DNA of 64,000 nucleotides from Peronospora farinosa. Its lineage: Eukaryota > Oomycota > Peronosporomycetes > Peronosporales > Peronosporaceae. This document shows positions 1 to 64,000 of the stretch, one piece after another. Positions within the stretch are counted from its first letter, which is position 1. Every line of letters begins with the position of its first letter. Made by a program: the position numbers and the translations under genes. The notes below the pieces were generated by a model. The model was not told the origin of the DNA and did not search any database. It saw only the letters and a program-made list of their open reading frames with translations. The stretch lies in contig CANTFK010000736.1 of the NCBI GenBank assembly GCA_947646735.1, forward strand, positions 1 through 64,000, written 5' to 3'.

Positions 1-208
1 CTCTCTAAGGCTGAATTTTTTTTTCTATTCTTTTTCCTCTATTATTAGTATTATACCGTTACGGTTATTGGGGTCGGTTATTATTTAGCATGGAGCCGAC
101 CGCTCTCCATGTGTGGTTCGATTACGAAGATGTCCGGTGTGGGGCTCGAACCCGCAATCCACACCGTGAGGACCAGAAGCTTAATCCACTACCCCACGCC
201 ACCGGGGT
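1..208 (-). mobile_element. SINE copy 1 (cut by the window edge)
   Basis: The 5' (tRNA-like) part of the array SINE, matching 9093-9300; its 3' end lies left of the window. It directly abuts a complete tRNA-Phe gene. Confidence 0.85.
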
Positions 209-212
209 GCCT

Positions 213-270
<58 letters not shown>

Positions 271-281
271 GGGTCGCGGCA
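209..281 (+). tRNA. tRNA-Phe(GAA), array copy 1
   Basis: Reference copy for the array. D stem GCTC/GAGC, anticodon stem TCAGA/TCTGA around loop CTGAAGA (anticodon GAA), T arm with TTCGATC loop, box A TAGCTCAGTTGG and box B GGTTCGATCCC. A TTTT run two bases after the 3' end is a Pol III terminator. The acceptor stem GCCTCGA/TCGCGGC has a U4-C69 mismatch where a canonical stem would have G4-C69. No intron and no encoded CCA. It follows a SINE cut by the window edge. Phe identity is clear; whether the mismatched molecule is used is unknown. Confidence 0.9.
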
Positions 282-804
282 CTTTTGCACGCGTTTCTGG
301 CCGCCTCGTTGCTTTCTTTGCCTTGTTTACCACGTTTTCTCACGTTTTACCACATCTATCGTGCTTACATAGCAGCATATCACACCAAGATCGCGCCGGT
401 GTGGACTTGTCACTAGCGGCGCGTACCTAGTGTGCATAACTCAATTTGTCGGACAGACACGGGGGCGTGAACTTTGGTCGGGCGTGTGTACGATCTTCAC
501 TGCTCGCATCGGAGTAGTCACGGAACGGTACGGCTGGTGCTGGCTGGTGTTGGGTGAAGCGTAGACTGCCACTGTTCGATTCGGCGCATTTGTACAAGCG
601 TCGGAACGGCACAATTGCTACATAAGTTGCGGCAGGCGGCTGGTACGTCGCGAGATGGTCGTAGAGCGGCACTTTGAAGGTCGATAGGGGTAGTCAGGAC
701 GCAAGGAGATGCTGGCGGCCAATGGATGCGTGCGTAAAACGCTTGATAGGCCGTGTGTGTGTGCGTGAAGAATTTGGGGAGGTAGGGTATGTTTGTGTTG
801 TGGC

Positions 805-808
805 GCCT

Positions 809-866
<58 letters not shown>

Positions 867-877
867 GGGTCGCGGCA
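805..877 (+). tRNA. tRNA-Phe(GAA), array copy 2
   Basis: Same 73 bases as copy 1 (A7, U4-C69 mismatch). The next unit downstream is the one split by the LINE. Confidence 0.9.
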
Positions 878-1400
878 CTTTTGCACGCGTTTCTGGCCGC
901 CTCGTTGCTTTCTTTGCCTTGTTTACCACGTTTTCTCACGTTTTACCACATCTATCGTGCTTACATGGCAGCATATCACACCAAGATCGCGCCGGTGTGG
1001 ACTTGTCACTAGCGGCGCGTACCTAGTGTGCATAACTCAATTTGTCGGACAGACACGGGGGCGTGAACTTTGGTCGGGCGTGTGTACGATCTTGACTGCT
1101 CGCATCGGAGTAGTCACGGAACGGTACGGCTGGTGCTGGCTGGTGTTGGGTGAAGCGTAGACTGCCACTGTTCGATTCGGCGCATTTGTACAAGCGTCGG
1201 AACGGCACAATTGCTACATAAGTTGCGGCAGGCGGCTGGTACGTCGCGAGATGGTCGTAGAGCGGCACTTTGAAGGTCGATAGGGGTAGTCAGGACGCAA
1301 GGAGATGCTGGCGGCCAATGGATGCGTGCGTAAAACGCTTGATAGGCCGTGTGTGTGTGCGTGAAGAATTTGGGGAGGTAGGGTATGTTTGTGTTGTGGC

Positions 1401-1418
1401 GCCTCGATAGCTCAGTTG
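1401..1418 (+). repeat. Left target-site duplication of the LINE (tRNA bases 1-18)
   Basis: GCCTCGATAGCTCAGTTG, the first 18 bases of a tRNA-Phe gene, followed directly by LINE sequence. The identical 18 bases recur at 8414-8431 as the start of the complete tRNA on the far side. This is a perfect direct repeat flanking 1419-8413. Confidence 0.93.
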
Positions 1419-1425
1419 AAAGGTT

Positions 1426-1447
1426 GTCTATATTTTATGGTATAGAC
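1426..1447 (-). other. 3'-terminal hairpin of the LINE
   Basis: GTCTATA and TATAGAC form a perfect 7-base stem around an 8-base loop, followed on the element strand by the tail AACCTTT and then the target duplication. A likely 3' recognition structure for the element's reverse transcriptase, by analogy with stringent-type LINEs. The SINEs in the array end in the same architecture. Confidence 0.75.
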
Positions 1448-1621
1448 AGGGGACTAATCAACCTACCTGGCTAATTTATGCTATAATACTCTATTGTACG
1501 GTTTTTTTTTTTTTTTTTGAAATTGAAAATTGAAAATTGACATATTTTCAAAAAAATTTGAAAAGAAAATTTTCAAAATATTCAGGAATCGGAAGTTTTC
1601 TCACGCCGAAGAATTCGTCAG

Positions 1622-4600
1622 CTAGTCGTGGGGGAGCAGCTCACGCTGGCGGACTTGCAGTGCCGTTGAATTCTGACTGAGAAAGTCGTGGAAGAGTTGA
1701 TTTCGTGACATCCGAGCAAGAAGAGCTTGCTGCCTTGCCCGTTGGTCAGGATCGTAACAACGACGAAGTCGGTGTCGGAAATGTGCGCTAGCAGTTGTCA
1801 AGATGACCTGCATGGCTGGAAGCGTAGGCGTGGGTTGCCTCCCATCGAAGAGGCATCTGTTGCGGTCGTTCCAGAGGAAGTGGAGCGTCACCGCGCGAAG
1901 CGTGTGCCAGACGTCGTAGACCACCTCCGCGCTGGTCATCCACTCGTCATGGACGTGTAGCTTTCTTGATAGCACAATGTCTAACCATGTCGCGCGTAGC
2001 CGGAAGAAAGGCGACATCAGTCGGTGAGCATGCTCCCAGAGCTGGACTGCGAGTGTGCAATCGAAGAACAAATGCTGCTCGGTCTCGATGGCGCCGCACC
2101 CAACACGAACGCAAAGACGAATGCTCGGGTTGGCCGCCTCCAGGAACCAGAAGCGCGAGCGGACTGGCAGAAGACGGAACGCTAGGCGAAATTGAAGATC
2201 TGCAAACACGGGGAGCAAGATCTTCTGCAGGTGCTTGCTGTACTTCACGTAAGTCCGGATCATCCCCACATCAAAACGCTGGGAGTGGATTGTCATCGGA
2301 TGCTGCTTTGTCGGTGGCTGTGGTGACCACACGATGCGAAGCAGCGCAGACTTCGGGATTGATGGCATGAAGCACACCTTATCGCCACTGCTGCAACCAA
2401 GATATGGAAGAGGGTGGCGTCGACTGCTCTCTGGCTGTAAAACCATATGCGTCGCTCCGAGTCTCGCAACGATCTGAGTTGCCTCCACGTATAGCACGCG
2501 CAGCCAATGTGCCTGTCGTCCAGGCAGCACTGAACCAAGTGTGAAGTCGATGTGGCGTTGCACAAAGTCTTGCCGCGACGGCCAAACACCCCCATCGCGC
2601 ATAAAGTCAGCAAGCGACCGCACTCGGAAGACTCTGGACACATGTAGCCGGAAGCTCCGTTGCGGTTCGACTACCATACCAATGCATCGACGATGCGCTG
2701 TGCCCGTGGTTGTTCGCGAAGATCTCTCATAGTGCAACATGGCGTCCGAGTGGAACCATATTGGCTGGTGAAGACCATACAATGCGCGCTCACAAGGAGG
2801 AAGGTCATGCCATGTGAATGTCCACCGGATCTTGTACCATGATGTCCACGTCGCTTTCCACCATGCAGAAGCCAGCCACCATCGGATTAGTTTCCCATGG
2901 CGCAACGGAGAGATGGAGAGGAAGTCCAAGGCACTTGACCGATCCGTGCAAGGAAGAAGTAGCTTCAGCAGTTCGGAACTCGCTGTCGTCCAGTTCCGAA
3001 TATGTGTCGTTGTCGCGGCGCTGATAAACTGAAGAAGGAATTGGAGACGCTGGCGCTTGAGATGGGCTGCCAGGCTTGGTACACCCAGCCCACCATCGCC
3101 ACGGCGCTGGTACAGGAAATCGGTTGGGATCAACTGAACGTGCGACTCATGACGATCGTGCTTTCGACAGAGCACAAACTTGTTCAGCATGGACTGCCAC
3201 CGCTTCACAATAGTCCGTGGAATGGAGACGTGCTGGGTGTAATGCCACAGACGAGAGAGTATCATGGTTTGAGCGACTAATAGGCGACCCCGAAGCGTCC
3301 GTGCCCGTCGATACCACAGTTTAAAGCCATCGTAGAAGCGTTGCTCGAGCGAATCCACGAGAACGTGATCAACCGATGACTGCCCGAACGGAATACCTAG
3401 GTATTTCACCGTCTCCACACGGCCCAATACGTAAACACCAGGGAGTAAAGGACAGTCGTGGTTCCTGTTCAGCGCTAGCAGCGTAGACTTGGATAGGTTG
3501 AGCTTGGCACCTGAACCGTCGCAGTACTCCGCCACAACGACAAGCTGGGCTTGCAGGTGCGCAATCGAGTTACTTAGAAGCGTCGAGTCGTCGGCAAAGA
3601 ACGTGCTCGTGGCGGTGTGGTCTGCGTTTATACACACGCCATATTCCTCGTGGGACCGCAGCATATTGCCAAGAGGTTCAATGGTCAAGATGAATAGAAG
3701 AGCAGACAACGGATCGCCCTGTTTTACTCCACGAGTCGGATACAGCGCGGGTTGAATGTTCTGGTTGATGACGAGATGAGCTTGAGGATTCGTGTAGAGA
3801 AGCCGGATCCATTGCGTAAACTGCTTATCGAAACCCATTTTCTCGAGCAGGCGGAACATATAGTCCCAGTTGACGCGATCAAAAGCCTTCTCGAAATCTA
3901 GAAACAGCGCATACGCTTCTTCGTCCTGGCTTGTCACAAGGTCTTGCAAGTCAGCTAGAAAGCGTATGTGGTGGTGGATGGACCGGCCTTTGACAAACCC
4001 TTTCTGGTCCGGATGGACCAAGTCGGGGATAACGTGTTGCAGTCGGTAGGTCAGTGCCTTCGACAGGACTTTCACGTCGACCTGCACGAGAGCAATAGGT
4101 CTATAGTTACCAGGTTCAGCCCGCGACCCTTTCTTGTGGAGAAGAACTACCGCCGACTTACGCTGCGAAGGTAGCAGTGCGCCGCAATGAAGCAACGCGC
4201 TGAAAACAATGGACAAGCATTCACCAAATATGTCAGGAGCCACCTGGTAGAAACCAGCCGTCAATCCGTCCATGCCAGGAGATGAAGTCGCTTTCATGTG
4301 CCGGATCGCACTCGCCAACTCAGCAGCTGAGACTGGTGCGTTAAGGATATTGTGGTCTACCTCCGAGACAGTGCGGGTAACTGAGTCGAGAAGCTTGCGT
4401 TGAATGACAGCACCAGGTGGAGAAGCGCGTCCTGCTGGACTGGCGGGGTCTCCCATCTCTGAACCCCAGTGTTCCAGGAAACGGAGAGAGATCTCGTGAG
4501 GATTCGATGAGACAGTACCAGTCGGTGTCACCACCTCCTCGATCGAGACCCGTCTCAAGCTCGTATCCAGCGGACGGAAGAAGTGCTTGGACGATTTCTC

Positions 4601-5713
4601 AGAATTTGCTGCTTGGAAGTCGAAGGCAGTGTCTTGGTTGTACTGGCTAGTCCGAGTGACTGTCTCGCGGTAATTACGCATTGCTTCGTCAAAGTGTTCG
4701 TGGGTCGAATCACTGGAAGCGACACGATAACAAGCAGCAGCGTGATCAAGTTGGATCCTAGCCTCATCGATAGCTTGAGTGTCTTGCTGCCGGAGCCTAT
4801 TCTGAACGGCTTGAAGCTGGGACTTGATGCTCGCTTTCCACTTCTCCCAGACCTTTCCCGGGTTAGACGCGGTGCGCAGTACAGCCCGGACAGATTCTGC
4901 TTCTCTCTCGATAGCTGACACCACCATCGGATATTCCAGTAAGTAGAGAGGAAACTTCCAATATCCACGACCATGCAGCTGAGTGCCGGACCGAAAAGTT
5001 ACACTGTGAGCAAGGTGATCGCCAGCATGCTGTGGCGTGAAATACACGGAGTTACGGTAGAAGCGATCGCAGAAAGACTTCGACAGCATGATGTAGTCCA
5101 GCCGGTTTTTCCGGGGAAGAGGCCCAGTGAACACCCGCTTATTATCGTAGTGGATCCGCCATGCATCAACAACACCTAGCCGTGCCAGCCACTCAAGACA
5201 GCTGGAACGGCCCGGATCGTAGCGCAAGTCAGGACTGGAAGAGTCGAGTCGTGGGTCTAGGGGAGTGTTCAGGTCGCCCAACACGAAGTGAGTAGCGTGG
5301 TCGTCGAACTCCTCGGTGACCAAGCTGGAGAAAAATTGTTGTTTTTCCTGTCTGTCCACAGGTGCATAGACATTGTGCACGTAAATGGGAGCCCCCTCGA
5401 CCATCACTTTCACGACGAGATAGCGGCCGGGGATGGACACACTTGGGACAGCGACAGCCGAATCGAAGCCTGGGAAGTCAGAGCGGAGTATTGTGAGAAC
5501 TCCATTGCGCCGCCCTCGCGTCGGCCGATGTAGCTGGGAGTTGGGGTCGTCCACAAAGATCTTGTGCTCGAAACACGAGTCGAGGTGAAACTTGAAAGTG
5601 GCCAGGTGCGTACTGTCGCCGAACTTGGTCTCTTGGACACACGATACTGAGTACTTAGAGATCAACTTCTCGATAAAGAGATGTCCGTTCTGTTTAATTC
5701 CATTAGTGTTCAC
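1622..5713 (-). CDS. LINE ORF2: AP-endonuclease / reverse transcriptase
   Basis: An intact 1363-residue ORF2 that would nick the target and copy element RNA there. The N-terminal endonuclease/exonuclease/phosphatase domain (about residues 1-240) shows its expected residues: E28 in QETK, D147 and N149 in GDLN, D206 in RLDYI, and D232-H233 in GDH. The reverse transcriptase (about 480-780) has LDFEKAFD near 605-612, RGVKQGDPLS near 661-670 and the catalytic FADD at 706-709. Near the C terminus C1201, C1206, H1214 and C1219 form a zinc-binding motif of the kind found after the RT in many APE-type LINEs. There is no internal stop. I see no RNase H domain. Target specificity probably lies in the endonuclease and C-terminal region, which is inference. 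Confidence 0.92.
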   Translation of the reverse strand: MNTNGIKQNGHLFIEKLISKYSVSCVQETKFGDSTHLATFKFHLDSCFEHKIFVDDPNSQLHRPTRGRRNGVLTILRSDFPGFDSAVAVPSVSIPGRYLVVKVMVEGAPIYVHNVYAPVDRQEKQQFFSSLVTEEFDDHATHFVLGDLNTPLDPRLDSSSPDLRYDPGRSSCLEWLARLGVVDAWRIHYDNKRVFTGPLPRKNRLDYIMLSKSFCDRFYRNSVYFTPQHAGDHLAHSVTFRSGTQLHGRGYWKFPLYLLEYPMVVSAIEREAESVRAVLRTASNPGKVWEKWKASIKSQLQAVQNRLRQQDTQAIDEARIQLDHAAACYRVASSDSTHEHFDEAMRNYRETVTRTSQYNQDTAFDFQAANSEKSSKHFFRPLDTSLRRVSIEEVVTPTGTVSSNPHEISLRFLEHWGSEMGDPASPAGRASPPGAVIQRKLLDSVTRTVSEVDHNILNAPVSAAELASAIRHMKATSSPGMDGLTAGFYQVAPDIFGECLSIVFSALLHCGALLPSQRKSAVVLLHKKGSRAEPGNYRPIALVQVDVKVLSKALTYRLQHVIPDLVHPDQKGFVKGRSIHHHIRFLADLQDLVTSQDEEAYALFLDFEKAFDRVNWDYMFRLLEKMGFDKQFTQWIRLLYTNPQAHLVINQNIQPALYPTRGVKQGDPLSALLFILTIEPLGNMLRSHEEYGVCINADHTATSTFFADDSTLLSNSIAHLQAQLVVVAEYCDGSGAKLNLSKSTLLALNRNHDCPLLPGVYVLGRVETVKYLGIPFGQSSVDHVLVDSLEQRFYDGFKLWYRRARTLRGRLLVAQTMILSRLWHYTQHVSIPRTIVKRWQSMLNKFVLCRKHDRHESHVQLIPTDFLYQRRGDGGLGVPSLAAHLKRQRLQFLLQFISAATTTHIRNWTTASSELLKLLLPCTDRSSALDFLSISPLRHGKLIRWWLASAWWKATWTSWYKIRWTFTWHDLPPCERALYGLHQPIWFHSDAMLHYERSSRTTTGTAHRRCIGMVVEPQRSFRLHVSRVFRVRSLADFMRDGGVWPSRQDFVQRHIDFTLGSVLPGRQAHWLRVLYVEATQIVARLGATHMVLQPESSRRHPLPYLGCSSGDKVCFMPSIPKSALLRIVWSPQPPTKQHPMTIHSQRFDVGMIRTYVKYSKHLQKILLPVFADLQFRLAFRLLPVRSRFWFLEAANPSIRLCVRVGCGAIETEQHLFFDCTLAVQLWEHAHRLMSPFFRLRATWLDIVLSRKLHVHDEWMTSAEVVYDVWHTLRAVTLHFLWNDRNRCLFDGRQPTPTLPAMQVILTTASAHFRHRLRRCYDPDQRARQQALLARMSRNQLFHDFLSQNSTALQVRQRELLPHD

Positions 5714-5759
5714 AGTGAGAGCACTAATATTGCTCCAAGATGTTGAGGCTGAGGAGACC

Positions 5760-8327
5760 TTAGCAGCGAGTGGCCAAACCCCCTGCTACCAGCACAACTC
5801 CTCCTTCAACGACTTGAAGCTGCAACACCGAAGAGTCTGCCGGGTAGAACCCGTCAAGCTCTCGAAGTTTTTCCAAATCGTCCAGAAGAGGCCCCTGCCA
5901 CTGGACCTCCCGCCAGTGCTGCATGCAGTGAGCACCAAGCTCGGATCGCAACAGGCATAGGAGGGTGTTGGGGTGAAGCAGCCGTGTGTTATGCGCTGGA
6001 ATCCACTCAACTGCTTGACCCGTAATATACTGGATCCAGTGATCGTTGGAGAAGATAATTGGTGCGATGGACATGAGCATGAGCTCGAACAAGCCCAAAG
6101 CCTTCGTCACACGGGAAAGTTCCGTGATCTCATCCGAAGATGTCCACCAGGCAGCGCACATCTTGAAGATATCACCGCGCTTGGAAGGTACTGCCGTCTT
6201 CATGTGTTTTTTCCACTTCGTACTGAAGGTGGTGTCATGCTTTGGACGAGTCGCACACAGCACGCGGTTAATGACATGCAACTGGGCGACTTCAGCGATC
6301 TCCTTTCCATTGCCGACCATTTTCAGCGACATAGCACTGTTGAAGGCGAGAGGCGAAGTGGTCGCCGACTTGGTGATGTGGTCAGGATTGGTGACGTGTT
6401 CGAGGAGCTGGCCTACTCCATCAACCTGCGTGTCTGCAGAGGTAAGACAGTCAGGGAGGATGTTAAGAAGCGCCGTGTTCTCGTCATTTAGCATTGACTC
6501 AGCCACTTCAAGGACCGAGGAGGCTTTTGCCGCTCTCCTGATCTTGGTGTGATGCTTTTCCACGAAGAACGAAGACTCGGTCGAAGTCTTCATTACGTCA
6601 GGGCGCTTTACTTCCACAGGTAGTACCTGATGACGGACTCCATACTGCTTATCAGTAGTCAAGTCTCGTAATTCAAACTTGGCCTCCATCGTCTGCAAGG
6701 CGAGGAAGTAGTTGGAGGTGGCAATGCCGTCAAGCGGCTGCGCGGATTGCTTGACAAGCATGTTGGAGAAGTCAACCGCGTTGCGATTGCGTTTTTTTCT
6801 GTTAGGCGGAGCGACGAAGCCATCGTTCGAGCCGTTGGTTAGCAAAAGCGTGGGCTTATTCTTGGCTCTAGGACTCCCAGGGGGAGTAATTTTGCCGTTA
6901 GATCCGCTGAAAGTCGAGATTGACAACGCACCCGAAGTGTTTCCTGGAATTATCGCGAGCTGATTGGCAGCCGATGGCTTGCCATGCTGAGCTCCATGGT
7001 GGAGCTGGCCATCCCGTTTCTTCGCATCCTCAACTGCCTTTTGAAGCGAGGTTTGCTTGGTTATCGCCGTCGGTCGTGCAGGTGCATTTACAGCTTGCGC
7101 GTACGTCCGTGTTAGAGGTTGGTGATGATGCTGAGGTGGCTCGGGCACAGGTGCAGACGGCGGAAAGACGTCGTCAGTCGTGCCCAAATCGATTCCGTGT
7201 TGCGAGCGAAAGCCAAACGGCAGACGCTCAGACTGGAAAGGAGCGTTCTTCCCGTGTGCCGGGTGCAGCTTATTCTCAAACAACACTTGGTCACAGACGC
7301 TGCCGTTCACCAACAAGGCACTGGGACATGAACTTGACAAGAAGTACACACGCCAAGTCGCAGACGTGATACCAGTCGCGAGGTTCACTTCTCGAAAGGT
7401 GTCATACACTGGCTTGCACCCTAGCAGGAACAAGCGCTGCATGATCAAATCCGTATCCGTGTCAGAGTCGACATTAGAGATGTCGATGAAGTACTTGCCG
7501 CCAAGGATGTCAAACTCCTTGAACAGGTAGACCCCACCGAGGATGTTCACCTTCGTCCGTTCGAGTTGCAGACAAGCTTCCTTCGATTTCACCTTCATTC
7601 GAAGATTGCCACCGGGAAGCTTTGAGATCTGGCCTATCTCGTAGCGGCTGTAGAGGTCTTCGAGAAAGTCGTTGCCATGGTTTCTGCCCGAAAGCGAAGA
7701 CATAATTTTCTGGAGCGGAGTCTTGGCAAGCGTCCGTCCAGTCTCGATCACCATGTCGTACTTGGCGCGAGGAAGCACATACGGCCGAGCTTGATCCATG
7801 CGAGACGCGATGAACGACCAATCGCCACCAGCGGCGTACTGGCGCTCGATCCATTCAATATCGCAAGCGAGTGGCTTTGGGGTCTCCACTCGACGTCGCG
7901 CAGCATCGTTGTCAGCACGGTCGCGACGAAGGTGGTCGTGTTGTGACAGCACGTCTGCCAGTGTCGGTCGTGGATCCGCTGGTGGCGACGTGGTGGCAAC
8001 GGGTGGTGGCACCGCAGACTCCATCGACTCGTCCACTTGCTGATGCAGGGCACGCTCAGCCAGCGCATCCACCATCGACACGTCCGCGGAGTAATCATGG
8101 CCGACCAGCTCAAGAGCAGACGAAACGGATGTTTCAGCCGTGGACGTAGACGTGGATGCAACTGGTAGAGAGGCCGAAAATTCTTCAGAGAGCGATCCCG
8201 ACCCATCCAAATTTTCAAATGAGGATGGGCACACAGTGGGACCAGGAGAGCTCTTGGGATGGGCACCAGATGCGACAGTTTCCATCTGGTCAGCGAGAGG
8301 CTGGGAGGCGATGGCAGGCTGTTCCAT
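5760..8327 (-). CDS. LINE ORF1 protein (putative nucleic-acid-binding)
   Basis: An 855-residue open frame just upstream of ORF2. The frame stays open to 8495, but the first 56 residues of that longer reading are encoded by antisense tRNA-Phe and the LINE leader, so I take the first methionine inside the element (MEQPAIASQPL, codon at 8325-8327). The N terminus is rich in Pro, Ser and acidic residues. A globular part follows, with a stretch around IGQISKLPGGNLRMKVKS that could be an RRM-like fold. I see no CCHC zinc knuckle. By position it should be the RNA-packaging ORF1 protein of the LINE particle. It is separated from ORF2 by 46 bases, so ORF2 would need reinitiation or an internal start. 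Confidence 0.85.
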   Translation of the reverse strand: MEQPAIASQPLADQMETVASGAHPKSSPGPTVCPSSFENLDGSGSLSEEFSASLPVASTSTSTAETSVSSALELVGHDYSADVSMVDALAERALHQQVDESMESAVPPPVATTSPPADPRPTLADVLSQHDHLRRDRADNDAARRRVETPKPLACDIEWIERQYAAGGDWSFIASRMDQARPYVLPRAKYDMVIETGRTLAKTPLQKIMSSLSGRNHGNDFLEDLYSRYEIGQISKLPGGNLRMKVKSKEACLQLERTKVNILGGVYLFKEFDILGGKYFIDISNVDSDTDTDLIMQRLFLLGCKPVYDTFREVNLATGITSATWRVYFLSSSCPSALLVNGSVCDQVLFENKLHPAHGKNAPFQSERLPFGFRSQHGIDLGTTDDVFPPSAPVPEPPQHHHQPLTRTYAQAVNAPARPTAITKQTSLQKAVEDAKKRDGQLHHGAQHGKPSAANQLAIIPGNTSGALSISTFSGSNGKITPPGSPRAKNKPTLLLTNGSNDGFVAPPNRKKRNRNAVDFSNMLVKQSAQPLDGIATSNYFLALQTMEAKFELRDLTTDKQYGVRHQVLPVEVKRPDVMKTSTESSFFVEKHHTKIRRAAKASSVLEVAESMLNDENTALLNILPDCLTSADTQVDGVGQLLEHVTNPDHITKSATTSPLAFNSAMSLKMVGNGKEIAEVAQLHVINRVLCATRPKHDTTFSTKWKKHMKTAVPSKRGDIFKMCAAWWTSSDEITELSRVTKALGLFELMLMSIAPIIFSNDHWIQYITGQAVEWIPAHNTRLLHPNTLLCLLRSELGAHCMQHWREVQWQGPLLDDLEKLRELDGFYPADSSVLQLQVVEGGVVLVAGGLATRC

Positions 8328-8396
8328 GGGGAAAGGCGGAGAGAAAGCAGAGATGGGAGGGGTTGGGTTCTTCTTGTGAGTCGACTTGTGTAGTAG

Positions 8397-8413
8397 CCGG
8401 CAAATTGAGAAGT
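8397..8413 (-). promoter_or_regulatory. Possible initiator at the LINE 5' end
   Basis: The minus strand of the element begins ACTTCTCAATTTGCCGG. CTCAATTTG resembles the core of the oomycete Inr (a pyrimidine-rich CA-TT element), placed exactly where a LINE needs its internal promoter. The match is short and could be chance. Confidence 0.3.
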
Positions 8414-8417
8414 GCCT

Positions 8418-8475
<58 letters not shown>

Positions 8476-8486
8476 GGGTCGCGGCA
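8414..8486 (+). tRNA. tRNA-Phe(GAA), array copy 3 (right flank of LINE)
   Basis: A complete gene whose first 18 bases are the right-hand LINE target duplication. Its 5' flank is LINE sequence rather than the array spacer; internal boxes A and B are intact. Confidence 0.9.
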
Positions 8487-9025
8487 CTTTTGCACGCGTT
8501 TCTGGCCGCCTCGTTGCTTTCTTTGCCTTGTTTACCACGTTTTCTCACGTTTTACCACATCTATCGTGCTTACATAGCAGCATATCACACCAAGATCGCG
8601 CCGGTGTGGACTTGTCACTAGCGGCGCGTACCTAGTGTGCATAACTCAATTTGTCGGACAGACACGGGGGCGTGAACTTTGGTCAGGCGTGTGTACGATC
8701 TTGACTGCTCGCATCGGAGTAGTCACGGAACGGTACGGCTGGTGCTGGCTGGTGTTGGGTGAAGCGTAGACTGCCACTGTTCGATTCGGCGCATTTGTAC
8801 AAGCGTCGGAACGGCACAATTGCTACATAAGTTGCGGCAGGCGGCTGGTACGTCGCGAGATGGTCGTAGAGCGGCACTTTGAAGGTCGATAGGGGTAGTC
8901 AGGACGCAAGGAGATGCTGGCGGCCAATGGATGCGTGCATGGAACGCTTGATAGGCCGTGTGTGCTGCGTGAAGAATTTGGGGAGGTAGGGTATGTTTGT
9001 GTTGTGGCGCCTCGATAGCTCAGTT

Positions 9026-9300
9026 TTAAGTTAGTTGTATATTACCTTTTACACAACCTATACCTTCTCGGCTATGGCTAAGATATTACACAGCTCGCTA
9101 AGGCTGAATTTTTTTCTATTCTTTTTCCTCTATTATTAGTATTATACCGTTACGGTTATTGGGGTCGGTTATTATTTAGCATGGAGCCGACCGCTCTCCA
9201 TGTGTGGTTCGATTACGAAGATGTCCGGTGTGGGGCTCGAACCCGCAATCCACACCGTGAGGACCAGAAGCTTAATCCACTACCCCACGCCACCGGGGTC
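9026..9300 (-). mobile_element. SINE copy 2, 275 bases, in a tRNA-Phe D loop
   Basis: Reference copy. On the minus strand it starts with a tRNA-like head: box A-like TGGCGTGGGGTAGTGG and box B-like GGGTTCGAGCCCC (9232-9244 on the plus strand). An A-rich stretch follows. It ends in an 8-base stem (9034-9041 with 9050-9057) around an 8-base loop and an 8-base tail. One stem pair is A-C in the plus-strand DNA but becomes G-U in the element RNA, which supports a structure acting in that RNA. It is flanked by the 17-base duplication GCCTCGATAGCTCAGTT at 9009-9025 and 9301-9317. It encodes no protein, so it would need a partner LINE, very likely the one at 1419-8413. Confidence 0.88.
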
Positions 9301-9304
9301 GCCT

Positions 9305-9362
<58 letters not shown>

Positions 9363-9373
9363 GGGTCGCGGCA
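9301..9373 (+). tRNA. tRNA-Phe(GAA), array copy 4
   Basis: Identical to copy 1; bases 1-17 are the right target duplication of SINE copy 2. Confidence 0.9.
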
Positions 9374-9896
9374 CTTTTGCACGCGTTTCTGGCCGCCTCG
9401 TTGCTTTCTTTGCCTTGTTTACCACGTTTTCTCACGTTTTACCACATCTATCGTGCTTACATAGCAGCATATCACACCAAGATCGCGCCGGTGTGGACTT
9501 GTCACTAGCGGCGCGTACCTAGTGTGCATAACTCAATTTGTCGGACAGACACGGGGGCGTGAACTTTGGTCGGGCGTGTGTACGATCTTGACTGCTCGCA
9601 TCGGAGTAGTCACGGAACGGTACGGCTGGTGCTGGCTGGTGTTGGATGAAGCGTAGACTGCCACTGTTCGATTCGGCGCATTTGTACAAGCGTCGGAACG
9701 GCACAATTGCTACATAAGTTGCGGCAGGCGGCTGGTACGTCGCGAGATGGTCGTAGAGCGGCACTTTGAAGGTCGATAGGGGTAGTCAGGACGCAAGGAG
9801 ATGCTGGAGGCCAATGGATGCGTGCATGGAACGCGTGGTAGGCCGTGTGTGTGCGCGTGAAGAATTTGGGGAGGTAGGGTATGTTTGTGTTGTGGC

Positions 9897-9900
9897 GCCT

Positions 9901-9958
<58 letters not shown>

Positions 9959-9969
9959 GGGTCGCGGCA
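9897..9969 (+). tRNA. tRNA-Phe(GAA), array copy 5
   Basis: Identical to copy 1, in an uninterrupted unit of 596 bases. Confidence 0.9.
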
Positions 9970-10490
9970 CTTTTGCACGCGTTTCTGGCCGCCTCGTTGC
10001 TTTCTTTGCCTTGTTTTCCACGTTTTCTCACGTTTTACCACATCTATCGTGCTTACATAGCAGTATATCACACCAAGATCGCGCCGGTGTGGACTTGTCA
10101 CTAGCGGCGCGTACCTAGTGTGCATAAATCTATTTGTCGGACAGACACGGGGGCGTGAACTTTGGTCAGGCGTGTGTACGATCTTCACTGCTCGCATCGG
10201 AGTAGTCACGGAACGGTATGGCTGGTGCTGGCTGATGATGGATGAAGCGTAGACTGCCACAGTTCGATTCGGCGCATTTGTACAAGCGTCGGAACGGCAC
10301 AATTGCTACATAAGTTGCGGCAGGCGGCTGGTACGTCGCGAGATGGTCGTAGAGCGGCACTTTGAAGGTCGATAGGGGTAGTCAGGACGCAAGGAAATGC
10401 TGGAGGCCAATGGATGCGTGCATGGAACGCGTGGTAGGCTGTGTGTGTGCGTGAAGAATTTGGGGAGGTAGGGTATGTTTGTGTTGTGGC

Positions 10491-10494
10491 GCCT

Positions 10495-10552
<58 letters not shown>

Positions 10553-10563
10553 GGGTCGCGGCA
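10491..10563 (+). tRNA. tRNA-Phe(GAA), array copy 6
   Basis: Identical to copy 1; 594 bases after the previous copy. Confidence 0.9.
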
Positions 10564-11086
10564 CTTTTGCACGCGTTTCTGGCCGCCTCGTTGCTTTCTT
10601 TGCCTTGTTTTCCACGTTTTCTCACGTTTTACCACATCTATCGTGCTTACATAGCAGCATATCACACCAAGATCGCGCCGGTGTGGACTTGTCACTAGCG
10701 GCGCGTACCTAGTGTGCATAACTCTATTTGTCGGACAGACACGGGGGCGTGAACTTTGGTCAGGCGTGTGTACGATCTTCACTGCTCGCATCGGAGTAGT
10801 CACGGAACGGTATGGCTGGTGCTGGCTGGTGATGGATGAAGCGTAGACTGCCACTGTTCGATTCGGCGCATTTGTACAAGCGTCGGAACGGCACAATTGC
10901 TACATAAGTTGCGGCAGGCGGCTGGTACGTCGCGAGATGGTCGTAGAGCGGCACTTTGAAGGTCGATAGGGGTAGTCAGGACGCAAGGAAATGCTGGAGG
11001 CCAATGGATGCGTGCATGGAACGCTTGGTAGGCCGTGTGTGTCTGCGTGAAGAATTTGGGGAGGTAGGGTATGTTTGTGTTGTGGC

Positions 11087-11090
11087 GCCT

Positions 11091-11148
<58 letters not shown>

Positions 11149-11159
11149 GGGTCGCGGCA
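11087..11159 (+). tRNA. tRNA-Phe(GAA), array copy 7
   Basis: Identical to copy 1; the next unit carries SINE copy 3. Confidence 0.9.
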
Positions 11160-11698
11160 CTTTTGCACGCGTTTCTGGCCGCCTCGTTGCTTTCTTTGCC
11201 TTGTTTTCCACGTTTTCTCACGTTTTACCACATCTATCGTGCTTACATAGCAGCATATCACACCAAGATCGCGCCGGTGTGGACTTGTCACTAGCGGCGC
11301 GTACCTAGTGTGCATAACTCAATTTGTCGGACAGACACGGGGGCGTGAACTTTGGTCGGGCGTGTGTACGATCTTGACTGCTCGCATCGGAGTAGTCACG
11401 GAACGGTATGGCTGGTGCTGGCTGGTGTTGGGTGAAGCGTAGACTGCCACTGTTCGATTCGGCGCATTTGTACAAGCGTCGGAACGGCACAATTGCTACA
11501 TAAGTTGCGGCAGGCGGCTGGTACGTCGCGAGATGGTCGTAGAGCGGCACTTTGAAGGTCGATAGGGGTAGTCAGGACGCAAGGAGATGCTGGAGGCCAA
11601 TGGATGCGTGCATGGAACGCTTGATAGGCCGGTGTGTGTGCGTGAAGAATTTGGGGAGGTAGGGTATGTTTGTGTTGTGGCGCCTCGGTAGCTCAGTT

Positions 11699-11958
11699 TT
11701 AAGTTAGTTGTATATTACCTTTTACACAACCTATACCTTCTCGGCTATGGCTAAGATATTACACAGCTCGCTAAGGCTGAATTTTTTTCTATTCTTTTTC
11801 CTCTATTATTAGTATTATACCGTTACGGTTATTGGGGTCGGTTATTATTTAGCATGGAGCCGACCGCTCTCCATGTGTGGTTCGATTAGAAGATGTCGGT
11901 GTGGGGCTCGAACCCGCAATCCACACCGTGAGGAAGAAGAATACTACACGCACGGGGT
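11699..11958 (-). mobile_element. SINE copy 3, degenerate
   Basis: A 260-base copy. The tRNA-like head is damaged: small deletions near 11888-11897 and the 5' segment after GTGAGGA replaced by unrelated bases. The 3' hairpin is intact. The target duplications (11682-11698 and 11959-11975) both carry the G7 variant GCCTCGGTAGCTCAGTT. Confidence 0.85.
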
Positions 11959-11965
11959 GCCTCGG

Positions 11966-12020
<55 letters not shown>

Positions 12021-12031
12021 GGGTCGCGGCA
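11959..12031 (+). tRNA. tRNA-Phe(GAA), array copy 8, G7 variant
   Basis: A7 is replaced by G, turning the last acceptor pair into G7-U66; otherwise as copy 1, including the U4-C69 mismatch. Confidence 0.88.
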
Positions 12032-12554
12032 CTTTTGCACGCGTTTCTGGCCGCCTCGTTGCTTTCTTTGCCTTGTTTACCACGTTTTCTCACGTTTTAC
12101 CACATCTATCGTGCTTACATAGCAGCATATCACACCAAGATCGCGCCGGTGTGGACTTGTCACTAGCGGCGCGTACCTAGTGTGCATAACTCAATTTGTC
12201 GGACAGACACGGGGGCGTGAACTTTGGTCAGGCGTGTGTACGATCTTGACTGCTCGCATCGGAGTAGTCACGGAACGGTATGGCTGGTGCTGGCTGGTGT
12301 TGGATGAAGCGTAGACTGCCACTGTTCGATTCGGCGCATTTGTACAAGCGTCGGAACGGCACAATTGCTACATAAGTTGCGGCAGGCGGCTGGTACGTCG
12401 CGAGATGGTCGTAGAGCGGCACTTTGAAGGTCGATAGGGGTAGTCAGGACGCAAGGAGATGCTGGAGGCCAATGGATGCGTGCATGGAACGCTTGATAGG
12501 CCGTGTGTGTGTGCGTGAAGAATTTGGGGAGGTAGGGTATGTTTGTGTTGTGGC

Positions 12555-12558
12555 GCCT

Positions 12559-12616
<58 letters not shown>

Positions 12617-12627
12617 GGGTCGCGGCA
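12555..12627 (+). tRNA. tRNA-Phe(GAA), array copy 9
   Basis: Identical to copy 1. Confidence 0.9.
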
Positions 12628-13150
12628 CTTTTGCACGCGTTTCTGGCCGCCTCGTTGCTTTCTTTGCCTTGTTTACCACGTTTTCTCACGTTTTACCACA
12701 TCTATCGTGCTTACATAGCAGTATATCACACCAAGATCGCGCCGGTGTGGACTTGTCACTAGCGGCGCGTACCTAGTGTGCATAACTCAATTTGTCGGAC
12801 AGACACGGGGGCGTGAACTTTGGTCGGGCGTGTGTACGATCTTGACTGCTCGCATCGGAGTAGTCACGGAACGGTACGGCTGGTGCTGGCTGGTGTTGGG
12901 TGAAGCGTAGACTGCCACTGTTCGATTCGGCGCATTTGTACAAGCGTCGGAACGGCACAATTGCTACATAAGTTGCGGCAGGCGGCTGGTACGTCGCGAG
13001 ATGGTCGTAGAGCGGCACTTTGAAGGTCGATAGGGGTAGTCAGGACGCAAGGAAATGCTGGAGGCCAATGGATGCGTGCATGGAACGCTTGATAGGCCGT
13101 GTGTGTGCTCGTGAAGAATTTGGGGAGGTAGGGTATGTTTGTGTTGTGGC

Positions 13151-13154
13151 GCCT

Positions 13155-13212
<58 letters not shown>

Positions 13213-13223
13213 GGGTCGCGGCA
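13151..13223 (+). tRNA. tRNA-Phe(GAA), array copy 10
   Basis: Identical to copy 1. Confidence 0.9.
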
Positions 13224-13761
13224 CTTTTGCACGCGTTTCTGGCCGCCTCGTTGCTTTCTTTGCCTTGTTTACCACGTTTTCTCACGTTTTACCACATCTA
13301 TCGTGCTTACATAGCAGTATATCACACCAAGATCGCGCCGGTGTGGACTTGTCACTAGCGGCGCGTACCTAGTGTGCATAACTCAATTTGTCGGACAGAC
13401 ACGGGGGCGTGAACTTTGGTCAGGCGTGTGTACGATCTTGACTGCTCGCATCGGAGTAGTCACGGAACGGTATGGCTGGTGCTGGCTGGTGTTGGATGAA
13501 GCGTAGACTGCCACTGTTCGATTCGGCGCATTTGTACAAGCGTCGGAACGGCACAATTGCTACATAAGTTGCGGCAGGCGGCTGGTACGTCGCGAGATGG
13601 TCGTAGAGCGGCACTTTGAAGGTCGATAGGGGTAGTCAGGACGCAAGGAAATGCTGGAGGCCAATGGATGCGTGCATGGAACGCGTGGTAGGCTGTGTGT
13701 GCTCGTGAAGAATTTGGGGAGGTAGGGTATGTTTGTGTTGTGGCGCCTCGATAGCTCAGTT

Positions 13762-14036
13762 TTAAGTTAGTTGTATATTACCTTTTACACAACCTATACC
13801 TTCTCGGCTATGGCTAAGATATTACACAGCTCGCTAAGGCTGAATTTTTTTCTATTCTTTTTCCTCTATTATTAGTATTATACCGTTACGGTTATTGGGG
13901 TCGGTTATTATTTAGCATGGAGCCGACCGCTCTCCATGTGTGGTTCGATTACGAAGATGTCCGGTGTGGGGCTCGAACCCGCAATCCACACCGTGAGGAC
14001 CAGAAGCTTAATCCACTACCCCACGCCACCGGGGTC
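13762..14036 (-). mobile_element. SINE copy 4, 275 bases
   Basis: Full copy with the 3' hairpin and tRNA-like head. Its duplications (13745-13761 and 14037-14053) differ by one base: left A7, right G7. This suggests later gene conversion of one side. Confidence 0.88.
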
Positions 14037-14043
14037 GCCTCGG

Positions 14044-14098
<55 letters not shown>

Positions 14099-14109
14099 GG
14101 GTCGCGGCA
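14037..14109 (+). tRNA. tRNA-Phe(GAA), array copy 11, G7 variant
   Basis: G7-U66 acceptor variant directly to the right of SINE copy 4. Confidence 0.88.
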
Positions 14110-14632
14110 CTTTTGCACGCGTTTCTGGCCGCCTCGTTGCTTTCTTTGCCTTGTTTTCCACGTTTTCTCACGTTTTACCACATCTATCGTGCTTACATAG
14201 CAGTATATCACACCAAGATCGCGCCGGTGTGGACTTGTCACTAGCGGCGCGTACCTAGTGTGCATAACTCTATTTGTCGGACAGACACGGGGGCGTGAAC
14301 TTTGGTCAGGCGTGTGTACGATCTTCACTGCTCGCATCGGAGTAGTCACGGAACGGTATGGCTGGTGCTGGCTGATGATGGATGAAGCGTAGACTGCCAC
14401 TGTTCGATTCGGCGCATTTGTACAAGCGTCGGAACGGCACAATTGCTACATAAGTTGCGGCAGGCGGCTGGTACGTCGCGAGATGGTCGTAGAGCGGCAC
14501 TTTGAAGGTCGATAGGGGTAGTCAGGACGCAAGGAGATGCTGGAGGCCAATGGATGCGTGCATGGAACGCTTGATAGGCCGTGTGTGTGCTCGTGAAGAA
14601 TTTGGGGAGGTAGGGTATGTTTGTGTTGTGGC

Positions 14633-14636
14633 GCCT

Positions 14637-14694
<58 letters not shown>

Positions 14695-14705
14695 GGGTCG
14701 CGGCA
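14633..14705 (+). tRNA. tRNA-Phe(GAA), array copy 12
   Basis: Identical to copy 1. Confidence 0.9.
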
Positions 14706-15227
14706 CTTTTGCACGCGTTTCTGGCCGCCTCGTTGCTTTCTTTGCCTTGTTTTCCACGTTTTCTCACGTTTTACCACATCTATCGTGCTTACATAGCAGT
14801 ATATCACACCAAGATCGCGCCGGTGTGGACTTGTCACTAGCGGCGCGTACCTAGTGTGCATAACTCTATTTGTCGGACAGACACGGGGGCGTGAACTTTG
14901 GTCAGGCGTGTGTACGATCTTCACTGCTCGCATCGGAGTAGTCACGGAACGGTATGGCTGGTGCTGGCTGATGATGGATGAAGCGTAGACTGCCACAGTT
15001 CGATTCGGCGCATTTGTACAAGCGTCGGAACGGCACAATTGCTACATAAGTTGCGGCAGGCGGCTGGTACGTCGCGAGATGGTCGTAGAGCGGCACTTTG
15101 AAGGTCGATAGGGGTAGTCAGGACGCAAGGAAATGCTGGAGGCCAATGGATGCGTGCATGGAACGCGTGGTAGGCGTGTGTGTGCTCGTGAACAATTTGG
15201 GGAGGTAGGGTATGTTTGTGTTGTGGC

Positions 15228-15231
15228 GCCT

Positions 15232-15289
<58 letters not shown>

Positions 15290-15300
15290 GGGTCGCGGCA
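15228..15300 (+). tRNA. tRNA-Phe(GAA), array copy 13
   Basis: Identical to copy 1. Confidence 0.9.
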
Positions 15301-15820
15301 CTTTTGCACGCGTTTCTGGCCGCCTCGTTGCTTTCTTTGCCTTGTTTTCCACGTTTTCTCACGTTTTACCACATCTATCGTGCTTACATAGCAGTATATC
15401 ACACCAAGATCGCGCCGTGTGGACTTGTCACTAGCGGCGCGTACCTAGTGTGCATAAATCTATTTGTCGGACAGACACGGGGGCGTGAACTTTGGTCAGG
15501 CGTGTGTACGATCTTCACTGCTCGCATCGGAGTAGTCACGGAACGGTATGGCTGGTGCTGGCTGGTGATGGATGAAGCGTAGACTGCCACTGTTCGATTC
15601 GGCGCATTTGTACAAGCGTCGGAACGGCACAATTGCTACATAAGTTGCGGCAGGCGGCTGGTACGTCGCGAGATGGTCGTAGAGCGGCACTTTGAAGGTC
15701 GATAGGGGTAGTCAGGACGCAAGGAAATGCTGGAGGCCAATGGATGCGTGCATGGAACGCGTGGTAGGCTGTGTGTGTGCGTGAACAATTTGGGGAGGTA
15801 GGGTATGTTTGTGTTGTGGC

Positions 15821-15824
15821 GCCT

Positions 15825-15882
<58 letters not shown>

Positions 15883-15893
15883 GGGTCGCGGCA
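15821..15893 (+). tRNA. tRNA-Phe(GAA), array copy 14
   Basis: Identical to copy 1. Confidence 0.9.
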
Positions 15894-16414
15894 CTTTTGC
15901 ACGCGTTTCTGGCCGCCTCGTTGCTTTCTTTGCCTTGTTTTCCACGTTTTCCCACGTTTTACCACATCTATCGTGCTTACATAGCAGTATATCACACCAA
16001 GATCGCGCCGGTGTGGACTTGTCACTAGCGGCGCGTACCTAGTGTGCATAAATCTATTTGTCGGACAGACACGGGGGCGTGAACTTTGGTCAGGCGTGTG
16101 TACGATCTTCACTGCTCGCATCGGAGTAGTCACGGAACGGTATGGCTGGTGCTGGCTGATGATGGATGAAGCGTAGACTGCCACAGTTCGATTCGGCGCA
16201 TTTGTACAAGCGTCGGAACGGCACAATTGTTACATAAGTTGCGGCAGGCGGCTGGTACGTCGCGAGATGGTCGTAGAGCGGCACTTTGAAGGTCGATAGG
16301 GGTAGTCAGGACGCAAGGAGATGCTGGAGGCCAATGGATGCGTGCATGGAACGCGTGGTAGGCTGTGTGTGCTCGTGAACAATTTGGGGAGGTAGGGTAT
16401 GTTTGTGTTGTGGC

Positions 16415-16418
16415 GCCT

Positions 16419-16476
<58 letters not shown>

Positions 16477-16487
16477 GGGTCGCGGCA
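16415..16487 (+). tRNA. tRNA-Phe(GAA), array copy 15
   Basis: Identical to copy 1. Confidence 0.9.
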
Positions 16488-17008
16488 CTTTTGCACGCGT
16501 TTCTGGCCGCCTCGTTGCTTTCTTTGCCTTGTTTTCCACGTTTTCCCACGTTTTACCACATCTATCGTGCTTACATAGCAGTATATCACACCAAGATCGC
16601 GCCGTGTGGACTTGTCACTAGCGGCGCGTACCTAGTGTGCATAAATCTATTTGTCGGACAGACACGGGGGCGTGAACTTTGGTCAGGCGTGTGTACGATC
16701 TTCACTGCTCGCATCGGAGTAGTCACGGAACGGTATGGCTGGTGCTGGCTGATGATGGATGAAGCGTAGACTGCCACAGTTCGATTCGGCGCATTTGTAC
16801 AAGCGTCGGAACGGCACAATTGTTACATAAGTTGCGGCAGGCGGCTGGTACGTCGCGAGATGGTCGTAGAGCGGCACTTTGAAGGTCGATAGGGGTAGTC
16901 AGGACGCAAGGAAATGCTGGAGGCCAATGGATGCGTGCATGGAACGCGTGGTAGGCTGTGTGTGCTGCGTGAACAATTTGGGGAGGTAGGGTATGTTTGT
17001 GTTGTGGC

Positions 17009-17012
17009 GCCT

Positions 17013-17070
<58 letters not shown>

Positions 17071-17081
17071 GGGTCGCGGCA
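17009..17081 (+). tRNA. tRNA-Phe(GAA), array copy 16
   Basis: Identical to copy 1. Confidence 0.9.
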
Positions 17082-17602
17082 CTTTTGCACGCGTTTCTGG
17101 CCGCCTCGTTGCTTTCTTTGCCTTGTTTTCCACGTTTTCCCACGTTTTCCCACATCTATCGTGCTTACATAGCAGTATATCACACCAAGATCGCGCCGTG
17201 TGGACTTGTCACTAGCGGCGCGTACCTAGTGTGCATAAATCTATTTGTCGGACAGACACGGGGGCGTGAACTTTGGTCAGGCGTGTGTACGATCTTCACT
17301 GCTCGCATCGGAGTAGTCACGGAACGGTATGGCTGGTGCTGGCTGATGATGGATGAAGCGTAGACTGCCACAGTTCGATTCGGCGCATTTGTACAAGCGT
17401 CGGAACGGCACAATTGTTACATAAGTTGCGGCAGGCGGCTGGTACGTCGCGAGATGGTCGTAGAGCGGCACTTTGAAGGTCGATAGGGGTAGTCAGGACG
17501 CAAGGAGATGCTGGAGGCCAATGGATGCGTGCATGGAACGCGTGGTAGGCTGTGTGTGCTGCGTGAACAATTTGGGGAGGTAGGGTATGTTTGTGTTGTG
17601 GC

Positions 17603-17606
17603 GCCT

Positions 17607-17664
<58 letters not shown>

Positions 17665-17675
17665 GGGTCGCGGCA
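17603..17675 (+). tRNA. tRNA-Phe(GAA), array copy 17
   Basis: Identical to copy 1. Confidence 0.9.
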
Positions 17676-18197
17676 CTTTTGCACGCGTTTCTGGCCGCCT
17701 CGTTGCTTTCTTTGCCTTGTTTTCCACGTTTTTCCCACGTTTTCCCACATCTATCGTGCTTACATAGCAGTATATCACACCAAGATCGCGCCGTGTGGAC
17801 TTGTCACTAGCGGCGCGTACCTAGTGTGCATAAATCTATTTGTCGGACAGACACGGGGGCGTGAACTTTGGTCAGGCGTGTGTACGATCTTCACTGCTCG
17901 CATCGGAGTAGTCACGGAACGGTATGGCTGGTGCTGGCTGATGATGGATGAAGCGTAGACTGCCACAGTTCGATTCGGCGCATTTGTACAAGCGTCGGAA
18001 CGGCACAATTGTTACATAAGTTGCGGCAGGCGGCTGGTACGTCGCGAGATGGTCGTAGAGCGGCACTTTGAAGGTCGATAGGGGTAGTCAGGACGCAAGG
18101 AGATGCTGGAGGCCAATGGATGCGTGCATGGAACGCGTGGTAGGCTGTGTGTGCTGCGTGAACAATTTGGGGAGGTAGGGTATGTTTGTGTTGTGGC

Positions 18198-18201
18198 GCC
18201 T

Positions 18202-18259
<58 letters not shown>

Positions 18260-18270
18260 GGGTCGCGGCA
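18198..18270 (+). tRNA. tRNA-Phe(GAA), array copy 18
   Basis: Identical to copy 1. Confidence 0.9.
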
Positions 18271-18791
18271 CTTTTGCACGCGTTTCTGGCCGCCTCGTTG
18301 CTTTCTTTGCCTTGTTTTCCACGTTTTTCCCACGTTTTCCCACATCTATCGTGCTTACATAGCAGTATATCACACCAAGATCGCGCCGTGTGGACTTGTC
18401 ACTAGCGGCGCGTACCTAGTGTGCATAAATCTATTTGTCGGACAGACACGGGGGCGTGAACTTTGGTCAGGCGTGTGTACGATCTTCACTGCTCGCATCG
18501 GAGTAGTCACGGAACGGTATGGCTGGTGCTGGCTGATGATGGATGAAGCGTAGACTGCCACAGTTCGATTCGGCGCATTTGTACAAGCGTCGGAACGGCA
18601 CAATTGTTACATAAGTTGCGGCAGGCGGCTGGTACGTCGCGAGATGGTCGTAGAGCGGCACTTTGAAGGTCGATAGGGGTAGTCAGGACGCAAGGAGATG
18701 CTGGAGGCCAATGGATGCGTGCATGGAACGCGTGGTAGGCTGTGTGTGCTCGTGAACAATTTGGGGAGGTAGGGTATGTTTGTGTTGTGGC

Positions 18792-18795
18792 GCCT

Positions 18796-18853
<58 letters not shown>

Positions 18854-18864
18854 GGGTCGCGGCA
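18792..18864 (+). tRNA. tRNA-Phe(GAA), array copy 19
   Basis: Identical to copy 1; its 3' spacer has a shortened CACGTTTT tract, giving the shortest period (591). Confidence 0.9.
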
Positions 18865-19382
18865 CTTTTGCACGCGTTTCTGGCCGCCTCGTTGCTTTCT
18901 TTGCCTTTTTCCACGTTTTTCCACGTTTTCCCACATCTATCGTGCTTACATAGCAGTATATCACACCAAGATCGCGCCGTGTGGACTTGTCACTAGCGGC
19001 GCGTACCTAGTGTGCATAAATCTATTTGTCGGACAGACACGGGGGCGTGAACTTTGGTCAGGCGTGTGTACGATCTTCACTGCTCGCATCGGAGTAGTCA
19101 CGGAACGGTATGGCTGGTGCTGGCTGATGATGGATGAAGCGTAGACTGCCACAGTTCGATTCGGCGCATTTGTACAAGCGTCGGAACGGCACAATTGTTA
19201 CATAAGTTGCGGCAGGCGGCTGGTACGTCGCGAGATGGTCGTAGAGCGGCACTTTGAAGGTCGATGAGGGTAGTCAGGACGCAAGGAGATGCTGGAGGCC
19301 AATGGATGCGTGCATGGAACGCGTGGTAGGCTGTGTGTGCTCGTGAACAATTTGGGGAGGTAGGGTATGTTTGTGTTGTGGC

Positions 19383-19386
19383 GCCT

Positions 19387-19444
<58 letters not shown>

Positions 19445-19455
19445 GGGTCGCGGCA
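19383..19455 (+). tRNA. tRNA-Phe(GAA), array copy 20
   Basis: Identical to copy 1. Confidence 0.9.
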
Positions 19456-19975
19456 CTTTTGCACGCGTTTCTGGCCGCCTCGTTGCTTTCTTTGCCTTTT
19501 TTCCACGTTTTTCCACGTTTTCCCACATCTATCGTGCTTACATAGCAGTATATCACACCAAGATCGCGCCGTGTGGACTTGTCACTAGCGGCGCGTACCT
19601 AGTGTGCATAAATCTATTTGTCGGACAGACACGGGGGCGTGAACTTTGGTCAGGCGTGTGTACGATCTTCACTGCTCGCATCGGAGTAGTCACGGAACGG
19701 TATGGCTGGTGCTGGCTGATGATGGATGAAGCGTAGACTGCCACAGTTCGATTCGGCGCATTTGTACAAGCGTCGGAACGGCACAATTGTTACATAAGTT
19801 GCGGCAGGCGGCTGGTACGTCGCGAGATGGTCGTAGAGCGGCACTTTGAAGGTCGATAGGGGTAGTCAGGACGCAAGGAAATGCTGGAGGCCAATGGATG
19901 CGTGCATGGAACGCGTGGTAGGCTGTGTGTGCTGCGTGAACAATTTGGGGAGGTAGGGTATGTTTGTGTTGTGGC

Positions 19976-19979
19976 GCCT

Positions 19980-20037
<58 letters not shown>

Positions 20038-20048
20038 GGGTCGCGGCA
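19976..20048 (+). tRNA. tRNA-Phe(GAA), array copy 21
   Basis: Identical to copy 1. Confidence 0.9.
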
Positions 20049-20570
20049 CTTTTGCACGCGTTTCTGGCCGCCTCGTTGCTTTCTTTGCCTTGTTTTCCAC
20101 GTTTTTCCCACGTTTTCCCACATCTATCGTGCTTACATAGCAGTATATCACACCAAGATCGCGCCGTGTGGACTTGTCACTAGCGGCGCGTACCTAGTGT
20201 GCATAAATCTATTTGTCGGACAGACACGGGGGCGTGAACTTTGGTCAGGCGTGTGTACGATCTTCACTGCTCGCATCGGAGTAGTCACGGAACGGTATGG
20301 CTGGTGCTGGCTGATGATGGATGAAGCGTAGACTGCCACAGTTCGATTCGGCGCATTTGTACAAGCGTCGGAACGGCACAATTGTTACATAAGTTGCGGC
20401 AGGCGGCTGGTACGTCGCGAGATGGTCGTAGAGCGGCACTTTGAAGGTCGATAGGGGTAGTCAGGACGCAAGGAAATGCTGGAGGCCAATGGATGCGTGC
20501 ATGGAACGCGTGGTAGGCTGTGTGTGCTGCGTGAACAATTTGGGGAGGTAGGGTATGTTTGTGTTGTGGC

Positions 20571-20574
20571 GCCT

Positions 20575-20632
<58 letters not shown>

Positions 20633-20643
20633 GGGTCGCGGCA
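20571..20643 (+). tRNA. tRNA-Phe(GAA), array copy 22
   Basis: Identical to copy 1. Confidence 0.9.
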
Positions 20644-21164
20644 CTTTTGCACGCGTTTCTGGCCGCCTCGTTGCTTTCTTTGCCTTGTTTTCCACGTTTT
20701 TCCACGTTTTCCCACATCTATCGTGCTTACATAGCAGTATATCACACCAAGATCGCGCCGTGTGGACTTGTCACTAGCGGCGCGTACCTAGTGTGCATAA
20801 ATCTATTTGTCGGACAGACACGGGGGCGTGAACTTTGGTCAGGCGTGTGTACGATCTTCACTGCTCGCATCGGAGTAGTCACGGAACGGTATGGCTGGTG
20901 CTGGCTGATGATGGATGAAGCGTAGACTGCCACAGTTCGATTCGGCGCATTTGTACAAGCGTCGGAACGGCACAATTGTTACATAAGTTGCGGCAGGCGG
21001 CTGGTACGTCGCGAGATGGTCGTAGAGCGGCACTTTGAAGGTCGATAGGGGTAGTCAGGACGCAAGGAAATGCTGGAGGCCAATGGATGCGTGCATGGAA
21101 CGCGTGGTAGGCTGTGTGTGCTGCGTGAACAATTTGGGGAGGTAGGGTATGTTTGTGTTGTGGC

Positions 21165-21168
21165 GCCT

Positions 21169-21226
<58 letters not shown>

Positions 21227-21237
21227 GGGTCGCGGCA
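21165..21237 (+). tRNA. tRNA-Phe(GAA), array copy 23
   Basis: Identical to copy 1. Confidence 0.9.
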
Positions 21238-21759
21238 CTTTTGCACGCGTTTCTGGCCGCCTCGTTGCTTTCTTTGCCTTGTTTTCCACGTTTTTCCCAC
21301 GTTTTCCCACATCTATCGTGCTTACATAGCAGTATATCACACCAAGATCGCGCCGTGTGGACTTGTCACTAGCGGCGCGTACCTAGTGTGCATAAATCTA
21401 TTTGTCGGACAGACACGGGGGCGTGAACTTTGGTCAGGCGTGTGTACGATCTTCACTGCTCGCATCGGAGTAGTCACGGAACGGTATGGCTGGTGCTGGC
21501 TGATGATGGATGAAGCGTAGACTGCCACAGTTCGATTCGGCGCATTTGTACAAGCGTCGGAACGGCACAATTGTTACATAAGTTGCGGCAGGCGGCTGGT
21601 ACGTCGCGAGATGGTCGTAGAGCGGCACTTTGAAGGTCGATAGGGGTAGTCAGGACGCAAGGAAATGCTGGAGGCCAATGGATGCGTGCATGGAACGCGT
21701 GGTAGGCTGTGTGTGCTGCGTGAACAATTTGGGGAGGTAGGGTATGTTTGTGTTGTGGC

Positions 21760-21763
21760 GCCT

Positions 21764-21821
<58 letters not shown>

Positions 21822-21832
21822 GGGTCGCGGCA
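21760..21832 (+). tRNA. tRNA-Phe(GAA), array copy 24
   Basis: Identical to copy 1; SINE copy 5 interrupts the next unit. Confidence 0.9.
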
Positions 21833-22368
21833 CTTTTGCACGCGTTTCTGGCCGCCTCGTTGCTTTCTTTGCCTTTTTTCCACGTTTTTCCACGTTTTCC
21901 CACATCTATCGTGCTTACATAGCAGTATATCACACCAAGATCGCGCCGTGTGGACTTGTCACTAGCGGCGCGTACCTAGTGTGCATAAATCTATTTGTCG
22001 GACAGACACGGGGGCGTGAACTTTGGTCAGGCGTGTGTACGATCTTCACTGCTCGCATCGGAGTAGTCACGGAACGGTATGGCTGGTGCTGGCTGATGAT
22101 GGATGAAGCGTAGACTGCCACAGTTCGATTCGGCGCATTTGTACAAGCGTCGGAACGGCACAATTGTTACATAAGTTGCGGCAGGCGGCTGGTACGTCGC
22201 GAGATGGTCGTAGAGCGGCACTTTGAAGGTCGATAGGGGTAGTCAGGACGCAAGGAAATGCTGGAGGCCAATGGATGCGTGCATGGAACGCGTGGTAGGC
22301 TGTGTGTGCTCGTGAAGAATTTGGGGAGGTAGGGTATGTTTGTGTTGTGGCGCCTCGGTAGCTCAGTT

Positions 22369-22643
22369 TTAAGTTAGTTGTATATTACCTTTTACACAAC
22401 CTATACCTTCTCGGCTATGGCTAAGATATTACACAGCTCGCTAAGGCTGAATTTTTTTCTATTCTTTTTCCTCTATTATTAGTATTATACCGTTACGGTT
22501 ATTGGGGTCGGTTATTATTTAGCATGGAGCCGACCGCTCTCCATGTGTGGTTCGATTACGAAGATGTCCGGTGTGGGGCTCGAACCCGCAATCCACACCG
22601 TGAGGACCAGAAGCTTAATCCACTACCCCACGCCACCGGGGTC
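22369..22643 (-). mobile_element. SINE copy 5, 275 bases
   Basis: Full copy. Both 17-base duplications (22352-22368 and 22644-22660) carry the G7 variant. Confidence 0.88.
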
Positions 22644-22650
22644 GCCTCGG

Positions 22651-22705
<55 letters not shown>

Positions 22706-22716
22706 GGGTCGCGGCA
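22644..22716 (+). tRNA. tRNA-Phe(GAA), array copy 25, G7 variant
   Basis: G7-U66 variant to the right of SINE copy 5. Confidence 0.88.
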
Positions 22717-23254
22717 CTTTTGCACGCGTTTCTGGCCGCCTCGTTGCTTTCTTTGCCTTGTTTTCCACGTTTTTCCACGTTTTCCCACATCTATCGTGCT
22801 TACATAGCAGTATATCACACCAAGATCGCGCCGGTGTGGACTTGTCACTAGCGGCGCGTACCTAGTGTGCATAAATCTATTTGTCGGACAGACACGGGGG
22901 CGTGAACTTTGGTCAGGCGTGTGTACGATCTTCACTGCTCGCATCGGAGTAGTCACGGAACGGTATGGCTGGTGCTGGCTGATGATGGATGAAGCGTAGA
23001 CTGCCACAGTTCGATTCGGCGCATTTGTACAAGCGTCGGAACGGCACAATTGTTACATAAGTTGCGGCAGGCGGCTGGTACGTCGCGAGATGGTCGTAGA
23101 GCGGCACTTTGAAGGTCGATAGGGGTAGTCAGGACGCAAGGAAATGCTGGAGGCCAATGGATGCGTGCATGGAACGCGTGGTAGGCTGTGTGTGCTCGTG
23201 AACAATTTGGGGAGGTAGGGTATGTTTGTGTTGTGGCGCCTCGGTAGCTCAGTT

Positions 23255-23529
23255 TTAAGTTAGTTGTATATTACCTTTTACACAACCTATACCTTCTCGG
23301 CTATGGCTAAGATATTACACAGCTCGCTAAGGCTGAATTTTTTTCTATTCTTTTTCCTCTATTATTAGTATTATACCGTTACGGTTATTGGGGTCGGTTA
23401 TTATTTAGCATGGAGCCGACCGCTCTCCATGTGTGGTTCGATTACGAAGATGTCCGGTGTGGGGCTCGAACCCGCAATCCACACCGTGAGGACCAGAAGC
23501 TTAATCCACTACCCCACGCCACCGGGGTC
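23255..23529 (-). mobile_element. SINE copy 6, 275 bases
   Basis: Full copy in the unit right after SINE copy 5. G7 duplications at 23238-23254 and 23530-23546. Adjacency to copy 5 suggests the SINE-bearing unit was duplicated by the array rather than inserted twice. Confidence 0.88.
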
Positions 23530-23536
23530 GCCTCGG

Positions 23537-23591
<55 letters not shown>

Positions 23592-23602
23592 GGGTCGCGG
23601 CA
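23530..23602 (+). tRNA. tRNA-Phe(GAA), array copy 26, G7 variant
   Basis: G7-U66 variant to the right of SINE copy 6. Confidence 0.88.
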
Positions 23603-24123
23603 CTTTTGCACGCGTTTCTGGCCGCCTCGTTGCTTTCTTTGCCTTGTTTTCCACGTTTTCCCACGTTTTTCCACATCTATCGTGCTTACATAGCAGCATA
23701 TCACACCAAGATCGCGCCGGTGTGGACTTGTCACTAGCGGCGCGTACCTAGTGTGCATAAATCTATTTGTCGGACAGACACGGGGGCGTGAACTTTGGTC
23801 AGGCGTGTGTACGATCTTCACTGCTCGCATCGGAGTAGTCACGGAACGGTATGGCTGGTGCTGGCTGATGATGGATGAAGCGTAGACTGCCACAGTTCGA
23901 TTCGGCGCATTTGTACAAGCGTCGGAACGGCACAATTGTTACATAAGTTGCGGCAGGCGGCTGGTACGTCGCGAGATGGTCGTAGAGCGGCACTTTGAAG
24001 GTCGATAGGGGTAGTCAGGACGCAAGGAGATGCTGGAGGCCAATGGATGCGTGCATGGAACGCGTGGTAGGCTGTGTGTGCTCGTGAACAATTTGGGGAG
24101 GTAGGGTATGTTTGTGTTGTGGC

Positions 24124-24127
24124 GCCT

Positions 24128-24185
<58 letters not shown>

Positions 24186-24196
24186 GGGTCGCGGCA
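24124..24196 (+). tRNA. tRNA-Phe(GAA), array copy 27
   Basis: Identical to copy 1. Confidence 0.9.
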
Positions 24197-24718
24197 CTTT
24201 TGCACGCGTTTCTGGCCGCCTCGTTGCTTTCTTTGCCTTGTTTTCCACGTTTTTCCACGTTTTTCCACATCTATCGTGCTTACATAGCAGTATATCACAC
24301 CAAGATCGCGCCGGTGTGGACTTGTCACTAGCGGCGCGTACCTAGTGTGCATAAATCTATTTGTCGGACAGACACGGGGGCGTGAACTTTGGTCAGGCGT
24401 GTGTACGATCTTCACTGCTCGCATCGGAGTAGTCACGGAACGGTATGGCTGGTGCTGGCTGATGATGGATGAAGCGTAGACTGCCACAGTTCGATTCGGC
24501 GCATTTGTACAAGCGTCGGAACGGCACAATTGTTACATAAGTTGCGGCAGGCGGCTGGTACGTCGCGAGATGGTCGTAGAGCGGCACTTTGAAGGTCGAT
24601 GAGGGGTAGTCAGGACGCAAGGAGATGCTGGAGGCCAATGGATGCGTGCATGGAACGCGTGGTAGGCTGTGTGTGCTCGTGAACAATTTGGGGAGGTAGG
24701 GTATGTTTGTGTTGTGGC

Positions 24719-24722
24719 GCCT

Positions 24723-24780
<58 letters not shown>

Positions 24781-24791
24781 GGGTCGCGGCA
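24719..24791 (+). tRNA. tRNA-Phe(GAA), array copy 28
   Basis: Identical to copy 1. Confidence 0.9.
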
Positions 24792-25312
24792 CTTTTGCAC
24801 GCGTTTCTGGCCGCCTCGTTGCTTTCTTTGCCTTGTTTTCCACGTTTTTCCACGTTTTTCCACATCTATCGTGCTTACATAGCAGTATATCACACCAAGA
24901 TCGCGCCGGTGTGGACTTGTCACTAGCGGCGCGTACCTAGTGTGCATAAATCTATTTGTCGGACAGACACGGGGGCGTGAACTTTGGTCAGGCGTGTGTA
25001 CGATCTTCACTGCTCGCATCGGAGTAGTCACGGAACGGTATGGCTGGTGCTGGCTGATGATGGATGAAGCGTAGACTGCCACAGTTCGATTCGGCGCATT
25101 TGTACAAGCGTCGGAACGGCACAATTGTTACATAAGTTGCGGCAGGCGGCTGGTACGTCGCGAGATGGTCGTAGAGCGGCACTTTGAAGGTCGATGAGGG
25201 TAGTCAGGACGCAAGGAGATGCTGGAGGCCAATGGATGCGTGCATGGAACGCGTGGTAGGCTGTGTGTGTGCGTGAACAATTTGGGGAGGTAGGGTATGT
25301 TTGTGTTGTGGC

Positions 25313-25319
25313 GCCTCGG

Positions 25320-25374
<55 letters not shown>

Positions 25375-25385
25375 GGGTCGCGGCA
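25313..25385 (+). tRNA. tRNA-Phe(GAA), array copy 29, G7 variant
   Basis: G7-U66 variant in a unit with no SINE. Confidence 0.88.
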
Positions 25386-25907
25386 CTTTTGCACGCGTTT
25401 CTGGCCGCCTCGTTGCTTTCTTTGCCTTGTTTTCCACGTTTTTCCACGTTTTTCCACATCTATCGTGCTTACATAGCAGTATATCACACCAAGATCGCGC
25501 CGGTGTGGACTTGTCACTAGCGGCGCGTACCTAGTGTGCATAAATCTATTTGTCGGACAGACACGGGGGCGTGAACTTTGGTCAGGCGTGTGTACGATCT
25601 TCACTGCTCGCATCGGAGTAGTCACGGAACGGTATGGCTGGTGCTGGCTGGTGATGGATGAAGCGTAGACTGCCACAGTTCGATTCGGCGCATTTGTACA
25701 AGCGTCGGAACGGCACAATTTGCTACATAAGTTGCGGCAGGCGGCTGGTACGTCGCGAGATGGTCGTAGAGCGGCACTTTGAAGGTCGATGAGGGTAGTC
25801 AGGACGCAAGGAGATGCTGGGGGCCAATGGATGCGTGCATGGAACGCGTGGTAGGCTGTGTGTGTGCGTGAACAATTTGGGAAGGTAGGGTATGTTTGTG
25901 TTGTGGC

Positions 25908-25914
25908 GCCTCGG

Positions 25915-25969
<55 letters not shown>

Positions 25970-25980
25970 GGGTCGCGGCA
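25908..25980 (+). tRNA. tRNA-Phe(GAA), array copy 30, G7 variant
   Basis: G7-U66 variant in a unit with no SINE. Confidence 0.88.
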
Positions 25981-26502
25981 CTTTTGCACGCGTTTCTGGC
26001 CGCCTCGTTGCTTTCTTTGCCTTGTTTTCCACGTTTTTCCACGTTTTCCCACATCTATCGTGCTTACATAGCAGTATATCACACCAAGATCGCGCCGGTG
26101 TGGACTTGTCACTAGCGGCGCGTACCTAGTGTGCATAAATCTATTTGTCGGACAGACACGGGGGCGTGAACTTTGGTCAGGCGTGTGTACGATCTTCACT
26201 GCTCGCATCGGAGTAGTCACGGAACGGTATGGCTGGTGCTGGCTGGTGATGGATGAAGCGTAGACTGCCACTGTTCGATTCGGCGCAATTTTACAAGCGT
26301 CGGAACGGCATAATTTGCTACATAAGTTGCGGCAGGCGGCTGGTACGTCGCGAGATGGTCGTAGAGCGGCACTTTGAAGGTCGATGAGGGTAGTCAGGAC
26401 GCAAGGAGATGCTGGGGGCCAATGGATGCGTGCATGGAACGCGTGGTAGGCTGTGTGGGCTCGTGAACAATTTGGGGAGGTAGGGTATGTTTGTGTTGTG
26501 GC

Positions 26503-26509
26503 GCCTCGG

Positions 26510-26564
<55 letters not shown>

Positions 26565-26575
26565 GGGTCGCGGCA
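26503..26575 (+). tRNA. tRNA-Phe(GAA), array copy 31, G7 variant
   Basis: G7-U66 variant in a unit with no SINE. Confidence 0.88.
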
Positions 26576-27097
26576 CTTTTGCACGCGTTTCTGGCCGCCT
26601 CGTTGCTTTCTTTGCCTTGTTTTCCACGTTTTTCCACGTTTTTCCACATCTATCGTGCTTACATAGCAGCATATCACACCAAGATCGCGCCGGTGTGGAC
26701 TTGTCACTAGCGGCGCGTACCTAGTGTGCATAAATCTATTTGTCGGACAGACACGGGGGCGTGAACTTTGGTCAGGCGTGTGTACGATCTTCACTGCTCG
26801 CATCGGAGTAGTCACGGAACGGTATGGCTGGTGCTGGCTGGTGATGGATGAAGCGTAGACTGCCACTGTTCGATTCGGCGCAATTTTACAAGCGTCGGAA
26901 CGGCATAATTTGCTACATAAGTTGCGGCAGGCGGCTGGTACGTCGCGAGATGGTCGTAGAGCGGCACTTTGAAGGTCGATGAGGGTAGTCAGGACGCAAG
27001 GAGATGCTGGGGGCCAATGGATGCGTGCATGGAACGCGTGGTAGGCTGTGTGGGCTCGTGAACAATTTGGGGAGGTAGGGTATGTTTGTGTTGTGGC

Positions 27098-27101
27098 GCC
27101 T

Positions 27102-27159
<58 letters not shown>

Positions 27160-27170
27160 GGGTCGCGGCA
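27098..27170 (+). tRNA. tRNA-Phe(GAA), array copy 32
   Basis: Identical to copy 1; the 3' spacer has an expanded T run (CCTTTTGTTTTTCC). Confidence 0.9.
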
Positions 27171-27695
27171 CTTTTGCACGCGTTTCTGGCCGCCTCGTTG
27201 CTTTCTTTGCCTTTTGTTTTTCCACGTTTTTCCACGTTTTTCCACATCTATCGTGCTTACATAGCAGCATATCACACCAAGATCGCGCCGGTGTGGACTT
27301 GTCACTAGCGGCGCGTACCTAGTGTGCATAAATCTATTTGTCGGACAGACACGGGGGCGTGAACTTTGGTCGGGCGTGTGTACGATCTTCACTGCTCGCA
27401 TCGGAGTAGTCACGGAACGGTATGGCTGGTGCTGGCTGGTGATGGATGAAGCGTAGACTGCCACTGTTCGATTCGGCGCAATTTTACAAGCGTCGGAACG
27501 GCATAATTTGCTACATAAGTTGCGGCAGGCGGCTGGTACGTCGCGAGATGGTCGTAGAGCGGCACTTTGAAGGTCGATGAGGGTAGTCAGGACGCAAGGA
27601 GATGCTGGGGGCCAATGGATGCGTGCATGGAACGCGTGGTAGGCTGTGTGGGCTCGTGAACAATTTGGGGAGGTAGGGTATGTTTGTGTTGTGGC

Positions 27696-27699
27696 GCCT

Positions 27700-27757
<58 letters not shown>

Positions 27758-27768
27758 GGGTCGCGGCA
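27696..27768 (+). tRNA. tRNA-Phe(GAA), array copy 33
   Basis: Identical to copy 1; an extra CACGTTTTTC unit downstream makes this the longest period (605). Confidence 0.9.
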
Positions 27769-28300
27769 CTTTTGCACGCGTTTCTGGCCGCCTCGTTGCT
27801 TTCTTTGCCTTGTTTTCCACGTTTTTCCACGTTTTTCCACGTTTTTCCACATCTATCGTGCTTACATAGCAGCATATCACACCAAGATCGCGCCGGTGTG
27901 GACTTGTCACTAGCGGCGCGTACCTAGTGTGCATAAATCTATTTGTCGGACAGACACGGGGGCGTGAACTTTGGTCGGGCGTGTGTACGATCTTCACTGC
28001 TCGCATCGGAGTAGTCACGGAACGGTATGGCTGGTGCTGGCTGGTGATGGATGAAGCGTAGACTGCCACTGTTCGATTCGGCGCAATTTTACAAGCGTCG
28101 GAACGGCATAATTTGCTACATAAGTTGCGGCAGGCGGCTGGTACGTCGCGAGATGGTCGTAGAGCGGCACTTTGAAGGTCGATGAGGGTAGTCAGGACGC
28201 AAGGAGATGCTGGGGGCCAATGGATGCGTGCATGGAACGCGTGGTAGGCTGTGTGGGCTCGTGAACAATTTGGGGAGGTAGGGTATGTTTGTGTTGTGGC

Positions 28301-28304
28301 GCCT

Positions 28305-28362
<58 letters not shown>

Positions 28363-28373
28363 GGGTCGCGGCA
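28301..28373 (+). tRNA. tRNA-Phe(GAA), array copy 34
   Basis: Identical to copy 1. Confidence 0.9.
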
Positions 28374-28895
28374 CTTTTGCACGCGTTTCTGGCCGCCTCG
28401 TTGCTTTCTTTGCCTTGTTTTCCACGTTTTTCCACGTTTTTCCACATCTATCGTGCTTACATAGCAGCATATCACACCAAGATCGCGCCGGTGTGGACTT
28501 GTCACTAGCGGCGCGTACCTAGTGTGCATAAATCTATTTGTCGGACAGACACGGGGGCGTGAACTTTGGTCGGGCGTGTGTACGATCTTCACTGCTCGCA
28601 TCGGAGTAGTCACGGAACGGTATGGCTGGTGCTGGCTGGTGATGGATGAAGCGTAGACTGCCACTGTTCGATTCGGCGCAATTTTACAAGCGTCGGAACG
28701 GCATAATTTGCTACATAAGTTGCGGCAGGCGGCAGGTACGTCGCGAGATGGTCGTAGAGCGGCACTTTGAAGGTCGATGAGGGTAGTCAGGACGCAAGGA
28801 GATGCTGGGGGCCAATGGATGCGTGCATGGAACGCGTGGTAGGCTGTGTGGGTGCGTGAACAATTTGGGGAGGTAGGGTATGTTTGTGTTGTGGC

Positions 28896-28899
28896 GCCT

Positions 28900-28957
<58 letters not shown>

Positions 28958-28968
28958 GGGTCGCGGCA
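28896..28968 (+). tRNA. tRNA-Phe(GAA), array copy 35, last of array
   Basis: Identical to copy 1. Its spacer ends at GTATGTTT (near 29480), where unrelated sequence begins. Confidence 0.9.
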
Positions 28969-29485
28969 CTTTTGCACGCGTTTCTGGCCGCCTCGTTGCT
29001 TTCTTTGCCTTGTTTTCCACGTTTTTCCACGTTTTTCCACATCTATCGTGCTTACATAGCAGCATATCACACCAAGATCGCGCCGGTGTGGACTTGTCAC
29101 TAGCGGCGCGTACCTAGTGTGCATAAATCTATTTGTCGGACAGACACGGGGGCGTGAACTTTGGTCGGGCGTGTGTACGATCTTCACTGCTCGCATCGGA
29201 GTAGTCACGGAACGGTATGGCTGGTGCTGGCTGGTGATGGATGAAGCGTAGACTGCCACTGTTCGATTCGGCGCAATTTTACAAGCGTCGGAACGGCATA
29301 ATTTGCTACATAAGTTGCGGCAGGCGGCAGGTACGTCGCGAGATGGTCGTAGAGCGGCACTTTGAAGGTCGATGAGGGTAGTCAGGACGCAAGGAGATGC
29401 TGGCGGACAATGGATGCGTGCGTGGAACGCGTGGTAGGCTGTGTGTGTGCGTGAAGAATTTGGGGAGGTAGGGTATGTTTGATAG

Positions 29486-29738
29486 CTGGGACTTTATCTA
29501 CCACTTGGTTTGGGAGTACATCTGGGATGAAGCCTCAAAATTTTGGTGAGATCAATATTTGACCCCACCCCCTTGCCAAGAAGTACAATCGTCGGCAGCT
29601 AGTTAATAATAATGCTGATGAGATATTTGCAGAACATGTATCAAAGCGGGCTAATCTTTGTAGGCCTGCTGGTGCAAAGGTAACCATAGAGCTTGCAGTC
29701 TCGGAAGAAAATAAGTCGAATGGAATAAGACAGCATAT
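29486..29738. other. Unique sequence between array and element A; short unrecognised frame
   Basis: Non-repeated sequence after the array. A plus-strand frame 29563-29745, without ATG, reads PHPLAKKYNRRQLVNNN and onward to a stop. I do not recognise it; it may be a fragment of a broken gene or element. Confidence 0.35.
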
Positions 29739-30551
29739 TGTATAAGTAGTTATAGGAACAATAACCAATTACATGTGTAGGAATAGGGCAGTATCCGAAT
29801 AGCGGGTACTGCGCGTCGCTTTATTATTGGTTGATTATTAGGGCGCCAGACCCATAATTAGCCAATAATAAACTGACCTCCATTTATGGTTCCTATGAGC
29901 TAGGGATCATATTCGCACCTAGTTGGAATTAGAACTAAAACAAAAAATAACCGATTATATTTACGAGCTAATTGAATTAGGTATAGCGCACTAATCCCGT
30001 TACGCTTAATTAGCAACTCGCAGTACTTCCTATGACCAGATTTGAGATGACATGGACGACCCTTCCATGGCTCCAGCGGTCTTGCTGAAGCATTCTGACT
30101 TTCCTCATCTTACCTCAATAGAGTGGCAGGTACGTCACCGCCTCGCGGTGGTGTCTGATGAAGCTATCGTGACGTCCCTGCTGATCACAGCGACGACCAA
30201 TGATCAGCGTGCCGCCATCCAAGACTTTATGTTGCGCGAGCTCGCCGAAGCGAATGTGGCGAGTATTAACTACCTCGCGCACTTCGTACCATGAAGCTAT
30301 TAAGATGGAGACTTCAACATACTCCGGTGATGGTCCGGATTGTCTCCCTCTCAATCGCTAGTTTTGCGAGGTTATTATTTCTTCAGCGTTAAGATTGATT
30401 GACGCTCCGACGGCTAAAGTAAATTTCCTGCTGTCTTGAATTGTTGGAAAGGCCAAGGAATGGGTTTTCGGAAAGTTGTCTTAGATGAGCCGGCGTTCCT
30501 TAAGCTGAACGATATCCAGCGTGACTTACGACTGGCTTTCGAGACTTTTAA
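29739..30551 (+). mobile_element. Ty3/gypsy element A, 5' LTR-gag fragment
   Basis: An LTR-like stretch (about 29739-30015) shares with the element B LTR the AATTACATGTGTAGG region and the hairpin with loop AATAG, but has diverged. A gag start (ATG at 30032) follows; the frame at 30052-30294 includes FMLRELAEANVASINYL, which aligns with the gag of element B. It ends abruptly where the LTR of B begins, and no continuation is seen beyond B. Confidence 0.65.
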
Positions 30552-30889
30552 TGGACTACATTACACACAAAACATTAACATAAATACGCAATTACATATG
30601 TAGGCAGGTGCTGTGCCCGAATAGCGGGCACAGCGTGACAATTTATTATTAGTTTATTATGGGGACCTAAAATCCTAATATGGACCAATGATAAACTAAC
30701 CTGAGAATGTGTGGTTCCCGAAAGGCGGGAATACTGTCGTATTTCTTACAACTTATACTCTTTGTAATTAGTACGAATTAAAGCAAAAATAAAAAACAGA
30801 GTTAAAAATACTTGATACCTAATACTCGGGCTTGAGTCTTCCTGAAGCGCACGTGTGAGCTAGTGACGATACGATCTTCCCCGATAAAC
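30552..30889 (+). repeat. 5' LTR of element B
   Basis: Starts TGGACTACATTA and is followed after one base by the primer-binding site. It contains a perfect 10-base stem at 30610-30634. Confidence 0.8.
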
Positions 30890-30890
30890 C

Positions 30891-30900
30891 TGGTAGCACT
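30891..30900 (+). promoter_or_regulatory. tRNA primer-binding site of element B
   Basis: TGGTAGCACT lies one base after the LTR, complementary to a tRNA 3' end of the form GTGCTA-CCA. The same TGGTAGCACT occurs after the LTR of element C. Confidence 0.65.
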
Positions 30901-30914
30901 TTGTAGTCCTTCCT

Positions 30915-32110
30915 ATGCCCGAGTTTGGGATTATTAAATCGTCGTACTTTGACACTCCTGATTTTTTTCTGGAGTACGCGACCTCTTTCTATCTCGCTGG
31001 TGCTGAGTAGGATGCCCTAAATCACCTTGCGACGATTTAGAGAGAGGCATTCGTCGCGTCGCTGATGAGATCAGCGACCCTTGATGCGCAACGTCTCACC
31101 ATACATGGGTTTATGGCACGCGATCTCGCCGAATTCAATCATAAAAAAATAATAAATCATGCTTATAACACCAATTTCAGTATAAGGATATTCAACCGGA
31201 CATTGACCAACCCATCCTAATAATAAAAAAGCTAAAACTAATAACCAGTAACACACTTTAAAAATAGGTCTAAATGCTGTACTTCTAATTTCAGATGAAT
31301 TTATAAAAGGTATTGTTAATAAAATAAGTAAAGAACCAAACATAGCAATAACACCACCAATTTTATTAGGTATAGATCTTAAAATTGCAGCGATTTTAAA
31401 TTCCTCGCGCCCTTCACGGAATGAGGCCGGGAAGATGGAAATTTCCTCCTACTCAGGAGAAGGTAAATATCGGTTGTCGCTGAATTGATGGGTACGAGAA
31501 GTTGATATCGCCATCGCCTCGAGACTTCTTGAAGCGCTTCAGGCAAATATCAACTTCCTTCTTTCCCGCCTCACCAAGAAAGCCAAGGAGTGGGGACGAG
31601 CACGCTTTCCCCATTCTGAGTACCATGCAGGACGATCTTCGTCTTGCCTTCGAGCCACCGCATGAGGAGAAACTGGTGCGATCAAGATTCCTGTCGATGA
31701 AATAGGGTAAGATGGCGATGCACGACTACGTTCAGATGGCTAGGAATATGGCGTCGTGTATTATCACGCATCCCATGGACATGTACACGCAGGTAAATGT
31801 CGTTGTAAATGGTATGCGTGAAGGGCAAACCCGCTTATAGCTCATTCGCGCGGATCCTGCCACATTGGATGAGGCATTTGCTATTGCCCTTCGTGAGGAC
31901 TTAGGGATATGCCAAACCCTCGGTCGTAACCGTTTCCCGTACTTCTGGTCCGGAACCTATGGAGATCGATGCGATTGAGACGTCGGGTGACCGACGACGT
32001 GTCATTTTGAGAGTGACGCTCTCACCGGGCGTCCAATGGTTTGCTTTCGTTGTCGCAAGCCAGGGCATCGCGCGGCTGAGTGCCGTAGGCCAGCGCCGAT
32101 ATCGATGCAA
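30915..32110 (+). pseudogene. gag of element B, broken, with NUMT insertion
   Basis: Starts MPEFGIIKSSYF at 30915. Internal stops and frameshifts occur, and a 250-base mitochondrial insert splits it at 31139. The downstream part has the capsid-like stretch HDYVQMARNMASCI and then a CX2CX4HX4C zinc knuckle, CFRCRKPGHRAAEC, near 32040-32082. Confidence 0.7.
31139..31388 (-). pseudogene. cob: NUMT: C-terminal part of mitochondrial cytochrome b
   Basis: The minus strand reads without a stop from AILRSIPNKIGG through the C-terminal transmembrane region of cytochrome b (GWVGQCPVEYPYTEIGV) and ISMIYYFF. The insert is much more AT-rich than its surroundings. It interrupts the gag of element B exactly where the gag of element A is continuous. 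The first and last bases are placed by comparing the two gags and are good to a few bases. It is not expressed as cytochrome b in this setting. Confidence 0.88.
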
Positions 32111-32309
32111 GTAGTGGACGTCTATCATGAGGGTGCTGTACCGGCCGCACGTCCAGAAAACGGCGGGTGCCAGTAAGGGCAGCGCGCTCTACTGGTTGAA
32201 ACGGAGATCCTGGTCCTCCGGTGTCAGCCCAAACTCCCAGTCCTCCTGCGCTGCGCGCACGGTTAAATTCCACCACTACGAGTGGTGATAAACGTCTGAT
32301 CACTGCCAC

Positions 32310-32600
32310 TTACACTCGCTGGTGTCCGGCGACCTCTGCGATCATTCCTGGACTCAGGAGCAGCAAATAATTTCTTTCGTGAATCTTGTTTATCGATTCT
32401 GCCTCCCAGCTGTTCAGTTCCGTAAGGGACCTGGCCAAGTCGTCGTCAAGTTGGCTGACGGGAAACCACACCGCGTATCGCGGCGCGAAGTGTCTTTCCT
32501 ATACACGTTGACGGTTTTCGCAGCAATGGTGATTTCTTGGTGATTGAGATGAGTTATGCATTCGATTGCATACTGGGCATGCCATGGTTGCTACGTTATA
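32310..32600 (+). pseudogene. Aspartic protease region of element B
   Basis: A catalytic motif reads LDSGAANNFFRES near 32350-32390, the retropepsin D-S/T-G signature in Ty3/gypsy form. A frameshift lies close by, and the flap region that follows is poorly preserved. Confidence 0.65.
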
Positions 32601-32839
32601 AGCCCCAGATCGACAGGTTAGCCTGATCAGTGAGACTTCAATGCAAGTTCGACGTCAGTAAAGTGTTTAACCATCTCTTGGTATCTCCAAGTGACTGGCC
32701 GAACGTCACAGTTGTGAATCGTGAATCCACGACGCTGGCGGTGTACAGAGCGAGCGATGTCCCTCTCTGCATGTTATTCGAGACACAAGTGACAGTGAAC
32801 CCTCGCTCCGCAGCGAGGAGAACGACGAGGACAACGCAA

Positions 32840-33140
32840 TTGAACAGGGGTTCCCGCACGTGAATAAATTGGCTGAACAGGGGTTCCCGCACGTGAATAC
32901 AGTGGTTGAACCAGAATCCCATCTGCACCTATTGTGGTTCAGCAGGGGATTCCACAAGGGCATTGTGACGACGTGCAAGAGCTCGACTGGACGGACACTT
33001 GTCCCCACGAAAGAGCATGATGGTCGAACCGAAGTTCCCATCATCACCCACTGTGATCGAACCGAGGTTCCCACATGGGCAAATTTTGGTTGAGCAAGAG
33101 CTACCACACGGGTTTATGGTGGCCGAGCAGGAGTTAACGC
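32840..33140 (+). repeat. Degenerate minisatellite inside element B
   Basis: GAACAGGGGTTCCCGCACGTG occurs twice, 33 bases apart (near 32843 and 32876). Looser copies of GAACCGAAGTTCCC and GAACCGAGGTTCCC follow near 33027-33075. Translated, they give repeats of the form (E/R)-(Q/T)-(G/E)-(F/V)-P. It lies between protease and RT. Confidence 0.6.
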
Positions 33141-33734
33141 ATCAAGTGTCGACGGTAAATGTTGGGCTACTCCCGTCAAGTGTGTACGTCATTATGGATG
33201 AGGACATCCAATGCCTAGAGGGGGGGGGGTGATAGTTTATCACCTGGCTGCGGTTCGTTAGCTTCGAGTAGTGGCTCGAAGCACGATGGGGACGCAAGCG
33301 TCGAGAAATCAGCGTTGTAATGTTTCCACGCTATCGTGTACGTGGAAGAGAGTCCACAAAGACGCCAATACATTGAAGTTGCGAGTCCACCTCGCGATGG
33401 ATTTTTAATTACAAGCCTTTCAGGGCTCTCTCGGAAGCATTGTCTATGTAACCTTTAGTGAGGCACTGTGTCACAAGTGTGTCTGATCACCAGCGAGGCA
33501 ATCACAGTGACGTACGAGGAGCATATGACGCGTCCTCGAAGCACTGAGGCAAAGTCAGCGTGTGAAGAAAGATTTGCGTCACAATCATGAAAGGCTCTGC
33601 GAGAGTCTGGTATACTGGTTACGACATTGCTGGTGAGTATGCAAATGTGTTCCGGACAACATTCCGGCTGAACTTCCTGCTGACAGTGGTGTTCGGCACG
33701 AGATCAATCTCATTGTGAGACACGGCAGCTGACG

Positions 33735-34960
33735 TTTCCTCGAGACCAAGTCGAAGCTATTGACGCATTCTTCGAAGGCCGCTGCAAGGCGGGTAATGTG
33801 CGCGAGAGTATTTTACCACATTCGAGTCCAACCTTCTGCGTGAAGAAGGCTACGGGTGGATGGCGGATAGTGCATGCGTTTAATAATCTAAATTATGCCA
33901 CTATTACTATTCCCGAACGCGACATGGTGCTGAATTTCATGTCAGGAAATGTCATCTTCAGTTCCGTCGACTTGACCGATGGCTCTTACCAGATTTTGAT
34001 GCGCCCGAGCGATATCCCACTCACCGCGGTGAGCACCTCGAAGTGGTATGTTATGGGAGTGGCTGGCTAATGCCACAAGGGTTGAAGAACGCTCCGGCCA
34101 CTTTCAATCGCATGGTGTCTCAAGTGTTGAGACCACTCCGTAACTTCGCTCCGAGTTATTTTGACGACATCTTCGTCCACAGTCGCGCTGAAGGCAACCT
34201 CAACGATGTCCAAGTTCACCTTCAACATTTGAAACAGGTGTTTCAAGTTATGCGGGACAACAAGTTGTACGTGAATCTCAAGAAGTGTGTCTTTTGTGCA
34301 CCGGAGATTCCGGTGTTAGGTTGCTATGTGAGTAAATCGGGAGTTCGAGCTGATCCAGAGAAGGTGATGTCCATCTGTTCTTGGCCCACACCCAAGAACC
34401 CTACGGAGCAGCGTCAGTGTCTCGGTTTGGCTAATTATTTGCATAAGTATACGAAGGATTATGCTGGTTCTATCCAGCCTTTGTCGTCACTCTTGAAGTA
34501 AGACGCCACGTGGTTGTGGCGTCCCGAGCACCAAGCAGCCTTCGAAGCAGTGAAGAAGAGCCTGGCGTCAGCGCCAGTGCTGGTCCTACCAGACGAATCC
34601 AATCCGCTTCCGCGTGGTTTGCGACGCCAGTGATTTTGCAATCGGTTGTGCCCTCATGCAATTTGATGATGAGGGCCGTGAACGAGTCGTGAGCTATCAG
34701 TCGCGACAGATGAAGCCAGCTGAGAAGAACTATCCGGTTCACGACAAGGAGTTATTAGCGATGCGCTATGCACTCATCAAGTTTCGTGTGCATCTGCTTA
34801 GTGAACGTACATTTGCTTTTTATACCGATCATGCATCACTGTGCACAGAGATGAAGAGCCCACACCTGTCCCAACGGATGGCACGATGGCTCTCATTCTT
34901 CTCTGAGTATAACTTCGTCGTGCATTACAAGCCAGGCAAGACCGAATATTCTCGCTGACG
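33735..34960 (+). pseudogene. Reverse transcriptase and RNase H of element B
   Basis: RT motifs are present across two frames: FCVKKATGGWRIVHAFNNLN, FSSVDLTDGSYQI, then after a frameshift near 34065 PQGLKNAPATFNRM and the catalytic-site equivalent YFDDIFVHS. RNase H begins near 34600 with VCDASDFAIGCAL and includes YPVHDKELLAM and FYTDHASL. At least two frameshifts and a stop at 34501 disable it. Confidence 0.85.
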
Positions 34961-35084
34961 CTTTGTCACGACGTCTCGACTACGATCCTCGGACTGCTCT
35001 GAGTCGTCAGGCTACTGATGACGAGGATGATGATGACCGATGTGAGATGTGTGTATCGCTGAACCTAACTTGAGTCGCACGCGA

Positions 35085-36550
35085 GCTGTGTTTATTCGAT
35101 GAGAGCGTCGCAGCGTACAAGAACGATTCAGATTATGCGGACATTATCAATTATCTGCGTGCTGTTAGCAATGTCGCACTGAGAGATTTATCACGAACCA
35201 AGCGCGATCGTATTCATCGATACAGTTTAGACGGAAAAATTATTCTGTACAGCATCAATCAATTCGACGCTCCTCGCACGGTGATCGCCAACGACATGGA
35301 TTTGGGTGAAAGAATCATCCACTAGTATCACGATGCCCCTTCTGGCGGTCATTTAAGCTGCGAAAAGACTTTCGCGGCTGTGTCTCGAGACTTCTTCTGG
35401 CACCACGTGCATAATTGGGTACGAAACTGGATTCGAACGTGCGTGTGAAGCCATCTCCATCGTAGCAGTCTCCTTTGCGATCGTTGCCAGATTGCAGCCT
35501 AGTCCTGGCGATCAGTCTTCGATGGACTTCATCTTCGGGCTCTCGCCCGATAGTCAAGCTCGAGCGGGTATCCTGGTCTTTGTTGACAGATCCAGCAAGA
35601 TGACACATCTCGTGCCTGTTCACGCTAAGGTCACCGCGGTAGAGACCGCGGCGCACTTCATCGACGCGGTGTTCCGTCATCATGGCCTTCCAGAAAACAT
35701 TGTTTCGGACCGTGATCCGCGATTTACGTCCGCATTTTCGACATCACTTTTCGAACTCCTCGGGACAAAACTGCTGATGTCGACGGTAGCCCATCCGGAA
35801 ACGGATGGGCAGACCGAGCGCGTGAACCGAGTCCTCGAAGATGTTCTTCGGAGTTATGCTACGTCATTTACAAGTTGGAGTGCATTTTTACCACTCGCTG
35901 AGTTCGCACTCAACAACGCCGTACACGCTTCAACAGGGCCGACGCCAGTTTTTGCGAATTTGGCTCATCATCCTCGTGTTCCTAATCTCTTTGCCGTGGG
36001 GCGACCCACGACACCTAGTGGCCCCACTCTAGGGGGATAAAGGTGATAAACAAGGATCGAGTGCAGCTTAAGGTATTTTGAGCGCAAATGTAGTCCAAAG
36101 CGAAGACTGCTGCTTCGACGCCACGAGACGTGGCGTCCCCATTAGCACGATGGACTGCGCAGACATTGATTGACCCGTCTTCGGGTAAGCGGTCGCCTAC
36201 TTCCAACTATGCGCCGATTGAGTCGGCGCTACCAGTTGATGACATGGCTGTGTCGGAGTTTATACTCCAGCGTCAAGCCATTACGCGAAGCACTACAATC
36301 TGCGGTAGATCAACAGAAATAGAACGCTGACAAACATGGCAGAAAGAACTTGAGCAAGTTTGAGAAAGGTGACCGTGTATTATTATCTACGGAACGTTTA
36401 AGGGATTCAGCGGTCACTAACCTGGGCGCGAGTAAAGTCACGCCACGCTTCATCGGTCCATTCAAGGTTCTGAAGGCAATCGGTGACGCTTATACAATCG
36501 ACGTCACCACGTCACTCTATGTCGGGCGGCTGAAGGAATATCGTCCGGCT
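35085..36550 (+). pseudogene. Integrase of element B
   Basis: Remains of the zinc-binding N-terminal domain (SGGHLSCEKTF, C-terminal half broken near 35440) are followed by an open core frame at 35492-36040. The core carries the DDE triad: D in SSMDFIFG, D in VSDRDPRF and E in GQTERVNRV. A GPY/F-like module, RFIGPFKVLKAIGDAYTID, follows near 36440-36510 after further frameshifts. Confidence 0.82.
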
Positions 36551-36849
36551 ACGCTTCACGGTTTGGCTCCGATGCCGACTTCAGGGGTCCGTAAGTCGAT
36601 CGGTGCGCCGATGACATGGGGCGCGGCCTCGATCCCGTCTGCACACGACCAAGCACCTGGCGCTCCCGAACCCTTATCCGTTCGAGCAGTTCACGGTTCG
36701 ACTGTCGGTTCTCACTCGCAGTCTTCTCCGCCTGGGCAGCACGTTCACTGGCAGTCTCATCCTCTAGCTGAGCATCGGCAGCTTTGTTCACGGCCTGATC
36801 AACATCGTCCTGGGCAACCAGGACGCCAGCATTACCATCGCGATGGCTC

Positions 36850-37150
36850 TCCTCCGCTAGTTGATGCGAAGGGACAGGTGCGCTGGATTGTAGACCGCAT
36901 TGTGGTCACGAGGACTCTCCCCGATCAGTAATACAGTCGGCTCATGAGAAGCGCGCGATTCCATCCGCGCTCAGGTACCGAGAACGTGGCTTGGACTCCC
37001 TCCTCATCAGGATACATTGGAACCGCGTTCCTCTCTCCTTCGTGACGTTACAGATATTGTTCAGTCGTACGAAACCACGGAGTCGGGCTATTCCGATGCA
37101 AGCGCGAACGCGATTGCTCTCGTGATAAACGAGAACGGTGAGGAATTTCC
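36850..37150 (+). pseudogene. Chromodomain at the C terminus of element B pol
   Basis: The frame reads SPPLVDAKGQVRWIVDRIV, then after a frameshift TWLGLPPHQDTLEPRSS and LLRDVTDIVQSYE. This is the chromodomain pattern (E/D-R-I, W-x-G-x-P, D-T-x-E-P, Y-E). Such domains steer chromovirus integration to marked chromatin. Confidence 0.65.
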
Positions 37151-37159
37151 TCCGTAGAG

Positions 37160-37954
37160 AACGAGAACGATGACTGATCGAGAAAGTCGTGCTCAATACA
37201 TTTCACCACGACTACGAGGCGAGAATCGCGCAGCAGACGGGCAGGCGAACGTGTCGCTTCTCTGCGCTGATTATTCAGCGGAGATCGACTCCGCTGTCGC
37301 GAGTGGTGCTGCCAGCGAGGCGCACCACGAATAACTGCGCTTCTCCGTTCGCTCAGACTTCGCTCATGTTTCGCAATCCAACTTCGTTCGCGTTCACTAT
37401 GTGGACACTCAGCGATATGTCGTCGCCATTTGTCATGAGTTGGGCGTGGCGTCGAGTCATAAGATTGGCATCCTTCAAAAACATGAACGAAGAAGAGGCG
37501 GTCCTCATTTCAAGCATTCTCACACACCCTTTTGCGTAGCGCGCCGATGGAGTGATCGTCGCGAAGTTCCTCTCGATTGGCAAGCCCAACTGTGGCTGGC
37601 CACAGTTAAAAACTGCTACCATCTTCGAGCATCCGACTCCAACGTCGTATGAAGGCGCACCGAGAATGTTACAGGACCTCGTATCCGATTCCATCAAGAC
37701 TCTTTCCAAGCAGCTTTCGAAAACGCCGGAGGTAGTCCCGCATCGTTTACAGTGAGTCCGGAGCGCGAGCTCCGGACAAGTCATACAGTGGCCAAGGTGT
37801 GAGTTGTTGCGCTATGATGCTGGTAGTTGCACTCCCGCTGATGGTGCTTGGGAGTGCTGCAGTGTTGGATGTCGTGTGGTAGGAGATCGCTTGTTCGTTT
37901 GTGAAGTTTAAAGTTTCGACAGTTGAGCACTCACGGTTGGTGAGTGCTGTCTTG
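37160..37954 (+). other. 3' internal region of element B, no gene recognised
   Basis: Sequence between the chromodomain and the polypurine tract. Short broken frames are present but no domain I can name. Confidence 0.5.
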
Positions 37955-37971
37955 AGAAGGGGGTGATGATA
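37955..37971 (+). promoter_or_regulatory. Polypurine tract of element B
   Basis: AGAAGGGGGTGATGATA directly before the 3' LTR, a primer position for plus-strand DNA synthesis. Confidence 0.55.
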
Positions 37972-38309
37972 TGGGCCACATTAAACACAAAACATTAACA
38001 TAAATAAGCAATTACATATGTAGGCAGGTGCTGTGCCCGAATAGCGGGCACAGCGTGGCAATTTATTATTAGTTTATTATGGGGACCTAAAATCCTAATA
38101 TGGACCAATGATAAACTAACCTGAGAATGTGTGGTTCCCGAAAAGCGGGAATACTGTCGTATTTCTTACAACTTATAATCTTTGTAATTAGTACGAATTA
38201 AAGCAGAAATAAAAAACAGAGTTAAAAATACTTGATACCTAATACTCGGGCTTGAGTCTTCCTGAAGCGCACGTGTGAGCTAGTGACGGTACATTCTATC
38301 CCCGATGCA
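37972..38309 (+). repeat. 3' LTR of element B
   Basis: Same length as the 5' LTR, starting TGGGCCACATTA and ending GATGCA. The hairpin at 38030-38054 is preserved base for base. Confidence 0.8.
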
Positions 38310-39260
38310 AGATTTTTCAAAATTGCAAACCGAGCCTACAGAACTCCAAAAGCCCGTTCGACATCCTTACGGCACAACTCTTTTATGTGAGCATAGACTT
38401 GCTTTGCTGCACCCTGCAAGTCTGATATTGACGTGACAAAAACAGACCACTTGGGATGTATGCTATGCCAACCAGTACGGGAGATTGTAACTATTGCCGT
38501 TTAGCTCGAACTATATCAAGTGAGTTTTCCCGTGAACTAAGGAATGCAAAAAGCTTGATTGATGGAGCACATTAAGATTGTTCATCGATCCTGGCATGTC
38601 AAAAAAGCTTGCTAAAACCATAGATCATGAGAAACTGCTTCTTCGAGAACGATTGAGCTTCTCTTCACCCTCTTGTGAGAGCCTTGCAATGATTTCAAGC
38701 AGTTTTTTTAGACCCAATTATAACACTGATTAGATCTTGTCATTCCAAAAAAACGTCGCTTCGCGTATTCCTGTAGAATTAGCTCAAGATCTTTTGCAAT
38801 TAGTGGACGCAAGTAATCTGCCATGAATCTGTTAATCACTGCACTACAGAAGTGATCCAAGCAGTCGCTGGCAGTAGATTATTTAATCCAAAAATACTCA
38901 TAAGCACATCCATACGCTAAAATGCGAAGTGCAGCGACAACTTTTCGTAGAGTCAAAGAAGCCGCATTATGGAGCGCGTCGAACTTTGTTTAAAATTACG
39001 AGTCCTGCTCTTTAATTGTTTCTACAACACGTAATAACAATGTTTGCCGCATTTTTGTTTTACGGCGGAATAATGCAGGACCGCATGCAAAGTTCTTGGC
39101 GAAGTAGTCTCTGAAAATTCGCCGACTCATGCTCGCGTTCAAGGTTGGCAGCACGACCAGGACGTGATCCTTTATGCTTAAGGCGCTCTTCGCTGTAACA
39201 AGAGTCGTTTATGACCGTAAACAACACTTTAACGTCATCGTCATAAGAGTTTGTCGCAGT
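38310..39260 (-). pseudogene. PIF/Harbinger transposase pseudogene
   Basis: No long frame survives, but the minus strand read across frames gives the HARBI1-like order. It has a basic N-terminal part (SEERLKHKGSRPGRAANLE), then KVVAALRILAYGCA, STASDCLDHFCSAVINRF, FFDMPGSMNNLNVL, YNLPYWLA, PKWSVFVTSI and KDVERAFGVL*ARFAI. The DDE core is broken by stops, including one in AFGVL*ARF, and by at least one frameshift. I could not define terminal inverted repeats or a TWA duplication. It ends at the 3' LTR of element B. Confidence 0.8.
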
Positions 39261-39379
39261 GCTCCATCAAACCATCGGCGGAATCCTTTTACTAACACAA
39301 TAGCTGCACGATAGCACGGGCCTTGCGGTGAGGTAAATTTGAAACGTTTTGCTATTTTAGTCCATGGCCCAGAAAAAAG

Positions 39380-39670
39380 GGATTACTTATACCGCGCAAG
39401 TTGGAGATACTCTTTAGTGATATAATTTGCAAAAAAATTGATTGAATGACGTGTCTCCAATCTTCAGTGTATGATGTACTTAGTGTGGCAATATCAGTTA
39501 TCAAACCATAACCGATATGGTACGGTATTACAAATACCATTTATTCAACGGCCACACTTGATACCTCCTTAAAGGAAAGTAAAAAATACATTTTTTGCAT
39601 TATTTATGGTTTACAACCGTAATGTAAGGCAAAATATAATTAATACATCCGTCGTGTAAATCTCGTTACA
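39380..39670 (-). repeat. Partial 3' LTR of element C
   Basis: On the minus strand it begins TGTAACGAGATTTACACGAC and contains the GTGTATGATGTACTTAGT block also found in the 5' LTR. The rest of the LTR is missing; the Harbinger remnant lies further left. Confidence 0.7.
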
Positions 39671-39789
39671 TTTGAGCGTTTCAGTAATTAGCGTGAACAG
39701 CAAAAGTTGCGTAGTGGAAACTTTTTTCCAGTCCACATCCTCATAGCAGCGAATAATGTTTAGATTCAAATGGACCCGCTCACGTATAG

Positions 39790-40150
39790 CATTTGATTAT
39801 AGGTTCTTCGTCGTGATCGGTCTCGCATCAATACCATAGCTGCGTAAAGCTCATGAAAGTCTGCACCAGTAAATTTGGTACCTTGATCGTAAATGACTTC
39901 ACATGGTCGAGGTTAATGACATAGTCACTCGCGACCAAAACTTTCTGCCGTTGTGAGCGTCAACTTGTTTTCTTGGACACCCACTTCCAACCACCTTGTC
40001 CCCTGATCAATAATGGTTATTTCGTATCATCCGTCGTCGTATGGCCCAATGAGATCAACACGAACCACATTAAAAAGGTTAAGGTCGTCGTTGGTCTTGG
40101 TGGCAATTGATCATAGTACTAAGCACTTCTGCACACCAAGCATGTCTAAT
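39790..40150 (-). pseudogene. Integrase remnant of element C
   Basis: The minus strand across frames reads VVRVDLIGPYDDG, ITIIDQGTRWLEV, LTTAESFGREWLC and VIYDQGTKFTGADFHEL. These hold the first two integrase catalytic positions and their surroundings. Stops and frameshifts throughout. Confidence 0.65.
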
Positions 40151-40565
40151 TGAAGTCTACAGTTGTCGCTTCCATGCTGAGCCAATTTAGAATTGGCGCA
40201 TGGCTTGTACAGACGCTCACTGGCTGGATGTTTCAGGCACTCATGGTACTAATGTACCAAGTAATCGCGAAGCGTGGATGGGATAACTATTCAGTTTTTG
40301 TTATGTCACCAAATTACATCCGAGAAGAGGACCAAGCTGGTAATCCTGGTTGTTGTCACCCTAACGACATGCTGACTTAATCTGTTACATCATTTTGTCC
40401 TTGTCGTTGTGTTGCCTGATCACAGGACCATGCATTATACACGGAGGGTCCTATGTAACAGCACATAGCTCGTCAACCGATGTTTACTAGTTCTGCTTAG
40501 TTTCAATTGCATTGTTGAGAACGCGTCTGCTTTAACGTTTTTGCCTCCCTTGATGTAGTGCATCG

Positions 40566-40844
40566 TCAATTGATACTCGGATAAAAGTAATTTTCAGCGT
40601 TTGACCCGTGTGTATGTTTCCGTGGGGTAAATAAGGTTCCTGTGGTCCGTTTGGACCACCACTGGAAATCCCGAAGCATAATTCGATATTCACAGAGAAT
40701 TTCGACAATCGAATTCATTTCTAGTTCCGTCATTGTATAGTTGAGCTGGTGCTTATCGAGTGCACGAAAGTAACACGCTATGATCTTTCGATCTTGCATG
40801 ATGATGATACCACCAAGTTGTTTTCCACTGGAATCTGCATACAA
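40566..40844 (-). pseudogene. RNase H remnant of element C
   Basis: A 92-residue frame reads YADSSGKQLGGIIIMQDRKI and LNYTMTELEMNSIVEILCEY, the RNase H pattern of Ty3/gypsy elements. It starts inside the domain and runs into broken sequence. Confidence 0.7.
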
Positions 40845-41054
40845 ATGAAATGGTTTCGTAAAGTCAGGAAAGGCGATGAGAAGTGTATCCGCAAAAGCCC
40901 TTTTTATAAGCGAAATGCCTTCGTATCACTTGGAAGCCATGTGAAAGGACCCTTTGCACTTGGCAGTCGATGCAACGTCTGGCACCGTGGTTTTGTTTGG
41001 CATCCTGTTACGGTTATACTTAATCTTGCCTAAAAATCATCGGAGATCTTTTCT

Positions 41055-42112
41055 CTAGCGCGGTACCGCAAGATGCTGAATCGCCTGGATATCTTTAAGC
41101 TTGCGGCCCGGAGTCAGTGTATAGACCAGGTAATCTATTCCGGTCGTAGACAATGGCACTTCTTTCCATTCAATGTGACTCCATGTTGGTCGAGTCGCAC
41201 CACCCAAAGATGCTATTAAGTGTTTCATTTCATTACTAAAATATGAGCAGATCATGCATATATGCGACAATGAATCCAGATCACCGAAAGCATTTTCCAT
41301 GCAGGCTTGATATTACGTCAGGTGCAGTAGAAATTTCCATTAGAAGATGCTTGTATTGATGCTTTCCAAACGGTTACAAAAAACTGTAAGCGGCCGACTT
41401 TGCTTATTCAATTGCCTAGCGTAGTATCCCATGTTGGCATCGAGCGATCATTATGCACCGTGCCTTTGCGAGACGTAGCCGAATCTCGCGGAATTGAGGA
41501 ACGAAGTATGGACTTCGACGAAGCCAATGATCAAACACTCGATAATCGATTAGCAGTCGCAGTGAACCATTCGGTTTCGGCACAAAAAGCCTGGAATAGC
41601 CACTTTAGAGTTGTAAATCTGTTTCAGTACGTCTTTCTCTTTTTTAAGTACATCCGGTGCATTCAGCATTTTTTTAAATGACCTGGTACTGTCCTCGTCG
41701 GCTAGGGCCTACACATCCCTGACCGGTCATGACTATCGTGCCACGGACGGGCGTTCTGCCGGATGTTCTGGGTGCCAACCATTCCGGATAGCCCCAATTA
41801 TTCTGCATTGGGGTTTCATGCTTCAACGAGAGGCAGTACTCACTCCCCGGGGGGTGGGGGTACCAGTGAGAGAAGTGTAGGCCACATTGGTTTTGGACCT
41901 TGGGTTGGTCGTAGGGAGATTTGAACCCTGTTCCGATACGTCCAGCTTATCAGACGCTGGATGTCAGCCTTTGCTTCATTCTCGAGGCTGCGTGGGATCG
42001 GATAAGGCTTGACGTGTACTGGTTTATAGTCTAGTGACAGTGATAACACGTAATTAGCGACCCTTATACGTCCTAAACAACCGTCAAGCAAATAGCAATT
42101 CCTTCCGAGCAA
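41055..42112 (-). pseudogene. Reverse transcriptase remnants of element C
   Basis: The N-terminal RT approach is open at 42112-41840 (LDYKPVHVKPYPIPRSLENE). It is interrupted, then resumes in broken frames near 41650-41400 (NGSLRLLIDYRVFDHW with a change of frame, PYFVPQFREI). The C-terminal part is at 41300-41055 (YLVYTLTPGRKLKD). No intact catalytic Y-x-D-D is visible. Confidence 0.65.
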
Positions 42113-42389
42113 AAAGCTCGAGAAAGTGTATTAGATTTTTTGTTTATAAACTAACGCCTCGAGACATCGGTACAGCCAATATCACTAACAAGGTCATCGA
42201 CCTTAACTTGCTCTATACAAGAGCCGATGTCATTACCGACATCCAGTGTCTCAATATTACTATGAGTATCACTCAACGGAGTACGTGCCGCTTCACTAGG
42301 TGTCATTGAGCTCTGCTCGACACTATTATTGTTGACATTGGAGTTTATTAACTCAAATACTCTAATGTCCAGCACACTAACTGCCTCAG

Positions 42390-42770
42390 TTAATGGCTCG
42401 CGCCAATATCACTTTTGTTTCCTAGCGAAGAGGTCTCCAAAGCGTCGCTAGGAACATTGCGCGTTGCGCCTAAAGTTTTGAATCTCCAATCGATCCATGG
42501 CTCTTGGCGTTCCAGCCAGGCCATACCGAGAATAAGATCATATATCGAGTCCAAATCTAGGACAAAGACAGCGTTCAACGCTATTGAAGTCTAAGAACTT
42601 CACACCTAAGCTCAACGGAACTTTAGGAACGGTGACACGTACACCTGTTGCGAGACGAACGGTTATACTTTCCCCCTCTTGCGTTTCTAGCGCCTCAGCT
42701 TACAGCTGACTCCCTTCAAGGGAAAGACGTCGAACATAATTACCTGACGCCCCTGAGTCAATTAGAATTG
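42390..42770 (-). pseudogene. Protease region of element C
   Basis: The minus strand reads WSILIDSGASGNYVRRL at its start (catalytic DSGAS) and ILGMAWLERQEPWIDW further on (the retropepsin ILGM-W block). A stop and a frameshift lie between them. Confidence 0.7.
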
Positions 42771-43726
42771 ACCATGATTTCTTAAAACCCTTAACGGTTG
42801 CTTTCGCAACGGACAGCTAGGGCGGAGGTGCCTAATGCTTCCGCACATGTAACATCTACGGATGTTGCCTTGCTGCTCAGCAGCTTGAAGCTCAGCTTCT
42901 TCAGATTGACTGAGGTGCATGGGTTCCGCCCTATTAGAGGTATTTGATTGATACCATGGCAGACCATATCGAGAAGATCTAAAATTAAATTCAGCGTTAA
43001 ACGCTATGCTTACTGCCTCTTCGAAAGTCGAAGGCTGGACACGGAAAACTTCCGTCCTGGCGACCCCAGTACGAACTCTTTCCATAAAAATGGTTACTCG
43101 GACTTCCTCTGCCAGTGGGTCCTGCTGCATAGCAACAATGAGAGTTCTTAACTCTTGGACATAGTCCGACAATTTTTCTTACCCTGTCGGGTAGCTAGGA
43201 AGCGTGAACGCACACGAAAAGCCTGATTAGGCGGTGCAAACACACACGTTAATTGCTTTTGAAGCATTTCCCATGTGGGGAATACGGCATTTACAGAGAC
43301 ATCGCTCGTTAGAGCCCACTCTCTAGCTCTTCCACCGAGCTTCGAAATGGCCAAGCCAACTCGTTGCTTATCTGACACAAGCATGGCGGCATCCATTGCC
43401 ATTTCAACTTCTCGGATCCAGAGGAGAAGATTTTCTCCCTCCTTCCCCTCAAAGGTTTTCACGTTTAGAGCGAGTGGGCGAGACTTTGGCTCTGCATCGT
43501 GCACAGGTACCGGAATGTACTGTGTAGGCGCAGCTGAAGCTGCCTGGTCATGGACCTGCCCGAGTAGCGTTGCTTCATAACGCATAAAGGCCTCAAGGCG
43601 AGCATTTAAAACCTCCGGGCCTTGGGCCAAAAGGGCCTCGATTTGATCGGGCCCGACGAACGCAGATAATTTATCTAGCGCGAGTCGTTGCGCCTCAGAG
43701 AGGTGATTTTGATTCTCCATCCTCAC
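42762..43726 (-). pseudogene. gag of element C
   Basis: Two overlapping frames (43726-43148 and 43172-42762) make one gag broken by a single frameshift near 43160. The capsid-like part has [14 protein letters not shown] and [15 protein letters not shown]. The second frame holds [12 protein letters not shown] and the zinc knuckle CYMCGSIRHLRPSC. The start at [15 protein letters not shown] lies about 50 bases after the LTR and primer-binding site. Confidence 0.78.
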
Positions 43727-43770
43727 AAAGGGTAAGTCTTAAAAGACTCCGGTGTAGGATTGACTACAAG

Positions 43771-43778
43771 TGCTACCA
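43771..43778 (-). promoter_or_regulatory. tRNA primer-binding site of element C
   Basis: On the minus strand the LTR ends CTACA and is followed after two bases by TGGTAGCACTTGTAG, matching the primer-binding site of element B. Confidence 0.65.
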
Positions 43779-43780
43779 AG

Positions 43781-44422
43781 TGTAGCGGAGCTGCACAGCT
43801 CTTTAGCCAGAGGAAGACCTTAGACTGGAATCCTCTTAGTTCTAGAGAACTAAATAGAGTTAAGGCTAAAAGCCACTTAGTTATAAGGAACTAATTAAAC
43901 GACTTAAAGTCACCCTGTTCTAAGGAACGAGGAAAGAGACTTTTAGTCAGTCAAGCAATAAGCTTAAGGTTCAGAGAACCAACGCACAGAGTGCAAGAAC
44001 AAGCTAGAAGCTTAAAGGTTCAGAGAACCAACGCACGAAGTGCACAAGAGAACAAGTCAGCAACGACTTGCAATCTTAAACTCAAAAGGAGAACTGATTA
44101 TATTTATGCTTTAAGATTTTATGAATAGTCCTACTCTAAGTACACTACACTAGATTAATTACTATAATAGTAATTATTGTATGCAGACTTTGCTATTGGA
44201 CGACGTGTCGTCTAAACATCTGTGTATGATGTACTTAGTACAGCGTTATCGATTTATCGAATCCTAATCGATAAGATACGGTATTACCGAATACCGTATC
44301 TTTAACGCTCATACTTAATGCCTCTCTAAAGAGAAGTATCATAGTGCATTATATGCAATACAAGGGGACTTCAACCGTAAACTCTCGGAAAAAAGCTACA
44401 ACCGTCGTGTAACCCCGTTACA
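43781..44422 (-). repeat. 5' LTR of element C
   Basis: 642 bases beginning TGTAACGGGGTTACACGAC and ending CTACA on the minus strand (TG..CA ends). It contains a series of short GTTC..GAAC palindromes and is homologous to the LTR of element D. Confidence 0.8.
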
Positions 44423-44640
44423 GTCTTGGGCTGCGAGATCACCACCGTATAAGTAACAAAAGCCGTTTTCGTCGTATTTGCCCATGATAATGCTCTGATT
44501 CTCACGGGGTTGATTCTCTTGCGTCCGATTTAGATTCAAATTTGATATATCAAAATGATACGCCCTTGGCTGGCAGAGGGGCTTATCGGCTCCGGGAACT
44601 TGCTGGAGAGGCATTTAAAGATGTAGGTAATAATGATAAT
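44423..44640 (-). other. Unrecognised minus-strand frame abutting element C
   Basis: A 72-residue frame (44614-44396) reads MPLQQVPGADKPLCQPRAYH and onward into the LTR. I do not recognise it. It may be a tail of another element interrupted by C. From 44640 to the thioesterase gene the sequence is AT-rich with nothing identifiable. Confidence 0.3.
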
Positions 44641-44949
44641 GAATTAATTAAACAACTATAAGTCCTATCGTGATTGATCGAACATGCTGTTATAAGCTGT
44701 GAACTGTGGCATGTCAGATACTCTCAACGGTTTCATATTATATACTGTCTGTCATACCAAGTGGCATGTCATCGATAAGCATTTGTTGTTGCTGGAAGCA
44801 TGCAGAGCCACAAGCTGAGTCGAATTAATCACGAAACTGTGCGCGGAGTATGCTACTTCAAATTGGACAAGATAGAAATAAGTAAGTAAAGTAAAAATAG
44901 AGTAGAAATAAGGCTGGACGTAATTCAAGCTACAAGTGACTGGACAGAT

Positions 44950-46343
44950 ATGGTGCTGAAGAAGCTACTGGGAACGGCGCAGGATATATGGCGTATGCGT
45001 CGCATGCCCGCACAAGTGCGCGCAAAGGATACGCGGCTGGCATTTACTGACATCATCGTACGGTCAGACAACAATCGGCTAAGCCACGTTATAACACCCT
45101 CACTAAGAATTAACGCCATTTTTTAATTAGGGCGACGAGAGTCAAAAAGGTAGATGGCTACGTACTGGTCCTATTCTGGAACTGATGGACGTGCTGGCCG
45201 GCACGATCTCAGCTCGAGTATCGTTGGGTGCTGTTGCCACCATCTCGTTCGACCGAGTGGATTTAGTAAAACCAGTATTCCATGGAGACTTGGTGCGTGT
45301 GGAAGGGGAGGTGATTGGCCTAAGTAACTCGTCAATGGCGGTGCAAGTAAGCGGCTATCGTCACGACATCCCCAGTGGGACGTTTCAGCACACGCACGAC
45401 GCTCTGATTACGATGGTGGCCATCAATCGCTTTGGACGGCCGAAGAAGGGACTCCCGCAACTTTTTGATGCCGACCAGGCGGAATATTGTTTTAAGATGA
45501 AGGAGGTAGCTAACCAGAGAAAAGAATTGGCCAAGAGGTGGAAGCACGAGCAAGATGCAGTGGACACTATTCCTTTTATTAAGAATAGTGACTTGTTGCC
45601 GGGCGAAACCAAGGAGAAGTACGTTTCTGTGAGCGATACGGAGATCGAAGTGCGCAACTGGTTCTTACCGCGCAATCTTAATATCAACAAGACGGTTTTC
45701 GGTGGTGACCTGCTCGCTTGGATGGTACGGAGATGTTTTACTTTGAGGTGGAAAAAGGATATGGTTTAGGATAAATTGACAGTTGTTTGCAGGACCGTGC
45801 TGCGTTATACAGTGCACATAACTTCACAAAGTCGGAGAAAATGGTGACTATTGCAATGAATCGCGTGCTTTTTAAACTCCCAATCTCTGTCTCAGATGTC
45901 GTCACGGCACGCGCCCGCGTTGTCAATGTTCGGTGCGGAGTATCATTGCTGTTTGGTCTTGAATTGACCTGCTAACTAAGTACCTATGTCTTTTTGTCGC
46001 TATATTAGTCGCTATCGCTTGGAGGTTGAGGTTGAGGTATTTGTTAATTCCGTTGTAGGCGGCGGTGAGCGCAAGTCTCACAGCGGGTTCGTTTTCTCTG
46101 TAGCACGCGTGAGAAGCGAAGTTGCAATCTTATTATCCATGTCGTGTATGTTTGCCTGTTAGCTACTTTACGGTTTTGAATTTGAATGAAAACAACGCGT
46201 TCAAGTTGATCGAGAAGGGCCTGAAAATCGATCAGAACAACCAATGCGAGATGCGAATGCTTTTGAAGGCACAAAAGCGTCTGGAATTTGCCGAAGAAGA
46301 CAAGAATCTGCATGTATTGAAGACGTTGAAGCCCCGCCTGTGA
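44950..46343 (+). CDS. Acyl-CoA thioesterase, double HotDog (ACOT9-like), five exons
   Basis: Hydrolyses fatty acyl-CoA to free acid and CoA, if like its family. Proposed exons: 44950-45087, 45131-45724, 45793-45932, 46009-46086 and 46163-46343, giving 376 residues in frame. Introns 2-4 (68, 76 and 76 bases) have GT..AG ends, and intron 3 has a CTAAC branch-like site. They join LLAWM to [11 protein letters not shown] and SHSG to YFTVLNLNE, as homologues read. The first HotDog shows [19 protein letters not shown] and [19 protein letters not shown]; the second shows [19 protein letters not shown]. The first exon and its 43-base intron are my weakest call; [14 protein letters not shown] matches the expected N-terminal spacing only loosely. 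No targeting peptide is obvious. It is likely a functional gene, because splicing repairs every apparent stop. Confidence 0.78.
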
Positions 46344-48478
46344 CTTTAAAAGTAGATACAGCGCAGACAGGAATGATAGAACCACATATTCTTTTTGCAA
46401 CTATGTAGCGAGCAATTCGAGCTTGAGCACAACAAATGAAATTACTTAAAAGCCCTCAAAACGGCGAATATGACAGTCCATGTGATACAAAGTTATGATT
46501 CTAAATGTGAAAAGGAAACGACAGGAATGATAGAGCCACCAAGTAGCAGATATTTCTTACATGAAAATAAACACATTAAAAAATCTGTATCATAATTATT
46601 CTTTAATATAAATTAAAAATCTGTATCTTAGGTATTCTTAAATGAAAATTAAAATCTGTATCGCGGGGTATTTTGAGCTCAGAAAAATATCATAAACATG
46701 ATACAGATTTTATAAATTTCGGTACTCTGCCACTAGATTTGCTGAATTTCTCCAAAATTATAACGCCATCAGTTCTCTTACCACGACAATTGCACGAAAG
46801 CAGCCGAGCGCGGCTCTGAGCTCTTAAGATCGGGTGGTTGCAGAATCAAATTTGAAGACCCTAAAAAAGCCCGCGATCAAACGTCAAAGATTTGCACGTC
46901 ATGTATTAATTATGTATTTGCAACTTACAACCTGAACTAGCGACAGCGACTCAGCTCGCAATCAGCATCAAGAACCGAGTATTGATTTTCAACCTGCTTA
47001 TGCTGCCAGCCGTGTTTTTCCGCTACGGTAGTATTCGAGATGCCATTGTGGGCAGAGCAACAACTACGGAACGTTTGAAAAGCAATTCCTGAGCATCACT
47101 CTACCAGCATCAGGCAAATGATGTTGCTCCAATCATCTTCATCGTCGCTGGCTTGAAGTAGTACTGGAACACATATTAGACCTCAGGTATTTCTTATTCC
47201 TAAATTTATGAAAATAACAGGTCGGCAAGTCAAGTCACACACTGCGATGGCAAAAAAACAATCGGGTAGTGGTCGTGAGCATACATATAGAGCTCACATT
47301 GATAGAGAATAGTCAACGGCATGTTTTAAAGATAACGGCCTTCGTCACTGTTCAGTATTCTTCTCGCATATTTTAGTAACTATGTAGTAAAGGGATCATC
47401 TTGAAGAAAAATCAGGTTTCAGTGTCATAACGACACGACCATGCAATCCGCCCCATCAAGGACAAGACTCAAATTCTGGGACCGAGGACAGTAGCACTGG
47501 ACAGCGCAGCTGTCGTACGACTTGCACAATGAGTGGCTCCAAATAAACCTTTCAATGTAGAGGAAGATGCCTATCCATAGGACTTTTCTCTTTCATGCAT
47601 GCTGAACCCACAGCATACTACTGATGCCAGCAGTATCCGTACCAGTACAAGCGAGAGCACATCTACAAACGAGTTGGGGTGTCGTTCACTCTTTACGTGG
47701 CACTAGGTAATGCACGGTGGTCACGCGCCCTCCTCCTTGTATCCGGCTTTAATTATTATGGCCTCTGATTTGTAACCGATCGATACAGAGCGATCTTATA
47801 AGGCATTATGTTTACATATGATCATAAGCTTTCCACCGAATCATCCGTCCAGCGAACCTCAACTGATGCCCTACAGACTATACTTTGCTACTGTATATAA
47901 ACCCTTTGCCTCCATGTGTTGTTGCATCCCACGTAAGCATTTTACACAAAGTCCGGCAGCACCATTCTCAGTACTCAGTAGGCCTACACTCGACGCGCGT
48001 TAAGTTCAGTGCAAATTAAAACAGTGGACCGAAACGTCGATGCATCATCTGCTTCCACGAAGAAACTGCATTCAGCTACATTGATGAGTCCTAGTCGTCT
48101 TGTCGATTGGTGCTGAATGTATCACTTTCAAGCAGTCGCGCTAGAGCCAATTGACGTAATAGTTGACTCACTTTGTGCATCGCCGTCGTCTGTCGGCCTG
48201 CTTTTTATAATAAAAATACGCTTAGGTGAGACTATGCCATTCTTCCAAGACGACTTTGTCTAGTCTACGCGCAATTCTACATGTGTCGGGGCAATGGACT
48301 GTTCACAACAGATGCGTCTACTTATGTCTTGCCCGCGTAAAGACAATCGAATTGGAATGTCGACACCGATCTTACCCAACCGGCAGCATTCCAGCGCTCC
48401 CACAATAGAAAATACCGTCTCCAAGACAGTCTTCTGATTGCTTGACTTGCCTTGCAGTTAAAATTCGACTAGCTTACA
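46344..48478. other. Intergenic region, no gene recognised
   Basis: About 2.1 kb between the thioesterase and transporter genes. AAAATCTGTATC recurs three times near 46580-46665. GACAGGAATGATAGA occurs twice, near 46368 and 46520. Short frames are present on both strands, but none matches a family I know. Confidence 0.5.
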
Positions 48479-50608
48479 ATGAATTCGGACAGTCGGACAC
48501 CCGTTCTTCGACACGTCTCGTCTTCGAATCACACGCCTTTAAGTTTGGACGGATCGGAGACCACAGCGGTGCTAGGTGCCCCCATGTCCCGCAATGACCT
48601 CGGCTGCAGTCGTGCACTCGACCAAAACGGATTGTTGTCACCCGGCACTTTGTACGGGAACTTGGACACTTTGAAAGGACCGGCGCCGCACACCTTTAGT
48701 AACAACAGCTTGCCAGTGAAGCCCAAGGTTGCGTTATTTGATCAGAACTCGGAGCTGTCGACGGAGGGATTCCGCCAACGTGCGGCACTACAGACGTGCT
48801 CCATCAGTTGGCAGCATATTTCGTACTTCATTCAGCCCAAGGAGACGCTACTAGGACGTTTTCGTAACAACAGCAAGCGCGGATCAGGGCTGTCCGGACT
48901 TGAGGCACAGCTCGAGAGACAACAGCCTCGCAAGATTCTCAGCAATGTATGGGGTCGATCGGGACCGGGAGAGTTAACTGCCATTTTAGGACCTTCGGGT
49001 GCAGGTAAAACCACGTTGCTTGGTATGCTTGCCGACCGAGTGCCGTCAGGGGACTCGGGTGTGCACTTGGAAGGTCTCGTGGAAGTGAATGGCCAACCTC
49101 GTGACCTCCGCACGTTCCACTCTATCATGAACTACGTATCCGAAGAGATGGCTTTCCTTGGAGCATTCACAGTGTTGGAGACCCTACAGATCGGTGCTGG
49201 GCTGAGTTTGCCCGGACACATGCCCCCCGTGCAGCGAGAGGCTCGTGTTCAAGATGTGATCGACGCGATGGGATTGCGATCATGCGCTAACGCCCGAGTG
49301 GGCGACATATTCCACAAGGGTATTTCGTCCGGTCAACGCAAACGTCTTGGCATTGCTCTGGAATTGCTTTCGGACCCTGCTTTGCTGCTTCTTGATGAAC
49401 CGACTTCTGGTTTAGATTCGTCTTCCGCTCGTGGTGTCATGCAGTACATTGAGCGTTTGTGTCAAGAAGGTGGTAAGAACGTTGTGTGTACGATCCACCA
49501 GCCTTCGTCTTCCATCTACGGCATGCTTACCAATCTGATCATTCTCAGTGGTGGCGAGCTGGTGTACAGTGGACCTACTAGTGCTGCCATTCCTCACTTT
49601 TTTTCCATGGGATACGTGTGTCCGATGTACACGAACCCGGCCGAATACTTTGTTCATTTAGTGAACACAAACTTTCACGACGGATTGAAGCTGGAACCGT
49701 TCACCCGTGCACTAAAGGAAAGTGCTGAACCACAGCGTCTTCGTGCTGATGTTGTTCAAGATCGATCTCGACGTGAGCACCTCACTAACCCCGAACTGCT
49801 CAAAGCCATGCGACCGTGGCCGATGGACCAGTTTGTTGTGTTGCTCAAACGTAATATGACCAACAACTGGAGGCATCCGGGTGTGTTCTGGCTGCGTGTG
49901 CTCATGTACGTGTTGCTGTCCTTGATGGTGGGCACCATGTATTTGAGTTCCAACGCCGAAATCAAGGACACGTCCATCGTGCCGCTGCTCTTCTACGTGC
50001 AAGCTTTCCTGGTATTCATGTCCGTCGCCGCTCTTCCGGCTTTATTGGAGCACCGAGCAGTCATGGAACGAGAAATGCGAGCATATGCATTGTCACTCAC
50101 GGGTTACACGATGTCAAACCTGCTGGCTTCGTTACCGGGCATTTTCCTCATTTCTGTACTGGCATCCGTCATCGTGGTGTTCCTGGCTCATGTGTACACG
50201 TTTTCTACGTTCCTTTTGAACTTGACATTGTCACTCATCGCCGCTGAGTCTCTGATGCACTTGATTGGTGCTGCTGTGCCTCACTACATCATGGGTATTG
50301 CGTTGGGAGCTGGTCTCTTCGGTATGTTCATGCTTTGCGAAGGCTTCATGGTGCCGTTTTCGGATATGCCCGTGTACTGGAAATGGGGTTATTACATCGC
50401 CTTTCACACGTACTCGTTCGAGTCTTTCATGTATGAGCATTTTTCTAGGGTGAACACGGCTGAGGCGTGGAAAATTCTCCAAAACTACGGCATGGAGAAA
50501 GTGAACATCTGGCAGGACATGATCATTTTGGCATGTTACTCGGCTGTATTGCAAATTCTCGTCATTGGTGTGCTAACCCTCCGATTTAGTCGGCACCGCC
50601 GCCGCTAG
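48479..50608 (+). CDS. ABCG-type half-transporter (White/WBC subfamily)
   Basis: A 709-residue single-exon protein with the ABCG order: nucleotide-binding domain first, membrane domain second. As a half-transporter it should dimerise in a membrane and export lipids, sterols or hydrophobic compounds; the substrate cannot be read from sequence. Walker A is GPSGAGKTT from residue 171, the signature ISSGQRKRLG from 282, Walker B LLLLDEPTSGLD from 302, and the switch histidine is in TIHQPSSSIYG near 342. Six predicted membrane segments fall between about 465 and 705, ending with basic SRHRRR. The first 100 residues are Ser/Thr/Pro-rich and probably disordered. All ATP-binding motifs are intact. 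It is convergent with the reductase gene, whose stop lies 298 bases away. Confidence 0.93.
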   Translation: MNSDSRTPVLRHVSSSNHTPLSLDGSETTAVLGAPMSRNDLGCSRALDQNGLLSPGTLYGNLDTLKGPAPHTFSNNSLPVKPKVALFDQNSELSTEGFRQRAALQTCSISWQHISYFIQPKETLLGRFRNNSKRGSGLSGLEAQLERQQPRKILSNVWGRSGPGELTAILGPSGAGKTTLLGMLADRVPSGDSGVHLEGLVEVNGQPRDLRTFHSIMNYVSEEMAFLGAFTVLETLQIGAGLSLPGHMPPVQREARVQDVIDAMGLRSCANARVGDIFHKGISSGQRKRLGIALELLSDPALLLLDEPTSGLDSSSARGVMQYIERLCQEGGKNVVCTIHQPSSSIYGMLTNLIILSGGELVYSGPTSAAIPHFFSMGYVCPMYTNPAEYFVHLVNTNFHDGLKLEPFTRALKESAEPQRLRADVVQDRSRREHLTNPELLKAMRPWPMDQFVVLLKRNMTNNWRHPGVFWLRVLMYVLLSLMVGTMYLSSNAEIKDTSIVPLLFYVQAFLVFMSVAALPALLEHRAVMEREMRAYALSLTGYTMSNLLASLPGIFLISVLASVIVVFLAHVYTFSTFLLNLTLSLIAAESLMHLIGAAVPHYIMGIALGAGLFGMFMLCEGFMVPFSDMPVYWKWGYYIAFHTYSFESFMYEHFSRVNTAEAWKILQNYGMEKVNIWQDMIILACYSAVLQILVIGVLTLRFSRHRRR

Positions 50609-50906
50609 TACATCAGTGTCTTTATTAACGTTCGTATGAATACCACGTATCACCGTCAAAAAGCTTTTTGTTCCATGTAATACGTTCGCGATCAACAGTG
50701 TTTGCTTTAGGCTTCTCCCATAAACTAAAAGTATTGTCATGAGAGCATTCCTGCTTCTAGATGTGGTTCAGGTTTTTATACTGCTACGAAATGGATCACG
50801 GCGCCGCATCGCTGCTCAATTATGCTGAATTTTGAAGTATATCGATGTAAGGCTTAAGAATTCACGCACTGACACAGTAGCAGCTAAACACGATACTTTT
50901 GCAAGC

Positions 50907-53297
50907 TTAAGCACCGCAAACCAGACATTCGTCCTCGTCCTCACCTGCCCGATTGACGTTCTCAACCACTGAGGCAGGGGTCGACTCTGCACCAGCCTTA
51001 GTGTCCTCCTTAGCGCGCTGCAAGTCGAGGCCCTGCTTGTCCACGGTGAACTGGATGGCGTCAGCTTTTGGGCGCCCGCGCATGTAATACATACCCGTCT
51101 TAAGCCCCTTTTTCCAAGCGTAAAAGTGCATGGAGGTGAGTTTACTGATCGTCGGGTCGGCGATGTGAATGTTAAGCGACTGACTCTGGCAAATATAAGC
51201 ACCACGGTCAGCCGACAGATCTAACACCGATTTCTGCTTGATTTCCCACACTGTTTTGTACTTCTCTTTGACATGGTCCGGAATGGTCTTCACCTTTTGC
51301 ACAGAACCATGGTCGTTCAGTATCTGGTTACGGACCTCGGGCGTCCAGATATCCAGATCGATCAGCTCTTTCATCAGGTACTTGTTCACGATCGTGAACT
51401 CACCAGCAAGCACACGTCGGTTGTACATGTTCGACGTGTACGGCTCGATGGACTCGTTGTTACCAAGGATCTGAGCAGTCGAAGCAGTAGGCATAGGAGC
51501 CACTAGCAAAGAGTTGCGGATGCCGTGCTTAATCACGTTCTCCTTCAAGGCGGTCCAGTCCCAAAGACCAGAGGACGGGGTGACACCCCACATGTCAAAC
51601 TGGAAGATACCCTTGCTGGCCGGGGAGCCCTGAAATGTCTCGTACGGGCCCAGTTCTTTGGCAATCTCCATGGATGTCTCCATCGAAGCATAATAGATGG
51701 TCTCAAAAATATTCTTGTTCAGTTCACGAGCCTGCTCGCTTTCGAACGCATAGTTCATGAGAATGAAAGCATCGGCCAGACCCTGAACACCAATGCCCAC
51801 AGGGCGGTGGCGCATGTTGGACTTTCGAGCCTCTGCAACCGGGTAGTAGTTAACGTCAATAACCTTGTTAAGGTTACGGGTGACCACCTTCGTCACATCA
51901 TACAGCTTCTTGTAGTCGAAGACACCGTCCTCCACAAACTTAGGTAAAGCCACAGACGCCAAGTTGCACACGGCCACCTCATCCGGCGACGTATACTCCA
52001 TTACCTCACAGCACAAGTTACTGGATCGGATCGTGCCAAGATTCTGCTGGTTGGACTTACGGTTGGCTGCGTCCTTAAAGAGCATGAATGGCACGCCCGT
52101 CTCAATCTGCGCATCTAAAATGCTGAACCATAGCTGCTGCGCATTAATTGTCTTGCGAGCGCGTCCCTCCTTTTCGTACTTTTCATAAAGCGTCTCGAAC
52201 TCGTCTCCCCAGCACTCGTAGAGAGCAGGAGCTTCGTTCGGACAGAATAAACTCCACTTGCCATTAGCTTCCACCCGTTTCATAAACAGATCAGGAATCC
52301 ATAGAGCGTAGAATAAGTCACGCGCTCGGTGCAATTCATTACCGTGGTTTTTACGCAGGTCCAGAAACTCAAACACGTCGGCATGCCACGGCTCCAAGTA
52401 TATAGCAAAGGATCCTTTGCGTTTACCTCCACCTTGGTCCACGTATCGGGCCGTGTCGTTAAACACCCGTAACATGGGAATGATCCCGTTAGAGGAACCA
52501 TTAGTGCCACGAATATAACTGTTAGTGGCTCGTATGTTGTGCATACTAATGCCAATCCCACCAGCCCATTTGGAAATGCACGCACATTGCTTCAATGTGT
52601 CATAAATACCTTCAATCGAATCATCCTGCATAGCTAGTAAAAAACACGAGGACAGTTGGGGGCGAGGAGTTCCAGCATTAAACAACGTTGGCGTCGCATG
52701 AGTAAAAAACTTCTGAGACATCAACTCGTACGTCTCCAAAGCCGCTTGAATATTGTTCTTGTGGATACCTAGAGCAACGCGCATAATTAATTGTTGCGGT
52801 CGCTCCACGACTTTTCCATTAACACGAAAGAGATATCCTTTCTCAAGTGTTTTGAATCCGAAATAGTCATACTCAAAGTCCCGGTCGTGAATGATTGCAG
52901 AGTTTAGCTCATCTTTGTGCTGCATCACGATCTCGTATACATCATCAGCTATGAGCGGAGCCGCTGCTCCTGTTTTCTCATGCACATTCTTGTGGAACAC
53001 GTCAATGTTGTCACTAAAGACCTTGTTTGTATTCTTGTGTAAATTTGACACGGCAATACGTGCCGCTAGCTTGGAAAAGTCTGGATGTTGGGTACTTTGG
53101 CAAGCGGCTGTCTCAGCAGCTAGCTCGTCCAGTTCCGAAGTGGTCACACCCGGGTACACACCCGCCACGACCTTTTGAGAGATCTTTATGGCATCAATGT
53201 AGTCTGGATTGAGACCATAGCAAAGCTTAGTGATGCGTGCTGTGATCTTGTCAAACTTGACGTCTTCACGACGACCATCGCGCTTGATAACGTACAT
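50907..53297 (-). CDS. RNR1: Ribonucleoside-diphosphate reductase large subunit (class Ia)
   Basis: Makes deoxyribonucleotides from ribonucleoside diphosphates together with a small radical-carrying subunit. The frame opens at 53402, but I start at [12 protein letters not shown] (53297). With that start the catalytic residues fall exactly on mammalian R1 numbering: C218 in SSCFLLAM, N427-C429-E431 in NLCCEV, and Y737-Y738 in MYYMRGRP. The product is 796 residues. Residues 1 to about 90 are the ATP cone. The barrel includes [12 protein letters not shown] and the NTP-binding surroundings. The C-terminal CLVCGA is the mobile thiol pair that re-reduces the active site. No intron is seen. Two E2F-like sites lie 130-160 bases upstream, consistent with S-phase expression. 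Confidence 0.96.
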
Positions 53298-53427
53298 GGT
53301 TTGAGTTGCTAAGCTATTGCTCGTGCTGGTGGATTGATGACTGACGGGTGGATGGGGTGGGAACAGGGTGAGGATTGGACGAAAAAAAGATTTGGAACCC
53401 ATGTGATTGGACTCAGTGCATCTCCCA

Positions 53428-53437
53428 TTTTGGCGCG
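53428..53437. promoter_or_regulatory. E2F-like site 1 upstream of RNR1
   Basis: TTTTGGCGCG, an exact match to the E2F/DP consensus TTTSGCGC, 131 bases before the RNR1 start codon. Confidence 0.6.
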
Positions 53438-53445
53438 TACCTCTG

Positions 53446-53456
53446 TTTTGGCGGGG
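53446..53456. promoter_or_regulatory. E2F-like site 2 upstream of RNR1
   Basis: TTTTGGCGGGG, a near-consensus E2F site in the same orientation, 18 bases from site 1. Confidence 0.5.
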
Positions 53457-53459
53457 AAT

Positions 53460-54024
53460 ATGTGCATGTGAATATATCTTCGTATATGATAATATATGAC
53501 AATGTCATCTTTGCTAGTAGTATTCAATAATAATACTATCTTTGCTAATTATATAAATAATAATTTTTTGGCTGATAATTATGACCAATTTTTTTTTGCA
53601 GATAATACTCAATATTAATACTTCGTAGATTATATATGACAATGTTATCTTGTTGGTAATATCCATCTTCGCTGAAAATATGGTAACATTCAATAGTATT
53701 GTCTTAGGAAATAACATTGTCGTCGCATCTCCTTGACGTTGGAGATGCCGGCTGATAGAGGCCACGATATCAGCCAACGCGCAGAAAATAAAAGGTGGAC
53801 GCGTGTAGTGATTATGAGGTAGTTACTTAAAGCTAAAAAGGTAATAAAAAAATTTAAGCTATTGATGCCTTTAACTATATTAAATACACTTTTTTAAAAA
53901 AATTGGCTTTTAACCACAAAATCTACTATTTCCACCAAACCATACTTTTTGCACGCTTTTACAATTCCACATTTCTTTACTGCACAACACCACACCACCA
54001 TACCACCATACCACATTACAGCAG
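53460..54024. other. AT-rich intergenic region
   Basis: Many variants of GATAATA with AATATT and TTTTTT, up to the LTR of element D. There is no gene I can support. Confidence 0.5.
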
Positions 54025-54660
54025 TGTAACGAGGTTGCACGGCAGTTGGAACATCATACCGAAAGTGCATTACGGTTGAGGTTTTATCATTGCATATCAT
54101 GCATTCTAAATACCAATACTTTTAAAAAGGGGTATTATTTATGAGTGATAGTATACGGTATTAGTTATACCTTATACTATCGGTATCAGTTACATTAATG
54201 AAACAATAGTGCTAAGTACAACGTACACTGATGATAGGATGATTCGCCTATCCAGATACAAGCAATGGCATATTACAATTACTATTATAGTAATTAATCT
54301 AGTGTAGGATGTAGGACTATGCACAAAATCTTAATGCATAAGTAAAATCAGTTCTCATTTTGAGTTCAAGATCTCAAGTCTCTCTGACTTGTTCTCTTGC
54401 GCACTTCTTGCGTTGGTTCTTTGAACCTCTAAGCTTCTAGCTTTTTCTTGCACTCTGTGCGTTGGTTCTCTGAACCTTAAGCTTATTGCTTGCTGACTAA
54501 AAGTCTCTCCTACTTCCTTAGAAGAGGGTGACTTTAAGTCCTTTAATTAGCTCCTTAGAACTAGGTGGCTTTTAGCCTTAACTCTAATTAGTTCTCTAGA
54601 ACTAAGAGGCTTGCAGCCTTAAGTCTTCCTCTGGCTAAAGAGATGTTCAGCTCCGCTACA
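54025..54660 (+). repeat. 5' LTR of element D
   Basis: 636 bases, beginning TGTAACGAGGTTGCACGGC and ending CTCCGCTACA. It is homologous over its length to the minus-strand LTR of element C and shares its GGTTCTCTGAACC-type palindromes. A weak primer-binding match, TGGTGTAG, follows at 54663. Confidence 0.78.
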
Positions 54661-54781
54661 GATGGTGTAGTAAAGTCAGGGCGGAAATGGTTTGTTTTAA
54701 AGAGATGGAAGAATGGTAGCATTTTGGTAACGACAATAACACTTCTACTTTTGCATTAACACGTTCCTATTCTTACAGGTT

Positions 54782-55568
54782 ATGAGCCCAACGGATTATG
54801 CCGCCCACGGTGTGGAACCTACCGCGGAGCCTCGGACAGTGACCGGTCGCGAAAGGGCCAGCAGTCTACAAGGCGAAGATTTAAAAGTCAAGGCAGAGGC
54901 GGTGCCACGGAACACGGAGGAAAGGATGTTGGACCTACTAACGAGACTAGCGGAGCGGATGGCTAAGCTAGATGCGTCACAGGGCGCCAAGGACCAGCCG
55001 ATAGACAAGGAGTCCAGTGTGGTCGGGTCGGCAATAGGCCTGGGGCAACCGATGAATCGGCGTGCTCTCGACGTGACACCGCCGAGGGCTCGGTTCCCCA
55101 TATGTCGCCAGGGACGTACTTCGGGATAAATCAACCGGTGTATGCAAGGGCGGCTGAGAATGTCGAGATGGCACAGGCGCCGCAGCCGGGGCTGCGAAAA
55201 CACTTTGTGCCACCTCCAGTATACCAGCAGGCACCGATACCGCAGCACGTTCCGTCGTATGCGAGAGTGCCGGACGCAAGACAGCGCAAGCTGAATATCC
55301 GTCATCTCGATGAAAACGAGCTTTACCAGGGGCTAGGGAGCGGTTGCCTATCCTGGGGGGAGAAGCTCGTACGGTAAGTCTCTCTTGCTGAGCGAGCGAG
55401 CGGCTTCCCATGGAGCGAGGATGTCAAGATAGACGTCCTTGGACACAATCTCATGGGAATGGCTGAGCGGTATTATAATCGCCAAGTCGAAGGGTGGTGG
55501 CAAGAGGAGCCAACATTGGAACACGCCATGCAAAGGCTGTTTCATACATTCGCAACTAAGATAACGCC
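54782..55568 (+). pseudogene. gag of element D, broken
   Basis: Opens MSPTDYAAHGVEPTAEPRTV, shifts frame near 55100 to GLRKHFVPPPVYQQAP and QRKLNIRHLDENELYQGLGS, and shifts again near 55375 to the capsid-like MAERYYNRQVEGWWQEEPTL and HAMQRLFHTFATKIT. The last motif runs into unrelated minus-strand sequence. Confidence 0.72.
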
Positions 55569-57766
55569 CTTTCTCCACCATCCCGTAATTAATCTCGTTA
55601 GGCTTCAGCGTGCGACTAGAGAAAGTGACAGGCCAATAGATTCCATCGTGTTCTTGAAGTAACGCCGCTGGTATGGCCCACTTACTGGCATACACCACAA
55701 TCACAGGCGATCTTTCTGAATCAAAATGTTTAAGGATCGGTGTCGCAGCTATTTTAGCTTTTGATAGAGTGAATGCGATCGTTGCCTTTTCCCAGCGATT
55801 TATGCCCTCGACACCATGATCGTCCCCAGTATTCGATTCTGGATCGATAATGTAGCCATCTCTCGATCCACTTTTCAAATCCTGATCGATTTTATACTTG
55901 TCACGAGACTGGCGATCACAATTTGTTCCAGCATCAGTAGTGAACATCTGAACATCCCCAGCCCGGCTGATCTCATGAAAATCTGCCTCCCGCAGCTCAT
56001 AAAGTACAGATGCATAAATCGCAAAATCCTCAATTAATCGGCTGTAGTAATTCAGACTCCCCAAAAATGACTGCATTGATCGCAACGTCCGAGAAAATAG
56101 GACGTTTACCAGAGATTCTAACATCTTTTGGATGAGCTTCTAAACCTGCAAGCGAAACCTGATGACCTAGGTAATCCACTTTACGACGTCCCCAAAAACT
56201 CTTAGCCACACTGATTAATAAATTCCACGTATTGCACGCTTCCAACAATCGTTCCACCTTCTCATAAAGGGACGTCCACGATGTAGCAGGTATCAGTATA
56301 TCGTCAATATATGATCGACGACCTAACACCGATGGTTTCGAATCAGTATCTGTTTCACCTTCAGTAAACACGTCGATCGGCTTTGACAATTCAGCTGGAA
56401 TTGAATCAGAACTTGTACCAATTTTCAAATACCCATATAGAGCATTGTCAATCAATTGCTGGTAGATTTGAGGAGCATTCTTCAATCCGAATGGCATTCG
56501 TAACCACTCAAACAAACCTGACGGTGTAATAAATGCAGAAATCATCCTCGCTCTCTCTGTCATTTCTACCAATCAGAATCCACTTGCCATATTCAAGGAA
56601 CAATACCACATAGCTTTATCCATATCTTGCAATACATCACTGATCAATGGCATCGGATACACCATCAATCGTGTCAATTGATTTACTCGTCGATAATCGA
56701 TACATAGTCGAATATCTTCACCGTTTTTCTTGATGATTACCACAATTGGCGAAGCCCACGGCGAAGTAGATGGCTGAATGATCTTGGCATACAATAATCC
56801 CTTGATCAGATCTGCTAATTTCTTTCGAAATTTGGGTGCTACAGGTCGCACTTTTTGTGCGATCGGGTTGGCCCCTATCACAAATTGCTCCACGTGCTGC
56901 GGGAGGTAGGGCATTACCTTTCCCTATGAGTAAGAGGCGATTCTTCCAAATTAATTGTCGTAGCTTTTCTTGATCTTCTGTCAATGGTATTTCAGGGTCG
57001 CCAACTTGAATATCGTCGATCGATACTTCCACCGTACACATCACAATTTCTGGCAACACCGCCATATGCTGATCGACATCTTTGGTCAACAGATCGCCAC
57101 TCTCGTGAGAATATACTGCCTCTTCAGATGATGGTTCTTTTGTTGGGACATCCTCGGTTGCGATCGCTGTGGACATATGTTTCACACGATCGGATTGTCT
57201 CTGATCGTTATCGTCGACGATCTTCGTAAAAACTATTCAATTGCTTCATCCGATCAATTTAGTATCTGATCGACTTCTCCCACTTCTCTGGTCGCATCGA
57301 TCCCACCTGTGGACTGTTCTTGATCTTAGTCCGTTATGTCTTCATCACTAATATCGATTCTTTCACCTGATCGATCTTGTACACCATCCACCTTGTCGAT
57401 TTCTTTCAGCATATTGATCGCAAATTGTGATCGTCTTGACTGATGATCTTCACTGTCAAGATAACCTTGATCTTCTGTACTATCCTGATTACTCCCACGT
57501 TGATCGTGTCCTTATCCGATTGCGATTCAATTTTCTCCACTTTTGCGATCTTCTCGTTCTCTCCCTTCCTTGGACGCATCAAAATTTTAGTTAGTAGTGA
57601 ATACGATGGGTGATCAACTAGTGGTCCTGTTGGCTCATCAGCAAACTCTTCCTCCCTATCTGTAGTTGCTTCATAGGCCATAGTCTGCCACTCATTATAT
57701 AGACGCGACCCCAACACAAGACATATCCAGGTGATCGAGGTATCATATCCGCAGCCATCCACCAAC
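55568..57766 (-). pseudogene. RT and RNase H region of element E, broken
   Basis: A linker frame at 57766-57406 continues the protease frame after a frameshift. Another starts at 57185 and holds DPEIPLTEDQEKLRQLIWKN. RT follows in pieces: ASPIVVIIKKNGEDIRLCID and YRRVNQLT at 56914-56573, a stop, then LFEWLRMPFGLKNAPQIYQQ and the catalytic YIDD at 56572-56030. RNase H is in another frame at 56124-55570 (VYASKWAIPAALLQ, NEINYGMVEK) and is cut after EK. At least three frameshifts and one stop. Confidence 0.78.
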
Positions 57767-60107
57767 CTATCGGATATCCGTGATATACAATCACTTCTCG
57801 ATCACTAAAATTAGTTAACTGCAAATATTTAATCTTCCCCGGTCCTGTTGTGACTGTTAGTATCCATTTTGGGTCTCGTCTCACCCAAAGCTTAGAATTC
57901 GGTGCATCAGTACCGATTCGTAATTCCGTCGATCCGCCTACTGGGATCACCACATATTGATCGTTAATCGTGATAGGCTGTCTGTTCGTTTGGTATGGAG
58001 GCCTTCGTCCCGCCAATTGAACTCTAAACTCATCCGGCAAACAAAGTGTTCCATCTGCCAGATCCAAACGAATCCCAGCTGGGACCATAAAATCCATACC
58101 CAAGATCGCTTCTTGACCAACTTGATCGCCCACCCAGATATCAAAATAATATACTTGTGATCCATTTAATGTGATCTTGATTTTGGTTCGTCCCTCGGTC
58201 ATATAGGTATTCTCACCAATTCCAATACATTCTTGCCTTTGGCTCTCGTCAATGACACATCCTACCTTACGAGCAAAGGTGGTGTCGACGATCGAGACTT
58301 CGGCTCCAGAATCAAATAGCATAATAGCCTTCTCATTGTTGGTCTTGCCCACTGCCTTGGCCTGCTTGAACCATTTTCCTGGGGTATGATATTTCCAATA
58401 CCCCCGTGATTCGCCATGCGCCAGGTCGAGCTCCATCTTGGCAGGTGATCGGGAAAATTCATCAACTTTTGCGACACTTGAAATGTAACGCAAATGATTT
58501 GAATCTTCACATGTATTGATCGGATCGATCCGCTTGTTAGCTTCTTGATCCATAAATCCCTTTTCAACAAATGCATAAATGCATAGCCTAGAACGCTCGG
58601 CTCGTACCAGATTCCAATCTGGTGAGCGTCCTAGTTTAACATCTCCTCTGCCTTCGACGGGAGCATCCCAGCGTGTTTGGTCGGCACGTACCATTGGCGA
58701 ATTAGATTGTAAAATTTTTCCATCGGGCATTTTCCTCCTTCGTGCATCTCTCCACAGGCAGTACACACGATCAAAACATTTGTCTGAAGGATGTCCTTTG
58801 CGCCCACATTTCTGACAGGTCAACCACTTCCAACATCCACGATCGTCATGTTTCTTCGATCCGCAATGGGTGCAGGCTCTTGGTGGGTCAGTGTGACCAT
58901 GACCTTTGCCTTGATCGATCACATTCTGTCGATCACGATTGTCTATCACATTCTGTTGATCACGAGTGTCACTCTCATTCTGTCGATCACGATAATCTCT
59001 CGGCTTTTCAGCTGGGGCATGCGTCATCGCGGAAAACACGCGGCGTCGATTCACTTCTACTTCAGATCCACTCGATTCCGACTCTGATACACTGTTACCG
59101 TTTTCGATATGGATTGCTCTCACTGCACGAGCCGGTTTCGATGAAGCTTGATCGGGTGCAGGGGTGGCTCGTTGACGAAATTTATTGGATCCCATCGATG
59201 CCTTGCCTTGACGAATCTCCATACGTTGATACGCACGTAAAGTTTCTTCCATGTCGTCAGCATCGTCCAAACGTAATAAAGTCAACTGTTTCGCCAGATC
59301 GCGATCATCCAGTGTCTCAATAAAATGTTTCACATGTTCACGTCTGGTAGCTGGCGTTCCCTCTCGAGTTGAAATTTTTGCTCTGATCGCTGCCACATTT
59401 AGCCGATATAGATACTTCAATGGAGTTTCATTCGATTGTTTCCTTGCATGGTAATATTGTCTTCCAACAGATACACCATACCCTCCATATTGTATCATGA
59501 AACTTTCCAATAGAGATTTCCAGTGATGACGAGTCGATCGGCTCAGCTGGCTATACCAGTTTCTTGCTGGTCCCGTCAGCAGATCTCCAAATACGAGACA
59601 CTTTTCGTTGTCAAGAGCTTGATCACGTAAGAAAGCAGATTTGACTTTACTGATCCAGCTTCTAGCTCGATCTTCATCTCTGTCTCGCCCAGTGAACTCT
59701 TTTAAATTTGCGATCGCCGATACTCGGATTCGTTGTGTAGTGAATCCACCACTTGGCATAGCTTCTGCAGCTACCACCAACGGTCGCCTTAGATCCTCGA
59801 ATCCTAGATCCAGTGGACCGCCAATATTGGATCGACTATGACGCGATCCAACTAACTCCATCTCCACATCTGGAATATCCATCATTTGAGAAATGGCGTT
59901 GATCTGTGAACGATTAGCATTTTGTTGAGCTAAAATCCGTTGATCGTCTTCGTACTCCTTCATGGCTGCTTTAAAATAAGAATCCAGCTGGTTTGATCCA
60001 AATGGATTCATTTCTCGGACCATGGGTACATCGGTCGATTTTACTTCCGTTTCGATTGGCGTCGATCTTTCACGTATAAACGCCGCACCAGACGGTCCCA
60101 ACGACAT
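57618..60107 (-). CDS. Gag-protease polyprotein of element E
   Basis: An open frame of 829 residues. A capsid-like Retrotrans_gag region lies around residues 135-290 (AIANLKEFTGRDRDEDRARS, LTGPARNWYSQL, RKQSNETPLKYLYRL). A tract with four DRQN/DQQN repeats follows, then a double zinc-knuckle-like cluster (CTHCGSKKHDDRGC and CQKCGRKGHPSDKC). The retropepsin is near residues 600-690 (LFDSGAEVSIVD and ILGMDFMVPAG). The last 35 or so residues are probably a frameshift artefact, because the protease-to-RT linker continues in another frame from about 57740. Confidence 0.75.
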   Translation of the reverse strand: MSLGPSGAAFIRERSTPIETEVKSTDVPMVREMNPFGSNQLDSYFKAAMKEYEDDQRILAQQNANRSQINAISQMMDIPDVEMELVGSRHSRSNIGGPLDLGFEDLRRPLVVAAEAMPSGGFTTQRIRVSAIANLKEFTGRDRDEDRARSWISKVKSAFLRDQALDNEKCLVFGDLLTGPARNWYSQLSRSTRHHWKSLLESFMIQYGGYGVSVGRQYYHARKQSNETPLKYLYRLNVAAIRAKISTREGTPATRREHVKHFIETLDDRDLAKQLTLLRLDDADDMEETLRAYQRMEIRQGKASMGSNKFRQRATPAPDQASSKPARAVRAIHIENGNSVSESESSGSEVEVNRRRVFSAMTHAPAEKPRDYRDRQNESDTRDQQNVIDNRDRQNVIDQGKGHGHTDPPRACTHCGSKKHDDRGCWKWLTCQKCGRKGHPSDKCFDRVYCLWRDARRRKMPDGKILQSNSPMVRADQTRWDAPVEGRGDVKLGRSPDWNLVRAERSRLCIYAFVEKGFMDQEANKRIDPINTCEDSNHLRYISSVAKVDEFSRSPAKMELDLAHGESRGYWKYHTPGKWFKQAKAVGKTNNEKAIMLFDSGAEVSIVDTTFARKVGCVIDESQRQECIGIGENTYMTEGRTKIKITLNGSQVYYFDIWVGDQVGQEAILGMDFMVPAGIRLDLADGTLCLPDEFRVQLAGRRPPYQTNRQPITINDQYVVIPVGGSTELRIGTDAPNSKLWVRRDPKWILTVTTGPGKIKYLQLTNFSDREVIVYHGYPIGWWMAADMIPRSPGYVLCWGRVYIMSGRLWPMKQLQIGRKSLLMSQQDH

Positions 60108-60131
60108 CCGTTGAATGGGAACTGATTCTCC

Positions 60132-61142
60132 TCAATCCGCCTCCGATTCTGCCGATGCGTACTGTGATGAGCCCGTTTGATATGTCTCAGTGGCTGGCAC
60201 GATCGCTTGGTACTTCCCAGTGAGAGGGATTAACGCCTCGAACAACGATCGTCCTGCTTTAATTACTTGATCATGATCACAATCCAGCAATGTCTGCGCA
60301 TCAAACGCTCCAGCGGTGAATCCAGCTTCCTTGAGTAACTTCAACAAACGACGAATCGCTTCCAATTGGTTCGGTGTTTCTCCCGGAGCTGATACCGGTC
60401 CTTGTAATAATCCAATTAGCTTTGGCTTCAATATCTTGAGAACTGGATCGCTTGATAGCAAAGTCTTTAGATATTTTTGGTGAAAACACCGTTCCAATTC
60501 TTCCATGCTCGTCGGTATTTCGGTTTTCGATCCGTGATCGGCCGACTCTTTTCCTTGGACACCACGATCTTTCGATTTCTTCGTCTGAACGTTGAGTTGT
60601 GATCGCGGTGCCTTTATCCGCACATGTGAATACGTCGACTCTTTCTTCTTAGGTTTTGTAGGAGCGGTTTTAGATGAATTTTTCTCAGTTTTAACTGAAA
60701 GATTTTCATCTCGCGAATCTCGTTTTGCAACGTGATTCGCAGGGGTCCCCGAAGGGGCCTGGGGAGGGGGTAGAGGTTTTTCTTCCAGATCGAGCGATCG
60801 ATCTTCCTCTTTTGTTTTCTGCTCATCTGCGCCCCTCCCAAAACGCTGATGATCCGGGGATCCTTTTTCTTCACGCGTCTGCGGCGATCCTTCTGCCTCT
60901 GACGCTTCAATCCCAGGTTCAGTCTTGATCTTGACATCTTCTATCAGGGACTCAAGGTGAAATCCCGAGTCACCAGAAGATCCGGGCACGCGCACCATTG
61001 TGGTTGAGTGGCGATCACATAATTTCTGATGTGATCTCGACTCTCCACTGGCGCCCGGACGACCGACTAAAGGAGGGGATACCCCGATTCCGTGTATAAA
61101 GCCTTCCTCACCTTGTGTACCCGTCGGTAGTTCTGGCTGCAC
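60132..61142 (-). CDS. Upstream gag-like ORF of element E
   Basis: A 336-residue frame before the gag-protease frame, with its stop only 25 bases from the next start. The middle is very rich in Lys, Glu, Ser and Pro (KTAPTKPKKKES). The C-terminal third is helical in appearance (SMEELERCFHQKYLKTLL, NQLEAIRRLLKLLKEAGF). It has no motif I can name. Its position suggests an N-terminal part of gag or an accessory protein of this family. Confidence 0.5.
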   Translation of the reverse strand: MQPELPTGTQGEEGFIHGIGVSPPLVGRPGASGESRSHQKLCDRHSTTMVRVPGSSGDSGFHLESLIEDVKIKTEPGIEASEAEGSPQTREEKGSPDHQRFGRGADEQKTKEEDRSLDLEEKPLPPPQAPSGTPANHVAKRDSRDENLSVKTEKNSSKTAPTKPKKKESTYSHVRIKAPRSQLNVQTKKSKDRGVQGKESADHGSKTEIPTSMEELERCFHQKYLKTLLSSDPVLKILKPKLIGLLQGPVSAPGETPNQLEAIRRLLKLLKEAGFTAGAFDAQTLLDCDHDQVIKAGRSLFEALIPLTGKYQAIVPATETYQTGSSQYASAESEAD

Positions 61143-61183
61143 TCTTCTCGGTGGACTTGAGTCGACGCTTAACTTGACCGTGA

Positions 61184-61561
61184 TTAAGACTGGCTGGGGG
61201 TTCGATCGCGCGGAATCTTCACGCGATCAAGGGTTTTTAGGTGCTCTATCCGAGTCACCCTGATCTCTCTTGAGATCGCCTCGTCCAAAAATGTAGATAC
61301 TTGATCCACCTGATATACTTGATCTTCTGACCACTTGAGCACTCTGCCTTGTCCTTTACGTTGTATACTGCGTCCGATCGCAGGTTTTTTTTGCTTGGGT
61401 TGAGAGTTCTTGTAATCCCTGGCCAAACAATCCAGGGATATCACTTGTCGTAGCGTAGCAGAAGCTCTTGATCGTCGGGGGCCAAAGTTATCCGCCCGGA
61501 AGAGAAGTCTGCGTGCGTGCTTAGAAGTAAAAGAAACTCTGTTTAATGTTAAACAATCCAA
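61184..61561 (-). other. Leader-region frame of element E
   Basis: A 125-residue basic frame (MDCLTLNRVSFTSKHARR) of unknown nature, in the likely LTR or leader. It is probably not coding. Confidence 0.25.
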
Positions 61562-61747
61562 TACCAGATCCTACGATTCTGCCTATCTGTATGACAGTAC
61601 CTACTGTCGCGTGTCGTCTCTTCCGGAAAATCAGACCTCGGTATGTGGTCCACTTCGGATACCATCGCGATCTTGATCCGTCGATCGAGGTTACGATCGA
61701 TCTGTAACCGGTTACATCTCGTGATCAACTTTCTGGATCGAGGTTAC

Positions 61748-61895
61748 GATCGTCGATCACGCTTGTTGATCATGATCGATGATCACGCTTGTTGATCGCG
61801 ATCGATGATCCTGGTTGGTGATCACGATCGACGATCACACTTGTTGATCACGATCGTCGATCACACTTGCTGATCACGATCGACGATTGCGATTG
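61748..61895 (+). repeat. 26-base GATC-rich tandem repeat
   Basis: About five and a half copies of a 26-base unit of the type GATCGATGATCACGCTTGTT plus GATCNC, each with three GATC sites. It lies just beyond the probable 5' end of element E. Confidence 0.75.
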
Positions 61896-61899
61896 AGCA

Positions 61900-62180
61900 A
61901 TCTCCCACCCTGATCGTCATCACAGCCGCGTAATCCTCGGCCAACCGTGGTCATCACATGATCGATCCAGATAAGCTGTCATTCCAATACAATAGCCAAG
62001 TATAAACTATGCGATCATTCATCGATAGATCTTTATCGCTCCCATACAATAGCCAAGTATAATCTATAGAATATGATTTCCGCCGTGTAAATGGTCCACA
62101 TTATGATCACTTTCAATATTGTTGATCAAATTATTCTTGATCGACTTCACCACATCCTAATATAGACTTCTTGAGGTCTC
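61900..62180. other. Spacer between elements E and F
   Basis: Two copies of ATACAATAGCCAAGTATAA with flanks, about 60 bases apart (near 61987 and 62045), and more GATC. It may be LTR sequence of E or F. No gene. Confidence 0.4.
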
Positions 62181-64000
62181 TCTCGGGATGACCTACCTCG
62201 AACAGTTCCTCTTGTTTGTCAGAGCCGGGCTTTGAGGAAATCGTAAGAAATCCATATAAATCATTATCTAACAGCCGCTAATAGATCTGCGGCGCATTTT
62301 TCAGTCCACACTGCATTCTTCTTCACTCGAACAACCCAAACGGAGTCACAAATGTGGAAATCAAACGAGCCCTTTCAGTCATACTAACTACCCAAAAACC
62401 ACTGGACATGTCAAGCGAGCAATACCAAAAGGCTTTTCCAAATCTTCCAACAATTCGTTAACGAGAGGCATAGGGTACACCATGAGGCGTGTCAGATCGT
62501 TCACCATCCGGTAATCGATACAAAACCTTATACCCACTCAATTCTTATTGACGGATACTTACAATTGGGCTGGCCCATGGTGAGGTAGAATTATGGATGA
62601 TCTTAGACGATAGCAGGCCCTTAATTAGGTCCGACAGCTTCTCCCTCAACTGAGGGGCCACTTTCCGTACACGTTGGGCGATAGGCCGTGCATTTCCCAC
62701 ATCGATGTCGCACACCGCTCCTCGGGCTGCCGGTGGTTACGCGTTGCCTTTTCCCATCAACAGATGTCGTTTCTGCCAAATGATCTGGCGGAGACGGTCC
62801 ACTTGTTCCTTTGGAGTTACACCAAGGTCTGGGATTTGGATATCTTCCATCGTGACTTCGTCTGTAGAAGGAGCGTCCTCGGGGATAATCGAACAGTTTT
62901 TTGTCAATATCTTCCGCGCATAGCTCTCCACTCATGTGGACCCAGACCTGGTCGTCGGACGTATTCGCCCCGGCTTATTATCTTGTTAGCCCCTCCGTGA
63001 TTGGACCTTCTCCATCCCGAACTCGTCAATTCTTGGGGCTTCTTTGCTCAGGCTGACTTCTGCTGGTTGGTTCCCGTCAAAAGTATCTTCTCCTACCGCT
63101 GAGTCCGGCAGTGCTGACTCAAGACTCCTCGGATGAACACTCAGCACAGTAGTTAACATTGAGGCTTGGGCTCCTGTTCGTGAGAATATTCTTTCTGGGG
63201 TCTTATACTGGGGTTTTTCGACCATGTGACCTTGGTATTCTTCTTCTTGAAAGGGTTCGGAGTCTTCTTCGTCAGTGGTAGCTTTGTAGGACAGGTTCTG
63301 CTATTCAGCATACCTCCTAGAACCTACTGACACAAATCCTTGAGATCGAGGGACCCGGTCCTTGGTTATCTAAAGCACAGTTTGGTGTCTTCATGCAGAA
63401 GTAAGTCCTTGTCACTAACATTGGTGACCCTTAGACACTGGCGTCGTCCATACCCATGTACCATTGTGGTCACCCATCGTTCCCCACGGGTAATCCATAA
63501 TTTTCCACTGATCTGATACAAATCTCCTCAATGGAACTTCCACTTACTTATTCACTGACATATTCACATACTGGCCCAATTTCACTTCCGAAATATGTCC
63601 GCTATACAAGATCTTGCGACCTGCCAGCTGGATTCGCACTTCATCTGGTAATCAAATAGTCCATCTTCCATGTTAAATCGTATTTCGGCTGGCACCATAA
63701 AATCCATTCCCAAGAGTGCACCCTGACCAACCAGGGGACCAACCCATACGTCGAAAAATATCCCAATACTCCATTAAGCGTATCTTCACCTTTGTTCGTC
63801 CTTACGTGGTATATACCACTTCTCCAATACCAACACACTCTTGTCTCTCGCTCGTATCGATTTGGCAGCCTACCTTACCAGCAAAGGCGGTATCCAAGAT
63901 AGATACCTCGGCACCAGAATCGAAGGGCAGATTTGCGCGAGTATTGTTGACCATCCCAGAGGCCTTGGCCTGCTTAAACCACTTTTTTGGAACATGATGT
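62180..64000 (-). mobile_element. Ty3/gypsy element F, relative of E, heavily decayed, runs off the edge
   Basis: A minus-strand copy of the same family as E, aligned by content. Protease and its tail lie at about 64000-63600 (ILDTAFAGKVGCQID and RQECVGIGE, broken frames), the linker at 63225-62620, and RT at 62950-62280. The RT includes the linker motif TPKEQVDRLRQIIWQKRHLL, then WYCSLDMSSGFWVVSMTERA and LFEWRRMQCGLKNAPQIY. It stops near 62180 inside RT. It has many stops and is less GATC-rich than E. Confidence 0.7.
62280..62960 (-). pseudogene. Reverse transcriptase remnant of element F
   Basis: Matches the RT of element E motif for motif, from the linker through the NAPQIY block, in at least three frames. 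The catalytic Y-x-D-D would lie beyond the truncation and is absent. Confidence 0.65.

Follow-up and report, generated by a model that had tools for sequence, protein, structure and literature searches.

LINEs and a SINE of Peronospora farinosa share an insertion site in the A box of tRNA genes of many isotypes

A complete LINE lying inside a tRNA gene raises the question of what directs such an element to its target and what becomes of the gene. The case analysed here is found in a 64,000-nucleotide stretch of contig CANTFK010000736.1 of Peronospora farinosa (hereafter the window), where a tandem array of 35 complete tRNA-Phe genes, most of them 590-600 bp apart, extends over 209..28969 on the forward strand and constitutes the target; the Rfam matches in the window are tRNAs only. 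The LINE occupies 1419..8413 on the reverse strand (6,995 bp, with both ends common to other copies) and is flanked by a perfect 18-bp direct repeat, GCCTCGATAGCTCAGTTG, at 1401-1418 and 8414-8431, which is identical to nt 1-18 of the tRNA-Phe gene at 8414-8487. The repeat and its coordinates had been correctly reported in a first-pass annotation, and the precise insertion into tRNA-Phe proposed there is confirmed by the empty site: the flanks joined without the LINE (1282-1400 and 8414-8530, 236 bp) are 100% identical to an uninterrupted array unit in the window. The upstream copy of the duplication (1401..1418, forward strand) is, by its sequence, the stub of a split tRNA-Phe, with 1401-1414 corresponding to nt 1-14. 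The second copy forms nt 1-18 of a complete tRNA-Phe gene on the forward strand (8414..8487), which adjoins the LINE 5' end. The downstream gene is complete, as the duplicate begins at nt 1, and it has been restored rather than lost.

The genome contains two related LINE families, A (that of the window) and B, with ORF2 sequences 77% identical. In agreement with the initial description of the window copy as a full-length APE-type LINE with open ORF1 and ORF2, its ends recur in other copies and its ORF2 (1622..5713, reverse strand; 1363 aa from a GTG start, in an open frame of 1387 aa) matches the Pfam families Exo_endo_phos and RVT_1. The N-terminal APE-like endonuclease domain (4985..5731, reverse strand; structure model with pLDDT 91) retains the catalytic residues in the alignment, the reverse transcriptase core (3389..4138, reverse strand; RVT_1 over residues 526-775) carries the FADD motif, and the C-terminal C-x4-C-x7-H-x4-C motif aligns with that of L1, with a weak second domain. 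The best relative of known structure is human L1 ORF2p (E 2.6e-62, vs 1.3e-25 for R2; the accompanying reverse transcriptase tree was built without R1, Tx1 and TRE references), and Pfam detected neither an RNase H family in ORF2 nor an endonuclease family other than APE in the LINE. ORF1 (about 5760..8327, reverse strand, with the ATG at 8327) has no match in Pfam, and the structure model of its middle part shows weak RRM-like matches. Related proteins are present in other oomycetes. At the 5' end, the first 49 nt of the LINE (8365..8413, reverse strand) are 90% identical between families A and B, and the next 390 nt of family A gave no blastn alignment to family B. The 5' part of family B (contig C240, 84489-91718) contains a 78-bp stretch twice (nt 304-381 and 391-468, 79% identity), a repeat not reported for the 5' part of family A in the same comparison. 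None of the LINE junctions has a 3' poly(A); instead, the 3' end consists of a fixed hairpin and CCTTTCAAC. In the window the predicted terminal hairpin of the LINE RNA, with a GUCUAUA stem, lies at 1426..1447 (reverse strand) just ahead of the 3' end CCUUUCAAC, and the predicted fold of the 71-nt family A tail has a z-score of -2.62, with 3 of 200 shuffled sequences folding equally well.

In order to describe the target, we searched the whole genome (46.85 Mb in 274 contigs), from which all junctions reported here originate, and located at least 19 LINE 3' ends, at least nine of A type and at least ten of B type. All 19 adjoin the sequence TRG(C/T)TCAGTT(G/A), and at 18 of them the start of a tRNA is recognisable, with the isotypes Thr (seven, one of them mutated), Cys (three), Ile and Ala (two each), Phe, Trp, Lys and Tyr (one each). 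The remaining 3' end, on contig C48, belongs to an old copy that retains the A-box sequence, with no tRNA found in the DNA examined nearby; ORF2 remnants on C233, C273 and C13, for which no 3' end was located, stand outside these counts, which are lower bounds and are not independent, as copies sharing an array may derive from a single insertion by later duplication. Chance can be excluded as the source of the junction: the pattern TRGCTCAGTTGAAAGGTTGTC, allowing up to two mismatches, has 20 matches in the 46.85 Mb and its reversed control none, and 19 of the 20 are LINE 3' ends (the other, on C160, carries no element). Hence the tRNA-Phe array, which the first-pass annotation had taken for the target, gives way to the A box, with the sequence TRGCTCA, in at least eight isotypes, and the relatives of the LINE in this genome are not found mostly at unrelated sites, a result that would have spoken against tRNA targeting. 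Several copies lie near contig ends within arrays (C198, C220, C240 and C248), as might be expected if the stub and the junctions were artefacts of assembly in repeat arrays, yet the same junction recurs in eight isotypes and on nine contigs, counting C48, a SINE is inserted at the same base, and a protein from another source (P0001, source lgn, from a contig of 6,948 bases), which may stem from reads of the same organism, is 100% identical to ORF2, so that we regard an artefact as extremely improbable.

Comparison of the copies reveals how recently they have spread. The family B ORF2 (4,074 nt) is identical in copies within tRNA-Ala (C235a), tRNA-Cys (C240a) and tRNA-Thr (C248a) genes, and those in tRNA-Lys (C229), tRNA-Cys (C240b) and tRNA-Thr (C248b) are 1-2 nt from this trio and from each other (B copies that are 0-1 nt apart over the 4,074 nt occur in Ala, Cys, Thr and Lys genes). 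The copy in tRNA-Tyr shows 4-5 nt differences from those copies, and a second tRNA-Ala copy (C235b), with one stop codon, is 7-11 nt from all other B copies. Four A copies (in Phe, Ile and Cys genes and a Thr/Trp recombinant) show 2-28 differences in 4,089 nt, and their ORF2 is free of stop codons. The near-identical B copies in Ala, Cys, Thr and Lys genes indicate that one element moves among isotypes, and thus that its specificity is for a feature common to tRNAs and that the movement is recent.

The 5' ends are equally regular. All 15 that were seen lie at a tRNA start: 12 precede TRGC by exactly 7 nt, the position of tRNA nt 1 (the start assigned by ARAGORN shifts by one base in some isotypes), and three precede it by 8 nt, one of these having an extra base and two adjoining the unusual stubs of nested insertions. 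Among 14 LINE insertions with both ends, eight have the same tRNA start on the two sides over 14-18 bp; they occupy eight loci and involve tRNA genes for Phe, Tyr, Lys, Ala, Cys and Thr. The other six lack a clean duplication, and three of them (B on C240, B on C248 and A on C56) carry a later insertion at the 5' side; the flanks of the A copy on C240 differ by one base, at tRNA nt 7, an A/B chimera on C56 has a foreign stub, and the sixth, a copy on C248, is bordered by two different isotypes. Because the tRNA start is duplicated, a complete gene is left next to the LINE 5' end, so the gene is usually regenerated and can be used again. Such reuse is seen in three genes, with the order of events deduced from the arrangement: tRNA-Cys on C240 (84195-91718; B, then the SINE), tRNA-Ile on C56 (7027-21046; A, then the A/B chimera) and tRNA-Thr on C248 (623335-632625; B, a truncated B and the SINE).

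An isotype spread of this kind could be secondary, resulting from one insertion followed by recombination or gene conversion between tRNA arrays. Some recombination does occur, as indicated by the foreign stub of the C56 chimera and by the copy on C248 (614250-621244) whose 5' end adjoins tRNA-Trp and whose 3' end adjoins a tRNA-Thr stub. That copy probably arose by recombination between LINE copies, a process that would rearrange tRNA arrays. Against it as the general cause, the matching 14-18 bp flanks of the eight clean insertions, at eight loci, are accompanied by isotype-specific spacer outside the stub, which requires separate insertions. We consider the secondary origin very unlikely and proceed with repeated, independent insertion.

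The exact position of the cut is obscured in the window, because tRNA-Phe itself reads CTCAGTTG and the repeat therefore appears to be 18 bp long. The same sequence, CTCAGTTG, is present in 17 of the 19 LINE stubs (one of the others has TTCAGTTG, one CTCAGTTA), and the SINE stubs in tRNAs have CTCAGT in 16 of 16 cases. The uninterrupted host genes read CAGTGG in Cys, Thr and Trp, CAGTCGG in Ile, and CTCAAATGG in all seven Ala genes examined. In Ala, then, the bases that follow CTCA in the stubs must have been supplied by the element, and the priming nick therefore lies no later than nt 14 (TRGCTCA^). By the same token, since tRNA-Ala insertions carry GTT(G) where all seven Ala genes examined have AATG, positions 1415-1418 of the window stub (GTTG) would be the end of the element cDNA. 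The join after base 17 or 18 given in the first-pass annotation is therefore what is apparent in tRNA-Phe, but the bases after CTCA in other isotypes attribute part of those nucleotides to the element.

What is recognised at this position can be approached from the genes that were spared. The pattern GCTCAN{2,3}GGNAGAGC has 229 matches in the genome, not all of which can be tRNA genes, as the reversed control gives 58. A boxes of the Ser/Leu type with GCCGAG account for 56 matches (control 1), including 38 evenly spaced on C4, a contig on which there are none of the LINE and SINE ends found genome-wide. In the C235 array the Ala genes are hit and the alternating His genes (GTAGTATAG) are not, and in the C248 array Thr and Trp genes are hit and Ser genes are not. 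This distribution, drawn from few arrays with copies that are not independent, favours direct reading of the TRGCTCA sequence over general Pol III factors. In the rival scheme, targeting is directed by the Pol III machinery (TFIIIC/TFIIIB), as has been suggested for the Dictyostelium element TRE5-A, and the exact cut reflects a mere local preference of the endonuclease. It accounts for every recognised target being a tRNA gene, and the account of TRE5-A in PMC5911963 provides a precedent, as targeting by that element depends on the B box and subunits of TFIIIB are bound by its ORF1 protein. It fits less well with the use of the same base in every isotype, without the scatter over a 40-54 bp window stated there for TRE5 (PMC5911963), and with the escape, in a small sample, of the Ser and His genes that lack TRGCTCA in the very arrays that are hit. 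We judge such targeting rather unlikely as the principal explanation; the two modes are, moreover, compatible, and our preferred reading remains that the endonuclease itself recognises the DNA sequence. The available GCTCA sites are used unevenly, as the matches on C74 (53), C49 (8), C184 (4) and C38 (2) carry no element end that we could find; those on C74 (11-40424) are spaced about 777 bp apart, with no A, B or SINE end among them.

A SINE of 275 bp is inserted at the same base and in the same orientation as the LINE. Of its 3' ends, 16 of 17 are in tRNA genes (Phe 6, Lys 5, Cys 2, Ala, Thr and Ile 1 each), and the exception is an old copy on C257, 77% identical, outside tRNA. In the window, copies on the reverse strand occupy the tRNA-Phe site at 1..208 (cut by the contig start, with its 5' end adjoining tRNA-Phe nt 1 at 209), 9025..9299 (275 bp), 11698..11958 (with an altered 5' part, its 5' boundary placed by eye at the tRNA start at 11959), 13761..14035, and, each with a 17-bp shared flank, 22368..22642 and 23254..23528. 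At tRNA nt 7 the copy at 13761-14035 has A in one flank and G in the other; this variant occurs in the array, and the mismatch may reflect gene conversion or a mutation after insertion. The SINE is short and non-coding, with a LINE-like 3' end: it terminates in ...CTTAAAAC, compared with ...CCTTTCAAC in the LINE, and AAC is terminal in both. Over the final 40 nt it is similar to the B tail, with a score equalled by 4 of 2,000 shuffles, and to the A tail (12 of 2,000). Folding predicts a hairpin close to the 3' terminus in family A and in the SINE, and the best predicted fold of family B is another one. A B-box-like sequence, GGTTCGAGCCC, was recognised by eye, and an Rfam search of the SINE with E up to 1 detected no tRNA. 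Judging from its site and its 3' end, the SINE is probably moved by this LINE group, with family B perhaps as the mover.

The insertion of these elements at one site and in one orientation in many isotypes, with target duplication, nesting and near-identical copies across isotypes, is very probably the work of a site-specific LINE (A and B) that is active, or was so until very recently, and of a SINE that parasitises it. Their target would be the A box, as an internal promoter of tRNA genes, and no single tRNA. In the simplest model common to all cases, the L1-type endonuclease would nick the tRNA-like strand after TRGCTCA (tRNA nt 14), and the freed 3' end would serve as primer for cDNA synthesis on an RNA whose end, ...AAC (LINE ...CCUUUCAAC, SINE ...CUUAAAAC), follows shortly after a terminal hairpin. 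Read-through RNA bearing antisense tRNA sequence may help in this step. The other strand would be cut at the 5' boundary of the tRNA (nt 1), 14 nt away, and repair would then duplicate nt 1-14, leaving a short stub next to the LINE 3' end and an entire tRNA gene next to the 5' end, the latter gene being available for another insertion. In standard target-primed reverse transcription the 3' end of the element marks the side that is nicked first; the presence of the LINE 3' end on the stub thus suggests the order in which the strands would be cut.

A more speculative extension, which we regard as doubtful though worth stating, is that the LINE and the SINE use all tRNA genes of the TRGCTCA type as one renewable landing pad, reading the internal promoter and rebuilding the tRNA each time, and that the antisense A-box stub at the 3' side becomes part of the following transcript and base-pairs with the tRNA that is hit next. 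The element would then carry its own address and could shuttle tRNA pieces between isotypes. On C220, 44 nt beside a B 5' end (229475-229518) exactly match two places on C226, which we take by eye for tRNA-Met from the CAT anticodon, and are followed by tRNA-Tyr, the two being joined at TGAA. This candidate element-driven tRNA chimera is likely the product of transcription that started ahead of a copy residing in tRNA-Met, or it may be an older chimeric tRNA gene. On C56, the stub in the Ile gene (14028-14048) carries a tRNA-Ala-like stretch, and the adjoining LINE (14048-21046) is itself chimeric, with the 5' end and ORF2 of family A up to about residue 1168 and the 3' end of family B. Template switching on read-through RNA would account for this arrangement, as would gene conversion.

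A LINE in a tRNA gene, which the first-pass annotation had called an unusual target choice, is not new as such: in section 10 of PMC4640811, NeSL-1_TV, LIN15_SM and LIN25_SM are described as specific for tRNA-Pro, tRNA-Arg and tRNA-Glu, respectively. Like the present LINEs they are tRNA-gene-specific, but a single isotype is reported for each family, and NeSL is listed there among the clades encoding a restriction-like endonuclease (the exact place of NeSL-1_TV being left open), whereas the LINEs described here are APE/L1-like and use at least eight isotypes. The dictyostelid LINEs TRE5, TRE3, NLTR-A and NLTR-B, tabulated as L1 in PMC5911963, also use tRNA genes as safe sites for LINEs; they are described as inserting outside the tRNAs, at a distance (PMC5911963, PMC5006619), TRE5 40-54 bp upstream, TRE3 40-150 bp downstream and NLTR-A 2-6 bp upstream (PMC5911963), in contrast to the junction within the tRNA, at one base, seen at 18 of 19 LINE 3' ends here. 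Utopia, which is also site-specific for a family of small RNA genes and is kept in oomycetes, combines a restriction-like endonuclease with a U2 snRNA target according to PMC4640811, as opposed to APE and, at 18 of 19 LINE 3' ends, tRNA starts. The zebrafish LINEs Dewa, Mutsu and Keno, reported to target the tRNA-Leu spacer, 5S rRNA and U2 genes (PMC3706591), Keno with an apurinic-like endonuclease (PMC4640811), are, by their descriptions, comparable sequence-specific elements of multicopy RNA genes with other targets. The oomycete L1 elements presented in PMC5348765 differ in having an archaeal-type RNase H, a domain that Pfam does not detect in the window LINE.

With respect to the site itself, a parallel is provided by DNA transposons. 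PMC3706591 describes Dada families inside tRNA genes (Dada-tIA, -tIB and -tY in Perkinsus, -tL and -tA in fish), three of them with the putative duplication TAGCTC, part of the A box, and with each Perkinsus family keeping to its own tRNA genes. Dada has a DDE transposase and 6-7 bp duplications, unlike the reverse transcriptase and APE of the LINE and its duplication of about 14 nt (a shared flank of 14-18 bp in the eight clean cases). The choice of nearly the same A-box bases by the two represents a striking convergence. The open-licence literature searched contained no APE LINE and SINE that use the A box of many isotypes; as far as it shows, the new features are an APE/L1-like LINE at an internal tRNA base, the use of many isotypes via the common A box, the regeneration and reuse of the gene, and a SINE at the same base.

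The tRNA-associated LINEs described in the cited passages keep their distance or are known from one tRNA, and the target here is a promoter motif common to many isotypes. As the tRNA is regenerated, this opens some two hundred nearly harmless sites. If its sequence is a guide, the element would provide a naturally occurring L1-type endonuclease whose site is very narrowly defined, from which one could learn how L1 endonucleases gain specificity. Since the same base is used by both families, whose ORF2 sequences are 77% identical, the trait probably predates their split and is expected in other oomycetes. Beyond the tRNA-Phe array, the window contains a gene for an ABC-2 type transporter (48479-50608), a gene for the large subunit of ribonucleotide reductase (50907-53402) and an ORF with gag-type aspartyl protease domains (57618-60107), perhaps the remnant of an LTR retrotransposon.
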